From: Pseudomonadota bacterium
GTDB taxonomy: Bacteria; Pseudomonadota; Alphaproteobacteria; UBA1280; RI-95
Direction of reading: 5' to 3'
Assembly (NCBI GenBank): GCA_016125375.1
Contig: WGLU01000005.1
Coordinates: 62,001 to 126,000 of the forward strand
Length of the DNA stretch: 64,000 nt
The translations under genes and the position numbers were made by a program. Below the pieces are notes generated by a model that had not been told where the DNA came from, did no database searches, and saw only the letters and a program-made list of their open reading frames with translations. Positions 1 to 64,000 of the stretch are shown here, piece after piece. Each line of letters begins with the position of its first letter. Positions within the stretch are counted from its first letter, which is position 1.

Positions 1-1694
1 CTGACCACGGTAATGGTCTTGACACCTTCTGCTGCCAGTTCTTGACTGATCTGTTCGACGGTGAGGTTACCTTCCACCGGTTGGCCGCCGGTCATGGCAA
101 CGGCGTCGTTATAGAGGATCTTGTAGGTGATGTTCACCTTGGCAGCCACGGCCTGACGGATGGCCAGGAAGCCGCTGTGATAGTAGGTACCATCGCCGAG
201 GTTGGAGAAGACGTGCGGCTCGTCCGTAAACGGCGCGTGGCCAACCCAGTTGACGCCTTCGCCGCCCATGTGTGTGATGATTTGCGAGTTGCGATCCATC
301 CACTGCACCATGTAGTGGCAGCCGATACCGGCAACTGCGCGGCTGCCTTCCGGCACCTTGGTGGAGGTGTTGTGTGGGCAGCCAGAACAGTAGTAGGGCA
401 GGCGGACGACTTTGTCCGCGTGTTTTTTGAGTTCCTGCTCGCGTTTTTCCACCAGTTTGAGGCGGTTTTGGGCTTCTTTGTCGGTTGCGGTCTTGCCGAG
501 GCGGGCAACCAGCGCGCGGGCAATCTGCGTGGGGGTGAGCTCGCCGTAAGCGGGGAATTGCTCGGCGCCTGCATCGTCACGCTTGCCGGTGATTTTGGGC
601 AGCTTGCCGTCCATGCCGTAGAGCACGTCTTTGAGCTGGCTCTCAATCAGGTCGCGTTTTTCTTCGACCACCAGGATCTCGCTCAGGCCTTGGGCGAAGG
701 CGCGCGCGCCCTGTGGCTCCAGCGGCCAGACCATGCCGACTTTATAAAGGCGGATGCCGAGTTGCTTGGCGGCTTTCTCGTCGATGCCGAGGTCATCGAA
801 CGCTTGCAACACGTCGCTGTATGACTTGCCCGTGGTGATAATCCCGAAGGTTGCCTTGGGTGTGTCGTAAACCGTGCGGTCAATTTTATTGGCGCGGGCA
901 AAGGCCAGCGCCGCCTCGATTTTAGGATAGAGGCGTTTTTCCTGTACCTGCGGGGGGTCGGGCATGCGGATGTGCAGGCCGCCCTCTGGCATCTGAAAAT
1001 CTTTGGGGGTAACGGTTTTGATGCGGTCGATGTCAATTTCCACGCTGGCGGAGCTTTCCACCACTTCGGTCACGCACTTCATGCCGACCCAGCACCCGGC
1101 GTAGCGGCTCATTTCCCAGCCCAGAACACCGTAGTCCAGGTATTCCTGCAGGTCTGCAGGGTGCAGGACGGGAATCATGGCAGCCATCATGCTCTGGTCG
1201 CTCTGGTGGCCGAGGGTGGAGGACACGCAGCCGTGGTCATCGCCCATAACGGCCAGTACGCCGCCGTTTTTGCTGCTGCCGGCAGCGTTGGCGTGGCGCA
1301 GTACGTCCATCGAGCGGTCAACGCCCGGGCCTTTGCCGTACCACATGCCAAAAACGCCGTCGTAACGCGCGCCGGCATACAGGTCGGTCTGCTGGCTGCC
1401 CCAAACGGCGGTGGCGCCCAGATCCTCGTTAATGCCGGGGGTAAAGGTGATGTGGTTATTCTTCAGGTGTTTTTTTGCCGACCAGAGCTGCTGATCCAGC
1501 CGCGCCAGCGGCGAACCGCGGTAACCGGATACGAAACCTGCTGTGTTCAGTCCTTTTGCCGTATCGCGCTCGCGCATCAGTAACGGCAGGCGGACAAGGG
1601 CCTGTGTGCCGGTAATGAAAATACGGCCCTTGGTCAGGGTGTATTTATCATCCAGCGTGGCGTTCAGCAGGTGTTTCGGGGCGTTCTTGGCCAT
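1..1694 (-). CDS. Indolepyruvate ferredoxin oxidoreductase, N-terminal part (runs off the window)
   Basis: Open from ATG at 1694 to the left edge: 564 codons of an enzyme usually about 1150 residues long in alphaproteobacteria (alpha and gamma parts fused). It would oxidatively decarboxylate aryl pyruvates to aryl-acetyl-CoA using thiamine diphosphate and Fe-S clusters. Visible family features are the N-terminal block with the stretch GYRGSPLARLDQQLW near residues 58-71, a GDDHGCVSSTLGH segment near 151-163, and a CSGCPHNTSTK motif near residue 435 that opens the thiamine-diphosphate-binding domain. The start is supported by an AAGGAGG ribosome site about 7 bases upstream. It diverges from the cation transporter at 1863. 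Translation was done by hand; the function follows from family resemblance, and the C-terminal half is not visible. Confidence 0.85.
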   Translation of the reverse strand, partial: MAKNAPKHLLNATLDDKYTLTKGRIFITGTQALVRLPLLMRERDTAKGLNTAGFVSGYRGSPLARLDQQLWSAKKHLKNNHITFTPGINEDLGATAVWGSQQTDLYAGARYDGVFGMWYGKGPGVDRSMDVLRHANAAGSSKNGGVLAVMGDDHGCVSSTLGHQSDQSMMAAMIPVLHPADLQEYLDYGVLGWEMSRYAGCWVGMKCVTEVVESSASVEIDIDRIKTVTPKDFQMPEGGLHIRMPDPPQVQEKRLYPKIEAALAFARANKIDRTVYDTPKATFGIITTGKSYSDVLQAFDDLGIDEKAAKQLGIRLYKVGMVWPLEPQGARAFAQGLSEILVVEEKRDLIESQLKDVLYGMDGKLPKITGKRDDAGAEQFPAYGELTPTQIARALVARLGKTATDKEAQNRLKLVEKREQELKKHADKVVRLPYYCSGCPHNTSTKVPEGSRAVAGIGCHYMVQWMDRNSQIITHMGGEGVNWVGHAPFTDEPHVFSNLGDGTYYHSGFLAIRQAVAAKVNITYKILYNDAVAMTGGQPVEGNLTVEQISQELAAEGVKTITVV

Positions 1695-1862
1695 GACAGC
1701 CTCCTTAATCAAGGTCTTTTTTGCCCCCTAGATATACCCGAAAGTTCGGCACTTTCAAAACACTCTCCATGCTGCGGTGCGTTATGGGGGGATGGATGCT
1801 TGTCCACCTGCGCCGGATAGGGTATACGGAACAAACAATTATGCAAAATACAGGAGAGAGGC

Positions 1863-2810
1863 ATGGCCGCCCAAAGGAACAGTTCCAAAAAGGTTATTTT
1901 TGCCGCACTGGCAGGTAACCTGCTGATTGCCGTCACCAAGTTTGGCGCTGCTTTTGCGACAGGGAGCTCGGCCATGCTGAGCGAGGCTATCCACTCGCTG
2001 GTGGATACAGGCAATCAGGGCCTGTTGTTATACGGCCTCAAGCGCGCGGCTAAACCTGCGGACATCCGTCACCCCTTCGGTTACGGCATGGAGTTGTATT
2101 TCTGGAGCTTTGTGGTGGCCCTGCTGGTGTTTGCCGTAGGCGCGGGGGTATCCATTTACGAAGGCATTCACAAGATCCAGCACCCGCAGCCGATGACGAA
2201 TCCGGTCATCAACTATCTGGTCCTGGGTGCTGCCCTCGTCTTTGAAGGGGCTGCGCTGTTGGTTGCGTGGAAGGAGTTCCGTAAAACAAAGGGCGAGTCG
2301 TCCGTTATTGCGGCTGTGCGCCGGAGCAAGGACCCTGCCGTGTTCACTGTGCTGTTCGAGGACAGTGCCGCCATGTCCGGCCTGCTGGTGGCTTTTATCG
2401 GGATTATGCTGGCACAGGCAACGGGCATGGCGTGGATTGACGGGGCGGCATCGGTCGTTATCGGGATTATTCTGGCCGTAACGGCTTTTGTACTGGCTAT
2501 GGAAACCAAGGGATTGCTGGTTGGCGAAAGCGCACACCCGCAGGTGACCAAGGGGATTCGTATTATTGCAGAAGGTCAATCGGCTGTCTTCCGCGTCAAT
2601 GAGCTGCTGACCATGCACTTGGGGCCGCAGGAGATTCTGGTCAACATGAGTCTGGACTTCCGCGACCATCTGGGCGCTGACGATGTGGAGAACACAATCG
2701 CCGAGATTGAAAAGCAGGTAAAAGCCGAGTTCCCCGAAGTGCGGCGTATTTTTATCGAGGCCCAATCGTGGCTGAGCCACCGTGCCGCCGAAGAAAGTAT
2801 CTCCGCCTGA
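1863..2810 (+). CDS. Cation diffusion facilitator (CDF) family transporter
   Basis: 315-residue inner-membrane transporter of the CDF family, which exports divalent metals such as Zn, Fe or Mn in exchange for protons. The N-terminal membrane domain has the metal motif SEAIHSLVD, with His44 and Asp48 in predicted TM2. The second half-site in TM5 reads FEDSAAMSG (Glu166-Asp167) instead of the common HxxxD, as in the SLC30A9-like branch. A cytoplasmic ferredoxin-like C-terminal domain (about 225-310) follows. An AGGAGAGAGG ribosome site precedes the ATG, and a clear terminator lies downstream at 2926-2953. The gene stands alone, divergent from the indolepyruvate oxidoreductase. The metal cannot be assigned from sequence. 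Confidence 0.88.
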   Translation: MAAQRNSSKKVIFAALAGNLLIAVTKFGAAFATGSSAMLSEAIHSLVDTGNQGLLLYGLKRAAKPADIRHPFGYGMELYFWSFVVALLVFAVGAGVSIYEGIHKIQHPQPMTNPVINYLVLGAALVFEGAALLVAWKEFRKTKGESSVIAAVRRSKDPAVFTVLFEDSAAMSGLLVAFIGIMLAQATGMAWIDGAASVVIGIILAVTAFVLAMETKGLLVGESAHPQVTKGIRIIAEGQSAVFRVNELLTMHLGPQEILVNMSLDFRDHLGADDVENTIAEIEKQVKAEFPEVRRIFIEAQSWLSHRAAEESISA

Positions 2811-2925
2811 GTTGTAAAGGGTGGGGGAGGCTCCCCATAATAAGTCTTAAGGGAGAGTATCTTCGTTAATAAATACTCCCACCCCCGAGGGATGTTGGGG
2901 ATGGATGGGTAAGGGAATATGTTTA

Positions 2926-2953
2926 AAGCCCCGCGCACGCGGGGCTTGTTTTT
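2926..2953 (+). terminator. Rho-independent terminator of the CDF gene
   Basis: An 8-bp GC-rich stem (AAGCCCCG with CGGGGCTT) is followed by GTTTTT. The stretch 2811-2925 before it holds short G-rich/C-rich inverted repeats (for example GAGTAT/ATACTC around 2855-2878) but no gene that I recognise. Confidence 0.8.
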
Positions 2954-2967
2954 ATGCAGATAGCCAT

Positions 2968-2995
2968 GAAAAAACCCCCGCCGTGTGGCGGGGGT
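2968..2995 (-). terminator. Rho-independent terminator of the SIMPL gene
   Basis: Read on the minus strand: 9-bp stem ACCCCCGCC/GGCGGGGGT, 4-base loop, then a run of six T. It sits 18 bases beyond the SIMPL stop codon. Confidence 0.85.
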
Positions 2996-3013
2996 TCTCC
3001 GATCGGGAAGAGG

Positions 3014-3700
3014 TCAGTCGGCCTTGACCAGCCGGTAGATGACCGACAGGGACACCGAGATGGTGGCCTCGGCCGCTTCGGCCGTCGGGGCGTCGAAGCC
3101 GCCGCCGGCGGACTCCAGCGAAGCCGCCGCCGCGAACGAACGGGCGCCCTTGGGGGCAGCGCCGTCGCCGGGCAGCATCGGGGTGATCTGGATCAGCTCG
3201 ACCGACTTGGCGCCCACAGCCTTGGCCAGGCTCTTGGCGGTCGCATCGGCCTTGCCGACAGCCTCGGTCAGAAGCTCGTCGTTCAGGCTGCCCGCCTGCT
3301 TGGGCGACAGGCTGTAGTTCAGGCCGTTCAGGGCCATGCCGGCTTCCTGCAGTTCGGCGACGACGGCCAGGATGGCGTCGGCGGCGTCGGTGCCGGTGAG
3401 GGTAATGCTCTGCCGCGCCGAGAAGGTCTTGGCGGCAGTCTCGTCGCGGTTGTAGTTCTCGCCGGCGTAGTAGCCGCCCGTGGCGACCTTGTAGCCCTTG
3501 CCCTTCTTGGCGGTGGCGACCAGGCCCTTGAAGGCGCTGTTCAACTGCTGCTGGGCGGCCTTGAGGGTGGACGCCGTGGCGATGAACGAGAGGCTGGCGG
3601 TCAGGGTGTCCGGCGTGACCGTGCGGCTGGCGCTGACGGTGAAGTCGGAAATGCTGAAGCCGGTGCCGGTCTTGACGACAATGCTGCTGTCGGTGCGCAT
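3014..3700 (-). CDS. SIMPL-domain (DUF541) protein
   Basis: 228 residues covered almost entirely by a SIMPL/DUF541-type fold. Family signatures are GTGFSISDFTVSASRTVTPD at the start, the 'TASTLKAAQQQLNSAFKGL' helix, and a C-terminal ISVSLSVIYRLV strand. Most proteobacterial SIMPL proteins are exported, but this one begins MRTDSSIVVKTGTG and has no visible signal peptide, so it may be cytoplasmic. Composition is unlike the neighbours: the line 3061-3120 has 48 G or C in 60 bases. It is a single gene with its own terminator at 2968-2995. The biochemical role of SIMPL proteins is not settled; similar accessory genes occur in large phages, and I suspect horizontal origin. Confidence 0.75.
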   Translation of the reverse strand: MRTDSSIVVKTGTGFSISDFTVSASRTVTPDTLTASLSFIATASTLKAAQQQLNSAFKGLVATAKKGKGYKVATGGYYAGENYNRDETAAKTFSARQSITLTGTDAADAILAVVAELQEAGMALNGLNYSLSPKQAGSLNDELLTEAVGKADATAKSLAKAVGAKSVELIQITPMLPGDGAAPKGARSFAAAASLESAGGGFDAPTAEAAEATISVSLSVIYRLVKAD

Positions 3701-3880
3701 CGGATGCTCCGTAATGCGTGTGTCTAGCTGAAAAGAGAAGGAGAGGTGCGTCTGTCAAACAGGCGCGGATACTAGCGATGCGGGTCCTTTATGTCAACCG
3801 CGGAAATATCTGCGCAGGGTTTTTGGGCGCGGCGCGTTTTAAGGGATATGAATCAACAACACCTTATGGAGTATCTATCC

Positions 3881-4171
3881 ATGAAAAAATATCTGAACAC
3901 GCTGTTCGTTCTGGGTCTTGCCACCACTGTTGCCGCACCGGCTTGGGCCGAGCACGGCGAAGGCAAACACCAGCGCAAATCGCCGGAAGAGATCTTCAAA
4001 ATGATCGACGCCAACGGTGACGGCAGCATCTCTCTGGACGAGTTCAAGGCTCATCACGAGCAAATGAAAGCCAAGTGGGCCGAGAAGCGTGAAGAGTGGA
4101 AAGCCAAGCGTAAAGAGCACAAGGCTCACGACGCGGCGGGTGCCGATGCCGGAGCTGAAAAAGCCGAATAA
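3881..4171 (+). CDS. Small exported EF-hand protein
   Basis: 96 residues when started at the ATG at 3881, which has GGAG at 3868-3871. An upstream in-frame ATG at 3791 is possible but would bury the signal peptide. The N-terminus is a classical signal sequence (MKKYLNTLF, a hydrophobic core, then APAWA with cleavage before EHGEG). One canonical EF-hand loop, DANGDGSISLDEF, lies around mature residues 27-39, followed by a charged, Lys/Glu/His-rich helical tail. It probably binds Ca2+ or another divalent metal in the periplasm. It lies 92 bases upstream of the ECF sigma gene, so it may belong to the same metal-responsive unit. Confidence 0.75.
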   Translation: MKKYLNTLFVLGLATTVAAPAWAEHGEGKHQRKSPEEIFKMIDANGDGSISLDEFKAHHEQMKAKWAEKREEWKAKRKEHKAHDAAGADAGAEKAE

Positions 4172-4184
4172 GCAGGCTCGTACA

Positions 4185-4214
4185 TCCGGCGGCAGCCCTT
4201 GGTTTGCCGCCGGA
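4185..4214 (+). other. Strong hairpin between the EF-hand and sigma genes
   Basis: Perfect 10-bp inverted repeat TCCGGCGGCA/TGCCGCCGGA with a 10-base loop and no T-run. It could partly terminate transcription or stabilise an mRNA end between the EF-hand gene and the sigma operon. Confidence 0.45.
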
Positions 4215-4263
4215 GTCCTGCTATGCTGGCGGGACGCAACCCAACGGGTAACTGACAAACCTG

Positions 4264-4824
4264 ATGCCGGCACACGAACAGAAAACCGATTTGATGCTGA
4301 TGGCCGACGCCGCAAAGGGCGATGCGGAGGCTTTCGGCATCCTCGCCCGCAGGCATGGTCAATACATGTTTGCGCTGGCGTACCGGATGCTCGGCGATCG
4401 CATGCAGGCCGAAGATGCGGTGCAGGATGTTCTGGTGAAAATCTGGACGTCGGCACCCAACTGGCGGCAGACCGATGCAAAATGGACAACATGGATGCAT
4501 ACGGTCATGGTGCGGCACTGTCTGGATATGCTGCGCCGCCGCCGGCCAACCGTGCAGGCTGATGATGTTGACCTGTCGGACGAACGGCCAAGCCCCCTGC
4601 GGCAGGCGATGGATAATCAGCGCCGTATGCGGGTGGCAGCCGCCCTGCAGACGCTGCCGGACCAGCAGCGGGCTGCGGTGGTACTGACGTACTACCACGG
4701 GCTTTCCAATGCCGAGGTGGCCTCGGTGCTGGGGAGCACGGTCCGGGCGGTGGAAAGTCTGCTGGTGCGGGGACGTAAACATCTGCGCGACCACATCGGC
4801 CAAGGCTGGGAGGAACAGATATGA
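4264..4824 (+). CDS. ECF-type RNA polymerase sigma factor (CnrH-like)
   Basis: 186-residue sigma-70 family factor of the ECF class with only regions 2 and 4. Region 2 includes YRMLGDRMQAEDAVQDVLVKIW (about 42-61) and region 4 includes LPDQQRAAVVLTYYHGLS (about 132-149) followed by a helix-turn-helix and VRGRKHLRDH. It overlaps the next gene by 4 bases (ATGA at 4821-4824), so the two are translationally coupled. Followed by a one-TM small protein and a periplasmic metal-sensor-like protein, the order matches sigma/anti-sigma/sensor modules such as CnrH-CnrY-CnrX. The inducing signal is inferred, not shown. No convincing GGAAC-type ECF promoter was found just upstream. Confidence 0.85.
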   Translation: MPAHEQKTDLMLMADAAKGDAEAFGILARRHGQYMFALAYRMLGDRMQAEDAVQDVLVKIWTSAPNWRQTDAKWTTWMHTVMVRHCLDMLRRRRPTVQADDVDLSDERPSPLRQAMDNQRRMRVAAALQTLPDQQRAAVVLTYYHGLSNAEVASVLGSTVRAVESLLVRGRKHLRDHIGQGWEEQI

Positions 4825-5144
4825 CAAACAAACATGTGAGTGACGTGCCGCAATTGGCGCCGGATCGGCTGGAGGCCATGATTGCCTTCGCCAGTGCGCA
4901 GCCACAGCAACGCCGTCGTAAAGCGCAGCGTATGGCAGGGCTCTGGCGCGTGCTGGATACGCTTTTCGGGCAGCCTGCCTTCGGGCTGGGATATGCCTGT
5001 GCTGTTCTGGTGTTTGGTGCCGTTATCGGCTGGGAAATGCCGCAAACAATCGAACCACAAGTCCAACAGGCCGAAGAGGCCGCCTTTATCGCCATCGAGG
5101 GGGATGAAACCCTTGAGGAACTGACAAACTTACCGTGGATATAA
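4821..5144 (+). CDS. Putative membrane anti-sigma factor (CnrY-like position)
   Basis: 107 residues. A cytoplasmic N-terminal stretch of about 50 residues (LAPDRLEAMIAFASAQ, then a basic QQRRRKAQRM segment) is followed by one TM helix near 53-71 and a short acidic periplasmic tail. That is the shape of small ECF anti-sigma factors such as CnrY, although I see no sequence motif that proves it. The gene overlaps the sigma gene by 4 bases and ends 3 bases before the sensor-like gene. The function is inferred mainly from this position. Confidence 0.55.
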   Translation: MTNKHVSDVPQLAPDRLEAMIAFASAQPQQRRRKAQRMAGLWRVLDTLFGQPAFGLGYACAVLVFGAVIGWEMPQTIEPQVQQAEEAAFIAIEGDETLEELTNLPWI

Positions 5145-5147
5145 GCC

Positions 5148-5690
5148 ATGACAGCATTTGTAAAACATCACGCATTTAAACTGGCGCTAGCCGTATCGGT
5201 AACGCTCAACCTGTTGTTTGTCGGCGTTTATGCCGGGCATCTGGGCGCACCGGAAGGACCGGGCCGCCCGCCACTGGCTGAGATGGTGCGCAAACACAAA
5301 ATGGATCCTGCCGTGCGTGAGAAGATTATGAAACTCATGCAGCAGAACAAAACGCAGGTCGTTGCCGCCCGTGATGCGTATAAAAAGAGCCATGATGTGG
5401 TCCTTGATATGCTCAAACAGCCGGAAGTGGACCCCGTAAAGCTGGCCGCCGCTCTTAACGATGCCCGCAGCCGTTTGACAGATGTTCAGGCTATTCTGCA
5501 CACAATGCTGTTGCAGGCTGTACCCGAGCTTAGTGTTGAAGAGCGTCTGGCTTTGGTCCGCAAGCAGGGCCGGCTTCTGAAAATGACGGGAGAGATGTGC
5601 CATCACCGTCCGCCGCACGCGCCCGGCGAAAGTAAAGAGCCGCCGTTACAGCCTATTGAAGGCGATGTGCCGCCGCCACCGGTAGAATAA
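5148..5690 (+). CDS. Periplasmic heavy-metal sensor-like protein (CnrX/Spy/CpxP type)
   Basis: 180 residues with an N-terminal membrane anchor (about 9-28). The helical periplasmic domain contains the family-type sequence PPLAEMVRKHKMDPAVREKI, a second helix VVAARDAYKKSHDVVLDMLK, and a long amphipathic third helix. Near residues 150-157 is MCHHRPPH, a plausible metal-binding cluster, and the tail is Pro-rich. In CnrX-type systems such a protein senses Ni/Co and releases the sigma factor from its anti-sigma partner. The gene directly follows the sigma and putative anti-sigma genes, which supports that reading. A plain Spy/CpxP-like chaperone is the alternative. Confidence 0.7.
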   Translation: MTAFVKHHAFKLALAVSVTLNLLFVGVYAGHLGAPEGPGRPPLAEMVRKHKMDPAVREKIMKLMQQNKTQVVAARDAYKKSHDVVLDMLKQPEVDPVKLAAALNDARSRLTDVQAILHTMLLQAVPELSVEERLALVRKQGRLLKMTGEMCHHRPPHAPGESKEPPLQPIEGDVPPPPVE

Positions 5691-5693
5691 AGC

Positions 5694-5724
5694 AAAAAAA
5701 GCCCCCGCAATGCGGGGGCTTTCT
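5694..5724. terminator. Bidirectional terminator between the sensor gene and the EI24 gene
   Basis: 9-bp stem GCCCCCGCA/TGCGGGGGC with an almost closed loop. On the minus strand a run of seven T follows, strongest for the EI24 gene. On the plus strand TTTCT follows. Confidence 0.8.
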
Positions 5725-5735
5725 CGATCGGGATG

Positions 5736-6407
5736 TTACGCCGTGCGGCGCTTCAGACCGTGGTAGACGTGCACCATCAGCACGATGCCGACGAACGGCA
5801 CCAGCAGGTTGACCACCGGAATGAGCGAGATGCCGGCGATGGCCATGCCGCCGACGAGCGCGGTGATGCGGTTCGCCTTGCGGTAGGTGTTGGCCTCGGC
5901 CTTGCCCATGTGGCGGCCGGCGGCGATGGTGAAGAACTCGCGGCCCATCAGGTAGCCGTTGAGCAGCACGAACACCGCCTGACCCACGAGCGGGATGAGG
6001 TAGAGCGGCAGCAGCAGCACGTTGAGGGTGAGCGAGATGGCCACGAACTTCAGGTCCTGCATCAGCTCGGGCAGGAACGGGCGTTCCTGCGGCGCGGGCG
6101 TACCGGGATAGTCGTTGGTCTCGACGATGGAGATGATGCGGTCCTCGAAGAAGCCCGCAACCAGCGGCATGAAGGCCGGGAACAGCAGCATGGGGATGAT
6201 GAAGGCCGCGAGGCCGCCCAGGACGTCGACCACGGTATCCAGCCAACCGGTCTGGAAGAAGGTGGTGGCGGTCAGGGCCCAGGTGGTGATGCCGGAAAGA
6301 GCCAGCATACCGCCGAAGGTGAGGGCTGCCGACAGCAGCATCAGGCGCATCATGTCGGCGCGGGAAAGAGAGCCGAGCGCCTTGAAGAAGGAGGAAATCG
6401 CAACCAT
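5736..6407 (-). CDS. EI24-domain integral membrane protein
   Basis: 223 residues with about four to five hydrophobic segments and an EI24/CysZ-like pattern: an FFKALGSLSR start, the FEDRIISIVE segment near the middle, then PLYLIPLVGQAVFVLLNGYLMGREFF, a signature stretch of bacterial EI24 proteins. The conserved EFFTIAAGRHM follows. CysZ members take up sulfate, but no such role can be claimed here. G+C at third positions is visibly higher than in the neighbouring MscS gene, and the gene has its own terminator at 5694-5724. It reads as an independent cassette. Confidence 0.72.
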   Translation of the reverse strand: MVAISSFFKALGSLSRADMMRLMLLSAALTFGGMLALSGITTWALTATTFFQTGWLDTVVDVLGGLAAFIIPMLLFPAFMPLVAGFFEDRIISIVETNDYPGTPAPQERPFLPELMQDLKFVAISLTLNVLLLPLYLIPLVGQAVFVLLNGYLMGREFFTIAAGRHMGKAEANTYRKANRITALVGGMAIAGISLIPVVNLLVPFVGIVLMVHVYHGLKRRTA

Positions 6408-6516
6408 AGAGCAGTGACTCCTGATCAGGGTGATGATGTTAAAAAGTTAAGGGAGAAAGCTATCGGGAGCCAACATGGGTCGACCCCCGGCAGAATGCAA
6501 GCCCTTTTTGGCATGA

Positions 6517-7377
<861 letters not shown>

Positions 7378-7495
7378 GGGGGGCGGGTCCTCAAAACTTT
7401 GTTGGCACTTTTGGCCCTAGTGTTATCAAAACAGGGGGGAGGCGCAACTTTTTCATGTTTTTTTTCATAACACCCCCTCCACAAATGCAGGGAAG

Positions 7496-7978
7496 ATGCT
7501 TATTATAGGGCCTATGGAAAGCATCGACCCCGAGCCTACGATTAAAAAAGCCACTGCTGCGGCTGCGCCAGCGTTGGCTAAAATAGAAGCCGCATGCTTT
7601 GACTACGACTGTATGTCCGAATCCGATTTCCGCCACTACCTGACCAAAACCCACAATGTGACCCTGCTTGCCGAAGAGAATGGCAAGACGGTGGCCTATG
7701 GCATGGTGTTTTTGAACAACAAGCTGCGTCAGGCACGGCTGTTCTCGATTGCGGTTCTACCGTCCCATCGTGGTCAGGGGCTCAGCCAGTCCGTCTACGG
7801 CGCATTGGAAAATGCGGCGCGGGATGCAGGCATGTACACCATGCGTTTGGAAGTACGGGAAGATAATCCGACCTTGCAGGATATGTATGGCCGCTGGGGC
7901 TTTGCCACATGCGGCGGCGTGCAGGGGTATTACTCCGACGGCGGGGACGCGCTGAAGATGAAGAAATTGATTGTTTAA
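7496..7978 (+). CDS. GNAT-family N-acetyltransferase paired with an ATP-grasp ligase
   Basis: 160-residue GNAT with beta-4 LFSIAVLPSHRGQGLSQSVYGALEN, whose HRGQGLS is the acetyl-CoA pyrophosphate loop, and LEVREDNPTLQDMYGRWGF near the end, typical of RimI-like enzymes. The start may be 7496 or the ATG at 7514; neither has an ideal ribosome site. The gene is 18 bases upstream of the RimK-like ligase, and such GNAT/RLAN-ATP-grasp pairs recur in bacteria. The pair may build or modify a peptide-like molecule. The substrate is unknown. Confidence 0.78.
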   Translation: MLIIGPMESIDPEPTIKKATAAAAPALAKIEAACFDYDCMSESDFRHYLTKTHNVTLLAEENGKTVAYGMVFLNNKLRQARLFSIAVLPSHRGQGLSQSVYGALENAARDAGMYTMRLEVREDNPTLQDMYGRWGFATCGGVQGYYSDGGDALKMKKLIV

Positions 7979-7996
7979 CGCAGAAAGCAGGTATTT

Positions 7997-9478
7997 ATGC
8001 GTCACTATATCGTATTGGAAAACGACAAGGTTAAAATCCGCCCTGCCATTGACCGGACAGTGCTTACGCCAAACGAGTTCATCAACCTCGTCGACAAGGC
8101 GCCTACCGACAAAAAGCGCAGCGATGTAAGGATTATCAACCTGTGCAGCGACTACGAATACCTCAGCATGGGGTACTATTGTTCCCTGATGGCCGAGGCT
8201 CGCGGCAACCGCTGCATCCCGTCCGTTAACTCGGTGTTGGACCTGAACTGGAAACGCCTGTACGAGAAGTCCATCCCCGAGCTGAATGAGCTGCTGCAAA
8301 AAACCTTCAAGGAGCCGGAAGGCGACTTCCCGCTGCGCAGCTTCCACATCTATTTTGGCCGGACCCATGCAGAAAAGCTGCAGGATGTAAGCCGCAAGAT
8401 TTTTGATACATTCCGCTGCCCGATTCTGGAGGTGGAAATCCGCTTCAAGGATAAGTGGGAAATCATCTCTATCGAGCCGGTAGCTGTTGGTGCGCTGACC
8501 CCCAGCCAGTTCGAGCGTTTCCATGAGGCATTGGATGTTTTTACCGGTTCCAAATGGATTAACCCGAAATCGCCTAAAAAGAGCCAGAAATGGGTGGCCA
8601 TTCTGCACGATCCGAAAGACAAGATGCCCCCTAGCAACGAACTGGCCCTGAAAAAGTTCATTCAGGCGGCCGATGCGCTGGGCGCTCAAGCAGAGCTGAT
8701 TACCCGGCAGGATATGCCCCGGTTGATGGAGTATGATGCGCTGCTCATTCGAGAAACCACAGCCATCGACAACCACACCTACCGTTTTGCCCGCAAGGCA
8801 GAGTCGGAGGGGATTCCGGTGATTGATGATCCGGAGTCCATCATGCGCTGCTGTAACAAGGTGTTCCTGTTCGAGTTGTTGAACGCCCACAAAATCCCGA
8901 CCCCGAAAACCACGGTGCTGGATAAAAAATCCTTGCGTGAGTTTGCAAAAAGCGCTGGTTACCCGATGGTTCTTAAGGTGCCGGACGGGGCGTTCAGCGT
9001 GGGTGTGGTCAAAGTCCGCAACGATAACGAGATGGTGGACGTGGGCACACGCCTGCTGAACGACAGCGCGATTATTCTGGCGCAGGAGTTCATGCCGTCG
9101 GAGTTTGACTGGCGTGTGGGTATCCTGAACGGTAAGCCGCTGTTCGTGTGCCAGTACTTTATGGCCCCGAACCACTGGCAGATTTACAACCACGGTGCCA
9201 AAGGTGACGATAGCCTGGGCGATGCCCGCTCCTGGAAGGTGGACGAGGCGCCCAAAGAGGTACTGGATGTTGCCCTTGCCGCCGCCAAACTGATTGGTAA
9301 CGGTCTGTATGGTGTTGACCTTAAACAGAATGACCGTGGCGTCTTTGTGATTGAGATTAATGACAACCCCAACGTGGACTCCGGTCACCCGGGTGCGGAA
9401 GACGAAATGATGGGGATGGACCTGTATAAAACCATTATTCAGGACCTGCTCAACCGCTCGGAGAGCATGTACAAGTAA
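7997..9478 (+). CDS. RimK-like ATP-grasp ligase with N-terminal RLAN domain
   Basis: 493 residues. The N-terminal part (about 1-190) matches the RimK-like ATP-grasp N-terminal (RLAN) type: HYIVLENDKVKIRPAI, then INLCSDYEYLSMGYYCSLMAEARG and the SFHIYFGRTH segment. The C-terminal half is an ATP-grasp amino-acid ligase with MVLKVPDGAFSVGVVKV (nucleotide-binding loop), ILAQEFMPSEFDWRVGILNG and VFVIEINDNPNVDSG (Mg-binding Glu and Asn). ATP-grasp ligases of this group join an amino acid to a carboxylate. A terminator follows at 9490-9517, making a two-gene operon with the GNAT gene. Substrate and product are unknown. Confidence 0.85.
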   Translation: MRHYIVLENDKVKIRPAIDRTVLTPNEFINLVDKAPTDKKRSDVRIINLCSDYEYLSMGYYCSLMAEARGNRCIPSVNSVLDLNWKRLYEKSIPELNELLQKTFKEPEGDFPLRSFHIYFGRTHAEKLQDVSRKIFDTFRCPILEVEIRFKDKWEIISIEPVAVGALTPSQFERFHEALDVFTGSKWINPKSPKKSQKWVAILHDPKDKMPPSNELALKKFIQAADALGAQAELITRQDMPRLMEYDALLIRETTAIDNHTYRFARKAESEGIPVIDDPESIMRCCNKVFLFELLNAHKIPTPKTTVLDKKSLREFAKSAGYPMVLKVPDGAFSVGVVKVRNDNEMVDVGTRLLNDSAIILAQEFMPSEFDWRVGILNGKPLFVCQYFMAPNHWQIYNHGAKGDDSLGDARSWKVDEAPKEVLDVALAAAKLIGNGLYGVDLKQNDRGVFVIEINDNPNVDSGHPGAEDEMMGMDLYKTIIQDLLNRSESMYK

Positions 9479-9489
9479 GACGGCAACAC

Positions 9490-9517
9490 AGCCCCCTCCA
9501 AAAGGGGGCTGATTTTT
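9490..9517 (+). terminator. Terminator of the GNAT/ATP-grasp operon
   Basis: 8-bp stem AGCCCCCT/AGGGGGCT with a 5-base loop, followed by GATTTTT. Confidence 0.85.
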
Positions 9518-9585
9518 ACGGAAGCGCTTCATCCCTGCCGCGTGCTGTGGTACAACGTGCCAGTTTATGAACAAAGACCAGACCG

Positions 9586-10632
9586 ATGCACCTACCAAGC
9601 GCCCTTTATGCCCGACATATTGCCGATGGCACCCTGATGGCCGACGCCGACCAGCAGGCCGTTTTGCCTGTGCTGGACGGGCTTGTTGAGCGGTTGTCGG
9701 TACCGGCAGCGCGCGTGCCGTGGCGCGGAATAGACATCTGGCAGTACGCGGCTGGCACAGCGCCGCAGGGCGTGTATATGTTCGGGCCCGTCGGTCGTGG
9801 TAAAAGCATGCTGATGCAACTGGTGTTTGACAGTCTGCCGATGGCGGAAAAACGCCGCGTGCACTTTCACCCGTTTATGGAAGAGCTGCACCACCGCATG
9901 CATACCACCACGCCGCCGGCAGGTGTGGACATGGTGTGGTTTATTGCCGCGCAGATCGCAGCCGAAGCCCGCGTGCTGTGTTTTGACGAGTTTTATGTGA
10001 CCAATATTGCCGATGCCATGCTGCTGGGCCGTCTGCTGGAGGCGCTGTTCGCCTGTGGCGTGACCCTGTGCGCCACGAGCAACTGGCCGACAGACAATCT
10101 GTTTCAGGACGGGCATAACCGCGGGCACTTTATGCCGTTTATGGCTGTCTTGAAAAAGCACATGACCGAACTGGATTTGAACGAGGGAGCTGACTGGCGC
10201 CGTGCTGGCGGCGACGCCCCTGCCACCGTATCCGCGGCGGAGGCTTTTGCCCGGTTGGGGGGCAAGAAAGAGGCGGAAACGGTCCTCCGGTTGGGTCATA
10301 GCGACGTGCTGGCCAAAGGCATGAGTGGCGGCGTGGGTTGGTTTACCTTTACCGAGTTGTGCGCCAAGCCGCTGGGGCGTGCGGAGTATATGGATTTGTG
10401 CGCGGGGCTGAAGGGGCTTGTTATCTCTGACCTGTACAGGCTAGATGGCGCTGCCGCCGATGCAGCCATGCGCTTTGTGGTGCTGGTGGATATTGTGTAC
10501 GAGAACCACCTGCCCCTGCGGGTGACCACCGATGGCATCGCGTTGGAAGAGGTCTGTACCGAAGGGGCGGCGGCATTTGCGTTTCAGCGCACCCTCTCGC
10601 GTTTGCATGAACTACAAAAGATGGGCGGATAA
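9586..10632 (+). CDS. zapE: Cell division protein ZapE (AFG1-family ATPase)
   Basis: 348-residue AFG1/ZapE P-loop ATPase. Walker A is GPVGRGKS at 67-74, preceded by the family string PQGVYMFGPVG. VHFHPFMEELHHRMH lies near 92-106. Walker B is VLCFDEF at 130-136, followed by VTNIADAMLLGRLLEALF, and a sensor TSNWPTDNLF is near 165. In E. coli ZapE associates with the Z-ring under low oxygen or filamentation. The next gene starts 4 bases after the stop, suggesting co-transcription with the ABC-F gene. Confidence 0.9.
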   Translation: MHLPSALYARHIADGTLMADADQQAVLPVLDGLVERLSVPAARVPWRGIDIWQYAAGTAPQGVYMFGPVGRGKSMLMQLVFDSLPMAEKRRVHFHPFMEELHHRMHTTTPPAGVDMVWFIAAQIAAEARVLCFDEFYVTNIADAMLLGRLLEALFACGVTLCATSNWPTDNLFQDGHNRGHFMPFMAVLKKHMTELDLNEGADWRRAGGDAPATVSAAEAFARLGGKKEAETVLRLGHSDVLAKGMSGGVGWFTFTELCAKPLGRAEYMDLCAGLKGLVISDLYRLDGAAADAAMRFVVLVDIVYENHLPLRVTTDGIALEEVCTEGAAAFAFQRTLSRLHELQKMGG

Positions 10633-10635
10633 CGC

Positions 10636-12522
10636 ATGCTAACAGTAAGCAACCTGACCTACCGTATTGCCGGTCGCGTGATTTTGGAAGACGCCGGCGT
10701 AACCATTCACGACGGCTGGCGTGTGGGCGTTGTCGGCCCCAACGGGGCGGGTAAATCCACCCTGTTCAAACTGTTGGCGGGCGAGTTGCAGGCCGACCTT
10801 GGCATTGTGGAGGTGAGCACGCGCCAGCGCATTGGCATGGTGCGGCAGGACATTCCGGACGGTGATACATCGCTGATTGACATTGTGCTGGCTGCCGACA
10901 CTGAACGCGCCGACCTGATGGAACGGGCAGAAACAGAAACAGACCCGTTTGCGCTGGCAGACATTCATACCCGCCTGAACGACATCGGTGCCTATGCCGC
11001 CCCTGCGCGCGCGGCGGCTATTCTGGCAGGCCTCGGCTTTACCGAGAGCCAGTTGCAGGAACCCATTAGCGCTTTCAGCGGTGGCTGGCGCATGCGGGTG
11101 GCGCTGGCGGCGGCGCTTTTTCAGGAGCCGGAGATTCTGCTGCTGGACGAGCCGACCAACCACCTGGATATCGAAGCGATTATGTGGCTGGAGGATTATC
11201 TGGCCAAGTATCCGCATACGCTGTTGATTATCTCCCACGACCGGGCTTTGTTGAACACCTGCGTGGATCACATCGTGCATGTGGACAAGCAGCAGCTTGC
11301 CCTCTACACGGGCACTTACGATACATTCGAGCGCGAACGCGCCGAACGCCTGATGCAGCAGCAGAAGATGTTCGAGAAACAACAGGCGCAGCGGGCGCAC
11401 ATGCAGGCGTTTATTGACCGCTTCCGTTACAAGGCGAGCAAGGCCCGCCAAGCGCAGAGCCGCATCAAGGCGCTGGAGCGGATGGACGTGGTGGACGCCG
11501 TAATTGCCGACCGTGCCCGCAAGTTTGATTTTCCACAGCCGGACAAGCTCTCGCCGCCGATTATGGCGCTGGATATGGTGGATGTGGGCTACACCGCAGG
11601 CCAGCCTGTGCTGCGCCGCGTGAACGAACGGATTGATATGGATGACCGCATCGCCCTGCTTGGTGCCAACGGCAACGGCAAGTCCACGCTGATTAAACTG
11701 GTGGCCGACAAGCTACAGCCCATGGGCGGCGAGGTGCGGCGCTCCGGCAAGTTGCGCATCGGGTACTTTTCCCAGCACCAGACAGACGAACTGGATGTAA
11801 CAGCCACGCCTTACGAAACCCTTGCCCGCCGTATGAAAGGCGCCAAAGAGCCTGCCGTGCGCGCCAAGCTGGGGCAATTCGGCTTTTCCAAAGAGCTGGC
11901 GGATAATAAAATCGGCAGCCTCAGCGGCGGAGAAAAAGCCCGCCTGCTGTTTGCCCTGATGAGCCTGGACGCGCCGCACCTGTTGCTGCTGGACGAGCCG
12001 ACCAACCACTTGGATATTGATGCGCGCGAAGCCCTTGTGCAGGCGCTGAACATGTACGAAGGCGCGGTGATGATCGTCAGCCACGACCCGAGCATGATTG
12101 AGCGGGTGGCTGACCGCCTGTGGCTGGTCAAGGACGGGGTGTGCCAGCCGTTCGAGGGTGACCTGAGCGACTACCGCCGCATGGTGATGGAAGACCGCCG
12201 CAGTGCCGCGCGTGAAAGCAAGGCTGAAAAAGCAGACAAAGCCGCCCGTGCGCCGAGCAGAAAAGAGCTCCGCCAGCAGGAGGCGCAAAAGCGTAAGGCC
12301 CATGCCGATCTGGTGAAAAAAATTGAAGAGGCGGAAAAGGTCATGAGCCGCCTGACAGACAAGAAAAAGGCGCTGGAGAGCCAAATGGCCGACCCCGCGT
12401 TTTACGAGGATGCCGCCAAAATGCAGGACGCCCAGTTTGCCTACGGCAAGTTGATCAAAGACCTGGGCGACGCGGAAGAGGTTTGGATGCACGCGCAAGA
12501 GGCGTATGATGAGGCGAGTTAA
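10636..12522 (+). CDS. ABC-F family ATP-binding protein (YheS/Uup-like)
   Basis: 628 residues with two ABC cassettes and no membrane domain. Cassette 1 has Walker A GPNGAGKS (34-41), signature FSGGWRMR (about 147-154) and ILLLDEPTNHLD (167-178). The linker (about 235-290) is rich in Arg, Gln and Lys, as in the ribosome-interacting P-site linker of ABC-F proteins. Cassette 2 has GANGNGKS (343-350), LSGGEKAR and LLLLDEPTNHLDID. A charged C-terminal coiled coil (about 540-628) matches the YheS/Uup shape. These proteins act on the ribosome or on Holliday-junction-like DNA. No transport role is expected. Confidence 0.9.
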   Translation: MLTVSNLTYRIAGRVILEDAGVTIHDGWRVGVVGPNGAGKSTLFKLLAGELQADLGIVEVSTRQRIGMVRQDIPDGDTSLIDIVLAADTERADLMERAETETDPFALADIHTRLNDIGAYAAPARAAAILAGLGFTESQLQEPISAFSGGWRMRVALAAALFQEPEILLLDEPTNHLDIEAIMWLEDYLAKYPHTLLIISHDRALLNTCVDHIVHVDKQQLALYTGTYDTFERERAERLMQQQKMFEKQQAQRAHMQAFIDRFRYKASKARQAQSRIKALERMDVVDAVIADRARKFDFPQPDKLSPPIMALDMVDVGYTAGQPVLRRVNERIDMDDRIALLGANGNGKSTLIKLVADKLQPMGGEVRRSGKLRIGYFSQHQTDELDVTATPYETLARRMKGAKEPAVRAKLGQFGFSKELADNKIGSLSGGEKARLLFALMSLDAPHLLLLDEPTNHLDIDAREALVQALNMYEGAVMIVSHDPSMIERVADRLWLVKDGVCQPFEGDLSDYRRMVMEDRRSAARESKAEKADKAARAPSRKELRQQEAQKRKAHADLVKKIEEAEKVMSRLTDKKKALESQMADPAFYEDAAKMQDAQFAYGKLIKDLGDAEEVWMHAQEAYDEAS

Positions 12523-12545
12523 TAAAAAAAACGGGAACACGCCCC

Positions 12546-13280
12546 ATGCAAGCCGCCAATAAAGTTGCCGCCATTACCCTTTCCTTCTGGATGATGAAAA
12601 TCCTGGCCACAACGCTGGGTGAAACCGCCGGCGATATGCTGGCCATGACCTTGGACGCCGGTTACACGGTCGGCCTGCTGGTGACCATGGGCATTTTGCT
12701 GGTTTTGCTGCTGGCACAGGTGCGGGCGGATAGGTTCCATCCCTCCCTTTACTGGGCGGCGATTATTGGCACAACCACGGCAGGGACTGAGATATCCGAC
12801 TTTATGGACCGCACACTGGGCATTGGCTACATGTGGGGGTCGGTAGTTCTGGTCAGCGGCCTGGCGCTGGTGCTGGGACTCTGGCACAGGTCAGAGAAAT
12901 CCCTCCGCGTCTACCCGATTACCCGCAAGGGGCCGGAAATATTCTTCTGGGCCGCTGTTTTATTCTCCAACAGTTTGGGCACAGCTTTCGGGGATTTTCT
13001 AACCGATGATGCGGGGCTGAGCTATATGCAGGGTGCGTTGGTAACGTTTGGTGTTATCGGTGTTGTTGCGGGATTGCATTATGTGAGCAAAATCAATCAG
13101 GTACTGCTGTTCTGGCTGGCGTTTATTTTTACCCGTCCGTTTGGTGCCACCTTTGGTGATTTGCTGACCAAACCACTGGAACACGGTGGCCTTGGCCTGA
13201 GCACCATTTGGGCAACCGCCGTCACTATGGCTCTGTTTATCGGCATTTTTGCCGTTGCGAGAAAACAGCATCAGGAATAG
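12546..13280 (+). CDS. COG4705-type membrane protein with internal repeats
   Basis: 244 residues with seven or eight hydrophobic helices. The sequence has four related blocks, each with a T/G-x-x-x-x-D motif at the start of a helix: TLGETAGDMLAMTLDAGYTVG, TTAGTEISDFMDRTLGIGYM, NSLGTAFGDFLTDDAGLSYM and RPFGATFGDLLTKPLEHGG. This is the pattern of the uncharacterised COG4705 membrane proteins. The repeated buried acidic residues suggest an ion- or proton-coupled function, but that is inference. It lies between the ABC-F gene and the DUF3095 gene on the same strand with short gaps. Confidence 0.7.
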   Translation: MQAANKVAAITLSFWMMKILATTLGETAGDMLAMTLDAGYTVGLLVTMGILLVLLLAQVRADRFHPSLYWAAIIGTTTAGTEISDFMDRTLGIGYMWGSVVLVSGLALVLGLWHRSEKSLRVYPITRKGPEIFFWAAVLFSNSLGTAFGDFLTDDAGLSYMQGALVTFGVIGVVAGLHYVSKINQVLLFWLAFIFTRPFGATFGDLLTKPLEHGGLGLSTIWATAVTMALFIGIFAVARKQHQE

Positions 13281-13304
13281 ACAACCCCTGTTCAGAGGTG
13301 CCCG

Positions 13305-14435
13305 TTGCCAAACTTTTACAACCGTCTGGAACCCTTCGACCGCTTTGCGGATGTGACCAACATGCGCCACTACGCGCCTGTGCCGGATGACTGGTATGTG
13401 GTGATTACCGATGTCAGAGGGTCGACACAGGCCATTAAGGACGGTCGTTACCGCGACGTGAATACCGTTGGCGTGGCCGGACTGATTGCCGTGAAAAACG
13501 CCCTGAACGGTATGGATTTTCCGTTCGTGTTCGGGGGTGACGGTGTGACCATGCTCATCCCGCCGGAGGGGCGGGAAGCGGTAGAAAGTGCACTGCTGGG
13601 CATGCAGACCCATGCCAATTATTATTTCCGCATGTCGCTCAGGGTCGGGTTGGTCAAAGTGGCCGAAGTCCGCCGGCATGATGCGGATGTTCTGGTTGCC
13701 AGACACCGTCTGGCAGGTACCCAATGTCTTGCCATGTTCCGCGGCGGTGGCCTGACCGTGGCTGAAAAACTGGTCAAAGGCGATACCGAGCGCTACGCCC
13801 CACAGGGTAAGGAGACCGAGGTCAGCTTTGAAGGCCTGTCCTGCCGCTGGCGGCCGATAGAAACCAAAAATGGCCGGATTCTGGCAATTCTGGTGCAGGA
13901 TCTTGCCGGTGTGGAGAATGCCTACACCGAGCTGTTATCCCGCCTGTACGAGGCCTTGGATGGTGACATGCAGCATGCCAATCCCGTGCATATTGAGGAT
14001 ATGGCTTATAAGCCCTTTATCCGCACCGCGATTGAAGAGAAGCGTTTCCATAGTCGCTGGTTGGATGTTGGGTATCTGGACCGCCTGCTGCGCATCTTTC
14101 TGGCCGGGCCCATCTTCCGTTGGCATTTGCCGTTGCTCAAGCGGTACACGTCCGCTGTTGCGGCCCATTCGGACTTCCGCAAGTTTGACGATAGCCTGCG
14201 TCTGGTGCTGGACTGCACCCCCGAGCAGGCCAGAAAAATACAGGACGTGCTGGAGATGTTCCGCCTCCAGCGCCGGATTTGTTACGGCGTGCACACCACC
14301 GATAAAGCCTTAATGACCTGCTACGTGCCGAGCATCGAACCCGGCAGGCACATCCATTTTATTGATGCGGACAAGGGCGGCTATGCGCTCGCGGCGGCGC
14401 AGATGAAGGCGCAGCTCAAACAGATGGGGTATTAA
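13305..14435 (+). CDS. DUF3095 family protein (nucleotide-cyclase-like fold suspected)
   Basis: 376 residues. The N-terminal region has DDWYVVITDVRGSTQAIKDGRYRDVN and, about 50 residues on, PFVFGGDGVTMLIP. The order ITDxxGS ... GGDG resembles class III adenylyl cyclase/GGDEF folds and is diagnostic of DUF3095 proteins. The C-terminal part is unassigned and ends with YVPSIEPGRHIHFIDADKGGYALAA. The best start is TTG at 13305 with AGAGG 6 bases upstream, since no ATG lies close by. The gene is 24 bases after the COG4705 gene. The enzymatic role has not been shown. Confidence 0.72.
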   Translation: MPNFYNRLEPFDRFADVTNMRHYAPVPDDWYVVITDVRGSTQAIKDGRYRDVNTVGVAGLIAVKNALNGMDFPFVFGGDGVTMLIPPEGREAVESALLGMQTHANYYFRMSLRVGLVKVAEVRRHDADVLVARHRLAGTQCLAMFRGGGLTVAEKLVKGDTERYAPQGKETEVSFEGLSCRWRPIETKNGRILAILVQDLAGVENAYTELLSRLYEALDGDMQHANPVHIEDMAYKPFIRTAIEEKRFHSRWLDVGYLDRLLRIFLAGPIFRWHLPLLKRYTSAVAAHSDFRKFDDSLRLVLDCTPEQARKIQDVLEMFRLQRRICYGVHTTDKALMTCYVPSIEPGRHIHFIDADKGGYALAAAQMKAQLKQMGY

Positions 14436-14458
14436 AAAAGGCGCCTAGAGCGCCTTTT
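14434..14458. terminator. Bidirectional terminator between convergent genes
   Basis: 9-bp stem AAAAGGCGC/GCGCCTTTT with the loop CTAGA. It serves the DUF3095 gene on the plus strand and the GNAT gene on the minus strand, whose stop codon lies in the loop. Confidence 0.75.
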
Positions 14459-14936
14459 CCATGTACAGGGTCGGGAAACTGAGCGCCTGACCATCAATCT
14501 CGGTCGTCCAGACATCGCGTTTTGTTTCCGTGAACCCAAGGCGGCGGTACAGGCCGATGGCTGCCTGCTGGGTTTCCGTCACGTGCAGTTCAACAACTTT
14601 AAAACCGAGCTCTCTGGCACGCGTCAGTAGGTGCAGGCTCATGGTTTTGCCAAGCCCCTTGCCGTGATGGTCGGGGTGGAGGTGCAGTTTGCACAGCTCC
14701 ACACGTGTGCCGTCTACTGGCCGCAAAGCGCCCATACCCACAAGTGTGCCGCCCAGTTTGGCGACTTGCATGTCGCCACCGGCAGTCACCCAGTTCTGCG
14801 CAGTTTCCACAATGTCGCCGTGGAAGCTGAGTTTCTGGATAAACCCTTGCGGATTATTGGCAACAGAGAAGGCATAAAGGGCGGCCATATCCGCATGGTC
14901 GGCGGGGGACAGCGGCATCAAGGTAAGGTCTGTCAC
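14445..14936 (-). CDS. GNAT-family N-acetyltransferase
   Basis: 163 residues from a GTG start at 14936 that overlaps the dapE stop by 3 bases (GTGA), the usual arrangement for translational coupling. A longer reading back to 15026 would only translate dapE out of frame. GNAT motifs are ELCKLHLHPDHHGKGLGKTM (acetyl-CoA loop HHGKGLGK) and VVELHVTETQQAAIGLYRRLGF. It is the last gene of the operon headed by the nicotianamine-synthase-like gene. The substrate is unknown; acetylation of an amine in that pathway is a possibility only. Confidence 0.78.
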   Translation of the reverse strand: MTDLTLMPLSPADHADMAALYAFSVANNPQGFIQKLSFHGDIVETAQNWVTAGGDMQVAKLGGTLVGMGALRPVDGTRVELCKLHLHPDHHGKGLGKTMSLHLLTRARELGFKVVELHVTETQQAAIGLYRRLGFTETKRDVWTTEIDGQALSFPTLYMEKAL

Positions 14937-16297
14937 TGTACGGCCTCCATCTGGTAAGTGCTGGCAAAGGTGCCGATGATGTTGGCAAAAACGTCCGCCA
15001 GTTGCATCAGTTCGTCCACGCGGCACCGTTCGTCAATTTGGTGCATACCGCCAATGCTGCCGTAGGGGGCAGCTTCCGCCACCTGTGGCATACCACCTTT
15101 TTCAGGCAGGCCGAGTTCGATGATTTCCGCATGGGGGAAATAATCATGCACAAAGCGGCCGTCGGTGGTGCCGCCGCTGCCATCCAGCACGGGCGCGCGT
15201 CCTGTGGCCTGCGTCACGGCATCTACTGCCAGAGCGGCAAGCTTGGCCGGTTTGGCATAATAGGGCTGGGAGGCGGTATCGATATTGGCAAGTACCTGCA
15301 CGTCTGCCAGCTTGGCAGCATCCGGATGGTTTTTTGCCCAGGCCGGCGGGTTGGCCAGCAGGTCCTTGACCCGGTCAGCCAGACCTTGTGCCGTTTGCTT
15401 ATGGGTGTAGCGGAAGTTCCACAGGGCGCGTGCCGTACCCGGAATGATGGCCGTGGCGCCGAAGTTGCCCGATTCTGTGGCCACAACCTCGAAATTGGTG
15501 GCAGGGAAGGCACCTTCCGCATCGTCGAAGGTCTGGGTGGTCAGGATGCTCATAGCCAGCGCAAGGGCGCGGTTGGGGTTCTTGAACAGGTCGGTGTAGG
15601 CGGCGTGGCCCTGGACGCCCTTGACCTCCAGCGTGCCGCACAGGCTGCCGCGGCGGCCGATTTTGATATGGGTACCGAAGGTATCCTGCGAACTGGGTTC
15701 ACCGACGATAACAGCATCGGGCTCGCGGCCGTTGGTGGCCATCCATCCAAGGACGCGTTTGGAGCCGTTGACGGCGGCCCATTCCTCGTCCGTTGTAATC
15801 AGCAGGCTCAGGCGCATGTTGGCTTGGTCATCCAACAGGGCTGCGGCATGCATGGCAGCGGCGGCAAAGGCGGCGACGGAGCCTTTCATGTCTGTTGCGC
15901 CGCGGCCATACAGGAAGCCGTCCTTGATGGTGCCGCTGTAGGGGGTGTCGCTCCAGCGGGTGCGATCACCCACGGGAACCACGTCGGTATGGCCCATGTA
16001 ACAGAGGTGCCTGTTCGGGGTGCCGAATATCCACTCGGCATAGAGATTATCCACGGGGTAGGGCCATTTGTGGTGATTCCCCTCGAAAACCATGCGGGTG
16101 CAGGTGGCACCGGCGGCGCTCAGTTCGGCTTCCAGCGCATCAAGGGAAGCCTGCGCGGTGGCAAACAGCTCCGGCTGGACAGGTGTTTCGCTCGGGATGC
16201 GGATGAGCTTCTGGGCCAGTTCCAGCGCGTGCGCGCCGACCGCACTTGCTGCTGCGGCGGCGAGGGGTGTTGATTGCGTGGTTTGGAGCATGGTCAT
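14933..16297 (-). CDS. dapE: Succinyl-diaminopimelate desuccinylase-like M20 peptidase (DapE)
   Basis: 454 residues; M20 metallopeptidase/ArgE-DapE fold. Metal ligands visible are His103 and Asp105 (MGHTDVVP), Asp136 (GRGATDMKGS) and the catalytic Glu pair 171-172 (TTDEEW). DGSGGTTDGRFVHDYFP near 390 is the DapE-type substrate and metal segment. The canonical reaction is hydrolysis of N-succinyl-LL-diaminopimelate in lysine/peptidoglycan synthesis. The protein is about 75 residues longer than E. coli DapE, partly from an Ala-rich N-terminus. It starts on the stop of the nicotianamine-synthase-like gene (TGATG). Given that neighbour, a role in releasing a different N-acyl amino acid is possible. 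Confidence 0.8.
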   Translation of the reverse strand: MTMLQTTQSTPLAAAAASAVGAHALELAQKLIRIPSETPVQPELFATAQASLDALEAELSAAGATCTRMVFEGNHHKWPYPVDNLYAEWIFGTPNRHLCYMGHTDVVPVGDRTRWSDTPYSGTIKDGFLYGRGATDMKGSVAAFAAAAMHAAALLDDQANMRLSLLITTDEEWAAVNGSKRVLGWMATNGREPDAVIVGEPSSQDTFGTHIKIGRRGSLCGTLEVKGVQGHAAYTDLFKNPNRALALAMSILTTQTFDDAEGAFPATNFEVVATESGNFGATAIIPGTARALWNFRYTHKQTAQGLADRVKDLLANPPAWAKNHPDAAKLADVQVLANIDTASQPYYAKPAKLAALAVDAVTQATGRAPVLDGSGGTTDGRFVHDYFPHAEIIELGLPEKGGMPQVAEAAPYGSIGGMHQIDERCRVDELMQLADVFANIIGTFASTYQMEAVQ

Positions 16298-17094
16298 CAG
16301 GCGGCCCTTTCAAACAGACGGCTGGTATTAATGCGGGTATGGCATGGCTGGGTTTTGGCACGCTCCACATAGCCGTTGGTCGGCAGGACGGCGGGCTTGT
16401 ACAGCAGGCGGAAAAGGCCTTCCGCATCGCGCACCAGCAGGGTACGCACGCCGTGGTCGAGCAGATGGTCGTAAATCCCGGCGCCGGAGAGCAGACTGGC
16501 GCAGATAACGGTTTCGTCCGCGCGGGGGATGTAGCTCTGGGCGCTGGCGCAAATAACCTCGATGCGGTCGCTCAAATCCAGTGCCTCAATGAGCTGGCGG
16601 GACAGGTCGCAGGCAATGGCGTCCATATCCACGCAGCGGATGGAGGCTGTCGGGTCGGCCTCGGCCATCAGAATGGCGGTCAGGGGCAGGGCACCACTGC
16701 CGAGGAAGGCCGCTTTGTTGTGCTGGGCATCGGTCATCAGGGCGCGCTCGGCGGTATAGAGCTCGCGGTAATTATCCATGTACCAGAAAGCAGCAAGCGC
16801 GCGGTTGGCGGGGCAGGTTTCGGTTTGCATGTCGCTCAGGATTTTCCGGCACCACCATTTTTCCATCTCGCATTCGGCGCAGGCGCACAGGCGCGGCAAG
16901 TCGGTGAGCAGGGGGGCAACTTCGGGGTCGAGGTCGATAGTGGCAAGGTCGTCGAACGTCTGCCAGTCGCAGAGGGTACGGACCAGCGTGCCAAGCGTGG
17001 TGTTGATAACCGGATTTTCCGGCGAGAAATCCACCTGTTCAGCCATGCGGGTGTGGACGGATTTCAAGTAGTCGATGGCTTGCTGGCGGGACAT
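16297..17094 (-). CDS. Nicotianamine-synthase-like protein
   Basis: 265 residues from ATG at 17094, close to the 260-290 of archaeal and bacterial NAS-like enzymes. Reading further upstream to 17268 is unlikely because a promoter lies at 17138-17165. Family features are the Cys-rich LPRLCACAECEMEKWWCRKIL (about 67-86), the aromatic FWYMDNYRELY (103-113), and a SAM-binding Rossmann segment AAFLGSGALPLTAILMAE (128-145) with CVDMDAIACDLSRQL (154-168). NAS enzymes condense aminobutyrate units from SAM into metal chelators; bacterial relatives (CntL type) make opine metallophores. No CntM-like dehydrogenase or CntK-like racemase is adjacent; DapE-like and GNAT genes follow instead. The product is therefore open. 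Confidence 0.78.
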   Translation of the reverse strand: MSRQQAIDYLKSVHTRMAEQVDFSPENPVINTTLGTLVRTLCDWQTFDDLATIDLDPEVAPLLTDLPRLCACAECEMEKWWCRKILSDMQTETCPANRALAAFWYMDNYRELYTAERALMTDAQHNKAAFLGSGALPLTAILMAEADPTASIRCVDMDAIACDLSRQLIEALDLSDRIEVICASAQSYIPRADETVICASLLSGAGIYDHLLDHGVRTLLVRDAEGLFRLLYKPAVLPTNGYVERAKTQPCHTRINTSRLFERAA

Positions 17095-17137
17095 GGCGTT
17101 ACCCTTTAATTCGGTGAATACCCATTCAATGGAGTCG

Positions 17138-17165
17138 GTTATACGCCTTGCTACCAAAAGTGCAA
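17138..17165 (-). promoter_or_regulatory. Promoter of the nicotianamine-synthase-like operon
   Basis: On the minus strand TTGCAC (17165-17160) is followed after 16 bases by TATAAC (17143-17138), a near-consensus sigma-70 promoter ending 44 bases before the ATG. It implies the operon is transcribed separately from mntP upstream. Confidence 0.6.
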
Positions 17166-17221
17166 GGCCTGTGCCGCGTGCACATGTTTTTAACCGCATA
17201 AAGTGTGTCGTTATTCCGCCT

Positions 17222-17791
17222 TTAAAAAGCAGGGGAGGTGAGGTGGCTGTAGAGGATATGCCCGCCAATGGCGACCAGCGTCAGGCCGCCGATGATTTCC
17301 GCCCTCTCGCCAAAGCTTCGTCCGATACGCCGGGCAAGCAGGAAACCACTTGCTGCCGCCACCCACGATACAAGACCAATTGCTGTCACGGCAGGGAGAA
17401 TCTGTACCTTCGTAAAGGCAAGGCTGATGCCGACGGCTGCGGTATCGATACTGGTGCCAATAGCAACCATAAACGTGCCGAGTAAGGTAAGGGTCCGCAT
17501 CTTAACGGCAGGTGTGCCTTTTTGCGCTATGCCTTCGGCCAGCATGTGGCCGCCCACGCCTGCGAGAAGAATAAAAGCAATCCAGTGATCGATGGACGTT
17601 ACCAGATGGGCAAAGCTACCGGCCAGTGCCCAACCCAGCAACGGCGCACAGAAGGCTGTCAACCCGAACAGAGCACCTGTACTACCTGCGCGTAGAATAG
17701 AGAAGCGTTGGACCGTACCGCGGGTAATGGCAACGGCAAAGGCATCCATAGCAAGGCTGAATGCGAGAAGAAGTGTTGTTGTGATGCCCAC
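17222..17791 (-). CDS. mntP: Putative manganese efflux pump MntP
   Basis: 189 residues, six TM helices, in two repeats each with an acidic motif: LAFSLAMDAFAVAITRG near 9-25 and GTSIDTAAVGISLAF near 112-126. These are diagnostic of MntP (former DUF204), which exports Mn2+. The start is GTG at 17791 with AGGAGG 7 bases upstream. The leader is only 54 bases before the GST stop, and no yybP-ykoY manganese riboswitch is visible there. Read-through from the GST gene is likely. Confidence 0.9.
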   Translation of the reverse strand: MGITTTLLLAFSLAMDAFAVAITRGTVQRFSILRAGSTGALFGLTAFCAPLLGWALAGSFAHLVTSIDHWIAFILLAGVGGHMLAEGIAQKGTPAVKMRTLTLLGTFMVAIGTSIDTAAVGISLAFTKVQILPAVTAIGLVSWVAAASGFLLARRIGRSFGERAEIIGGLTLVAIGGHILYSHLTSPAF

Positions 17792-17845
17792 GGGATCAGC
17801 CTCCTGAAAGTGAAGGATGCACCATACGCATGCGGGCGCAATTTA

Positions 17846-18478
17846 TCAAGGCCAGAGTGGTCCCGGTGTGCCACTTTGCCATGTCGGGATTTTGGCCATG
17901 GCTGTTGTAAAAGGTGGGCTGTTTGTCAGGGTACCCAACCACTTGTGGAGGGCGGGGTGGGGAAGGGCGTCGAACCACGCTTCGTCCGGCATACGGAACT
18001 GGCGGATAAAGGGGAAAATGGCATAGTCCGCAAGGCGTGGTTCCGGCCCGAGCAGGTAGGGCTGGCTATCAAGACGTGCCGCGAGCTCTTCTATAAAACG
18101 CAGGCCTTCGGTTTGCCAGTTGTGGGGAGGTTCGTCCGGATAGCGGGACGGGTATTTGTAGCGGTCGAGCGCTTTTTTGAAGGGCCCGTCGTTTGTGGCA
18201 ATCAGGGTGAGGCTGGCGTCCAGGTGCTCCAACAGGTTATGGGGGTCGTTCTTTCCGAGTGCCCAGCGCATGATATCCAGGCTCTCATCAATAACGGTGC
18301 CGTCCTGCAAAACAAGTACGGGGACTGTCCCCTTGGGGGAGGCAGTTAGCATTTCCTGCGGTTTATCACGCAGCAGAATGTCCCGCAGTTCTACCTGTTC
18401 GCCGCTGAGGATGATGGCCATACGGGCTCGCATGGCGTACGGGCAGCGGCGGAAACTGTAGAGGACGGGCAGGCTCAT
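17846..18478 (-). CDS. Glutathione S-transferase family protein
   Basis: 210 residues. An N-terminal thioredoxin-fold domain with YSFRRCPYAMRARM (CPYA at 12-15) gives a glutaredoxin-like catalytic Cys rather than the Ser/Tyr of classical GSTs. SPKGTVPVLVLQDGTVIDES is the cis-Pro and gamma-glutamyl-binding segment. An all-helical C-terminal domain contains LGPEPRLADYAIFPFIRQF. It likely acts as a glutathione-dependent reductase or lyase. It overlaps the upstream symporter gene by 4 bases (ATGA). Confidence 0.85.
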   Translation of the reverse strand: MSLPVLYSFRRCPYAMRARMAIILSGEQVELRDILLRDKPQEMLTASPKGTVPVLVLQDGTVIDESLDIMRWALGKNDPHNLLEHLDASLTLIATNDGPFKKALDRYKYPSRYPDEPPHNWQTEGLRFIEELAARLDSQPYLLGPEPRLADYAIFPFIRQFRMPDEAWFDALPHPALHKWLGTLTNSPPFTTAMAKIPTWQSGTPGPLWP

Positions 18479-19875
18479 TTACGCCAGTATCCGCCAATCA
18501 GCATGCCAATAATAGCGGCAATAAAACCGGCCATTTGTGCAGGCATAAGAGCTGTATCCTCGGGGATGGTATATTCGCAGCCCAGCCAGACGGAAATACC
18601 GAACAGGATGGAGAGCACAGCCCCTGTCTTGTTGGCGCGTTTCCAGTAGATACCCGCAAACAGCGGAACAAATGCTCCGGCAAGGGTAACCTTGGAAGCA
18701 TTCTCCACCATTTCAAAAATACCGATTTCGCTGTTCTGGGCCAGATAAAGCACAATGAACGAGAACACCAGCACGCATCCGCGGGTCAGGCGCAGCATAT
18801 GGCGGTCATCCAGTTTGGGCAGGAGGGGGCGGACGACGTTCTCGGCAAAAACGGTTGCCGGAGCCAGCAACGCGCCTGACGCCGTGGACATGATGGCTGA
18901 CAGCAGTGCGCCAAAGAACAGAATCTGCACGGCAACCGGTGTATGGTCCATAATCAGGGCCGGCAGAATACGCTGGCTGTCCTGCGTCATCAGGATATTG
19001 ACCTCGTTCGGGTCAATCAGCAGTGCGGAATAGGCCAGAAAAACCGGGATAAAAGCAAACAGCATATACAATACGCCGCCGATAACGGTTCCTTGAACGG
19101 CGGCATTCTCGTCCTTGGCGGACATCACCCGCTGGAAAACATCCTGCTGGGGGATGGAGCCAAACCCCATGGTCAGCCACGCGCTGATAAAGGCAAACCA
19201 TGCCGTCCAGTTGCGTTCGGGCAGGAAGGTGAACTTGTCTGCTGCGGCTGCATGGTCGATGACCGCCATAGGGCCGCCGGCCTTGCTGCCGATAAAGAAG
19301 GCAATAATGGCAAGACCAATCATGATGACGACCATCTGCATGAAGTCGGTCATGGCAACGGACCACATACCGCCAAACAAGGTGTACAGCAGCACAATAC
19401 CTGTCCCGATGGTCATGGCGATGGGCATACCCAGACTGTTACCGCTCAACAGGTCGAGCACCAGACCAAGGGCGATAACCTGTGCGGCAACCCAGCCGAG
19501 GTAACTGGCCGCAATGCAGAAGGACACCACCATCTCCACCCCGCGGCCGAACTTTTTGCGGTAAAAGTCGCCGATGGTGAGCAGTTTCATCCGGTAGAGG
19601 GGGCGGGCGAACACCAACCCGACAAGTATCAAGCACAGAGAAGCACCAAAGGGGTCTGCGATGATGCTGCCCATGCCGCCATCCAGAAAGGTGGCGGGGA
19701 TCCCCAGAACGGTTTCGCTGCCGAACCATGTGGCAAAAACCGTTGCGATTGTCACGTAAATCGGCAGGCTGCGACCGGCAACGATGTAGTCGCTCGAGGT
19801 CCGCACGCGGCGGGCAGCATAAAGGCCGATGAAAATAGATACGCACAGATAGGCAACCACAAAGGTTAGCAGCAT
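18475..19875 (-). CDS. Sodium:solute symporter (SSS family)
   Basis: 466 residues from ATG at 19875 (AGGA 4 bases upstream), about 13 TM helices. SSS signatures are RTSSDYIVAGRSLP near 25-38, ATWFGSETVLGIPATFLDGG, a FYRKKFGR loop, and IPQQDVFQRVMSAKDENAA. The closest family members carry organic substrates such as proline or pantothenate, but the substrate cannot be read from sequence. It heads the symporter-GST-mntP run. 19876-20098 upstream is AT-rich and holds no gene that I recognise. Confidence 0.88.
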   Translation of the reverse strand: MLLTFVVAYLCVSIFIGLYAARRVRTSSDYIVAGRSLPIYVTIATVFATWFGSETVLGIPATFLDGGMGSIIADPFGASLCLILVGLVFARPLYRMKLLTIGDFYRKKFGRGVEMVVSFCIAASYLGWVAAQVIALGLVLDLLSGNSLGMPIAMTIGTGIVLLYTLFGGMWSVAMTDFMQMVVIMIGLAIIAFFIGSKAGGPMAVIDHAAAADKFTFLPERNWTAWFAFISAWLTMGFGSIPQQDVFQRVMSAKDENAAVQGTVIGGVLYMLFAFIPVFLAYSALLIDPNEVNILMTQDSQRILPALIMDHTPVAVQILFFGALLSAIMSTASGALLAPATVFAENVVRPLLPKLDDRHMLRLTRGCVLVFSFIVLYLAQNSEIGIFEMVENASKVTLAGAFVPLFAGIYWKRANKTGAVLSILFGISVWLGCEYTIPEDTALMPAQMAGFIAAIIGMLIGGYWRK

Positions 19876-20098
19876 GATTCCTGTCAGTCTCCAGTCATGG
19901 TTAAAAGATTGCGGAGGACTGTAGCGCAACTCATTTCCCGCAGCTACATCAATCTATACAGGTTGCATATTCGTACCGTCAGCCCCTTGTCCCAGATTGA
20001 CTTTTTGAAGGGGTTTTTGTATACGTTTCCGGCTATCAGATTTTTTCTTCCTGTTTTTTTTCTTTGACTCTTTTCCCTCATGACTAGGAATACGCGTC

Positions 20099-21535
20099 AT
20101 GGAGACTTCTAACGCGAAAGAGCTGGCAGAGGCGCTCGCCAAGCTGGCTCAGCCTATCATCGCCGAGCAGGTCAAAACTTTTGCCCCGCGTTTTTTCGGC
20201 AACAGCAATGACCCCAACCTGAAAGACACCGAAGAAGCGGCCAAACGCCGCACGGTGGAGAAAGTGCTCACCGACCATATCGAATCCGTGGTCGGCGACA
20301 TCATCAACCGCAAGGTTGCCAGCCGTGTCAGCGAGTCCATGCGTGGCTACAGTCCGACCGAGGACCAGTCCCGCAAGATGCTGACCTCGCAGGCCTTCCA
20401 GGCCGAGCTGGCATCCTGGGTCTCGCAGGCGCTCAACCGTGAGGGGCTGGAACTGCTCATCAAGCAGGCCATCAGCGACCCGGCCCATGTGAATGCCGTC
20501 GGCGAGCAACTGCTCTCCGGCATGTCCAAGCAGCTCGACGAAAAGCTGGCTGCCTTTGCGGCGGACGCCCGCAAGGTGGCGGACGCTGCCAACAAGGCGG
20601 CGATGGATAAAGCCATCGCCGAGGCCGGTGCCCATGCCGAGGCCTATATCACCCAGTCCGACGTGCTGGCTGCCATCGTGCGCAAGCACATCCCAGACGT
20701 GGATCTGGTCAAGGACCTCGTCAGCGAGGACAGCATCCGCAAGATGCTGATCCGGCTGGGCCTGATCAAGCAGATGGAAATCACGGTGCACCGTCCCAAC
20801 GGCACCACCGTGAAGTTTGACCGTGCGCACGTCATGTTCGACGCCATCCTGTCCGCCGCGCAAGCGGGGCCGGTGATGATGGTCGGGCCTGCGGGCTGCG
20901 GCAAGACGCTGCTGGCCAAGCAGGTGGCCGAGGCGCTGGGGCTGCCGTTCTACTTCAACGGTGCCATCAGCTCCGAGTACAAGGTCACCGGCTACAAGGA
21001 TGCCGGCGGTACCTACCACAGCACACCGTTCCGCGAAGCCTTCGAGAAGGGCGGCGTTTACCTCTTCGACGAGGTGGACGGCAGCCATCCGCAGGCGTTC
21101 CTGACGCTCAATGCGGCGCTGGCCAACGGGATGATGGACTTTCCGGACAAGACTGTTCAGCAGCACCCGAACTTTGTGTGTCTGGCGGCGGCCAATACCT
21201 ATGGCCGTGGCGCGGACCGCAAGTACGTGGGTCGTAACGCGCTGGATGCCGCGTCCCTCGACCGGTTCACGGTCATGACCATGGACTATGACGAGGATCT
21301 GGAGCTCAACATCACCGACAACCCGGACTGGACCCGCAAGGTGCAGGGCTGGCGGTCGGCGGCGTTGGCGCTCAAGGTCGATCACATCATCTCCACCCGT
21401 GCCTGCGTGCGTGGTGCCCAGTTGCTGGCGCTCGGCATGCCGGAAGATGTGGTGGCCGAAGCCGTTGTCTGGAAAGGACTCGACGCCGATGACGTCAAGA
21501 AGATTGTGGCCAAATCCCCGTCTGCCAAGAAGTAA
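20099..21535 (+). CDS. MoxR-like/AAA_5 AAA+ ATPase
   Basis: 478 residues. The first 240 are helical and charged, without a known domain. The AAA+ module has Walker A GPAGCGKT (263-270), Walker B YLFDEVD (321-327), a sensor LAAANTYGRGADRKYVGRNALD and an arginine finger region DAASLDRFTV. The organisation is that of MoxR-type ATPases working with a VWA-like partner, and the partner gene follows directly. Third-position G+C is visibly high. Similar ATPases are frequent in large phage genomes, so horizontal origin is suspected. The client of the complex is unknown. Confidence 0.8.
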   Translation: METSNAKELAEALAKLAQPIIAEQVKTFAPRFFGNSNDPNLKDTEEAAKRRTVEKVLTDHIESVVGDIINRKVASRVSESMRGYSPTEDQSRKMLTSQAFQAELASWVSQALNREGLELLIKQAISDPAHVNAVGEQLLSGMSKQLDEKLAAFAADARKVADAANKAAMDKAIAEAGAHAEAYITQSDVLAAIVRKHIPDVDLVKDLVSEDSIRKMLIRLGLIKQMEITVHRPNGTTVKFDRAHVMFDAILSAAQAGPVMMVGPAGCGKTLLAKQVAEALGLPFYFNGAISSEYKVTGYKDAGGTYHSTPFREAFEKGGVYLFDEVDGSHPQAFLTLNAALANGMMDFPDKTVQQHPNFVCLAAANTYGRGADRKYVGRNALDAASLDRFTVMTMDYDEDLELNITDNPDWTRKVQGWRSAALALKVDHIISTRACVRGAQLLALGMPEDVVAEAVVWKGLDADDVKKIVAKSPSAKK

Positions 21536-22787
21536 GGCAGTCGCGAGCCGCAAGGACATTGTCGACCCGGTTATCCTCCAGCTCGACGAGCCGGATGAGC
21601 TGGTGCTGGACGATGTGCTTTTCCCCGAAGTGGCGGAAGATGCCCCCAAAGGCAAATGGACGCTGCGCGTCAGCCGAGAAGAAGGCCTGGGACTTACCCT
21701 CACCTACGCCGATGATGGTGGCGGTGGTGGTCAGTCTGACGAGCAGAAGGACGAAAGCCAGGGCGGCGACGGTAACGAAGGCAAGGACGGCGGCGAGGGC
21801 GGTGAAAACGAAACCCCCGCGCAACCGGAAAACCCTTTCGGCATTCCGCCCGGTGACGGCAATGCACGGCGTGTGCCCGCCAAGGGCGAAATCGTCTGGC
21901 ATCAGACCCGAGAGCTGACGTTCCCCATGGAACGGCGCGAGGGTAACGTCCGCCTTGTCGAGGTGGACAGCATCGCCCAGCTCCTGCATTGGGCCGAAAA
22001 TGCCCCGCAGGTCTGGGAATCGGACCCCGCGAGTCGGCAAAAAAGTCCGGACAGGGCCGAATGGACCGGCACCAAGTCCTTTGAAGATGCGGTGCGTCTG
22101 GGCCGTTTTGGCTGGCCGGAAGGGCGTCAGTTGCTGGAAAAAGTGCTGGAGGACTACAAACCCCCGCAATACCAGCAGCCGGTGCCTAAAATCACCTGGG
22201 ACGTGGCCGGTGGTACGCCCGACGTGCCCCGCTATGTGGCCGGTGCGCCGGACGCGATGATTCCGCCGGACGAGAACGTCCGTCAGCAGAAACCCATCGT
22301 GCGGCTGGTGGTGCACATCACCTATGCCGCCGTCGTGTCGCCCAAAGCCATCATCAACTGGGGTGCGGGGATGGTTTCCCACATCCACAGGCTGGAGGCT
22401 GCGGGCGTACAGGTGGAAGTGACCGGCGTGTGGTACTCCACACCGTCGGACCACATCATGAGCAACGGACCGCAGGTGGCGATCCGTTTCCCGCTCAAAC
22501 GGGCGGATCAGGCGCTCAATCTGGACCGCATCGCTTTCTGGCTTGCGCATCCGTCGTCGTTTCGGCGCATCGAGTTCTCGTGCCTTGAGCGCATGAACGT
22601 CGAAAAGTGGTACCGCGGCGGCTACGGTCAGGCCAGTCAGAGCTATCGGTCCCCCGATAAACGGGAGATCGTCCTCTGGGGCGGCAAAGGTAGTGCGTCG
22701 GTGGAGGAGGCTATCAAATCCATCGGCAACGAGCTTGCCAGAAGCCTGCCCGAGGCCATCGCCCGCAAGGCCGGTCTGAAAAAATAA
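21504..22787 (+). CDS. VWA-like partner of the AAA ATPase
   Basis: Up to 427 residues. The start is uncertain: no ATG lies near, and TTG at 21504 inside the ATPase gene is the most upstream sensible choice (32-base overlap). Reading further upstream to 21288 is only a shadow of the ATPase. An acidic Gly/Asp/Glu/Gln linker lies near residues 73-100. The C-terminal half contains VRLVVHITYAAVVSPKAIINW, AAGVQVEVTGVWYSTP and FPLKRADQALNLDRIAFW, a Rossmann-like pattern that suggests a divergent von Willebrand A domain as in phage DUF7192-type proteins. No perfect MIDAS DxSxS motif is seen. It probably acts as adaptor or substrate recogniser for the ATPase. Confidence 0.65.
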   Translation: MWPNPRLPRSKAVASRKDIVDPVILQLDEPDELVLDDVLFPEVAEDAPKGKWTLRVSREEGLGLTLTYADDGGGGGQSDEQKDESQGGDGNEGKDGGEGGENETPAQPENPFGIPPGDGNARRVPAKGEIVWHQTRELTFPMERREGNVRLVEVDSIAQLLHWAENAPQVWESDPASRQKSPDRAEWTGTKSFEDAVRLGRFGWPEGRQLLEKVLEDYKPPQYQQPVPKITWDVAGGTPDVPRYVAGAPDAMIPPDENVRQQKPIVRLVVHITYAAVVSPKAIINWGAGMVSHIHRLEAAGVQVEVTGVWYSTPSDHIMSNGPQVAIRFPLKRADQALNLDRIAFWLAHPSSFRRIEFSCLERMNVEKWYRGGYGQASQSYRSPDKREIVLWGGKGSASVEEAIKSIGNELARSLPEAIARKAGLKK

Positions 22788-22796
22788 CGAAGAAGA

Positions 22797-22826
22797 AGCC
22801 CCCCGCAATCGCGGGGGGCTTTTTTA
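22797..22826 (+). terminator. Terminator of the AAA/VWA-like pair
   Basis: GC-rich stem AAGCCCCCGC/GCGGGGGGCT, loop AATC, then TTTTT. Confidence 0.85.
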
Positions 22827-22882
22827 TTGGTTTGCTTCTTGCATGGCTAAAGCTCCACTTAATGACAAGAGGCATATTTCCT

Positions 22883-23407
22883 ATGGGTATAAACATCAGT
22901 CAATTAGGCACGGTTCTGGATTCAAGCACACTGACGGTAAAAAAACTGAGCGATGCGGAGGCGGCAACATTCCGGCAAAAAATGCTGGAGGTGGAGGCTC
23001 TGCAATACCAAAGGCCGATTATTCCCGAGGACCATGCTTTTGCCACGGTAACAGTGGGCGGCAAGGTGGTCGCAAAAATAACCAACAACGGGTATGTGGA
23101 ATCATCCAACGCCTGGGGGCCAAGGCTACAGAGCGTGCTGGGAGATGAAAAATTGCAGGGTCCCGAACTGGCGGCTGAACGGGCAAATGCCATTGCCAAG
23201 GCGTTTGGCGGTACGGTCCATGTGGCCGACACAGCGCTGACGCAAGGCGAGTGGGAAGCGCTGCCGGATGTGCGCTGGACCATAGATACCCACCAGATGA
23301 TTGCGGACGGTTATGGCAATGCGGCAAATTACGCCGGGCAGAGTTATCAGTCCGCGAAGACGGCAACCGCCATGATTATGGCGCTGCTCCAGCAACAGGA
23401 GCGCTAA
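22883..23407 (+). CDS. Hypothetical protein
   Basis: 174 residues from ATG at 22883 (AAGAGG 10-11 bases upstream); in-frame ATGs at 22832 and 22862 are weaker. No signal peptide or TM helix. The sequence starts MGINISQLGTVLDSSTLTVKKL, has a VTVGGKVVAKITNNGYVESSNAW beta-hairpin-like segment and ends AKTATAMIMALLQQQER. The middle reads as alternating helix and strand. I do not recognise the family. The composition is like the host genes rather than the preceding ATPase cassette. Confidence 0.6.
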   Translation: MGINISQLGTVLDSSTLTVKKLSDAEAATFRQKMLEVEALQYQRPIIPEDHAFATVTVGGKVVAKITNNGYVESSNAWGPRLQSVLGDEKLQGPELAAERANAIAKAFGGTVHVADTALTQGEWEALPDVRWTIDTHQMIADGYGNAANYAGQSYQSAKTATAMIMALLQQQER

Positions 23408-23411
23408 GTAC

Positions 23412-23442
23412 AAAAAAACGGGCACCCATGTGGGTGCCCGTT
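23412..23442 (-). terminator. Terminator of the ABC exporter gene
   Basis: 12-bp stem AACGGGCACCCA/TGGGTGCCCGTT followed on the minus strand by a run of seven T. It may also slow transcripts from the hypothetical gene on the plus strand. Confidence 0.85.
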
Positions 23443-23455
23443 CGCGTGTTTGAGG

Positions 23456-25300
23456 TTAGTCGGGCAGGAACCCGCCGGACTGCATCTGCCACAGTCTGGC
23501 GTAGCGGCCATTCTGTTGCAGCAGGTCGGCGTGGGTACCGTCTTCGGCGACGATGCCTTTTTCCAGCACGACGATGCGGTCCATGATGTTCAGGGTCGAC
23601 AGGCGGTGCGCAATGGCAATCACCGTCTTCCCGTCCATCAGGGTGGCAAGGCTTTCCTGAATGGCGGCCTCCACCTCGCTGTCCAGGGCACTGGTGGCCT
23701 CGTCCAGGATGAGGATGGGGGCATCCTTCAGGATAACCCGCGCGATGGCAATCCGCTGGCGTTGCCCGCCCGAGAGCTTCACCCCACGCTCGCCCACGTG
23801 GGCGTCGTAGCCGGTGCGGCCCTGCGGATCTTCCAGATCGAGGATGAACTCATGCGCGTGGGCCTTTTGGGCCGCGGCGATGATTTCTTCATCCGTCGCA
23901 TCGGGTTTGCCGTAGCGGATGTTGTCGCGGATGGACCGGTGCAGCAGGGACGTATCCTGCGTCACCATCGCAATCTGCTCGCGCAGGGTGTCCTGCGTGA
24001 CGGTTGCGATGTCCTGTCCGTCGATGGTAATCGCGCCGGACTGGAGGTCATAGAATCTCAGCAACAGGTTCACAATGGTGCTCTTACCCGCACCACTGCG
24101 CCCTACGAGGCCGATTTTCTCGCCCGGTTTGATGTGAAGGTCCAGACCCTCGATCACACCGGCGTCCTTGCCATAGTGGAAGCCCACCTTGTCGAACAGG
24201 ATGTTACCCTGTTTGACGGCGAGGGGCTGGGCATTGGCTGTATCCACAACCCGGTGGGGTTTGCAGACGGTGTCCATGCCTTCCTGCACGCGGCCCAGTT
24301 GCTCGAAGATCTCGGTCACTTCATGCATGATCCAGCCGGACTGGCCGGTCATCTGAACCACCAGCGGCAGCACCATCGCCACGGAACCCGCGCTGATGGC
24401 GCCCACGTACCACTGCCACAGGGCAATGGCTGTCACACTGGTCAGCAACATCAGGTTCAGTGCGTCGAGCAGGACCTGCATCACAGTCATCAGACCGTTG
24501 GCACTGGTTGCCGAGCCGACAGCCTTGTTGATGCCGTCCCGGGTGTAGCCATCCTCAAACTTCTTGCGGGCAAAAAGTTTGACGGTCAGTACGTTGGTGT
24601 ACGCGTCTACGATACGCCCGATCAGATTGCTCCGGTCCGACGAGTAGACGGTGGAAAGTCTAGCTACCTTAGGCACAAAGTACCCGAGGGTAGAGATGTA
24701 ACAGACCAGCCAGCACATCACGGGGATGAGCAGCCAGCCGCTGGTGCTGCCGATGAGCGACAGAGCCACGGTCGCAAACACCACCACGTACCACACGGCA
24801 CCGGTGAAGCTGCGCAGGGCGTTTGCCAGTGCGGGAACCGATTCGGCTACCTTGTTGGCAATGCGACCGGCAAAGTCGCTGTTGAAGTAGGCAAGGCTGT
24901 GTTGCAGCACATACCAGTGGGTCTGCCGGCGAATCATCTGGATGAATCGCGGCTGAAGCACATAGCCGTACACAAACCGGAGCGGCATGATGACGACTGT
25001 GTGCTGGGCCAGAATCAGCAGCCCCCCGAACCACAGCAGCGGTTTGAGTTGTTGGAGCGCCTCGGGCGCGGTTGCGGTCGAGGTGACCACGTCCACAATG
25101 TGCCCGACCATCCAGGGGATGAACGCGCCGATGCCTGCAAGCGTTGCCTCCAGCAGGAGGATAACGGTGCAAAGACCGGCGATTTGGCGGATAAAGTGCC
25201 AGACGAACGGCCACAGGGTCTGGGGCAGTTTGTCGGCGTTGTCAGGCAGGCGGTCTACGTTAATAAGCCACGCTGCCAATTTGTCCATAAGCCGTTTCAT
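23456..25300 (-). CDS. ABC transporter, fused membrane and ATP-binding half-transporter
   Basis: 614 residues from ATG at 25300 (AGAGGA 8 bases upstream; an in-frame upstream start at 25339 is less likely). Six TM helices lie in about 45-330, including QHSLAYFNSDFAGRIANKV, typical of exporter coupling helices. The ATPase domain has Walker A GRSGAGKS (near 398-405), Q-loop VTQDTSLLHRSI, signature LSGGQRQR, Walker B ILILDEATSALD and H-loop AHRL, all intact. It should work as a homodimeric lipid or drug exporter. Upstream are an operator-containing promoter and a possible leader peptide. Confidence 0.88.
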   Translation of the reverse strand: MKRLMDKLAAWLINVDRLPDNADKLPQTLWPFVWHFIRQIAGLCTVILLLEATLAGIGAFIPWMVGHIVDVVTSTATAPEALQQLKPLLWFGGLLILAQHTVVIMPLRFVYGYVLQPRFIQMIRRQTHWYVLQHSLAYFNSDFAGRIANKVAESVPALANALRSFTGAVWYVVVFATVALSLIGSTSGWLLIPVMCWLVCYISTLGYFVPKVARLSTVYSSDRSNLIGRIVDAYTNVLTVKLFARKKFEDGYTRDGINKAVGSATSANGLMTVMQVLLDALNLMLLTSVTAIALWQWYVGAISAGSVAMVLPLVVQMTGQSGWIMHEVTEIFEQLGRVQEGMDTVCKPHRVVDTANAQPLAVKQGNILFDKVGFHYGKDAGVIEGLDLHIKPGEKIGLVGRSGAGKSTIVNLLLRFYDLQSGAITIDGQDIATVTQDTLREQIAMVTQDTSLLHRSIRDNIRYGKPDATDEEIIAAAQKAHAHEFILDLEDPQGRTGYDAHVGERGVKLSGGQRQRIAIARVILKDAPILILDEATSALDSEVEAAIQESLATLMDGKTVIAIAHRLSTLNIMDRIVVLEKGIVAEDGTHADLLQQNGRYARLWQMQSGGFLPD

Positions 25301-25450
25301 GGGCTTGGTCCTCTTTTTAGGAAACGCACAAAAAGCCATAGGGCAGGGTGTGCGGTTACAAAATTTTCAGCAAATGTCCGGTAGAACCTTGAGAGGGGAT
25401 ACCAGAAAATGCCGCTAAAACGTTAGGCCCGAGGGCCGTCCGCAATAGCG

Positions 25451-25546
25451 TTAATGACCCACGGGAGTGGTGCGGTTGGCGGCGCCAAACGCTTGGACGG
25501 ACGGATTCAGAATCCGGCCGCTGAGGCGTTTGCGTCGATATGTCAT
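25451..25546 (-). CDS. Possible 31-residue leader peptide
   Basis: ATG at 25546 to TAA at 25451 gives a basic peptide starting MTYRRKRLSGRILNP. It lies entirely in the transcribed leader, between the promoter at 25566-25594 and the exporter gene. The ribosome site is weak (GGAA about 7 bases upstream). Leader peptides regulate some drug-exporter genes (for example BmrB for BmrCD), so attenuation is conceivable, but a chance ORF is equally possible. Confidence 0.3.
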   Translation of the reverse strand: MTYRRKRLSGRILNPSVQAFGAANRTTPVGH

Positions 25547-25565
25547 TACATTTTCCATAGAAGGG

Positions 25566-25594
25566 ATTATTGTGCACTGCACAAAAAGTGTCAA
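25566..25594 (-). promoter_or_regulatory. Promoter with embedded palindromic operator for the ABC exporter
   Basis: On the minus strand TTGACA (25594-25589), a 17-base spacer, then AATAAT (25571-25566). The 15-base palindrome TTGTGCA-N-TGCACAA (25570-25584) covers the spacer and the edge of the -10 box, the placement expected of a repressor site. Its core TGTGC-N3-GCACA recurs at 29950-29962. Confidence 0.7.
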
Positions 25595-25624
25595 CCCGGA
25601 AAGATGATTTTTTTGGGATAACGT

Positions 25625-27181
25625 CTATTCCAGCGCCAGCTCGATGCTTTCTTCCGTGCTGGGTTGCTTGCGTTTGTGCGGGTTTTGCAACAGCAGGACC
25701 ATCGGCATAATGGCCAGTACCACCCACATCATGAAGGCAAAATCGTTCAGGTAGCCGATGGTGGCGGCCTGCCGGGTAATCTCGCCATTGACGGCCATCA
25801 GCACGGTAGACATACCACCGCTGCCGATACTCTGGGGCATGGCGCTCTGGATGAGGGCCGTGTTGTAAGGTGTGATGTGCTCGCTCAGGTACGCATGGTT
25901 GGTTTGCATGCTGCTGCTGAGCAGGGTAGTAACCAGTGACACACCGATACTGCTGCCGAGGTTACGGACAAGGCTGAACAGGCTGGTGGCCTCGGTCCGC
26001 AGTTTAGGGGCCAGTGTGGCAAAGGCAATGGTGCTGAGCGGCACAAAGATAAAGCCGAGGCCAAGCCCCTGAATAATCCCGGTCTGCACAATCAGGTGCG
26101 TGGGCACGAAGGTGCTGAAACGGGCCATCTCCCACAGGGAAATAACAATCAGGACGAGGCCGAGGAAGATGAGTTTGCGGGCATCCACCTTGCCGGAAAG
26201 TTTGCCGACAATCATCATGGCGACCATGGTGCCGCCGCCGCGCGGGGCCATCAGCAGGCCAACGTCCACGACCGGGTAGCCCATCAGGTTTTGCAGGTAC
26301 GGGGGGAGGAGGGCCATGGTGGCCAGCAGAATAATCCCGACGAAAAAGATAAAGACCAGCCCGGTGACAAAGTTCCGGTCCACAAACAGCTCCGGGCTCA
26401 GGAACGGGTGCGCGGCAGTGCGGCTGTGGACCACGTACATCCAGAAGGCGCTCAGACCCACGCCGGTGTAAACCAGCAATTCTTTGGCGGTGAACCAGTC
26501 CACCTGCTCCCCACGGTCAAGGATGAGCTGCAGCGTGGCAATACTCAATGCCAGCATGGCAAAGCCAAAGCGGTCGAAGGGACGTTTTTCGAGGTCGGTC
26601 TCGGGCAGGAAGGCCGAGCAACCGATAAAGGAGATAATCCCTACCGGCAGGTTGATGTAGAACACCCAGCGCCAGTTGTAATACTCGGTCAGGTAGCCGC
26701 CCAGTGTAGGGCCCAAAATCGGCCCGAGCATAATACCCACGCCCCACATGGCCATGGCAGCACCGTGGCGTTCCTTGGGGTTGATGTCCAGCAGGGTGGA
26801 CTGGGACAGGGGCACCAATGAGGCGCCGAAGACACCCTGCAACAGGCGGAAGGCGACCATCTCTTCAATCGATGTCGCCAGCCCGCACAGGACGGATGTA
26901 AGGGTAAAGCCTGCGATAGCGGTCAGGAAAATCTTCTTGCGGCCAAACCGGCCGGCCAGCCAGCCTGTTGGCGGTGTCATCACCGCCGCCGCCACAATAT
27001 AGGATGTCAGCACCCAGGTAATCTGGTCCTGCGTTGCCGACAGGCTGCCCTGCATATGGGGCAGGGCCACGTTGGCAATGGTGGTATCCAGCACCTGCAT
27101 GATGGTGGCCAGCATGATGAACAGGGTAATCATCCCCCTGTTCAGGGCATCCGGCTGTGCAGTGGCAGTGGCGGCGTTCAT
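25625..27181 (-). CDS. emrB: MFS multidrug efflux permease EmrB (DHA2 family, 14 TM)
   Basis: 518 residues; DHA2-family drug:proton antiporter. Family motifs are the start of TM1 with MQVLDTTIANVALPHMQGSL (motif D1), TGWLAGRFGRKK (motif A) near 76-87, and GPILGPTLGGYLTEYYNWRW (motif C), with a long 14-TM layout. It exports hydrophobic compounds together with the EmrA adaptor and an outer-membrane channel. Its start is 3 bases after the emrA stop. Confidence 0.92.
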   Translation of the reverse strand: MNAATATAQPDALNRGMITLFIMLATIMQVLDTTIANVALPHMQGSLSATQDQITWVLTSYIVAAAVMTPPTGWLAGRFGRKKIFLTAIAGFTLTSVLCGLATSIEEMVAFRLLQGVFGASLVPLSQSTLLDINPKERHGAAMAMWGVGIMLGPILGPTLGGYLTEYYNWRWVFYINLPVGIISFIGCSAFLPETDLEKRPFDRFGFAMLALSIATLQLILDRGEQVDWFTAKELLVYTGVGLSAFWMYVVHSRTAAHPFLSPELFVDRNFVTGLVFIFFVGIILLATMALLPPYLQNLMGYPVVDVGLLMAPRGGGTMVAMMIVGKLSGKVDARKLIFLGLVLIVISLWEMARFSTFVPTHLIVQTGIIQGLGLGFIFVPLSTIAFATLAPKLRTEATSLFSLVRNLGSSIGVSLVTTLLSSSMQTNHAYLSEHITPYNTALIQSAMPQSIGSGGMSTVLMAVNGEITRQAATIGYLNDFAFMMWVVLAIMPMVLLLQNPHKRKQPSTEESIELALE

Positions 27182-27184
27182 GGT

Positions 27185-28219
27185 TTAGCTCTTGGCGCCG
27201 AACCAGCGGGCCATGCGGGTGTGGTTGGTGTCGACGGTGATGTTGGCACTCATGCCCGCAGCAAGCGGCGGCAGGGGCTGGTTCTTGTCAAACTCCAGCC
27301 GCACCATAACGCGTTGGACCACTTTGACCCAGTTGCCCGTGGCGTTTTGTGGCGGCAGGACGGAGAACTCCGCCCCTGTTGCCGGCGTAATACTGACCAC
27401 TTTGGCAGGCCATGACGTGCCACCGTAGGTATCGATTTCAATTTCGGCATCCTGTCCGGCCACCATGTGGGTGAGGTCGGTTTCCTTAAAATTGGCCTCT
27501 ACCCATGCGGTATTGTCGGCAACGATGCTGAACAGCGGCACGCCCGCGGCAACATACTCGCCCGGTTGCATCTTCACGTTGGCGGTTGTACCGCTATAGG
27601 GAGCAACGACTTCGGTCCGCTTCAGGTTCAGGCGGGCTTTCTCAAGCTCGGCCAGCGCAACCTTGTAACGGGGGTGCTCTTCGGTTGCAATATCAGGATT
27701 ATTGTCCAGCTGTGCCAGTGTGGCTGCCAGCGCAAATCGGGCGGCATCATGCTCTTTCTGGGCGTTCTGCAAGTTGTGGAAAATCTCGTCAGCCTGCGAG
27801 GCCGCAACTGTGTGCGCTTTCAACAAAGCCTGATGGCGGTCATTCTCGCGCTTCCAGTACTTGATGCTGTCCTCGGTCTTGGCGACTTCGGCCTGCTTCT
27901 GTTTGTAGTCGGCGCGCAGGCTCTCGATTTCGGTGCGGATGTTGGCCAATTGAGCCTCTGCCTGGCTCACGGCAATCTGGAACGGTTCGGGGTCTATATG
28001 AAAGAGGACTGTCCCTTTTTCCACATGGGTGTTGTCCTTGGCTTCCACGTCCAGCGTTTTGCCGGAAATCTCGGCCGCGATGGATACCTTGTCGGTTTTG
28101 ACATAGGCATTGTCGGTCGAGATATAGCGGTCGCCATCCAGATAAAGGTACCCGCCCACCAGCAGAATCGTGGCCGGTCCCGCCAGCATCAGGCGCATAT
28201 GTTTGGGGTTTTTAGGCAT
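27185..28219 (-). CDS. emrA: EmrA-type membrane fusion protein
   Basis: 344 residues with an N-terminal TM anchor (about 10-27, LMLAGPATILLVGGYLYLDG), a DNAYVKTDKVSIAAEISG barrel start typical of EmrA/HlyD, a coiled coil from about 80 to 190, and a second lipoyl half with VVAPYSGTTANVKMQPGEYV and the DTNHTRMARWF end. It bridges EmrB to an outer-membrane channel. It overlaps the marR stop by 8 bases. Confidence 0.92.
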   Translation of the reverse strand: MPKNPKHMRLMLAGPATILLVGGYLYLDGDRYISTDNAYVKTDKVSIAAEISGKTLDVEAKDNTHVEKGTVLFHIDPEPFQIAVSQAEAQLANIRTEIESLRADYKQKQAEVAKTEDSIKYWKRENDRHQALLKAHTVAASQADEIFHNLQNAQKEHDAARFALAATLAQLDNNPDIATEEHPRYKVALAELEKARLNLKRTEVVAPYSGTTANVKMQPGEYVAAGVPLFSIVADNTAWVEANFKETDLTHMVAGQDAEIEIDTYGGTSWPAKVVSITPATGAEFSVLPPQNATGNWVKVVQRVMVRLEFDKNQPLPPLAAGMSANITVDTNHTRMARWFGAKS

Positions 28220-28682
28220 TGTCGGTTGCTTTCAGTACGGATTTGTTGCACATGTTGGCCCGCATTTGCAGGAGCCAGGCTTTTAATTGATCCTGTTCGC
28301 TCTGGGGCATGCCGTCGGTCGCTTTGGCGATGACACCTTTGCCGATATCGCGCATGCGGGTAATAACGGGGTTGACCTTCTCGGTCAGGAAGAGTTGCTT
28401 GGCGCGCCGGTCGGTAGGGTCGGGGCGGCGTTCCACCCAGCCGTCTGCCTCCAGCTTATCCAGCAGGCGGGCGAGGGTGATGGGCTGAACCTCCAGAATA
28501 TCTGCCAGTTCGTTCTGGCGCAGTCCCTGACGGAAGAGCAGGTTGGCCAGAACTGTCCATTGGGCGCGTGTCAGGCCGATTTCCTGTGCGCGGCGGTCAA
28601 ACTCGCGCCGGATCATCCGGGTGACGTCATTCATGATAAAACCGAGGCTCTGGTTGGGATCGTTTTTCATCACATCGCTCAC
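28212..28682 (-). CDS. MarR-family transcriptional regulator
   Basis: 156 residues (GTG start at 28682; ATG at 28670 is an alternative). Winged-helix MarR fold: LTRAQWTVLANLLFRQGLRQNELADILEVQPITLARLLDKLEADGWVERRPDPTDRRAK covers the recognition helix and wing (DRRAK). As first gene of marR-emrA-emrB it is the likely autoregulated repressor, relieved by a small-molecule substrate of the pump. A candidate operator is at 28732-28747. Confidence 0.9.
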   Translation of the reverse strand: MSDVMKNDPNQSLGFIMNDVTRMIRREFDRRAQEIGLTRAQWTVLANLLFRQGLRQNELADILEVQPITLARLLDKLEADGWVERRPDPTDRRAKQLFLTEKVNPVITRMRDIGKGVIAKATDGMPQSEQDQLKAWLLQMRANMCNKSVLKATDNA

Positions 28683-28731
28683 TTTTTTAGTTCATTGCTT
28701 TATCTGTCAATTATATGCAAACCCTACATAT

Positions 28732-28747
28732 AATAAGTAAGCTTATT
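28732..28747 (-). promoter_or_regulatory. Candidate MarR operator in the emr leader
   Basis: Perfect inverted repeat AATAAG-N4-CTTATT, 50 bases upstream of marR. It lies between a TTGACT (28761-28756) and a TATTAT (28735-28730) that are 20 bases apart, longer than ideal. Confidence 0.4.
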
Positions 28748-28810
28748 AACTCATAAGTCAAGTCGCTTTGTGCAGGCGCGGTATGGCATATATGCCCCAG
28801 TCACAGGGTC

Positions 28811-28856
28811 ACTGTAGTCCTCTTTTACTGCCCTGTCTATACTGGACCGTATAGTA
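28811..28856 (-). promoter_or_regulatory. TACTnnACnGTnnAGTA operator and conserved downstream box, emr side
   Basis: The dyad TACTATACGGTCCAGTA lies at 28856-28840. It overlaps a TATAGA -10 box and is followed by GGACTACAGT at 28820-28811. The same arrangement, in register, precedes the RND operon at 43315-43360 (39 identities over the 50 aligned bases 28860-28811 and 43311-43360). Transcription would lead to marR-emrA-emrB about 130 bases on. Confidence 0.65.
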
Positions 28857-28890
28857 TAATCATGTTTTTTTGTCTGGCTGTATCGGCACA

Positions 28891-28922
28891 AAAGAAAAGC
28901 CCCCTCCGGTAGGAAAGGGCTT
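28891..28922 (-). terminator. Terminator of the helical-repeat gene
   Basis: Minus strand: 11-bp stem AAGCCCTTTCC/GGAGGGGGCTT with G-U pairs, then TTCTTTT. Confidence 0.7.
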
Positions 28923-28941
28923 GTTGTTGGAGGCGTGTTGC

Positions 28942-29916
28942 TCAGTTGGTTTCGGTCGAAACCTGCGGCATGGTATTGGTCAGGAAACTGTATAAATCGC
29001 CACCGCTGCTGCTGCCACTGTTGAGCTGCCCAAGCAGGCCCTGAGCGTTCTGATCGGTGCTTTGTCCCCCCCCTTTGCCAGCGAGTAAACTCAGGAATGT
29101 GGCTGTATTGTTGGCGGTGGTGGTGGCAAGGTAATTTTTCATGGACGATTGCCCGGCTCCCTGGAATACATCACCCAACTGGGCGAGCAATTTGTTCGCT
29201 TTGGTCTGTTCGTCGTCGGTCAGTTCCTTGAAAGGTTTAGCCTTGCCATACTGGTCGAAAGTTGCGTCGATACTGCGGGCAATCTGCACGGCGTAATCCT
29301 GCTGGTCTTTGGAAAGGCTACCATCTGCACTGTCGATGATATTCTGGAGTGCCGTCAGGCCGTCAATCACCTGCCTCTGCTGTTCAGCGGGCAGGCTGGC
29401 AATGGTGTGGCTGGCGCGGGCATTGTCGGTATCCAGCAGGGTATCCAATTGGCCGATGAGGTCGTTAATCTGGGCGGTCTGTTCATCGTTCGGCTGGCCG
29501 TCGCCGATAGAGGTGTAGATATCCTGTAATTGGGTCAGCAGGCTGCCTGCATTTGCGTGCCCGTTATCGGAAAGGGAAAGGTAGGCCTCGGATGTGGGAA
29601 TCGTGGACGTGCCATAAATCTCGTCCAGCTGGCTGGTCAGTTGCAGGACCTGATACTGCTCGGCTTGCGTCATTTTGCGACCGCCGGCCACGTTGTAGAT
29701 AACATCCAGCTGGTCAGCCATGCTGCTGAGGCGGGTGAGGGCCTTCTGGGCATCGGGGGACAGGTTGACCGTGTCGCCGCCCCAGGTTCCTGTCTGCTCC
29801 TGCCCGGTGGTTTTGTTGTAGGTTTTGCCGCCAATGGTGATGGTGCCATCATCGCCCGAGCTGTTAATGCGTGTCTGGATATAGCTTTGCAGGCTGTTAC
29901 TGATAGAGCTGATCAT
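28942..29916 (-). CDS. Unknown protein with tandem helical repeats
   Basis: 324 residues from ATG at 29916 (GAAGG 7 bases upstream; an in-frame TTG at 29931 is not needed). No signal peptide or TM helix. After a Thr/Gly-rich N-terminus (about 20-50) come roughly five copies of a loose 35-45-residue unit ending in LxxQLDxIY-like strings: LTSQLDEIYG, LLTQLQDIYTS, LIGQLDTLLD, LTALQNIIDS and LLAQLGDVFQ. Acidic loops such as SADGSLSKDQQ lie between them. The C-terminus is Gly/Ser-rich. I do not recognise the family. It diverges from the MacA-like operon. Confidence 0.65.
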   Translation of the reverse strand: MISSISNSLQSYIQTRINSSGDDGTITIGGKTYNKTTGQEQTGTWGGDTVNLSPDAQKALTRLSSMADQLDVIYNVAGGRKMTQAEQYQVLQLTSQLDEIYGTSTIPTSEAYLSLSDNGHANAGSLLTQLQDIYTSIGDGQPNDEQTAQINDLIGQLDTLLDTDNARASHTIASLPAEQQRQVIDGLTALQNIIDSADGSLSKDQQDYAVQIARSIDATFDQYGKAKPFKELTDDEQTKANKLLAQLGDVFQGAGQSSMKNYLATTTANNTATFLSLLAGKGGGQSTDQNAQGLLGQLNSGSSSGGDLYSFLTNTMPQVSTETN

Positions 29917-29948
29917 GGCTGTCGCCTTCAATCGTTATTTTGTCTCAC

Positions 29949-29963
29949 ATGTGCTGCGCACAT
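29949..29963. promoter_or_regulatory. ATGTGC-N3-GCACAT palindrome in a divergent promoter region
   Basis: Perfect inverted repeat between the helical-repeat gene (start 29916) and the exporter operon (start 30069). Its core TGTGC-N3-GCACA equals that at 25571-25583. Confidence 0.45.
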
Positions 29964-30068
29964 ATATGCAAGGGCTGTGCCAGTAAATAATAGTCGGCGT
30001 GGAATCTGGGGTTTGCTATAGTGGGCCGGAAAAACAAAACCATGATTTACCTGCCGGGGAGGCCTCCT

Positions 30069-31064
30069 ATGAATAAACCTGTCAGCGCCCTTGTTCTGGT
30101 CATTGCCGCCGCTGGTGCCGGTTGGTGGGTGCTTGGCAACGGTTCTGCTCTTCAGGTAGCCGTGCCTGTACACGGCCCTGCGGTCGAGGCTGTTTATGCA
30201 ACAGGAACGGTGGAATCCACCGTGATGTATCCGGTAGCGCCCCGCGTGAGTGGTCGGCTGGTGGCCCTGATGGCGGACGAGCGCGATACGGTGACGACCG
30301 GACAGGCACTGGCACGGCTGGAATCTGCAGAGGCGGCGGCGAACCTTGAACAATTGCGCGCTAAAGAAGCCTATGCCGCTGTTGCCTTCAAGCGGGCGAA
30401 AGGTCTGCTGGCGGAAAACACCGCCTCCCGCGCGACGTACGACAACGCCGAGGCCGACCTGAAAGCCGCCCGCGCCGCCCGCGAGGCTGCCGAGGCGCAA
30501 CTCAGCTATACCGAGCTGACCGCGCCGCAGGACGCCACGGTGATTTACCGCGACGGCGAGGTGGGGCAACTGATTGCCGCCAACCAGACGGTGTTCTGGC
30601 TGGCCTCCGGCGGGCAGCTGCGCCTGAGCGCGCAGGTGGACGAGGAAGATATTGCCCGCGTGAAAGCGGGGCAGGAGGTTCTGGTGCGTGCCGATGCCTT
30701 CGGCAGCAAGGTTTTTAAGGGCACGGTGGACAGCATTACCCCCAAAGGTGACCCGGTGGCACGGAGCTTCCGCGTGCGTATTGGCTTGCCGGAAGACACG
30801 CCCCTGCAAATCGGCATGACGGCGGAAGTGAACATCATCCTGCGCGAGGCTGATGACGCGCTGCTCATCCCCACCAGCGCCGTGCGTGACGGTGCGGTAT
30901 GGGCGGTGACCGACGGCAAACTGCACCTGCAACCCGTTGCCACGGGCGCCGTTGGCGCCAGCCAGACCGAGGTGCTGGACGGGCTGGGTGCAGATACGCA
31001 GGTGGTTGTGCACCCCACGGCTGCTTTGAAAGAAGGGAAGCGCGTGCGCGTGCGGATGCCCTGA
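30069..31064 (+). CDS. HlyD/MacA-type periplasmic adaptor
   Basis: 331 residues from ATG at 30069 with GGAGG 7 bases upstream. N-terminal anchor (about 5-23), TGTVESTVMYPVAPRVSGRL barrel start, short coiled coil (about 85-150), LSYTELTAPQDATVIYRDGEVGQ lipoyl half, and the C-terminal VRIGLPEDTPLQIGMTAEVNI beta-barrel. It connects the FtsX-like permease to the outer membrane in a MacAB/DevBCA-type exporter. It overlaps the permease start by 1 base (TGATG). Confidence 0.88.
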   Translation: MNKPVSALVLVIAAAGAGWWVLGNGSALQVAVPVHGPAVEAVYATGTVESTVMYPVAPRVSGRLVALMADERDTVTTGQALARLESAEAAANLEQLRAKEAYAAVAFKRAKGLLAENTASRATYDNAEADLKAARAAREAAEAQLSYTELTAPQDATVIYRDGEVGQLIAANQTVFWLASGGQLRLSAQVDEEDIARVKAGQEVLVRADAFGSKVFKGTVDSITPKGDPVARSFRVRIGLPEDTPLQIGMTAEVNIILREADDALLIPTSAVRDGAVWAVTDGKLHLQPVATGAVGASQTEVLDGLGADTQVVVHPTAALKEGKRVRVRMP

Positions 31065-32308
31065 TGCCGATGCTTTTGACCATAGCCATCCGCCACCTGC
31101 TGGACCGTAAGCGCCAAAGCGTGGTGTCGCTGATGGGGATTGTGCTGGGGGTGGCGTTTTTCCTGGCCATCGCCTCGCTGATGAAAGGGTCGGAGAATGA
31201 CTTTATCCGCCGCCTTATCGATAATGCGCCCCACATTACCATTCAGGATAACTACCGCGCCCCGCGCGCCCAGCCGCTCTATGCGGTGTACAAATCCGGT
31301 GCGCTGGAGCTGCGTCATGTGACCCCGCTGCCGGAGAATCGCGGCATCCGCGGCTATCACCAACTGCTGGAAGCCCTCAAGACCCGTAAGGGAGTTGAGG
31401 CGTCGCCCCAGCTGACGGGGCAGGGGATTATCAGCTTTGCGGGGCAGGATGTGGGCGTGGCGCTGAGCGGGATGATCCCGGCGGAAATCGAAACCGTCAC
31501 CACCATCAAGAAATACATGATTGAGGGCGAGATTGCCGACCTTTCCGGCAACCCGGACGGCATCATCATCGGCGCGGGACTGTCGCAGAAGTACGGCATC
31601 AATATGGCTGAGACGCTTACCATCACCGCGGGCAGCGGTCAGGTGCGTACCTTCAAGGTGGTGGGGATGTTCCGCACCGGTCGCGCCAGCTATGACGAAA
31701 GTCAGGCGTTTATCGATATTTCCCGCGCGCAGGCGCTCTTCGGGCGGCTGAACCGCGCCAACGGCATCATCATCAAGCTGGCCGACCCCTACAGCGCCCG
31801 CACCATGGCGGCGGAAATCGAGCGCGCCATCGGCTACAAGGCGGTGTCGTGGCAGGAGAGTTCGGAGGATATTCTCAGCACGCTGGTCATCCGCAACATC
31901 ATCATGTACACGGTGGTGGGCGCGGTGCTGCTGGTGGCGGCGTTTGGTATTTATAACGTCATCTCCACAGTCGTGTCGGAAAAACAACGCGACATCGCTA
32001 TCCTCAAAGCAATGGGGTTCGAGGCGGGGGAGATTCAGCAGATCTTCCTGTTTCAGGGGATTATGCTGGGGTTGTGCGGCGTTGCTGCGGGCATTCCGCT
32101 CGGGTGCAGTTTTATGCTGGCCCTCATGCAGGTACAGCTCAAGCCGCCGGGCAGTTCGGAAGTCATTCACATGCCATTGGACTGGGGCTGGCCGCCCTTT
32201 GCCATCGCCGCCGCTTTTGCCATGTCGGCCGCCATGTTTGCCGCCTATATGCCTGCGCGCAAAGCCGCGCGGATTGAACCTGTCGACATTCTGCGGGGTG
32301 GGTTCTGA
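31064..32308 (+). CDS. FtsX/MacB-like ABC permease
   Basis: 414 residues from ATG at 31064. TM1 near residues 22-40 (SLMGIVLGVAFFLAIASLM), a large periplasmic domain to about 280, then three TM helices including NIIMYTVVGAVLLVAAFGIYNVISTVVSEKQRDIAILKAMGFEAGEIQQIFLFQG, the FtsX-family signature. It ends in PARKAARIEPVDILRGGF as LolC/E and MacB permeases do. The operon structure argues for a MacAB/DevBCA-like exporter rather than Lol. It overlaps the ATPase gene by 1 base. Confidence 0.88.
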   Translation: MPMLLTIAIRHLLDRKRQSVVSLMGIVLGVAFFLAIASLMKGSENDFIRRLIDNAPHITIQDNYRAPRAQPLYAVYKSGALELRHVTPLPENRGIRGYHQLLEALKTRKGVEASPQLTGQGIISFAGQDVGVALSGMIPAEIETVTTIKKYMIEGEIADLSGNPDGIIIGAGLSQKYGINMAETLTITAGSGQVRTFKVVGMFRTGRASYDESQAFIDISRAQALFGRLNRANGIIIKLADPYSARTMAAEIERAIGYKAVSWQESSEDILSTLVIRNIIMYTVVGAVLLVAAFGIYNVISTVVSEKQRDIAILKAMGFEAGEIQQIFLFQGIMLGLCGVAAGIPLGCSFMLALMQVQLKPPGSSEVIHMPLDWGWPPFAIAAAFAMSAAMFAAYMPARKAARIEPVDILRGGF

Positions 32309-33021
32309 TGGGTAAGGAAGCCGCCACCATGCCGCTCCTGCGTGCGGAAAACCTGATGCGAACCCTTAGCGGCGAGGTGCCGGTTACGCTGGTGAAAGAC
32401 GCAAGTGTCGAGATTGATGGCGGCGAGTTTGTGGCCATTACCGGGCCTTCCGGCTCCGGCAAGTCGTCTCTGCTGTATCTGCTAGGGTTGCTGGACAGGC
32501 CGACGAACGGCAAACTGTGGGTGAACGGGCAGGATATGGCCCATGTGAGCGAGCATGCCCGCGCCCATATGCGCCTTGCCAATCTGGGGTTTGTGTTCCA
32601 GTTCCACTTTTTGCTGCCGGAGTTTACGGCGCTGGAAAACGTGATGATGCCCATGCAGCGGCTGGGCAAGCTAAGCCCGCAGGACTGTCGCAAGCGGGCG
32701 CTGGCGCTGCTGGAGCAGCTCGGCATTGGCGAGCAGGCCCATAAACGCCCCAAGCAGCTCTCCGGCGGGCAGAGCCAGCGGGTGTCCATCGCGCGGGCGC
32801 TGGCCAACAAGCCGAAGTTGATTCTGGCCGATGAACCGACGGGGAACCTGGACTCGACATCGAGCAAAATGGTGCAGGGGATTTTCAAAAGCCTCGCCCA
32901 CGACGAGGGGTGCACCGTGATTGTGGTCACCCACGAGCCACCGTTTGCCGAACAGGCGGACAGGATTATTCATATCATCGATGGTAAGATCCATTCGGAT
33001 ACGCGGCGTAAAAAAGGATAA
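32308..33021 (+). CDS. ABC ATPase of the MacB/LolD type
   Basis: 237 residues with Walker A GPSGSGKS (about 46-53), Q-loop FQFHFLLPEFTALENVMMP, signature LSGGQSQRVSIARAL, Walker B LILADEPTGNLD and H-loop THEPPF, all intact. LolD/MacB-type nucleotide-binding subunits energise FtsX-like permeases. It completes the adaptor-permease-ATPase operon and lies 5 bases before nrtR, so nrtR may be read with it. Confidence 0.9.
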   Translation: MGKEAATMPLLRAENLMRTLSGEVPVTLVKDASVEIDGGEFVAITGPSGSGKSSLLYLLGLLDRPTNGKLWVNGQDMAHVSEHARAHMRLANLGFVFQFHFLLPEFTALENVMMPMQRLGKLSPQDCRKRALALLEQLGIGEQAHKRPKQLSGGQSQRVSIARALANKPKLILADEPTGNLDSTSSKMVQGIFKSLAHDEGCTVIVVTHEPPFAEQADRIIHIIDGKIHSDTRRKKG

Positions 33022-33026
33022 ACACT

Positions 33027-34034
33027 ATGCGTGATACCCATACCGTAGACGTAGGGCTGACGGCGGTGATTATGGCGGTCAGCGGCGGTGTGGCCAAAGT
33101 GCTGGCCGTGCGCGAAGGGGCGGGGGAGCATGCTCTGCCGTCCGGCCTGTTCGACCCGGCGCAGGACAGGACACTCAACCTCAGCCTGCGGCGCTGGATT
33201 ATGGAGCTGACGGCGCTGGAAGTGGGCTATGTGGAGCAGCTTTACACCTTTGGCAACCAGTACCGCGATGCCCGTGAGCTGGATGTGGGGGCGCGGTTCC
33301 TGTCTATCGGGTATCTGGGCCTTGCGCGGGAGCAACGCATCGGCACCGGTGTACCGGCCGAGTGGCACGATATTTACGATTACCTGCCGTGGGAAGACTG
33401 GCGTGGTGGCCGCCCTGCGGTGCTGGACGCACACATTATGCCGGCGCTGGCCGCATGGGCGGAGGATGCGCTGGACGGTGCGGGCAGGGCGCTGCGCCGT
33501 GGCCGTATTGCCATGACCTTCGGCACCGCCGACGCCATTGACCACGAGAAGGCACTCCAGCGCTTTGAGCTGATGTACGAGGCGGGGCTGCTGCCCGAGG
33601 CGCATCGGGATTATGCGCTGGTGCGCGAAAAATCATCTTCAGTATTTTCTTTTAATAAAAACAAGATAGAAGATATTTACAAAGTTTCACTTGAGGTTGG
33701 CGGCCTGCCGATGAAGATGGACCACCGCCGGATTCTGGCCAGCGCGTTGGAACGGGTGCGGGGCAAAATCAAATACCGTCCGCTGGTGTTCGAGCTGCTG
33801 CCCGCCGCGTTTACGCTGCTGCAATTGCAGAAGGTGGTGGAGGCGCTATCCGGCGTGGCGCTGCACAAGCAGAACTTCCGCCGGTTGATTCAGGCCGAGC
33901 GGCTGGTTGAGGAGACGGGCGAGATGGAAACCACCGCCCGTGGCCGTCCGGCGGCGTTGTTCCGGTTCCGCCCGCAGGTGCTGTCGGAGCGTCCGGCACC
34001 GGGCGTTGGGGTACCAAAAATATCAACGATATAA
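33027..34034 (+). CDS. nrtR: NrtR: Nudix-related repressor of NAD synthesis
   Basis: 335 residues: N-terminal Nudix-like domain (about 1-150: VDVGLTAVIMAVSGGVAKVLAVREG, then LPSGLFDPAQDRTLNLSLRRWIMELTALEVGYVEQLYTFG) and a C-terminal winged helix (about 240-325: FTLLQLQKVVEALSGVALHKQNFRRLI, GRPAALFRF). The classical Nudix box is incomplete, as in NrtR repressors that bind ADP-ribose. It directly precedes nadA with two NrtR-type boxes between. Bases 33631-33690 have only 13 G or C in 60, unlike the flanks; they encode a linker with FSFNKNKIEDIYK. Confidence 0.85.
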   Translation: MRDTHTVDVGLTAVIMAVSGGVAKVLAVREGAGEHALPSGLFDPAQDRTLNLSLRRWIMELTALEVGYVEQLYTFGNQYRDARELDVGARFLSIGYLGLAREQRIGTGVPAEWHDIYDYLPWEDWRGGRPAVLDAHIMPALAAWAEDALDGAGRALRRGRIAMTFGTADAIDHEKALQRFELMYEAGLLPEAHRDYALVREKSSSVFSFNKNKIEDIYKVSLEVGGLPMKMDHRRILASALERVRGKIKYRPLVFELLPAAFTLLQLQKVVEALSGVALHKQNFRRLIQAERLVEETGEMETTARGRPAALFRFRPQVLSERPAPGVGVPKISTI

Positions 34035-34050
34035 GCATGATATAAAGATA

Positions 34051-34080
34051 AATTAAACCGCCGTATGAGGCGGTTTAATT
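34051..34080 (+). terminator. Terminator after nrtR
   Basis: 12-bp perfect stem AATTAAACCGCC/GGCGGTTTAATT with a 6-base loop, followed by TGTTG. It separates nrtR from the nadABC promoter. Confidence 0.7.
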
Positions 34081-34109
34081 TGTTGTGGGGGCTGCTGATA
34101 AATATCCTG

Positions 34110-34161
34110 TTGACATTATGCTCAGGTGGAGTATATATAATATATGCTCATATAGAGCATA
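34110..34161 (+). promoter_or_regulatory. nadABC promoter with two NrtR-type boxes
   Basis: TTGACA (34110-34115) and TATATA (34134-34139) 18 bases apart. Box 1 is TATGCTC-N5-GAGTATA at 34117-34135 (one mismatch) in the spacer. Box 2 is TATGCTC-N5-GAGCATA at 34143-34161 (perfect), centred 26 bases downstream near the start site. This fits repression of NAD synthesis by the adjacent NrtR. Confidence 0.75.
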
Positions 34162-34180
34162 AATAGCGAAAGGAACCGAC

Positions 34181-35227
34181 ATGATCCGCCCCGACCTGAC
34201 CTATACGCCCGAGATCGAAGCCGCCACCGCCGATATCTACGACAAGCTGGAACCCCTGATGCCCGTGCTGGACTGGCCGGAAATCGCGCCGTACATCTAC
34301 CACATCAACCGGCTGAAGAAAGAGCGTAACGCCGTTATTCTGGTGCACAACTACATGACGCCGGACATCTTCCACGGGGTGGCGGACTATGTGGGTGACT
34401 CGCTGGGGCTGGCGCAGAAGGCGACGGAGACAGAGGCTGATGTTATCGTCCAATGCGGGGTGCACTTTATGGCGGAGACCTCCAAAATCCTCAACCCGCA
34501 CAAGACAGTGCTGATTCCCGATATGAAGGCCGGGTGCTCGCTGGCCAGCGGCATTACCGCCGCAGATGTGGAGATGCTGCGGCAAAAATACCCGGGCGTG
34601 CCCGTGGTCACCTACGTGAATACAAGTGCCGAAGTGAAGGCCGCGAGCGACATCTGCTGCACCAGCGGCAACGCGCTGGACGTGGTGGAGAGTCTGGACA
34701 GCGACACGGTGCTGTGCATCCCTGACCAGTATCTGGCCAACTGGATTGCCGGGCAGACGAGCAAGAAAATCCTCACCTGGGCGGGCTCGTGCGAGGTGCA
34801 CGAACGCTTTACCGGCGAGCAACTGCGCGCCTACCGCACCAAATACAGCGGGGACATCACCATCATCGCCCACCCGGAATGCCCGCCGGATGTGCTGGCG
34901 GAGGCTGACTTTGTCGGCTCGACCAGCGGGATGATCGACTATGCCAAGCGCGAGCGCCCCAAGCGGGTGCTGATGGTGACCGAATGTTCGATGAGCGACA
35001 ACGTGGCTGCCGAGGTGCGCGATGTGGAGTTCATCCGCCCCTGCAACCTGTGCCCGCACATGAAGCGCATCACCCTGCCGAAGATTCTGGACGCGCTGCT
35101 CACCCTCTCGCCCGCGGTGGAGGTTGATCCTGAACTGGCCGCCCGTGCCCGCCTGCCGATTGACCGCATGCTGGCGGTCGAGCCGCGCAAGTCGTCCAAA
35201 GTCAGCAAGCTGGCCAAAGCGAGTTAG
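34181..35227 (+). CDS. nadA: Quinolinate synthase NadA
   Basis: 348 residues; 4Fe-4S enzyme condensing iminoaspartate with dihydroxyacetone phosphate to quinolinate. Three-domain repeat with [30 protein letters not shown] near the start. Cys ligands are expected in [18 protein letters not shown] and the C-terminal [15 protein letters not shown] lies 6 bases before the ATG. First gene of nadABC. Confidence 0.95.
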
Positions 35228-35235
35228 GGGAGGGT

Positions 35236-36849
35236 ATGGCAATGGGGACGCAAAACACTTCTGTGGATGTGGTGGTGGTCGGCAGCGGCGCTGCCGGGTT
35301 GTTCACCGCGCTGTCGCTCGCGCCGCTGTCGGTGCTGCTGGTCACAAAAGCGCCGGCGCTGGTCAGCGGCAGTACGGCCTACGCGCAGGGCGGCATGGCC
35401 GCCGTGATGGGCGCGGACGACACACCTGCCGAGCATACCGCCAACACGCTGTTTGCCGGTGCCGGACTGGTGGATAAAGCCGCTGCCGATGTGCTGACCC
35501 ACACCGCGCCGGCGGTGATGCGCCAGCTCATGGATTTAGGCATGGTGTTTGATAAAACGTCTGATGGGGAGCTCTCCCTCGGGCGGGAGGCCGCCCACAC
35601 GAAACGGCGTATCCTCCATGCGGGGGGTGACGCTACGGGGCGGCACCTGAGCGTTGCGCTGGCGGCCTGTGTGGAAAAGGCGCCTCATGTACAAGTGGCG
35701 CTGGCGGCGACTGTCTGGCAGGTGCTGACCGATGAAAACGGCACCGCTGGCGTGCTGATGCACCAGCCGCAGGCCGGTTGGGCACGCGTGGCGTGTCGCC
35801 ATGTGGTGTTGGCCACGGGCGGCGTCGGGCAGCTCTTCAGTCACACCACCAACCCCACCACCGCTACGGCAGACGGCCTGCGGTTGGCCTGGGAGGCGGG
35901 CGCCGCGCTGGAGGATATGGAGTTTGTCCAGTTCCACCCCACCACGCTGGATGTGGCGGCAACGGATGGGCGTCGCCCGCTGTTGACCGAGGCGCTGCGG
36001 GGTGAGGGGGCACATCTGTTGGACGCACAGGGCACGCGCTTTATGCTGGATGTGCACCCGGATGCGGAGCTGGCGCCGCGCGACGTCGTCGCCCGTGCCG
36101 TGTGGGCACGCCGTGCGCAGGGGGCTCAGGTGTTTCTGGACGCCCGGGCGCTGGCGGCCGAAGGGCTGGCGAAAAAGTTCCCCACCGTGTGGGCATTGTG
36201 TGCCGAGCACGGCCTTGACCCTGCCAAAGACCTGCTGCCGATTGCACCGGCCGCCCACTACCATATGGGCGGGGTGAAAACTGACCTTCTGGGGCGTACC
36301 AATGTTGCCGGACTGTGGGCGGTGGGCGAAGTGGCGCGGACGGGGCTCCACGGGGCGAACCGTCTGGCCAGTAACTCGCTGACCGAGTGCCTTGTGTTTG
36401 GCGCCCGCGCAGCGGAAGCGATAAAAGTGGACATTCGCCCGTTCGGGGCGCTCCCCGGCATGCAAGCCCCCGTCTTTGCCCCGCAGAAAGAGGCCACGCC
36501 CCTGCGCGCAGAGCTGCAACAGGTCATGTATGCAGGTTTGGGGCTGGTGCGCGACGGCAAGGGGATGCAGAAGGCGCTGGCGCGGATACAGGCGCTGACG
36601 CGCGCTTATAAGGCTGGCACCCACGACGCGCTGACCGTGGCCGCCCATGCCGAGCTGCAAAGCCTGCTGCTGGCGGCGCGCCTGATGACCGAACAGGCAT
36701 TGAAGCGTACGGAAAGCCGCGGCGGCCATTACCGCAGCGACTACCCCAAGCAAAGTGCAAGCTGGCAGACCAGCATGACCATCCGTAAACCTGAGGAGTA
36801 CGACCATGACCGCACCCGCACCCGCACCCCTGCCACCGCTGTGCTATGA
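35236..36849 (+). CDS. nadB: L-aspartate oxidase NadB
   Basis: 537 residues (ATG 35236; ATG at 35242 is better spaced from GGGGAGGG and would drop two residues). FAD-binding GSGAAG at 16-21, the flavoenzyme segment GSTAYAQGGMAAV, HHxR-type active-site region HTKRRILHAGGDATGRH, and EFVQFHPTTLD as in fumarate-reductase-like oxidases. It makes iminoaspartate for NadA. Its 3' end overlaps nadC by 44 bases. Confidence 0.94.
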   Translation: MAMGTQNTSVDVVVVGSGAAGLFTALSLAPLSVLLVTKAPALVSGSTAYAQGGMAAVMGADDTPAEHTANTLFAGAGLVDKAAADVLTHTAPAVMRQLMDLGMVFDKTSDGELSLGREAAHTKRRILHAGGDATGRHLSVALAACVEKAPHVQVALAATVWQVLTDENGTAGVLMHQPQAGWARVACRHVVLATGGVGQLFSHTTNPTTATADGLRLAWEAGAALEDMEFVQFHPTTLDVAATDGRRPLLTEALRGEGAHLLDAQGTRFMLDVHPDAELAPRDVVARAVWARRAQGAQVFLDARALAAEGLAKKFPTVWALCAEHGLDPAKDLLPIAPAAHYHMGGVKTDLLGRTNVAGLWAVGEVARTGLHGANRLASNSLTECLVFGARAAEAIKVDIRPFGALPGMQAPVFAPQKEATPLRAELQQVMYAGLGLVRDGKGMQKALARIQALTRAYKAGTHDALTVAAHAELQSLLLAARLMTEQALKRTESRGGHYRSDYPKQSASWQTSMTIRKPEEYDHDRTRTRTPATAVL

Positions 36850-37663
36850 GGGCATCCTGCAAACCGCGCTGGCCGAAGATATGGGGCGCAGCGGGGATAT
36901 TTCCGGCGCGCTCCTGCCCGCGGGCAAACAGGCGACGCTCCACGTGGTCACGCGGGAGGCCGGGTGCATCGCCGGGCTGGAGATGAGCCTGCGGGCCTTT
37001 ACGCTCTATGACCCGGCCGTGCAGGTAAAGGCGCTGGTTGCCGATGGCGATGTTGTTGCCGCAGGTACCGTATTGGCAACGGTCAGCGGCGCTGCCCGCA
37101 GCCTGCTGGCGGCGGAGCGTACCTGCCTGAACCTGCTGGGGCACCTGTGCGGCATTGCCACCCAGACCCACGCGCTGGCTCACCTGATTGCAGACCTGCC
37201 GGCAAAGCTGGTGGATACGCGCAAGACCCTGCCGGGCTTGCGGACGCTGCAAAAATACGCCGTGCGGGCAGGGGGCGGGCATAACCACCGTTTTGCGCTG
37301 GATGATGCGGTGATGTTGAAAGACAACCATGTGGCGCTGCTGGGGGATATTCCGGCTGCTGTCGCCCATGCCCGTGCCGCTGTGGGGCCGATGGTGAAGA
37401 TTGAGGTGGAGGTGGACACCCTCGAGCAACTGGACGAGGTGCTGAAAACCGACGCCGACGTGGTGATGCTGGATAATATGCCGCCGGAGATGCTGAAAGC
37501 CGCCGTAGGGCGTGTGGGCGGGCGGATGCTCACCGAGGCATCGGGCGGGATTACCGCTGCGACCATCCGCGCGGTGGCGGAAAGCGGTGTGGATGTGATT
37601 TCCGTCGGGGCTCTGACGCATAGCGTGAAGCAATTGGACATTGGGTTGGACTACCGACAGTAG
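36806..37663 (+). CDS. nadC: Quinolinate phosphoribosyltransferase NadC
   Basis: 285 residues, the family length. Motifs are EDMGRSGDISGALLP near 23-37, LNLLGHLCGIATQTHAL, DTRKTLPGLRTLQKYAVRAGGGHNHRFALDDAVMLKDNH (PRPP/quinolinate site) and TEASGGITAATIRAVAESGVDVISVGALTHS. It makes nicotinate mononucleotide. The start lies inside nadB, with GAGGAG about 9 bases upstream. Confidence 0.95.
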   Translation: MTAPAPAPLPPLCYEGILQTALAEDMGRSGDISGALLPAGKQATLHVVTREAGCIAGLEMSLRAFTLYDPAVQVKALVADGDVVAAGTVLATVSGAARSLLAAERTCLNLLGHLCGIATQTHALAHLIADLPAKLVDTRKTLPGLRTLQKYAVRAGGGHNHRFALDDAVMLKDNHVALLGDIPAAVAHARAAVGPMVKIEVEVDTLEQLDEVLKTDADVVMLDNMPPEMLKAAVGRVGGRMLTEASGGITAATIRAVAESGVDVISVGALTHSVKQLDIGLDYRQ

Positions 37664-37733
37664 GAATAATATCTCCGAATACATCTTGTACTAATTAATA
37701 ATATTATAGAAGTGACGTGTAAGGAGAATGACC

Positions 37734-38345
37734 ATGTCGACCTGCCAAGTGCTACCTGCAGAAAAGCTGACCCCTGAGCTGTTGGCAAAAGGGGTGGTGC
37801 TGGACGTGCGCACCAAAATGGAACATGGCGAGAAACGCCTGAACGTGCCCCATGCCCACGTGCCGCTGGATGAACTGAACCCCGATGATTTTATGAAGCG
37901 CCACGGACTGGATGCGTCTGCGCCCGTGTATATCCTGTGCCGTAGCGGCAAGCGTGCAACGCAAGCGGCCGAGAAGTTCATGGCTGCCGGTTACACCAAT
38001 GTACACGTCATTGACGGGGGTATCATCGCCTGCGAGGGCTGTGGTCACGCCGTGACAGGTGATGTGGTGGTCACTCAGGCTGATGGAAAAAGCGGCCCGA
38101 TAACGCTGGAGCGTCAGGTACGTATTGCCGCCGGTGCGTTTGTAGCATTGGGTGCTATGCTGGCGCTGACAGTGCATCCCTTATTTCTTTTGTTGCCGCT
38201 GTTCGTGGGGGGCGGGCTGATTTTTGCCGGCGTGACTGACCGTTGCGGGTTGGCACTGGTACTGACTAAAGCACCATGGAATCAACGTAAAGCCTTGGCC
38301 TGCGGAACATCCTGTGGAACTTCTGCCGGACAGGGCTGCCGTTAA
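37734..38345 (+). CDS. Rhodanese fused to a membrane domain (YgaP-like)
   Basis: 203 residues from ATG at 37734, 7 bases after AAGGAG (the ATG at 37728 is only 1 base from it). Rhodanese domain with active-site CRSGKR, Cys at 69 in this numbering. A DUF2892-type two-helix membrane domain (about 127-165: FVALGAMLALTVHPLFLLLPLFVGGGLIF) and a Cys-rich tail ACGTSCGTSAGQGC follow. It should move sulfane sulfur. A 10-base AT palindrome ATAATATTAT at 37698-37707 in the leader could be a sulfur-responsive repressor site. It is paired with the persulfide dioxygenase gene. Confidence 0.85.
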   Translation: MSTCQVLPAEKLTPELLAKGVVLDVRTKMEHGEKRLNVPHAHVPLDELNPDDFMKRHGLDASAPVYILCRSGKRATQAAEKFMAAGYTNVHVIDGGIIACEGCGHAVTGDVVVTQADGKSGPITLERQVRIAAGAFVALGAMLALTVHPLFLLLPLFVGGGLIFAGVTDRCGLALVLTKAPWNQRKALACGTSCGTSAGQGCR

Positions 38346-38361
38346 ACAAGGGGGGTGTATA

Positions 38362-39237
38362 ATGCAAAAGCCCGATGTACGTGGGTTTTTTGACCCGGAT
38401 ACCGCTACGTGGACCTATGTGGTGTACGATGGAACGGGTGCGGATAAACGATGCGCGATCATTGACAGCGTGCTGGATTACGATATGGCCTCCGGCCGGA
38501 CAAAAACACGCAGCGCCGACCGTGTGATTGATTTTGTGGCTGCCAAAGAGCTGGAAGTACAGTGGTTGCTGGAAACGCACATCCACGCCGACCATCTGAC
38601 CGGCGCGGATTATATCAGGTCCAAACTGGGTGGCACGATTGCCATCAGCAAACATATCCTGAGAGTGCTGGAGACGTGGGCGCCCATCTTCCATAACGAG
38701 GCAGATACGCCGCCCGACGGTCAGCAGTTTGATTATCTGTTTGCTGATGACGAAACTTTCAAAGTCGGGCCGTTTGACGCGCGGATTATCCATACCCCCG
38801 GGCATACCCCCGCAGATACGACCTACATCATCGGGGATGCGGTGTTCGTAGGGGATGCCATGTTCCTGCCGGATGTGGGGACGGGGCGATGTGACTTCCC
38901 GGGCGGGAGTGCAGGCGATTCCTACGAATCATCCCGTAAGCTGCTGGGTCTGAAGGATAATATGCGCATGTATGTGGGGCACGACTACCCGCCGGAAGGT
39001 GCGGGTCGGGTGCCACAGTGTATGGCGACGATTGCCGAACAGAAGGCGGCCAACATACGCGTGAAGGACGGCATCAGCAAGGAGGTCTACGTGGCCAAGC
39101 GCAATGCCGACGATAAGGGTAAGGCGGTGCCGCGGCTGCTGTTGCCGTCCATTCAGGTGAACCTGCGCGCCGGGGGCTTTGGCAAGGCCACCAAAGGGGT
39201 GCGATATATCAAAATCCCCGTGGATGTGATTGGATGA
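38362..39237 (+). CDS. Persulfide dioxygenase-like MBL-fold protein (Blh/ETHE1 type)
   Basis: 291 residues from ATG at 38362, with AAGGGGGG 7 bases upstream. Metallo-beta-lactamase fold with THIHADH (72-78), the second His in HTPGHTPADT, Asp in FVGDAMFLPD, and GTGRCDFPGG, typical of the persulfide dioxygenase branch. VGHDYPPEG supplies the last metal ligand. It oxidises glutathione persulfide to sulfite. With the upstream rhodanese it forms a sulfide-detoxification pair. Confidence 0.88.
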   Translation: MQKPDVRGFFDPDTATWTYVVYDGTGADKRCAIIDSVLDYDMASGRTKTRSADRVIDFVAAKELEVQWLLETHIHADHLTGADYIRSKLGGTIAISKHILRVLETWAPIFHNEADTPPDGQQFDYLFADDETFKVGPFDARIIHTPGHTPADTTYIIGDAVFVGDAMFLPDVGTGRCDFPGGSAGDSYESSRKLLGLKDNMRMYVGHDYPPEGAGRVPQCMATIAEQKAANIRVKDGISKEVYVAKRNADDKGKAVPRLLLPSIQVNLRAGGFGKATKGVRYIKIPVDVIG

Positions 39238-39242
39238 CGTAA

Positions 39243-39268
39243 AGAAACCCGCCTTCCGGCGGGTTTCT
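39243..39268. terminator. Terminator between the dioxygenase and mlaC genes
   Basis: 11-bp stem AGAAACCCGCC/GGCGGGTTTCT with loop TTCC, and short T-rich tracts on both sides. It serves two convergent genes. Confidence 0.7.
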
Positions 39269-39272
39269 GGTT

Positions 39273-39911
39273 TCAGTTGGCCTTTTTGTCAGCCGTTTGG
39301 GTGTCGCCGTTCATGTCGGTCGCCCAAGTGCTGATGACTTTTTCCACATCGTCGTTGTAGCGGTTCATGGCGCTGTCGAACTGGTTGCGGTAGGTCAGGC
39401 CGAGGTTGATGCCGTCCAGCAGAACGTTGCGTACCCGCCATTGACCATCGGTGCTTTGGCGCATGGTGTAGGTGATTTTGTAGGTGTTACCGTCCTTGGC
39501 GGTAACTTCCATGTTCACGATGCCTTTGAAGGGTTTGCCTTCTTCCTGCGGGAGGACATGGATTTTAGAAATCTCGAACTTCAGCAGCGCTTTGGCATAA
39601 AGACGGGCCATGGTGCTTTTGAAAATGCCGCCGAAACGCTGACGCTGCTCGGGCGTGAGGTCGTTTTTGTATTTGCCGATAACGGCATCGGTAATGGCAT
39701 CAAAGTCAACCACAGGCTCCAGCAGGGACAGCAGAAGAGGGCTGAAATGCTCGGGGTCGGTGTCTGCCTGTTTTTGGCTGTGCAGAGCGTCCATAACCTT
39801 TTCGGAAGAGGTGGTGACAACCTCGTGCGCTGTGAAAGCTACGGCATGGGAAACCGGAGCTGCCAGAAAAGCAGCACAAAAACAGAGGATTGCGAGAAGA
39901 ATGCGGTACAC
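39273..39911 (-). CDS. MlaC/HpnM-type periplasmic lipid-binding protein
   Basis: 212 residues with a signal peptide (hydrophobic 4-20, cleavage near SHA-VAF). MlaC-family helices and strands follow: LLEPVVDFDAITDAVIGKYKNDLTPEQRQRF, then a beta-sheet with YKITYTMRQSTDGQWRVRNVLLDGINLGLTYRNQF, a signature of Ttg2D/MlaC. It carries phospholipid (or hopanoid, for HpnM) across the periplasm. Last gene of mlaA-RND-mlaC; the gap to the RND gene is 36 bases. Confidence 0.88.
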   Translation of the reverse strand: MYRILLAILCFCAAFLAAPVSHAVAFTAHEVVTTSSEKVMDALHSQKQADTDPEHFSPLLLSLLEPVVDFDAITDAVIGKYKNDLTPEQRQRFGGIFKSTMARLYAKALLKFEISKIHVLPQEEGKPFKGIVNMEVTAKDGNTYKITYTMRQSTDGQWRVRNVLLDGINLGLTYRNQFDSAMNRYNDDVEKVISTWATDMNGDTQTADKKAN

Positions 39912-39947
39912 GGCGCGCCCTTTCTTAGTCTGATGCGTTATCGATGG

Positions 39948-42407
39948 TTACCGATAGAACTTTATAAGCAGTGCGGGCAGCAGCGTCAAGTTTGCAAGCA
40001 GGGCAAATGTCATAGCGACGGATGTGAGGAGGCCAAAATACACAGAAGGAATGAAGTTGGAGAGTACCAGCACCAAAAAGCCGATGACCACGGTCAGGGT
40101 GGTGAAATACATGGCGCGCCCAATCTCCCTGTGGCTTTGGCGGATGGACATATCCACGCTTTTTGTCATGCCAAAGCTCTCGCGGAAGCGGTGCAGATAG
40201 TGGATGGCGTCATCCACGCCGATACCGATAACAATCGCGGCAATGGTGATGGTCATCATATCCAGCGGGATGTTCAGGTAACCCATGAAGGCCAGCATGC
40301 TAAAGGCTGCCAACACGTTGGGCAGCAGGCCGATAACGGCCAGCTTGACCGAGCGCAGCAAGACAACGAACATCAGGAATGTGGCCGCGACGACAAAGAA
40401 CAGCGTTGAGGTCTGCGAGGTGAAAAGCTCCTGCAACATGCCGTTGAACAGCACGTTCATGCCGGTGATGTGCACATTCTCTGCCGGCAGGCCCAGTTCT
40501 GTTGTAGCGTAGGTCTTTACTTCCTCAATCAGGCGTGCGCGCGGGTATTTGGGTCCCGTCTCGTGGATGCGCATGTTCAGGCGCATCATGCCACTGTCCG
40601 GATTGGCGTAGGGCTCGATAAAGTCGTGGCGCAGCTCGTCCGGAATGGCGCCCAGGACGGCAACAATTTCCGGCGCTGTAAGGGTCTGACCGCCGTTAAA
40701 CTCCTGCGCTATCTCCTCGAACGTCGCGAGTGAAATGGTTTTGCCGACTTCGGGCCGCGTGGCCAGATAGTTGTGCAAACGGTGCAAGACACGGATTTTA
40801 TCCGGCGTGAACCAGTACTTTTGCGGGTATGGATCTGCTGTTGCCGTAGGGTCGGCGAACATATCATCATCGCTAGCAACTTCGGCCTGATAGGGGGGGA
40901 AGTTGATGACCACATCCATGGGGATGGTCCCGCCAAGATTGCGGTCGATAAAGGCCAGACTCTGGTAAATGTCGGTACTGTGGCGGAAGTAGTCCAGGAA
41001 GCGGTTGTCCAGATTGATACGGAGCATGCCCAGCACTGTACCTGCTGCCAGCAGACAGCTGACCAGAATGACGCCAAGCGTGCGGCGTGAGGCAAAATGG
41101 TAGCTCAGACGGACCAGCGGCGTTGCAGTATCACGCGTGGAGCTTACCAGCTTGCTGCAAGGCAGGAGCATCATGGCTGCCGGGAAGATGGTGTAGGCCA
41201 TGACAAAGGAAACAACCACGCCCAGGCACATAATCCAGCCAAAATCCATCACCGGCAGGATACTGCTGGTATAGAGCGAGGCGAAGCCTGCCATGGTGGT
41301 CAGGGTTGTATAAATGCTGGGCGCGAGTTTGGAGGCCATAGTGGCGTAAACAGTGTCACGCTGGCTGCGCTCGGGGTAGTTTTCCACTTCTTCCAGATAG
41401 CGGGTAATCAGGTGGACGACCACAGAGATAGAGAAAATAATCAGCAGCGAAATAAAGTTGGATGAAATCACCGTCACCGGTTTATGCAGCCAGCCCAGAA
41501 TACCCACGGTGGCGGTTACCGTTGCCATTGTCACCAGCACGGGCAGCATGACCCAGCGGATGTTGCGGAAAAATATATACAGGGCGCCAATCATCAGCAG
41601 CAGGCTGCTGCCACCGAAGAGAATCACATCACGTTTGATGTAGCCAATCATGTCGGCTGCAATCATGGGCACGCCGCCAAGGTGGATGGTAGCCTTGTCG
41701 GCAAAGCTGCTCCCGACGGCGCGGATTTCCTCCAGCACACGGTCGAAGTTCTTCATGCTCGCGGCATAGATTTCGCGGTAGCGGGTGTTGATGTCGTCCA
41801 GCTCGGCCTGTTCCTCAACACCTGGGTGTTCGAGGGCACGCAGTGCCTGACGGCGCTGGCTGATGGCGGCCAGTTTGGCATCCGGTGCCAGATTGATGCG
41901 CAAGGTGGTGGTTTTGGCATCTGCCGAAACCAGCAGGTTCTTGAACAGCGGGCTGGTGCTCAGCTCCACACGGGCGGCATCCAGATCCACGTCATTGGAG
42001 CGCAGGGTGTGAAAATTTTTGGCCAGATCCTGAATCGGCATCGGCGGACTTTTGAGCAGCGGGGCATCCAGCATGGAGTCTACCGACTGTACGCCATCAA
42101 TAGCCTTCAGTTTGGCAATGACTGCCTCGACATCGTTCAACACGTCGCGGGTGAACAGCGGCTTGTTTTTAGGGGTGTAGGTGAGGAACAGAAAGTCCTC
42201 GCCACCGAAGTTCTTGCTGACTTTGCGGTAGTAGCGCAGCTCGGGGTCGTTTTCCGCAACAAGTGTGTCAGCGGAGGCGTCGTAATAAAAGCCGCGGCTG
42301 TGGTACACGCAGGCCGATAGCACAATCAGCAATGCCAGCAATACTCCTACGGGGTGCACAAGGCACCAGCTGTAGGCACGGGCAATAAGTCGCTGAATGG
42401 CCAGCAC
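39948..42407 (-). CDS. RND/MMPL-type lipid transporter (HpnN-like)
   Basis: 819 residues in two MMPL halves with about 12 TM helices. The first periplasmic loop (about 45-230) begins DTLVAENDPELRYYRKVSKNFGGEDFLFLTYTP. TM blocks have SNFISLLIIFSISVVVHLITRYLEE and MMTITIAAIVIGIGVDDAIHYLHRFRES, the conserved MMPL acidic and His motif. The closest known relative type is HpnN, which moves hopanoids to the outer membrane. Between mlaA and mlaC genes, it appears to replace the usual MlaFEDB ABC complex. Confidence 0.85.
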   Translation of the reverse strand: MLAIQRLIARAYSWCLVHPVGVLLALLIVLSACVYHSRGFYYDASADTLVAENDPELRYYRKVSKNFGGEDFLFLTYTPKNKPLFTRDVLNDVEAVIAKLKAIDGVQSVDSMLDAPLLKSPPMPIQDLAKNFHTLRSNDVDLDAARVELSTSPLFKNLLVSADAKTTTLRINLAPDAKLAAISQRRQALRALEHPGVEEQAELDDINTRYREIYAASMKNFDRVLEEIRAVGSSFADKATIHLGGVPMIAADMIGYIKRDVILFGGSSLLLMIGALYIFFRNIRWVMLPVLVTMATVTATVGILGWLHKPVTVISSNFISLLIIFSISVVVHLITRYLEEVENYPERSQRDTVYATMASKLAPSIYTTLTTMAGFASLYTSSILPVMDFGWIMCLGVVVSFVMAYTIFPAAMMLLPCSKLVSSTRDTATPLVRLSYHFASRRTLGVILVSCLLAAGTVLGMLRINLDNRFLDYFRHSTDIYQSLAFIDRNLGGTIPMDVVINFPPYQAEVASDDDMFADPTATADPYPQKYWFTPDKIRVLHRLHNYLATRPEVGKTISLATFEEIAQEFNGGQTLTAPEIVAVLGAIPDELRHDFIEPYANPDSGMMRLNMRIHETGPKYPRARLIEEVKTYATTELGLPAENVHITGMNVLFNGMLQELFTSQTSTLFFVVAATFLMFVVLLRSVKLAVIGLLPNVLAAFSMLAFMGYLNIPLDMMTITIAAIVIGIGVDDAIHYLHRFRESFGMTKSVDMSIRQSHREIGRAMYFTTLTVVIGFLVLVLSNFIPSVYFGLLTSVAMTFALLANLTLLPALLIKFYR

Positions 42408-42436
42408 GGTCAGAGAACCTTATCTATCTTATCCGG

Positions 42437-43141
42437 TTATTCCTGCTCGTTCAGGAACGGGTCACTTTCTTCGATTTTTTCATCGTTGACCAGATATTTT
42501 CTGCGTTCGAGATAAGCGTCCCGCAAAAAGAGGTACTTATCACCCGTAATCAGGCTCTCGGTTTTCAGCAGATTTGCACGGGTATTGATAATTGTCATAC
42601 CTGCCAGACCATAACGCACAGAATCTTCTTCTATATAAAAGACTGGATTGGTGAACAGGTCGCCGACACGGCCGACACCGTCACGGACGGAGGAGGGGCC
42701 CAAAATCGGCAGGACAAGATAGGCACCGTTGTCAAAGCCCCACGCACCGAGCGTTTGGCCAAAATCCTCGTTATGTTTGGGCATGCCGCCGGCGCTGGCA
42801 ACGTCGAACAGGCCACCCACACCCAGTGTGGTGTTAAAGACCAGACGGGTTGTATCTTGTACGCCTTCCTTGAACTTGCCTTGCAGGAACTGGTTGATAA
42901 TGACGGTCGTATAAAACAGGTTGTTGATGGCATTGTTGATGCCCTGTTCCAGAAAATCCGGTGTTACAGCCTGATAACCCTTGGCGACAGGTTTGAGGGC
43001 GTATTTATCGACGGTCTCGTTAAACTGGAAAATTTTCCTGTTCATGCCTTCCAGCGGGTCGGGGTTTTTAGGCGAGGTGGCGCAGCCGGAAAGAGCAGCC
43101 GTGGTACCAAGCAGGAAAACCGTCAAAAACTTCGCATACAT
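42437..43141 (-). CDS. mlaA: MlaA/VacJ outer-membrane lipoprotein
   Basis: 234 residues from ATG at 43141 (an earlier in-frame start at 43207 would hide the signal peptide). Lipobox LSGC near residue 20. MlaA signatures are DPLEGMNRKIFQFNETVDKYALKPVAKGYQ, FLQGKFKEGVQDTTRLVFNTTLGVGGLFDVASAGG and GPSSVRDGVGRVGDLFTNP. It removes phospholipid from the outer leaflet and passes it to MlaC. First gene of the operon. Confidence 0.93.
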   Translation of the reverse strand: MYAKFLTVFLLGTTAALSGCATSPKNPDPLEGMNRKIFQFNETVDKYALKPVAKGYQAVTPDFLEQGINNAINNLFYTTVIINQFLQGKFKEGVQDTTRLVFNTTLGVGGLFDVASAGGMPKHNEDFGQTLGAWGFDNGAYLVLPILGPSSVRDGVGRVGDLFTNPVFYIEEDSVRYGLAGMTIINTRANLLKTESLITGDKYLFLRDAYLERRKYLVNDEKIEESDPFLNEQE

Positions 43142-43307
43142 GCCTGTTATTCTTTCTTCTTTGGGGCGTTGGAGACCTTCTTGCCTCCTTATGGGTAGAG
43201 TTACCATTTTACTACTTACATTTTCCTGTCAGGTGTTTTTACCATTGTGCGGGCTAAAAAAAGCATATGCAACATTGTGTTTAACGTCCTGACGTCATAT
43301 ATGGTTA

Positions 43308-43360
43308 TTGACTGTACTGAACGGTCTAGTATAGACAAGTTCATAAAATAGGACTACAGT
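43308..43360 (+). promoter_or_regulatory. Promoter/operator of the RND efflux operon
   Basis: TTGACT (43308-43313), 16-base spacer, TATAGA (43330-43335). The dyad TACTGAACGGTCTAGTA (43315-43331) fills the spacer, and GGACTACAGT lies at 43351-43360. Matching copies precede marR-emrAB at 28811-28856. The dyad form TACTnnACnGTnnAGTA is of the length used by TetR-family repressors; no such gene is in the window. Confidence 0.7.
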
Positions 43361-43409
43361 GTCGCTACATAGTAATGCTGATTTTGCGAAAAGATAAGGT
43401 AATCCGGCG

Positions 43410-44576
43410 ATGATGAACACTCCCCTAAAGAAATATCTGGGCACAGCCCTGCTGGCCACAGTGCTGCTGAGCGGTTGCGGCGGCTCTCAGGAGCAGGCGC
43501 AGCAAGGCGGCATGCCGGTAAAAGTTGCCCCCCCGACCCAGCAGAAGCTGACAGAGTGGGATGAGTTTACAGGCCGTTTTCAGGCCCGCGAGCGTGTGGA
43601 GATTCGTGCCCGTGTGAGCGGTTACCTTGACCAGATCAAGTTCGCCGACGGCCAGATGGTTAAGAAAGACGATGTTCTGTTTGTAATTGACCAGCGACCG
43701 TTCCAGATTGCCCTGGACAGAGCGGAAGCCAGCCTAGACGTTGCCAAAAAGGAATATGACCGGACCAAAAACCTGCGCAAGACCAATGCCGTATCCGAGA
43801 CTGACAAGGACAAGGCATGGCAGGCCTACCGCGAAGCCAAGGCCGCTTACGATGAAGCCAAGCTGAATCTGGAGTTCACCGAGGTAAAATCTCCTATTAG
43901 CGGACGTGCAAGCCGTAACCTTGTAGACGTTGGTAACCTGATTAACGGCGGGGATCTGAATGCCACTCTGCTGACAACGGTAGTGAACATGGATCCGATT
44001 GATTTCTATTTTGAAGTCAGCGAGCGGGACGTCCTCAAATACATGCGCCTTGAGCAGAAGAACGGTGGCGAGAACATTGCGACCGCACGCCCTGCCATGC
44101 TGAAACTGCAGGATGAAAAGGAATATACCCACCGCGGTACCGTAGACTTTGTGGACAACGAGGTCGACCGCAGCACAGGTACGCTCCAGCGCCGCGCTGT
44201 TTTCCAGAATGCGGACGGAACACTGTTGCCCGGCATTTTTGGCCGTATCCGCGTTCCCGGTAGCGAAGAGTATGAAGCCACTCTGGTTCCTGACGAGGTG
44301 ATTGGCACCAACCAGAACCAAAAATTTGTGTACGTTGTGGGTGAGGGGAACACCGTGCAGCCCCGTCCGGTTGTACTGGGCCCCCTGCATGACGGCAATA
44401 TGCGCATCATCCGTAGCGGTCTGACATCCGCCGATCAGGTCATCGTCAGCGGTCTGACCATTCTGCGCCCCGGCATGCCGATTACGCCGATGCCTGCCAA
44501 CCCGCCGCAAGCTGCCGAAGAAGGTGCCGCTGCCGACGGTAACGAACAAACTGTATCCGCCGAAGGGCAGGAGTAA
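43410..44576 (+). CDS. RND efflux periplasmic adaptor lipoprotein (AcrA-like)
   Basis: 388 residues. Lipoprotein signal peptide with LLSGCGG (Cys23). WDEFTGRFQARERVEIRARVSGYLDQIKFADGQMVKKDDVLFVIDQRPFQI is the classical MexE/AcrA barrel and lipoyl start. A short coiled coil (about 95-150), then LEFTEVKSPISGRASRNLVDVGNLI and a C-terminal membrane-proximal domain. Start of a three-gene RND operon, 7 bases before the pump gene. Confidence 0.92.
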   Translation: MMNTPLKKYLGTALLATVLLSGCGGSQEQAQQGGMPVKVAPPTQQKLTEWDEFTGRFQARERVEIRARVSGYLDQIKFADGQMVKKDDVLFVIDQRPFQIALDRAEASLDVAKKEYDRTKNLRKTNAVSETDKDKAWQAYREAKAAYDEAKLNLEFTEVKSPISGRASRNLVDVGNLINGGDLNATLLTTVVNMDPIDFYFEVSERDVLKYMRLEQKNGGENIATARPAMLKLQDEKEYTHRGTVDFVDNEVDRSTGTLQRRAVFQNADGTLLPGIFGRIRVPGSEEYEATLVPDEVIGTNQNQKFVYVVGEGNTVQPRPVVLGPLHDGNMRIIRSGLTSADQVIVSGLTILRPGMPITPMPANPPQAAEEGAAADGNEQTVSAEGQE

Positions 44577-44583
44577 TTAGACA

Positions 44584-47500
44584 ATGAAGTTCTCTCACTT
44601 TTTTATCGACCGCCCGATTTTCGCGACGGTCATCTGGCTGATTACCCTGATTATCGGGGCCATCAGCTTCTACGCCCTGCCGATTGAGCAGTACCCGGGT
44701 GTAACACCGCCAACTGTTGTGGTCAGTGCCTCCTACCCCGGCGCAAGTGCTGACGTGGTGGCCAAAACCGTTGCCACACCGCTGGAGCAGGAAATTAACG
44801 GCGTAGAGAATATGCTCTACATGTCGTCCCAGTCGACCAACGACGGTAACGTGGCGATTACCATTACCTTCAAACTGGGGACCAATCTGGATACCGCACA
44901 GGTGCTGGTACAGAACCGCGTTGCCATTGCCGAAGCCCGCTTGCCGGAAGAGGTACGCCGCCGCGGGGTGACAACCGTTAAAAACTCGCCGGACATGATG
45001 ATGGTTATCAACATGTACTCGCCGGACGGGCGCTACGACCAGACATATATTGCCAACTATGCCACATTGCAGATCAAGGACCGTCTGGCCCGTATTGACG
45101 GTGTGGGTAGTATCCGCGTTTTCGGCGGTAGTGATTACGCCATGCGCATCTGGCTGGATCCGGACAAAATCGCCTCTATGGGCATGACAGCCGGCGACGT
45201 GCTGGGCGCCCTGCGCAGCAAGAACGTGCAGGTAGCATCGGGTGTTCTGGGGCAACAGCCTCTCAAACAGGAAACCGCCTTCGAGTTGAGCGTGCAGACA
45301 CAGGGACGTCTGGTATCGCCAGAGCAGTTTGCCGACGTGGTGGTGAAAGCCTCGCCGGACGGCCGTATCGTCAAACTTAAGGACGTGGGCCGTGTGGAAC
45401 TGGGTGCGGAAAACTATTTCACCCGCGGCTATCTGGGTGACAAAAAGTCCGTTGTACTGCCTATTTTCCAGCGTCCCGGCTCCAACGCGCTGACAACCGC
45501 CGCCGCCGTGCAGGACGAGATGCGTACCATTGCGCAGAACTTCCCTGCCGGGCTGGAGTATAAAATCGTCTATAACCCGACCGAGTTTATTGCGGCCTCC
45601 ATTAAAGCCGTTTACCACACGATTTTTGAAGCCATCGTGCTGGTGGTGCTGGTGATTATGGTGTTCCTGCAAAACTGGCGTGCGGCGATTGTGCCGATTG
45701 TGGCGATTCCGATTTCGCTGATTGGTACGTTTGCCGTTATGGCTGCGCTGGGCTTCTCGCTCAATAACCTGACCCTGTTCGGGTTGGTGCTGTCCATCGG
45801 TATTGTGGTGGACGACGCGATTGTGGTGATTGAGAACATGGAGCGCCTGATGGCCAAAGGCCTTGACCGCGTGAAGGCGGCCAAACAAACCATGGACGAG
45901 GTGGGTGGTGCGCTCGTGGCCATCGGCCTTGTACTTGCGGGTGTGTTCCTGCCGACGCTGTTTATCGACGGTATTTCGGGCCGCTTCTTCCAGCAGTTCG
46001 GGGTGGTGATTTCGGTTGCGACGGTCTTCTCTGTAGCTGTATCGCTGACATTGAGCCCTGCACTGGCCGCGCTGTTGCTGACCTATCACGGTAAGCACAA
46101 AGGTGAGGCAACACCGCCTCTGGGGTTGAATCCGCTGCCGTGGTTCTTCCATAAGTTCAATATCTTTATGGAATCCCTGTCCACCAACTATGGCCGTTTG
46201 ACGGCACGTCTGGTGCGCATGGGTGCCCTGATGATGATTGTGTATGCAGGCCTGATGGGGCTGACGTCACTGGGCTTTAAAGAAGTACCGACCGGGTTTA
46301 TTCCGGCACAGGATCAGGGCTACTTTATTGTGGCTATCCAGCTGCCGCCCGGTGCGTCGCTCGACCGCACCGATGCCGTGGTGCAGGAGGCCGTTCAGCG
46401 CATCCTGAAAGTGGACGGTATCAAGAATGCTGTTGGTTTTGCCGGCTTTAACGGTGCAACCTTTACCAATGCGACCAATGCGGGGGCGATTTTCCCCGTG
46501 CTGGAAGACTTTGACGTGCGTAAAGCCAAGGGCATTACTGCCGAGGCGCTGCTGACCCGCCTGCGTGGCGAAATGGCGCAGATCGATAAAGGTTTCCTGA
46601 TTGTTATCGCCCCGCCACCTGTGCGCGGTATCGGTAACGGCGGCGGCTTTAAGATGATGCTGCAAGACCGTGGCGGTGTAGGTATCGACCAAGTGAACAA
46701 CTCCCTGTGGGCACTGGCTGGCGCTGCCAACCAGTCCGGCGTGGTGCGCTCGGTCTTTACCTTCTTCGAAAACCGCACGCCGCAGGTCTACTTGGACCTC
46801 GACCGTGAACGGACGGAGCGTCTGGGCGTGCCGCTGGACCGCGTTTTTGAAGCGCTGAGCGTATATCTGGGCTCCGCCTACGTGAACGACTTTAACTATC
46901 TGGGCCGTACTTACCGCGTCACGGCGCAGGCCGATGGCGATTACCGGATGACGGCTGATGATATTTCCCGCATCCGGGTGCGTAACGAGCAGGGCAACAT
47001 GGTGCCGCTGGGGACTTTGGCCCAGTTCGAGGACCGTTCCGGCCCGTCGCGTCAGCCGCGCTACAACCTCTACCCCGCAGCAGAGTTGCAGGGTGAGGCT
47101 GCTCCGGGCTTCAGCTCCGGTCAGGCGTTGGCCAAGATGGAAGAGCTGGCCGGGCAGATTCTGCCCCCTGGTGTCGGCTTTGAGTGGACCGAACTGGCGT
47201 TCCAGCAGAAGCAGTCCAGCAACAGTGGCGTAATTGCCTTTGGTCTGGCTGTGGTGTTTGTGTTCCTGTTGCTGGCCGCGTTGTACGAAAGCTGGGTGCT
47301 GCCGCTGTCCATCGTGCTGATTGTGCCGATGTGTCTGCTGTCCGCCATCACGGGCATTTGGCTCGCGAAGATGGATAACAACATCCTGACCCAGATCGGC
47401 CTTGTGGTGCTGATTGGTCTGGCCAGCAAGAACGCCATTTTGATTGTGGAGTTCGCCAAACAACGTCAGGAAGACAACGGCGATAGCCCGTGGACTGCTG

Positions 47501-47763
47501 CCGTAGAGGCCGCCAAGCTGCGTCTGCGCCCGATTCTGATGACATCGTTCGCCTTTATTCTGGGGGTTGTGCCGCTGGTGCTGGCTTCCGGTGCCGGGGC
47601 GGAGATGCGTCAGGCACTGGGTGTTGCTGTATTCAGCGGCATGCTGGGTGTGACGTTCTTCGGTCTTATCTTTACCCCTGTATTTTACGTGCTGTGCCGC
47701 AGACTGGGCAGCATCTTCAACCGCCTGCGCGGAAAGGAGCACAACCATGTTCAGAAAGCCTAA
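44584..47763 (+). CDS. RND multidrug efflux pump, HAE1 family (AcrB/MexF-like)
   Basis: 1059 residues, full length. N-terminus MKFSHFFIDRPIFATVIWLITLIIGAISFYALPIEQYPGVTPPTV is typical of HAE1 pumps. The proton-relay pair Asp410-Asp411 lies in GIVVDDAIVVIENMERLM. DGISGRFFQQFGVVISVATVFS and GLASKNAILIVEFAKQRQE are further signatures. Drug:proton antiport across the inner membrane into an OMF channel. It overlaps the outer-membrane gene by 17 bases. Confidence 0.95.
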   Translation: MKFSHFFIDRPIFATVIWLITLIIGAISFYALPIEQYPGVTPPTVVVSASYPGASADVVAKTVATPLEQEINGVENMLYMSSQSTNDGNVAITITFKLGTNLDTAQVLVQNRVAIAEARLPEEVRRRGVTTVKNSPDMMMVINMYSPDGRYDQTYIANYATLQIKDRLARIDGVGSIRVFGGSDYAMRIWLDPDKIASMGMTAGDVLGALRSKNVQVASGVLGQQPLKQETAFELSVQTQGRLVSPEQFADVVVKASPDGRIVKLKDVGRVELGAENYFTRGYLGDKKSVVLPIFQRPGSNALTTAAAVQDEMRTIAQNFPAGLEYKIVYNPTEFIAASIKAVYHTIFEAIVLVVLVIMVFLQNWRAAIVPIVAIPISLIGTFAVMAALGFSLNNLTLFGLVLSIGIVVDDAIVVIENMERLMAKGLDRVKAAKQTMDEVGGALVAIGLVLAGVFLPTLFIDGISGRFFQQFGVVISVATVFSVAVSLTLSPALAALLLTYHGKHKGEATPPLGLNPLPWFFHKFNIFMESLSTNYGRLTARLVRMGALMMIVYAGLMGLTSLGFKEVPTGFIPAQDQGYFIVAIQLPPGASLDRTDAVVQEAVQRILKVDGIKNAVGFAGFNGATFTNATNAGAIFPVLEDFDVRKAKGITAEALLTRLRGEMAQIDKGFLIVIAPPPVRGIGNGGGFKMMLQDRGGVGIDQVNNSLWALAGAANQSGVVRSVFTFFENRTPQVYLDLDRERTERLGVPLDRVFEALSVYLGSAYVNDFNYLGRTYRVTAQADGDYRMTADDISRIRVRNEQGNMVPLGTLAQFEDRSGPSRQPRYNLYPAAELQGEAAPGFSSGQALAKMEELAGQILPPGVGFEWTELAFQQKQSSNSGVIAFGLAVVFVFLLLAALYESWVLPLSIVLIVPMCLLSAITGIWLAKMDNNILTQIGLVVLIGLASKNAILIVEFAKQRQEDNGDSPWTAAVEAAKLRLRPILMTSFAFILGVVPLVLASGAGAEMRQALGVAVFSGMLGVTFFGLIFTPVFYVLCRRLGSIFNRLRGKEHNHVQKA

Positions 47764-49195
47764 GAACCTTCTGATTCTGACAACTGCCGTTCTACTGTCC
47801 GGCTGCGGCAGTCTGACGGGGCTTATCGGCCGCGTCTATGAGGAGCCGAAGGCACCTGAAATGAGCGAAAGCATTTTGCAGGAGCAAAGTGATGGCCGCT
47901 ATCAGGTTGCAGCTCCTGTTGCCGCATGGTGGGAACAGCTGGGCGATGACCAGCTGACCGAGCTGGTGACCGAAGCGCTGGCAAACAATCTGGATGTAAA
48001 GGTTGCGGTTGCCAATGTTAAGGCTGCCCGCGCCTATGTTCGCGGCCAGAAGTTTGACCGCTACCCGACAGTGACAGCCAGCGGCGGGTATACCCGCGAG
48101 CGCCTGAGCAATGATGGCAGAACCGGCAAACCTGCCGACAGAACCGTATCAAGCTACGATGCGGGTTTTGACGCATTTTGGGAGCTGGACCTGTTCGGAC
48201 GGGTGGAAGAAGGTATTGCCGCCCGCAAAGCCGTCTATGAAGGCAGCGAGGCAGAGCTTGCCAACGTGTATGTGACGGTCGCTGCCGAGGTGGCCCGTAC
48301 TTACACCGAGCTGCGCGGTGCCCAGTACCGCCTCAGCGTGGCGAAACGCAACGCGGAGAATCAGCAGAAGACCTACGACCTGATTACCAATCTGGTAGAA
48401 GGTGGCCGTAGTAGCGACCTGGATATTGCCCGTGCACAGGCACAGCTGGACCAGACGCTTGCTCTGGTTCCGCCGTTGGAAGCGGAAATCAACGCTGCTG
48501 CCAACCGATTGGCCGTGTTGACAGGCAAAACACCTGATGCACTGCGTGGGAATCTGTCGGACGTCAAACCGATTCCGTCCATTCCGGCCCATGTATTGGT
48601 TGGTTCCGCTCAGGACCTGCTGAAAAACCGTCCGGACGTTCGGGTAGCCGAACGTGCACTTGCGACGGCAACAGCAGAATATAACGTCAATGTGGCGGAC
48701 TTCTACCCGACGCTCAGCGTGAGTGGCAGTCTGGGCTTTTTGGCACGGACGGCCAGCAACCTGTTCACCAGTGGTGCAACAACGGCACTTCTGGCACCGG
48801 GTATCAGCTGGTCGGCGTTTGACCTTGGCCGCGTCAAGGCCCGGGTAGACGCGTCCGATGCTGCAACGGATGTGGCGATGGCGAACTTCCAGCAGACGGT
48901 GCTGGAGGCTCTGGAAGAGCTCGACTCCTCCATGGTGCGCTTCTCCCGCGAGGAACAGCGCCGTGCGCGTTTGCTGGGTGCAGCAGAATCAAGCGCCAAA
49001 GCTGCCAAACTGGCGCGCCAACGGTATGAGGCTGGCCGGGATAGCTTCCTTGACTTGCTGGATACCGAACGCCGTCTGCTGGATGCGGAAGATGCGCTTG
49101 CAAGCAGCGAAACACAGGCCGTGCTTGACCTGATAGCCGTGTATAAAGCCCTCGGCGGCGGTTGGCAGGGTGGCAAGGCAGCCCAGCGCCAGTAA
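47747..49195 (+). CDS. Outer-membrane efflux lipoprotein (NodT/OprM family)
   Basis: 482 residues. Lipoprotein signal with LLSGCGS (Cys20). Two OEP repeats of long helices and strands: WWEQLGDDQLTELVTEALANNLDVKVAVANVKAARAY and AQDLLKNRPDVRVAERALATATAEYNVNVADFYPTLS, the NodT-family hallmarks. It provides the outer-membrane channel for the RND pump and could also serve the emrAB and MacA-type exporters, which have no OMF of their own here. Confidence 0.93.
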   Translation: MFRKPKNLLILTTAVLLSGCGSLTGLIGRVYEEPKAPEMSESILQEQSDGRYQVAAPVAAWWEQLGDDQLTELVTEALANNLDVKVAVANVKAARAYVRGQKFDRYPTVTASGGYTRERLSNDGRTGKPADRTVSSYDAGFDAFWELDLFGRVEEGIAARKAVYEGSEAELANVYVTVAAEVARTYTELRGAQYRLSVAKRNAENQQKTYDLITNLVEGGRSSDLDIARAQAQLDQTLALVPPLEAEINAAANRLAVLTGKTPDALRGNLSDVKPIPSIPAHVLVGSAQDLLKNRPDVRVAERALATATAEYNVNVADFYPTLSVSGSLGFLARTASNLFTSGATTALLAPGISWSAFDLGRVKARVDASDAATDVAMANFQQTVLEALEELDSSMVRFSREEQRRARLLGAAESSAKAAKLARQRYEAGRDSFLDLLDTERRLLDAEDALASSETQAVLDLIAVYKALGGGWQGGKAAQRQ

Positions 49196-49209
49196 TCGGC
49201 TCCCTCTAA

Positions 49210-49255
49210 AGAGGCTGGCAGACATATGATGTATGCCAGCCTCTTCTCATTTTTT
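49210..49255 (+). terminator. Terminator of the RND operon
   Basis: 11-bp stem AGAGGCTGGCA/TGCCAGCCTCT, 13-base loop, then TCTCATTTTTT. Confidence 0.75.
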
Positions 49256-49263
49256 CTGCTGCC

Positions 49264-49292
49264 ATAAAACCAAGCGTTCTGCTTGGTTTTAT
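49264..49292. terminator. Second hairpin after the RND operon
   Basis: 12-bp perfect stem ATAAAACCAAGC/GCTTGGTTTTAT with loop GTTCT. T-rich arms make it a bidirectional terminator candidate that insulates the next locus. Confidence 0.6.
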
Positions 49293-49372
49293 GCGCTGCC
49301 CCATGCTTTTGGTGGTGCGACTGCGAATCCTCTCTACACTATTAAGTTGTATATCCAAAGAGGGCTGCCAGC

Positions 49373-50266
49373 GTGCACAACACACCACTGACTGTTTTGA
49401 TTGTCGAAGATAACCCCATTTTTGTGGAGCTGCTGGGTGAGGCTATCCGTGGCGGTGGCGTGAACAATGTAGAGCGCCATGTGGCACGGGATGCGGAAGA
49501 TGCCATGCGCAAGTTCCGCTCGCAGGCACCGGATATTACTTTTCTGGATATTAACCTGCCCGATGGCAGTGGGCTCGACCTGCTGGATATGTTCCTGAAA
49601 ATAGCGCCGGACGCCTATGTGGTGATGCTTACGGGGGATGCGCATTCGGAAAGCGTGTTCCGGGCCTGCTCTTCGGGTGCTCAGGGGTACATTCTTAAAC
49701 CGTTCCAGCCCAAGCGGATTCACGAAGTTATTAAAACCTACATGTCCAGCCCCCGCGCCAAAGCGCCGAAACCTGTTCTGCAGCCGGTAAAAATACCACC
49801 AGTAAAGCCTAAAGTTGCTGCTGAGCCGGAACATGCGCCAACATTAGGCGATGTGCTCAAAACATGGCGGACACTGATTGTGAGTGCCGACAGTGACAGT
49901 GCATCGGATGTGCGGTTAATGCTGAACGAGATGGGATGCAAAACAGATGTGTGCCTGAGCGGGGAAGCTGGCTGGGCATTGTTAGAAGAGTCTCATTACG
50001 AGTTGGTGGTCATGGATACCAACCTGACAGATGTAGATGCCTACCAACTAGCCAACCAACTGCGTCTGCAGAACACGCGCCAGCCGATAAAGAGCTATGT
50101 GGTTATGCTCCTCCAGCCGTGGGAAGAGGTCAATAAAACCAAGGCAGACCTTGCCGGTGTGACCCACAGCCTGCCCAAATCCAAGCTTGCGGAGAAGTTC
50201 GAAGCGACTGTCGTCGCATGTGCGGGCGACTACCAGAGCCTGATGGGTGAGGCCTTCAAACGTTAA
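49373..50266 (+). CDS. Two-receiver response regulator
   Basis: 297 residues (GTG start). Receiver 1 (about 7-122) is complete: acidic Glu12-Asp13, phosphoacceptor Asp59, Thr87, Lys109. A Pro/Lys-rich linker (125-160) follows. Receiver 2 (about 166-290) keeps Asp173/Asp175, a phosphoacceptor-like Asp215 and Lys269, but the Thr position reads ML. No DNA-binding or enzymatic output domain. It may act by protein-protein contact. It immediately precedes the type I secretion locus, whose hybrid kinase with HPt could be its phosphodonor. Confidence 0.85.
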   Translation: MHNTPLTVLIVEDNPIFVELLGEAIRGGGVNNVERHVARDAEDAMRKFRSQAPDITFLDINLPDGSGLDLLDMFLKIAPDAYVVMLTGDAHSESVFRACSSGAQGYILKPFQPKRIHEVIKTYMSSPRAKAPKPVLQPVKIPPVKPKVAAEPEHAPTLGDVLKTWRTLIVSADSDSASDVRLMLNEMGCKTDVCLSGEAGWALLEESHYELVVMDTNLTDVDAYQLANQLRLQNTRQPIKSYVVMLLQPWEEVNKTKADLAGVTHSLPKSKLAEKFEATVVACAGDYQSLMGEAFKR

Positions 50267-50281
50267 ATTTAACTGCCTGAC

Positions 50282-50306
50282 ATGCCCGTAGGGGGTAGAC
50301 GGGCAT
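50282..50306 (+). terminator. Weak hairpin after the response regulator gene
   Basis: 8-bp stem ATGCCCGT/ACGGGCAT, 9-base loop, AAAATCGCCTTT downstream without a clean T-run. Confidence 0.35.
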
Positions 50307-50443
50307 AAAATCGCCTTTGTTTTATGTATTTATGCAGCTATTTGAATATACCACCAAGGGGAGTTTTTTGGAAAATGCGCTACATTTTTAGATTGTACCT
50401 TCTCTTATAAGGCTGTGGACCGAAGAAGGAAAGGGTTCCACCC

Positions 50444-53116
50444 ATGGTACAGATTTCTGATCAGGCACTGCAGTCCTTGGACGACTTGCTTGTTGGCACA
50501 GGCACCAAGAAACTCGAGGCCGAGGATTACTCGACCGAGGACCTGGACGGTGTTACTGAAGGGGCGTTCGGCTCCGGTAACCTGAACTATCTGCTTTTGC
50601 AGCAGCAACAAACAAACGAGCTGCAAAGCATCATTCAAACCAAGATTTTGTCGGACTCTGCCTTGTCAAACGGGTCCTTGTCTGCAATGCCGGTGGGTGC
50701 GGACGACTTGCGCCCTAATGGCGATGATGCCGCGTTTGCCAATACCTTCGGTGATGCCATAGACAAGGGCCGTGCTGATGCCATCAAGGCTGCCGACAGT
50801 GCCGCCGCACAAGCTGCTGCGGGCACTGGTCAAGGCCTCGGTGCGGCTGCGGTTGCGACCACAAGCTTTGTCGCGGCAGATGCTGTGGCACAGCGGGTAA
50901 ACCTGACGAGTGACCTGAGTACATCCGACCGCTTGACGGGGTTGGACGGTTCTGACGGTGCTGCCGGTACAGGCGGCCAGAACGGTAGCAATGGTACAGA
51001 TGGAACTGACGGCACGGATGGTGGTGGCGGTGATGGTGGTGACCACGATCCGTTCATTCACATCGATGTGGATTTAAGCAGCGGTGACCAGTTGGTGGAA
51101 ACGGTCAATAACGTGGTGAATCAGGCCGGCGATATTATTAATACCCTGCTGACCGAAGGTCCGGGACCTGTTGTAACGCAGGTGACCGATACGGTGAATG
51201 ACTTGCTGGATGATGTACTGCAAACCGTTGGTGGCGTAACGGATAACCTGCAGAATGTTCTGGCCGGGGACCTGTCGATTGCCAATCTGCTGGATACGCT
51301 CCCCTTGAACACTGTACTGGGTCCGGATGGACTGGATCTGAATGCGATTATTCGTGATACAGCCGATCTGAATCTGAACCTGACCGATGCGTTGAATCTG
51401 ACCACGGACCTTAACCTGCTGGAAACCGGGGTGCCGCTGGTGGATAACCTGTTGAGCACGGCCGACCAGATTGGCGACCTGAATCTGGACATCGGGAATA
51501 TTGTCGATAACGTGGATTCGCTTGTTGCCGGTTTGACAAGTGGCCTGCTGGGTTCGCCCACCGATGGTGACACTGACCTTGGCCTGAATCTGGGTGTAGG
51601 TGATTTGAGTGTTGCGGAAAACGTTCTGCTGGATCCGGTTGAGGCGCTGGTTGGCGATATAGATATTGGCGTCAACCTTGACCTGAATAGCGGTGACCTC
51701 GGTCTGGATAATCTGGTGACCATTGATAGTGATAACGCGCTTATCGATGGCGTAGGTGATGTGGCCGAGAATGCCCTTGGTGCTGTAGATGGCGTCGTCG
51801 GTGGCGTTACAGACGGCTTGGCAGATGGTGTGGGCGACCTGCTTGAGGGCGGGTTGACACCGGACACTGTTGTGGCGGCCGTGGATGATGTTGTCGGCGG
51901 TGTTGTTGATGGCCTGGGCGGTTTGCTGGGCGGTGGTGCTGAAGGCGATACCGACTTGGGCCTGAACCTTGGCGGCGAGGCGCTGGATATCCCTCTCGAC
52001 CCGGTTGAGGCGCTGGTGGGTGACGTGGATATTGGCGTCAACCTTGACCTGAGCGACGGTGACCTTGGCTTGGATAATCTGGTCAACATCGACAGTGATA
52101 ACGCCCTGATTGATGGCGTTGGGAATGTCGCCGAAGATGCCTTGTCGAGCGTGGATGGTGCGGTTGATACCGTCACGGACACGGTTGGTGATGTGCTGAG
52201 CGGTGATGTAAATCCGGACGAGGTACTGGCAGCCGCCGGTGATGCGGTCGGCGATGTCACAGATACTCTGACAGGTGGCGTGACTGACCTGCTGGGCGTT
52301 GGCGGTGGTAGCGATGGTGACACCGACTTGGGCCTGAATCTTGGCGGGGAAGCGATAGACATCCCGCTTGATCCGGTAGAAGCACTGGTGGGTGACGTGG
52401 ATGTTGGCGTCAACCTTGACCTGAGCGACGGCGATCTGGGTCTGGACAATCTGGTTAGTATCGACAGCGATAATGCCCTGATTGATGGTGTGGGTGATGT
52501 CGCCGAAGATGCGCTGTCTGGTGTTGATGGTACGGTTGATGACGTTGCAGACACGGTTAGTGATGTACTGAGCGGTGACGTAAATCCGGATGATGTGTTG
52601 GCGGCAGCCGGTGATGTTGTCGGTGATGTTACCGACACGCTGACAGATGGTCTGGGCGACTTGCTGGGCGGCGATAGCACCGACGGCGATACCGACCTTG
52701 GCCTGAACCTTGGTGGCGAGGCGCTGGATATTCCGCTCGACCCGGTGGAAGCGCTGGTGGGTGACGTGGATGTTGGCGTCAACCTTGACCTGGGCAGCGG
52801 CGATCTGGGACTGGGCGATATCATCGCAGTCGATGCGGATAACAGTTTGCTCGATAACACGGGTAGCGTTGTTGACGATATTCTTTCCTCCGCAGACAAT
52901 CTGCTGGATCTGGCCCCTTTGGAGGGCGGAGACAGTGGCGGGCTGGGTGATCTGGATCTTTCCGATACACTTGGCCTGGATGATTCGCTCGGCGGTGCTC
53001 TGGACGGGCTGCTGAACAACCCTTTGCCGGAGCCTACGGGCAGTGTGGACGAAGGCATGTCCGTCGTCTCAGATATTCATGACAAAGTACTGGGTGGTGT
53101 GTTCGGCCTGTTTTAG
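50444..53116 (+). CDS. Large acidic repeat protein, probable type I secretion cargo
   Basis: 890 residues, very rich in Asp, Gly, Leu and Val, no Cys seen and no N-terminal signal peptide. About 165-200 is a collagen-like Gly-x-x stretch (DGAAGTGGQNGSNGTDGTDG). Four repeats of about 123-126 residues start at Gly375, 501, 625 and 748, each opening GDTDLGLNLG, then LDPVEALVGD, GVNLDLSDGDLGLDNLV and a D/V-rich spacer with DVLSGDVNPDEVLAAAGD. The last copy is degenerate. No RTX GGxGxDxL nonapeptides are present. The DGD-rich strands may bind Ca2+. It is followed by an internal terminator and then by its likely exporter. GAAGGAAAGGG precedes the ATG. Confidence 0.8.
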   Translation: MVQISDQALQSLDDLLVGTGTKKLEAEDYSTEDLDGVTEGAFGSGNLNYLLLQQQQTNELQSIIQTKILSDSALSNGSLSAMPVGADDLRPNGDDAAFANTFGDAIDKGRADAIKAADSAAAQAAAGTGQGLGAAAVATTSFVAADAVAQRVNLTSDLSTSDRLTGLDGSDGAAGTGGQNGSNGTDGTDGTDGGGGDGGDHDPFIHIDVDLSSGDQLVETVNNVVNQAGDIINTLLTEGPGPVVTQVTDTVNDLLDDVLQTVGGVTDNLQNVLAGDLSIANLLDTLPLNTVLGPDGLDLNAIIRDTADLNLNLTDALNLTTDLNLLETGVPLVDNLLSTADQIGDLNLDIGNIVDNVDSLVAGLTSGLLGSPTDGDTDLGLNLGVGDLSVAENVLLDPVEALVGDIDIGVNLDLNSGDLGLDNLVTIDSDNALIDGVGDVAENALGAVDGVVGGVTDGLADGVGDLLEGGLTPDTVVAAVDDVVGGVVDGLGGLLGGGAEGDTDLGLNLGGEALDIPLDPVEALVGDVDIGVNLDLSDGDLGLDNLVNIDSDNALIDGVGNVAEDALSSVDGAVDTVTDTVGDVLSGDVNPDEVLAAAGDAVGDVTDTLTGGVTDLLGVGGGSDGDTDLGLNLGGEAIDIPLDPVEALVGDVDVGVNLDLSDGDLGLDNLVSIDSDNALIDGVGDVAEDALSGVDGTVDDVADTVSDVLSGDVNPDDVLAAAGDVVGDVTDTLTDGLGDLLGGDSTDGDTDLGLNLGGEALDIPLDPVEALVGDVDVGVNLDLGSGDLGLGDIIAVDADNSLLDNTGSVVDDILSSADNLLDLAPLEGGDSGGLGDLDLSDTLGLDDSLGGALDGLLNNPLPEPTGSVDEGMSVVSDIHDKVLGGVFGLF

Positions 53117-53130
53117 GCCGAACACATTTT
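53099..53130 (+). terminator. Terminator overlapping the cargo stop codon
   Basis: 11-bp perfect stem GTGTTCGGCCT/AGGCCGAACAC, 5-base loop GTTTT, then ATTTTT. The stop codon TAG (53114-53116) lies at the loop/stem edge. It should lower transcription of the exporter genes relative to the cargo gene. Confidence 0.8.
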
Positions 53131-53162
53131 TATTTGCAATAATAACTAATTAGGTCGTTTAC

Positions 53163-54851
53163 GTGAGCAATAAGAACAAGAAGCCTGATGCACTGGCCGG
53201 GTATGTTGAGCCATCCGTTGCCGTGTTGGTGGCCAGTACGCTGACAATCAATCTGCTGTCGCTGGCCCTGCCTTTGATGACATTGCAAATCTATGACCGT
53301 GTGCTGCCAAACCAGAGCTGGGATACGCTTTCTGTACTGGCTATAGGTGTTGCTATTGCCCTGACGCTGGAAGCGGTGTTGAAAGTTGGCCGTGCCTACC
53401 TGATGGGGTGGACGGGGGCTGCTTTTGAACACAGGCTTTCGTGCGATGTGACCAAGCACATCCTCCATGCAGACCTGATGGCTCTGGAAAAGGCGGGCAC
53501 AGGGGCTTATCTGCAGCATATCGCCGCAATCCCGAGGCTCAAGTTCTGCTACAACGGCGAGATATTAACCGCTGTTCTGGAAGGTGTTTTTGTACTCGTA
53601 TTCCTGGGGCTGATTGCGTACATCGGCGGTTGGATTGTGCTGGTGCCCATCATGTTGCTGAGTGCTTTTGCCGGGTTGTGTCTTATTTATGGTCAGGCAT
53701 TCAATCAGCAGCTTAAGGAGCGCACAGAGCGGGATAATCAGCGCTATAACTTTCTGGTACAAACCCTTGGCGGTATCCATACCCTGAAAGCCTTCGGGCT
53801 TGAGCAGCCATTCCAGCGCCGCTACGAGCGGATGGAAACCCAATCCAGCGCCGCTAACCTTGTGGCCGCACAAAGCTCTGCTTCGTTATTCAATGCCAGT
53901 ACTGTTATGGCCAACATCATGGTGGCTTGTATTCTGACCTGCGGTGCGCTGCTTGTGCTGCATGGCACACTTAGCACGGGCGCACTTGTGGCCTGCATTC
54001 TACTTTCCGGCCGGATGATGCAGCCTTTGCAGCGTCTGTTACAGTTATGGGTGCGTTACCACGATTTCCGTCTTGTTCATGACCAGATTACAAGCCTGTT
54101 GGCCGTACCAGCCGTGCGTAAGGTCCGGACAGCTCTGCCTGAACACAGTGCGGCAGGTCTGGTGCTGGATGATGTGTTTTTCCGCTACAGCACGGAAGGT
54201 GAGTGGCTCCTCAAAGGTATCAGTCTGGAGCTGGAAAAAGGCCAGTCCGTAGCCCTGCACGGGCGTGACGGCAGTGGTAAAAGCACGCTACTCAAGCTGG
54301 TTGCCGGAGTCTACGCACCCGAAAAGGGGCATATCTTTGTGAATGGTCTGCCGCCGCATGAGGCATCGTCCCGCAATCTGGCACGGAGTGTGGGCCTGCT
54401 CAGCAGCGAGGGGGTCATCTTCCGCGGAACCATTCGTAACAACCTGACCTGCTTTGGCGAGATTGATGAGGCCTCCGCCTTGGCCATGGCCGAGCGGCTG
54501 GGCGTTAAGGCTGATGTGGCCCGTCTGCCTGCCGGCTACGATACCCACCTTGAAGGAACAACCAGCGACAGTATTGCCCCGGGCCTGAAACAGCGCATCG
54601 TATTGGCGCGTGTTCTGGCTTCCAAACCTGAAGTGATTCTGTTCGACAATGCCGACCAAGCGCTGGACCAGCAAGGGTATCGCCTATTGCTGGAATTGCT
54701 GGCGGAGTTGAAGCCGCAAGTGGCGATGCTGATTGTGTCTGACGACATCCAGGTAACCCGCCTTGCGGACCGCCAGCTCATGATGTACCGCGGCCGTATT
54801 ATTGCCCGCCAGCAGGGGCAACAACAAGAAGCACAGGAAGCCCAGCTATGA
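53163..54851 (+). CDS. Type I secretion ABC subunit 1 with degenerate ATPase motifs
   Basis: 562 residues (GTG start). Six TM helices (about 20-300) including LALPLMTLQIYDRVLPNQSWDTL, a signature of PrtD/LapB-type exporters. In the ATPase domain Walker A GRDGSGKS (367-374) is intact. The signature reads SDSIAPG (468-474) in place of LSGGQ, the catalytic Glu after Walker B is Asn496 (FDNAD), and the H-loop His is Asp527 (IVSDD). It should bind but hydrolyse ATP poorly. It overlaps the second ABC gene by 4 bases, implying a heterodimer. Confidence 0.87.
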   Translation: MSNKNKKPDALAGYVEPSVAVLVASTLTINLLSLALPLMTLQIYDRVLPNQSWDTLSVLAIGVAIALTLEAVLKVGRAYLMGWTGAAFEHRLSCDVTKHILHADLMALEKAGTGAYLQHIAAIPRLKFCYNGEILTAVLEGVFVLVFLGLIAYIGGWIVLVPIMLLSAFAGLCLIYGQAFNQQLKERTERDNQRYNFLVQTLGGIHTLKAFGLEQPFQRRYERMETQSSAANLVAAQSSASLFNASTVMANIMVACILTCGALLVLHGTLSTGALVACILLSGRMMQPLQRLLQLWVRYHDFRLVHDQITSLLAVPAVRKVRTALPEHSAAGLVLDDVFFRYSTEGEWLLKGISLELEKGQSVALHGRDGSGKSTLLKLVAGVYAPEKGHIFVNGLPPHEASSRNLARSVGLLSSEGVIFRGTIRNNLTCFGEIDEASALAMAERLGVKADVARLPAGYDTHLEGTTSDSIAPGLKQRIVLARVLASKPEVILFDNADQALDQQGYRLLLELLAELKPQVAMLIVSDDIQVTRLADRQLMMYRGRIIARQQGQQQEAQEAQL

Positions 54852-57067
54852 TTACAACGGCGCAGGACCATCAGTTTATTCGACAGTCGCAAGCCCTGCG
54901 TGGCAGGCTCGGGGCTGTGCTGTGGCACCACTATCAGGAACACAGCGTTCTTGAGCTGGCTTTTTGCGGATTGGTGCTCAAGGTGAATCCGTCGTACACC
55001 ATGCGCCGTCTGTATGATGCGCTTCCCTATAAAAGTGATGTTCTGGGCGTTGTTGATTTGCTCAATAGCATGTCCAACCTTGGCTACGGCTACCACACTG
55101 TAGAAACATCCATGTCGGCTGTGGACGGTCGCCTCATGCCGTGTCTGTTCGTGCAGTCCAAAGGGTTGGGTGAGGTACCGACGGCCGCCTATCTGATTAT
55201 CCGCGCGGATGAGGATGGAAAGCGCGTTGTTCTCAATTGCCGGGATGAACGGATAGACACCTTGCCGGCGGATGATCCACTCTTGCAGAAAAAGGGGACA
55301 ATCTATACTTTCCAGCCGCTCAAGGTTGAGCAGCAGGCAACGTCCGCCTTCATTCGCAAAGGGACGGGGCATAGTTGGTTCCGGGCCATGCTGACGCGGT
55401 TTACACCGATTTTGCGTCAGGTGTTGATGACGGGCCTGTTCCTGAACGTTGCCGCACTGACCATGCCGCTGTTTATCATGATGGTGTATGACCGGGTTAT
55501 TGCCGCCCGCGCGGTGGATTCGTTGTATTTTCTGGTTTCTGGTGTTGCGATTGCCATCTCCTTTGAGTGGCTGCTCAGAACCTTGCGGAGCAGCAGCTTG
55601 TCATGGTTGGCTGCGCGTCTGGACGGTCTGGTCGGGAATGCGGTTTTTGCACAGTTGATTCAATTACCGCCATCCGTCATCGAACAGGCATCCGTTGCCG
55701 CGCAGATTGCCCGTATCAAAACATTTGAGTACGTGCGCGACTTTTTCAGCGGGCCGGTCTTCCTTTCGGTTATGGAAATGCCGTTTGTGCTGCTGGCGCT
55801 GGCGCTGATTGCGCTGATTGCAGGACCGCTGGTGTGGGTGCCGATTATCATGGCGTCCGTTTACCTGATGCTGTTCTACCTGATGCGACAGCGGATTCGC
55901 GTCATTATACGGCTGGCGGCCAAGGCCAGCTCCGTTCGCCAGCAGTTTACGGTGGAAACGCTGGAGAAAATCGAGGCCATCCGCATGCACGGGCTGAGCC
56001 AGGTCTGGTACGAGAAGTTCCGCCGTCTGAGCGGGCAGGAGTATCTGGCCCACTTCCAATTGAATCAGGCAGGTGTACTGGCTGAAACGCTCGCTCACAC
56101 CCTGACGGTGCTGAGCGCTGTGGCCGTATTGCTCTTCGGGGTGAATATGGTCTGGCAGGGGAGTATGAGCGCCGGCGCACTGGTGGCAACAATGATTCTG
56201 GTCTGGCGGGTGCTGACGCCGCTGCATGGCCTGTGCAGTATGATCCTGCGGCTGGAACAGCTGACCAACAGCATCCGGCAGGTCAATCAGTTGATGGATA
56301 TGGAAACAGAGTTTGCGCAGAGTCAGCGCAAGGCACGTCTGCGTCATTTGCGTGGCCACGTCACATTCTTCAACGTCACGCTCAAATACGACTCTCAGGC
56401 TGACCCGGTGTTCCACAAACTCAGCTTTGAGGCCAAACCGGGTGATGTTCTCATGCTGACCGGCCTGTCGGGCAGTGGCAAGACCAGTATCCTCAAGCTG
56501 ATTCAGGGGTTGTATCTGCCCCATAGCGGGACCGTGCGGATTGACGGCTTCGATATCCGCCAGTTGAACACGGTTGAGCTGAGGCAACAGATTGCCTATG
56601 TTCCGCAACGACCTGATTTCTTTCATGGAACGATTGAGGAGAATCTCCACTTTGTCCGTCCTGATGCAACCGAGGTTGAGCTGTGGGAAGCCTTGCGCCT
56701 TGCCGGTGCAGAGGATGTGGTCAACACCCTGCCGAGCAAGCTGAAGACTGTTATCGCCCAGCCGGGCGAGGAGCAGCAGTATTCCGTTCTTTATACACAG
56801 CTGTCCCTTGCCCGTATGTATTTGCAGAATGCCCCGCTGGTGCTGATTGATGAGCTGCCTAATGCTGTGTTGAACAGCCATTCGGGTCAGCTGCTTAAGG
56901 CGTACATCCGTCGGGCAAAGGGCAAGCGTACCATTATCATGACGAGCTACCGTAAGGAGTTTCTGGAGCTGGCGGACGAGGTGTTGAGCCTGCATGCACA
57001 GACCCTTTTCAGCCACCAGTCCAAGAAGAAAAACGAGCGTAAGACGCAACCGGAGACAAGAACATGA
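54848..57067 (+). CDS. Type I secretion ABC subunit 2 (LapB-like, N-terminal C39-like domain)
   Basis: 739 residues. The N-terminal region (about 1-165) looks like an inactive C39-like domain with no catalytic Cys-His pair, as in CLD-type exporters. TM block about 190-470 with ALTMPLFIMMVYDRVIAARAVDSL. ATPase domain: Walker A GLSGSGKT (539-546), Walker B with catalytic Glu (LIDE, Asp668-Glu669), but no LSGGQ (SVLYTQLSLAR at 646-656) and Ser700 instead of the H-loop His. Together with subunit 1, neither composite ATP site is canonical. It overlaps the adaptor gene by 4 bases. Confidence 0.87.
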   Translation: MITTAQDHQFIRQSQALRGRLGAVLWHHYQEHSVLELAFCGLVLKVNPSYTMRRLYDALPYKSDVLGVVDLLNSMSNLGYGYHTVETSMSAVDGRLMPCLFVQSKGLGEVPTAAYLIIRADEDGKRVVLNCRDERIDTLPADDPLLQKKGTIYTFQPLKVEQQATSAFIRKGTGHSWFRAMLTRFTPILRQVLMTGLFLNVAALTMPLFIMMVYDRVIAARAVDSLYFLVSGVAIAISFEWLLRTLRSSSLSWLAARLDGLVGNAVFAQLIQLPPSVIEQASVAAQIARIKTFEYVRDFFSGPVFLSVMEMPFVLLALALIALIAGPLVWVPIIMASVYLMLFYLMRQRIRVIIRLAAKASSVRQQFTVETLEKIEAIRMHGLSQVWYEKFRRLSGQEYLAHFQLNQAGVLAETLAHTLTVLSAVAVLLFGVNMVWQGSMSAGALVATMILVWRVLTPLHGLCSMILRLEQLTNSIRQVNQLMDMETEFAQSQRKARLRHLRGHVTFFNVTLKYDSQADPVFHKLSFEAKPGDVLMLTGLSGSGKTSILKLIQGLYLPHSGTVRIDGFDIRQLNTVELRQQIAYVPQRPDFFHGTIEENLHFVRPDATEVELWEALRLAGAEDVVNTLPSKLKTVIAQPGEEQQYSVLYTQLSLARMYLQNAPLVLIDELPNAVLNSHSGQLLKAYIRRAKGKRTIIMTSYRKEFLELADEVLSLHAQTLFSHQSKKKNERKTQPETRT

Positions 57068-58434
57068 CACAGGCATGGATTAACCGTATGGCCGCATGGC
57101 CAATCGTCCAGAACTACCGCAACATGCGCGAGCGCCAATTGCGTTATCTGGCCCAGTCCATTCAGCTGGAAGAGGCGGCAAACCCTTACCTTCTTCAATT
57201 AAGTATGATTGGTATCTGTTTGTTTGTTCTGGCGTTTATTGTATGGGCAACCTTTGCCCAGATTGACGAGGTTACCCGTGCTCCCGGCGAGGTAGTGCCG
57301 TTCGGACTCCTCCAGGCGGTGCAACACTTGGAAGGCGGACGGGTTGAGCAGGTCATGGCGATAGAAGGTCAGTTGATAGAGGAGGGGCAACCCATTCTGG
57401 CCTTGAGTGCAGATGGCCTGAAGCAGGACTTGGCCCGACTGCAACACAAACAGAGTGTGTTGACCTTTCGTGAAGCCCGCCTGAAATCTTTTCTGGATGG
57501 CAAGCCATTGGACGCGGCGCTGATAGAGGCCCTGCCCGAAGACGAGCGTAAGCGGCAGGCAGCTTTTCTGGATGGGATGCTACAGGCAAAAGAAAGCGAA
57601 CGCGTGGTGCTGGAGCAGCAGTACAAGCAGAAGCAGCAGGATGTGAGCATGATGGAAGGTAAGCTCAGAACCCTGAACGAGCGGATGAAGATCCAGGATA
57701 ATTTGTATAGCCGTCAAAAGCAGCTTTTTGATCAGGGATTCCTCTCCAACGTCAAACTGCTTGAAGCAGAGGAGAAGCTTGTTCTGCTTAAGGGCAGCCA
57801 GTCGGAGCTTTCCGAGCAGTTGCGTCAGGCTAAAACCAAAATGGCCGAGTACCGCAACCGTTTGGGCTCGCAAACGGCAACCCAGCGGGATGATGCCTTT
57901 CAGCAACTGGAACAGGTACAGGCAGAGCTGGAGCAAAACCGCGAGCAGCTGGCAAAACTGCGCCAGCAGGTGGATGCCTTGGTTGTGCGGGCCCCGGTAC
58001 GCGGCATCATTAAAGGTCTGACCACAAATACTGTTGGTGGAGTGATTGCGTCCGGTCAGGTAATTTGCGAGATCGTCCCTCTTGGTGAGAGTCTGGTTGT
58101 TGAGGCACGTATACCCCCACAAAGTATCGGCCACCTTAGGGTTGGTCAAACAGTGCAGGTGAAGGTGTCCGCGTATGAGTTCTCTCGTTACGGCTCGTTG
58201 GGCGGAACGTTGAGCAGCCTGTCGGCAACGACCTTCGTGGGCGAGGATGGCAGCCGCTATTACAAGGGACGCGTCGCTCTTTCACGTGACCATTTGGGGG
58301 CTCGTACAGGCGAATATCCGGTATTCCCGGGGATGACGGTGATGGCGGACGTGGTTACCGGCCAGAAGACTGTCCTGTCCTACCTGCTTAAGCCGATTCA
58401 CCGTGCGCTCAGCACATCGTTCAGGGAGCGTTAA
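57064..58434 (+). CDS. HlyD-family type I secretion adaptor
   Basis: 456 residues. N-terminal cytoplasmic stretch of about 45 residues, TM near 47-66, then DEVTRAPGEVVPFGLLQAVQHLEGGRVEQVMAIEGQLIEEGQ (HlyD barrel/lipoyl). A long coiled coil from about 115 to 320, then VDALVVRAPVRGIIKGL and VEARIPPQSIGHLRVGQTVQVKVSAYEF. Periplasmic bridge from the ABC pair to an OMF. No TolC-like gene sits in this locus; the NodT channel at 47747 or a distant one must serve. Confidence 0.92.
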   Translation: MTQAWINRMAAWPIVQNYRNMRERQLRYLAQSIQLEEAANPYLLQLSMIGICLFVLAFIVWATFAQIDEVTRAPGEVVPFGLLQAVQHLEGGRVEQVMAIEGQLIEEGQPILALSADGLKQDLARLQHKQSVLTFREARLKSFLDGKPLDAALIEALPEDERKRQAAFLDGMLQAKESERVVLEQQYKQKQQDVSMMEGKLRTLNERMKIQDNLYSRQKQLFDQGFLSNVKLLEAEEKLVLLKGSQSELSEQLRQAKTKMAEYRNRLGSQTATQRDDAFQQLEQVQAELEQNREQLAKLRQQVDALVVRAPVRGIIKGLTTNTVGGVIASGQVICEIVPLGESLVVEARIPPQSIGHLRVGQTVQVKVSAYEFSRYGSLGGTLSSLSATTFVGEDGSRYYKGRVALSRDHLGARTGEYPVFPGMTVMADVVTGQKTVLSYLLKPIHRALSTSFRER

Positions 58435-58437
58435 TCC

Positions 58438-61343
<2,906 letters not shown>

Positions 61344-61344
<1 letters not shown>

Positions 61345-61373
61345 AAAACGCCCCCACAACTGTGGGGGCGTTT
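61344..61373. terminator. Bidirectional terminator between the kinase and lemA genes
   Basis: Long GC-rich stem AAACGCCCCCACA/TGTGGGGGCGTTT; on the minus strand TTTTTT follows, on the plus strand TTTCGCTT. Confidence 0.8.
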
Positions 61374-61386
61374 CGCTTGATGGGCC

Positions 61387-61974
61387 TTACTGGCCGCGGG
61401 GACGCATCTGGATGGGACGGTCCACGCCGGTCTCGTAGGCGCGCAGCGTTTCGGCCGTCAGGATGGGCGTGCACTTCTTCTCGAGCGCGATCGCATCCCG
61501 CGGGAAGCCGAGCATGCCCAGCACCAGATTGCCCGGGAAGGTTTCCCGCTGGTTGCGGTACTGGTTGCAGGCGTCGATCAGGCCGGTCTGGGCGTTCTTG
61601 AACTCGTTACGCCCGGCCTCGACCACCTGGGTCAGCTGGCGGTAGAGCGTACCGTCGACCTGGGCCGAGGGGTTCTGCTCCTGAATCCACTGGAAGGCCG
61701 CCTTGCTGCCCTCGGCGCCGTAGCGGGCGGACAGCATGTCGACGACGGTCTTCTGCAGGCGGACCTGGTCTTCGACCGCGAGGTCGGCGACCTGCGCCAT
61801 TTCCTGCAACTTGCTGCCGTAGGTGGAGTAGATGTTCTGGTTCTGCTTCACGCGCGCGTCGATGGCGTTCTCGGTACGGACCGCGCTGTTGTAGCTGGTC
61901 GCGAGCATGATGCCACCGACGATGAGGGTGCCGAGCAGGCCGAGGCCGAGCACAGCGGCGAGAATCTTACCCAT
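61387..61974 (-). CDS. LemA family protein
   Basis: 195 residues with an N-terminal TM helix (about 5-27), then the LemA helical domain: SYNSAVRTENAIDARVKQNQNIYSTYGSKLQEMAQVADLAVEDQ. The classic LemA start 'YNxLV...D..W..V...RQ.L.PNL' is divergent here, and the DACNQYRNQRETFPGNLVLGMLGFP segment matches. G+C is high (39 of 60 in 61501-61560). With the Cys-rich membrane gene upstream it forms a cassette of the kind seen in large phages. LemA function is unresolved. Confidence 0.75.
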   Translation of the reverse strand: MGKILAAVLGLGLLGTLIVGGIMLATSYNSAVRTENAIDARVKQNQNIYSTYGSKLQEMAQVADLAVEDQVRLQKTVVDMLSARYGAEGSKAAFQWIQEQNPSAQVDGTLYRQLTQVVEAGRNEFKNAQTGLIDACNQYRNQRETFPGNLVLGMLGFPRDAIALEKKCTPILTAETLRAYETGVDRPIQMRPRGQ

Positions 61975-62027
61975 GATGGGCTCCTTGGTGTCAGATGGGG
62001 TGGAAAAAAAGAGCAGGAAAAACGGGT

Positions 62028-63167
62028 CTAACGCCAGCGGTTGCTATAACCGCGCGGGCGGATTTTCTGGCCCCGCGGGGCGAAGAGGTCGACCTCGTAG
62101 TTGTAGAAGAACCACGTCAGCGCCATGCTGCCGAACACGCTGAAGAGCGCGCAGAGCATGATGACCCAGAAGGGCGGCTGGATGGACTTCTTCAGGTACT
62201 CGAAATCCGACATGTGCGGGCGTGAATAGCTCTCGCGCACGTGTTTCTCGATGGTGGTCAGCACCGTCATCCGGTCAAGTTCGTGGCTGTCGGCCAGTGC
62301 GTCGCGCAGCTGGACCTGAAAGAGCTCGTTGCCCTTGTTCAGTGCCCAGGTCATGACGTCGGTCCAGACAATGTCGGCATGATGTTCGTGCTGCTGGATG
62401 CCCAGAAACACAACCACGTCGTTCTTGTTGCCACCGATCCATTCCGCTTCCACCTTGTGGCGGTAGTTGCGGTCCGGGGTGTTGACGATGATGATGATGA
62501 TATTTGCCTCTTTCTGCGGGCCGAGGGCGCGCAGCATGAGGGCGAGGTTCTGGTTCCAGTCGCGGATGTCCGGCACACCCACATCCACCGCGAGGACACG
62601 GTTGGCGTAGTGATAGTCGTACACGCGCGGATAGGCCGGCACGGGAGGGAGGCCCTCCAGATGCAGGTCGCTCTGGTTATACAGGCTGTCCGGGACGGCC
62701 TGCAGGTAGTTGGTGTAGGGATGCTCGATGGCGGCGGGCTGGCCCGGCTGAACCTGCGTCCAGCGCGGTGGCTCGTTTTTGCCCTGACGGTCGATCCGCG
62801 GGATGCGGAAGTCGCCGACGTTGGTGTGAACGTCCCAGTTGTAGTCGAAACTGTGCTCGTAGCAGGTGTCGCACTCGCGGCAGGTATCCTTGCCGTCGGT
62901 GCCACACTTGACGGTACGGCAGTTGCATTCGTAGTCGTGTTCGCAAGAGACGCGGTTGCGCTCCTTGCCGGTGATTTGTCCGTTCCAGATTTCGACCGCG
63001 TAGGTCTGGGCGTGGATGCTGCCGAACCAGATGGCACACAGGCAGACGACCACAATCCCGATGTTGAGGCCCGCCTCCTGCCACGTCACACTGTGGCGGA
63101 AGAGAGCGCGCGCAACAAGCGGCCAGAGAATGGGGAACAGCAACAGCAGATACAGCATGTCCTGCAT
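62028..63167 (-). CDS. Cys-rich membrane protein of phage-associated type (TPM-like C-terminal part)
   Basis: 379 residues: two TM helices (about 3-22 and 33-52), a Cys cluster C75, C81, C83, C88, C96, C99, C102 ending CRECDTCYEHSFDYNW, then FRIPRIDRQGKNEPPRWTQV, YTNYLQAVPDSLYNQSDL, and an alpha/beta domain (about 190-315) with a TPM/YgcG-like look (NIIIIIVNTPDRNY, DVVVFLGIQQHEHHADIVWTDV). A TM helix lies near 335-357. From memory, this Cys-motif family is common in large tailed phages; the window shows no phage structural gene. It precedes lemA by 53 bases. Confidence 0.65.
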   Translation of the reverse strand: MQDMLYLLLLFPILWPLVARALFRHSVTWQEAGLNIGIVVVCLCAIWFGSIHAQTYAVEIWNGQITGKERNRVSCEHDYECNCRTVKCGTDGKDTCRECDTCYEHSFDYNWDVHTNVGDFRIPRIDRQGKNEPPRWTQVQPGQPAAIEHPYTNYLQAVPDSLYNQSDLHLEGLPPVPAYPRVYDYHYANRVLAVDVGVPDIRDWNQNLALMLRALGPQKEANIIIIIVNTPDRNYRHKVEAEWIGGNKNDVVVFLGIQQHEHHADIVWTDVMTWALNKGNELFQVQLRDALADSHELDRMTVLTTIEKHVRESYSRPHMSDFEYLKKSIQPPFWVIMLCALFSVFGSMALTWFFYNYEVDLFAPRGQKIRPRGYSNRWR

Positions 63168-63293
63168 GGTTGCCTCGTTGAGGGAAAGAGATACAAAAAA
63201 GAGAGGGAAGTGCGTCTTAGACAGCCCACATATCTACGTGAGAAGGGCAAAAAACGCAATAATTTTGTATACAAAATAACTGAACGCAGACGT

Positions 63294-63318
63294 AAAAAAA
63301 GCCCCCGTGAGGGGGCTT
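63294..63318 (-). terminator. Terminator of slyD
   Basis: Minus strand: 8-bp stem AAGCCCCC/GGGGGCTT, loop TCAC, then seven T. Confidence 0.85.
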
Positions 63319-63322
63319 CTTC

Positions 63323-63793
63323 TTAGTGGTGGTGGTGGCCGCCGGGGCCGTGGGCATGGCCGTGGGACAGCTCTTCGGCTGTCGCGTCGCGGCTGCCGGT
63401 AACTTCCAGATCAAACTCCAGCGCCTTGCCAGCCAGCGGGTGGTTGGCATCCAGATGGACAACGTTATCGTCGAAAGCGGTGACAGTAACGATGCTCATG
63501 TGTGCGCCTTGCTGGGCGGTAAACTGCATACCGACTTCCAATTGCTCGGGCAGCTCGTTACGGCCGGCCTGGCCGACCAGACGTTCATCGTAGGGACCGT
63601 AGGCTTCGTCAGCGGAAAGTTTAACGCTTTTCTTGTCGCCGATGCCCATGGCCAGAAGGGTTTTTTCGACTTTGGGCAGAATACTGTCGCTGCCGGTCAG
63701 TACGGCCATTGCTTCGCCGCCTTTGGAGGACTCGATAACCGCGCCCTTATCGTCTTTGAGGGTGTAGTGAAAGGAAATGACTTTCTGAGACAT
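63323..63793 (-). CDS. slyD: FKBP-type peptidyl-prolyl isomerase SlyD
   Basis: 156 residues. FKBP domain with inserted flap domain: FHYTLKDDKGAVIESSKGGEAMAVLTGSDSILPKVEKTLLAMGIGDKKSVKLSADEAYG, then the IF-domain around 72-125 and HPLAGKALEFDLEVTG. The C-terminal tail HGHAHGPGGHHHH (about 144-156) is the His-rich nickel-binding segment of SlyD. It acts as prolyl isomerase, chaperone and nickel donor. In E. coli it assists hydrogenase maturation. Confidence 0.95.
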   Translation of the reverse strand: MSQKVISFHYTLKDDKGAVIESSKGGEAMAVLTGSDSILPKVEKTLLAMGIGDKKSVKLSADEAYGPYDERLVGQAGRNELPEQLEVGMQFTAQQGAHMSIVTVTAFDDNVVHLDANHPLAGKALEFDLEVTGSRDATAEELSHGHAHGPGGHHHH

Positions 63794-63965
63794 ATCTGGC
63801 CCATTCTTTTATTAACAAAATTGTTTGCGCAGTGTGGCAGGGCAGGGCGTATGTGTCAAACACTCTTGAGAATGGATGAAAAAACCAATGACAGCACTCA
63901 GGTATTTTGATATGTTTTGAAAAATCCGAAATACAAAAATACATGTAATTTGAGGTCTTTTTATC

Positions 63966-64000
63966 ATGTTCAAGCCCTTCTTGCTCGCTGCGGCCCTGAT
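63966..64000 (+). CDS. Start of a gene truncated by the window edge
   Basis: ATG at 63966 opens MFKPFLLAAAL, a signal-peptide-like start, with TTGAGG about 9 bases upstream. Only 11 codons are visible, so no function can be given. Confidence 0.4.
   Translation, partial: MFKPFLLAAAL

Follow-up and report, generated by a model that had tools for sequence, protein, structure and literature searches.

Two efflux operons preceded by a common element

The window, by which we mean the whole stretch of 64,000 nucleotides analyzed here, contains two multidrug efflux operons: a marR-emrA-emrB operon on the minus strand and, on the plus strand, an RND operon of the MexEF-OprN type (43410–49195). The family assignments listed in Table 1 bear out the genes named in a preliminary description of this DNA, namely MarR, EmrA and EmrB on one side and an RND pump operon on the other. 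Divergent from the RND efflux operon is a minus-strand row of genes (39273–43207) for MlaC, an HAE3/MMPL-type RND protein and MlaA; the ORF at 50444–53116 contains direct repeats (51635–52790) whose periods are close to 370 bp.

Table 1. Genes and predicted regulatory features at the two efflux loci
Feature	Position	Strand	Remarks
Copy A of the shared element (putative operator and core promoter)	28810..28862	-	42/53 identical to copy B; upstream of marR-emrA-emrB
Copy B of the shared element	43309..43361	+	Upstream of the RND operon
Dyad TATACTATACGGTCCAGTATA, putative operator of copy A	28838..28858	-	8/10 pairs symmetric; centre at about -44
Dyad TGTACTGAACGGTCTAGTATA, putative operator of copy B	43313..43333	+	7/10 pairs symmetric; centre at about -44
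Predicted -35 TAGACA of P1 (marR operon)	28834..28839	-	Promoter scan, consensus match only
Predicted -10 TACAGT of P1, inside decamer GGACTACAGT	28811..28816	-	Promoter scan; predicted start near 28804
Predicted -35 TAGACA of the RND operon promoter	43332..43337	+	Promoter scan
Predicted -10 TACAGT of the RND operon promoter	43355..43360	+	Promoter scan; predicted start near 43367
Terminator-like hairpin of the preceding gene	28897..28922	-	35 bases upstream of copy A
Dyad TAATAAG-CTTA-CTTATTA (TAATAAGCTTACTTATTA), probable MarR operator at the second promoter, P2	28731..28748	-	TAAGC-nn-GCTTA box with one change
marR-family regulator gene	28212..28682	-	Pfam MarR, 4e-15
emrA-like adaptor gene	27185..28219	-	TIGR00998 EmrA/EmrK family, 6e-69, under the curated cut-off
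emrB-like MFS permease gene	25625..27181	-	TIGR00711 efflux_EmrB, 2e-127, over the cut-off
RND periplasmic adaptor gene, MexE/OqxA type	43410..44576	+	NCBIfam MexE, 1e-97, under the equivalog cut-off
RND permease gene	44584..47763	+	NF000282 RND_permease_1, 1355 bits, over the cut-off
Outer-membrane efflux channel gene, OprN/NodT type	47747..49195	+	TIGR01845, 6e-97, over the cut-off

A copy of one element lies upstream of each operon. The preliminary description reported an ungapped, inverted alignment of 50 bases (28860–28811 on the minus strand with 43311–43360 on the plus strand, 39/50 identical) in front of the two operons; this alignment is right, and the full similarity extends to 53 bp. 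The borders of the element are abrupt at both ends, and the flanking DNA of the two copies cannot be aligned. The 50-base core is the top inverted pair of that length in the window. In a 64-kb window of the same composition, 5e-5 to 7e-4 such pairs are expected (binomial), and in 12 dinucleotide shuffles of the window the best inverted pair reached at most 36 matches, compared with 39 in the native sequence. We scanned the genome (1.98 Mb, 97.7% complete) with consensus patterns, rather than with a weight matrix, for the element and its dyad, and found exactly two copies of the element, both before efflux operons. The same site thus stands above chance before two functionally related operons, as expected of a shared operator.

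The two copies, inverted relative to each other and 14.5 kb apart, clearly have a common origin. Two inverted copies at such a distance might also be left by a mobile or interspersed repeat, or the match might have arisen by chance, but both explanations are extremely improbable: the similarity is far above chance, no copy was found in plasmids, and matches in phages are isolated and weak. With two genomic copies only, a mobile or interspersed repeat is refuted for the source genome, including the common interspersed repeat that the preliminary description had held against its own reading. A 29-bp segment of Enterobacteria phage 9g (KJ419279.1, 28072–28100) shares 93% identity with a portion of copy A (E 0.004); this match, which lies inside a BPROM-predicted promoter of one phage, is probably due to chance.

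Predicted core promoter and dyad

A consensus scan for promoters of the sigma-70 type gave a single candidate per region, identical in the two, TAGACA-17-TACAGT, which agrees with the consensus at 9/12 positions. The scan is weak by itself because chance alone would yield roughly one match of such quality per region (0.7–0.8 expected); what counts for the promoter call is that both hexamers and their spacing coincide with the conserved blocks of copies A and B. The decamer GGACTACAGT, identical in the two copies and part of an identical 12-mer (AGGACTACAGTG), is on this basis probably the -10 with its upstream edge. Upstream of copy A, the position of the terminator-like hairpin implies that P1 would start its own transcript.

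The preliminary description had instead assigned the -10 to TATAGA, under the dyad, and had placed the decamer in the leader as a conserved box providing a second layer of control. Copy B does contain TTGACT-16-TATAGA, as read from its sequence. However, copy A has GATTAT at the corresponding -35 place, which is no match, TATAGA does not have T as its sixth base, and the decamer supplies TACAGT 17 bp from TAGACA in both copies; TATAGA thus probably overlaps the -35. Moreover, a search of 28600–43600 detected no known RNA family or riboswitch (Rfam), and the possible short ORFs downstream of the decamer (3 codons in copy A and 12 in copy B) are not conserved between the copies. Given these results and the reading of the decamer as a -10, we dropped the proposed control layer in the leader, and we consider the whole TATAGA-based arrangement improbable.

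In both copies, the predicted -35 is abutted by a dyad of about 21 bp (TATACTnnACnGTnnAGTATA, with one mismatch in the second copy), which overlaps the start of the -35 by 2 bases. The dyad TACTnnACnGTnnAGTA occurs at 28840–28856 and 43315–43331 with 0 mismatches in either copy; when up to 2 mismatches were allowed, 3 matches were obtained, compared with 0.56 expected. Operators of the TetR family are palindromes of about 15–25 bp that overlap the core promoter, and the 21-bp dyad at the predicted -35 has these properties. The dyads of copies A and B differ at 4 of 21 bp, and 3 of these 4 differences are located at the 5 positions unpaired in copy A (hypergeometric P ~0.03, hand count). This pattern of substitutions hints at a constraint on symmetry.

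The consensus pattern scan found no third convincing dyad site in the genome. Dyad-like sites with 2–3 mismatches, on contigs C9 (141985), C5 (35075) and C7 (226612), were set aside, their counts being no higher than those of controls. A perfect 16-bp palindrome, TAGACTGTACAGTCTA, is present at 226612–226632 of contig C7, between SspA/GST-like and Sir2-like genes, and has some likeness to the shared dyad (3 mismatches).

The element was absent from 60 relatives, 385 genomes of the class, viral contigs and plasmids, from genome_contigs (exact search, 22 fixed bases), and from 18 genomes chosen mostly for the nearest pump relatives. It was found at none of 80 loci of RND relatives; among relatives of the RND permease with 61–75% identity, none has it upstream. 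The retention before orthologous operons on which the preliminary description had made its reading depend was therefore not observed, either before these RND relatives or before marR in 21 relatives. The relatives compared all lie outside the same genus and family and are too distant for this absence to be decisive, so that it is compatible with both a neutral copy and a recent regulatory innovation.

A neutral copy would have come about if a promoter fragment had been duplicated by ectopic recombination and now conferred basal expression only, with a dyad that is coincidental or no longer bound. Its borders would be sharp, as they are here, and the lengths of the matching runs over the 53 bp are those predicted by random divergence of a decaying neutral copy (longest run, P 0.47; summed squares, P 0.29); the lack of conservation in the genomes searched, and of a regulator among the loci examined, also agrees with it. 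On the other hand, both copies have retained dyad symmetry, the substitutions being mainly at unpaired positions, and both targets are multidrug efflux operons. We regard a neutral copy as unlikely, and the data weakly support selection on the shared element, which probably arose by copying of one promoter with the operator carried along.

A MarR box at the second promoter and candidate regulators

The marR operon has a second predicted promoter, P2, in which a perfect TATAAT (28715–28710, minus strand) lies downstream of the box at 28748–28731. We searched 385 genomes of the class for EmrA and obtained 21 relatives in which marR could be located beside emrA. In 12 of these 21, a TAAGC-nn-GCTTA box is located shortly before marR (shuffled mean, 0.02), or in 13/22 when the window itself is counted, whereas the shared dyad precedes marR in 0/21. 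Judging from this motif, the box at P2 is probably MarR's own operator. A second control layer thus probably exists, but at the MarR box upstream of marR and not in the leader. The two counts (0/21 and 12/21) further indicate that the shared element was added to an operon already under the control of MarR.

Autoregulation is common among MarR proteins, and copy A is followed first by marR, so the MarR protein of the emr operon might be thought to bind the shared dyad and to control both pumps. The same comparison of relatives makes MarR an unlikely ligand of the shared element, which does not have the conserved motif of an operator of the EmrR type; that motif is found at P2 instead, and the RND promoter has no MarR box. 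Control of both pumps by this MarR is therefore quite unlikely.

The preliminary description had suggested that one unseen regulator, by implication of the TetR class, controls both pumps. A genome-unique common promoter region with a dyad of TetR-operator size favors one regulator; the implied class is not borne out by a TetR gene with the dyad nearby. No TetR gene was recognized among the window proteins scanned, which represent part of the window ORFs, and a TetR_N search of the whole genome identified four genes, all on contigs other than that of the window. Two of the encoded proteins have an AefR-like C-terminal domain, TetR_C_7 (contigs C9 and C8), the third gene adjoins another RND operon (C6), and the fourth (C1) is most similar to SlmA, under the cut-off of that model. 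The shared dyad was found at none of the four TetR loci; an operator site at the regulator's own gene is common, not universal, in this family. In P. fluorescens, AefR, a member of the TetR family, acts as a repressor that binds mexEF-oprN (PMC11915855), and the two TetR_C_7 proteins are therefore the first candidates.

In the 108500–114500 region of contig C9, the AefR-like gene has LysR, DoxX-like and nitroreductase-like genes as neighbors; a dyad of its own, TGGACT-CACC-AGTCCA, lies just upstream of it. Within the window, genes at 33027–34034 and 34181–37663 encode, in this order, an NrtR-like regulator, NadA, an FAD-binding (nadB-type) protein and NadC. The 21-bp dyad just before nadA, GAGTATATATAATATATGCTC at 34129, is a probable NrtR operator; it is unlike the shared dyad, and NrtR was rejected as a candidate.

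Joint control of the two pumps and comparison with known systems

In functional terms, the shared promoter region is most simply explained by one regulator acting on both operons, and we consider it fairly probable that a duplicated, dyad-regulated promoter puts both pumps under one trans-acting regulator. The sequences themselves show two copies unique to the genome, with their dyads and neighboring genes, and the MarR box of the relatives; we infer promoter activity, binding and a common regulator, as well as the class of the latter. The 53 bp would represent a regulated core promoter in which the dyad of about 21 bp overlaps a TAGACA -35, itself separated by 17 bp from a TACAGT -10. Copy A would drive marR-emrA-emrB from P1 and copy B the MexEF-OprN-type RND operon. 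At both promoters the dyad, near -44, would be occupied by a dimeric regulator whose gene lies elsewhere, and the two pumps would thereby be co-regulated. The location of the dyad centre is compatible with repression or activation: a TetR-type repressor might block RNA polymerase at the -35, or a class II activator might assist it at the weak -10. Repression is somewhat likelier, given the type of operator. The marR-emrAB operon would additionally be under its own conserved MarR box at P2.

In weighing this reading, we counted in its favor the excess of matches over the shuffled sequences, the restriction of the element to two sites before efflux operons, the identity of the -35, the spacer length and the -10 in both copies, the concentration of the dyad differences at positions unpaired in copy A, the terminator just upstream of copy A, and the AefR precedent together with the two AefR-like TetR proteins of the genome. 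Counted against it were the lack of a third convincing site, of a regulator gene with the site and of conservation in the genomes searched, a distribution of mismatches that fits a neutral copy, and single promoter calls at chance level.

More tentatively, we propose that a lineage-specific duplication of the promoter, by way of the 53-bp copy, wired the MarR-controlled MFS pump operon and the MexEF-type RND operon to one common putative regulator. The MFS pump would then have two control inputs, and the two operons would form a minimal efflux regulon. If true, this would be a clean example of regulatory rewiring through promoter copying, in which two structurally unrelated classes of pump are joined in one control circuit and one of them retains its older MarR switch. 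The 53-bp element would then also be a usable bait for isolating the regulator. The arrangement is of a well-known, ordinary kind, of which this is a new example, with the element found in no other genome searched, and its general interest is moderate.

Among known systems, the AefR/mexEF-oprN pair of Pseudomonas resembles the present case in that the operon is of the MexEF-OprN type and the two TetR_C_7 proteins are encoded away from the pump, although neither of their genes has the dyad nearby. We know of no emrAB operon that shares AefR control. The EmrR/MprA-type autoregulation of emrAB by MarR has its counterpart here in the marR-emrA-emrB operon, which starts with marR and is preceded by a conserved TAAGC-nn-GCTTA box, whereas the shared element is a separate promoter located farther upstream and absent from relatives. 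While MarA/SoxS/Rob use a MarA-type box, the shared site described here is palindromic, occurs twice in the genome and would be bound by a putative regulator; as in such multi-pump regulons, one type of site precedes more than one pump operon.
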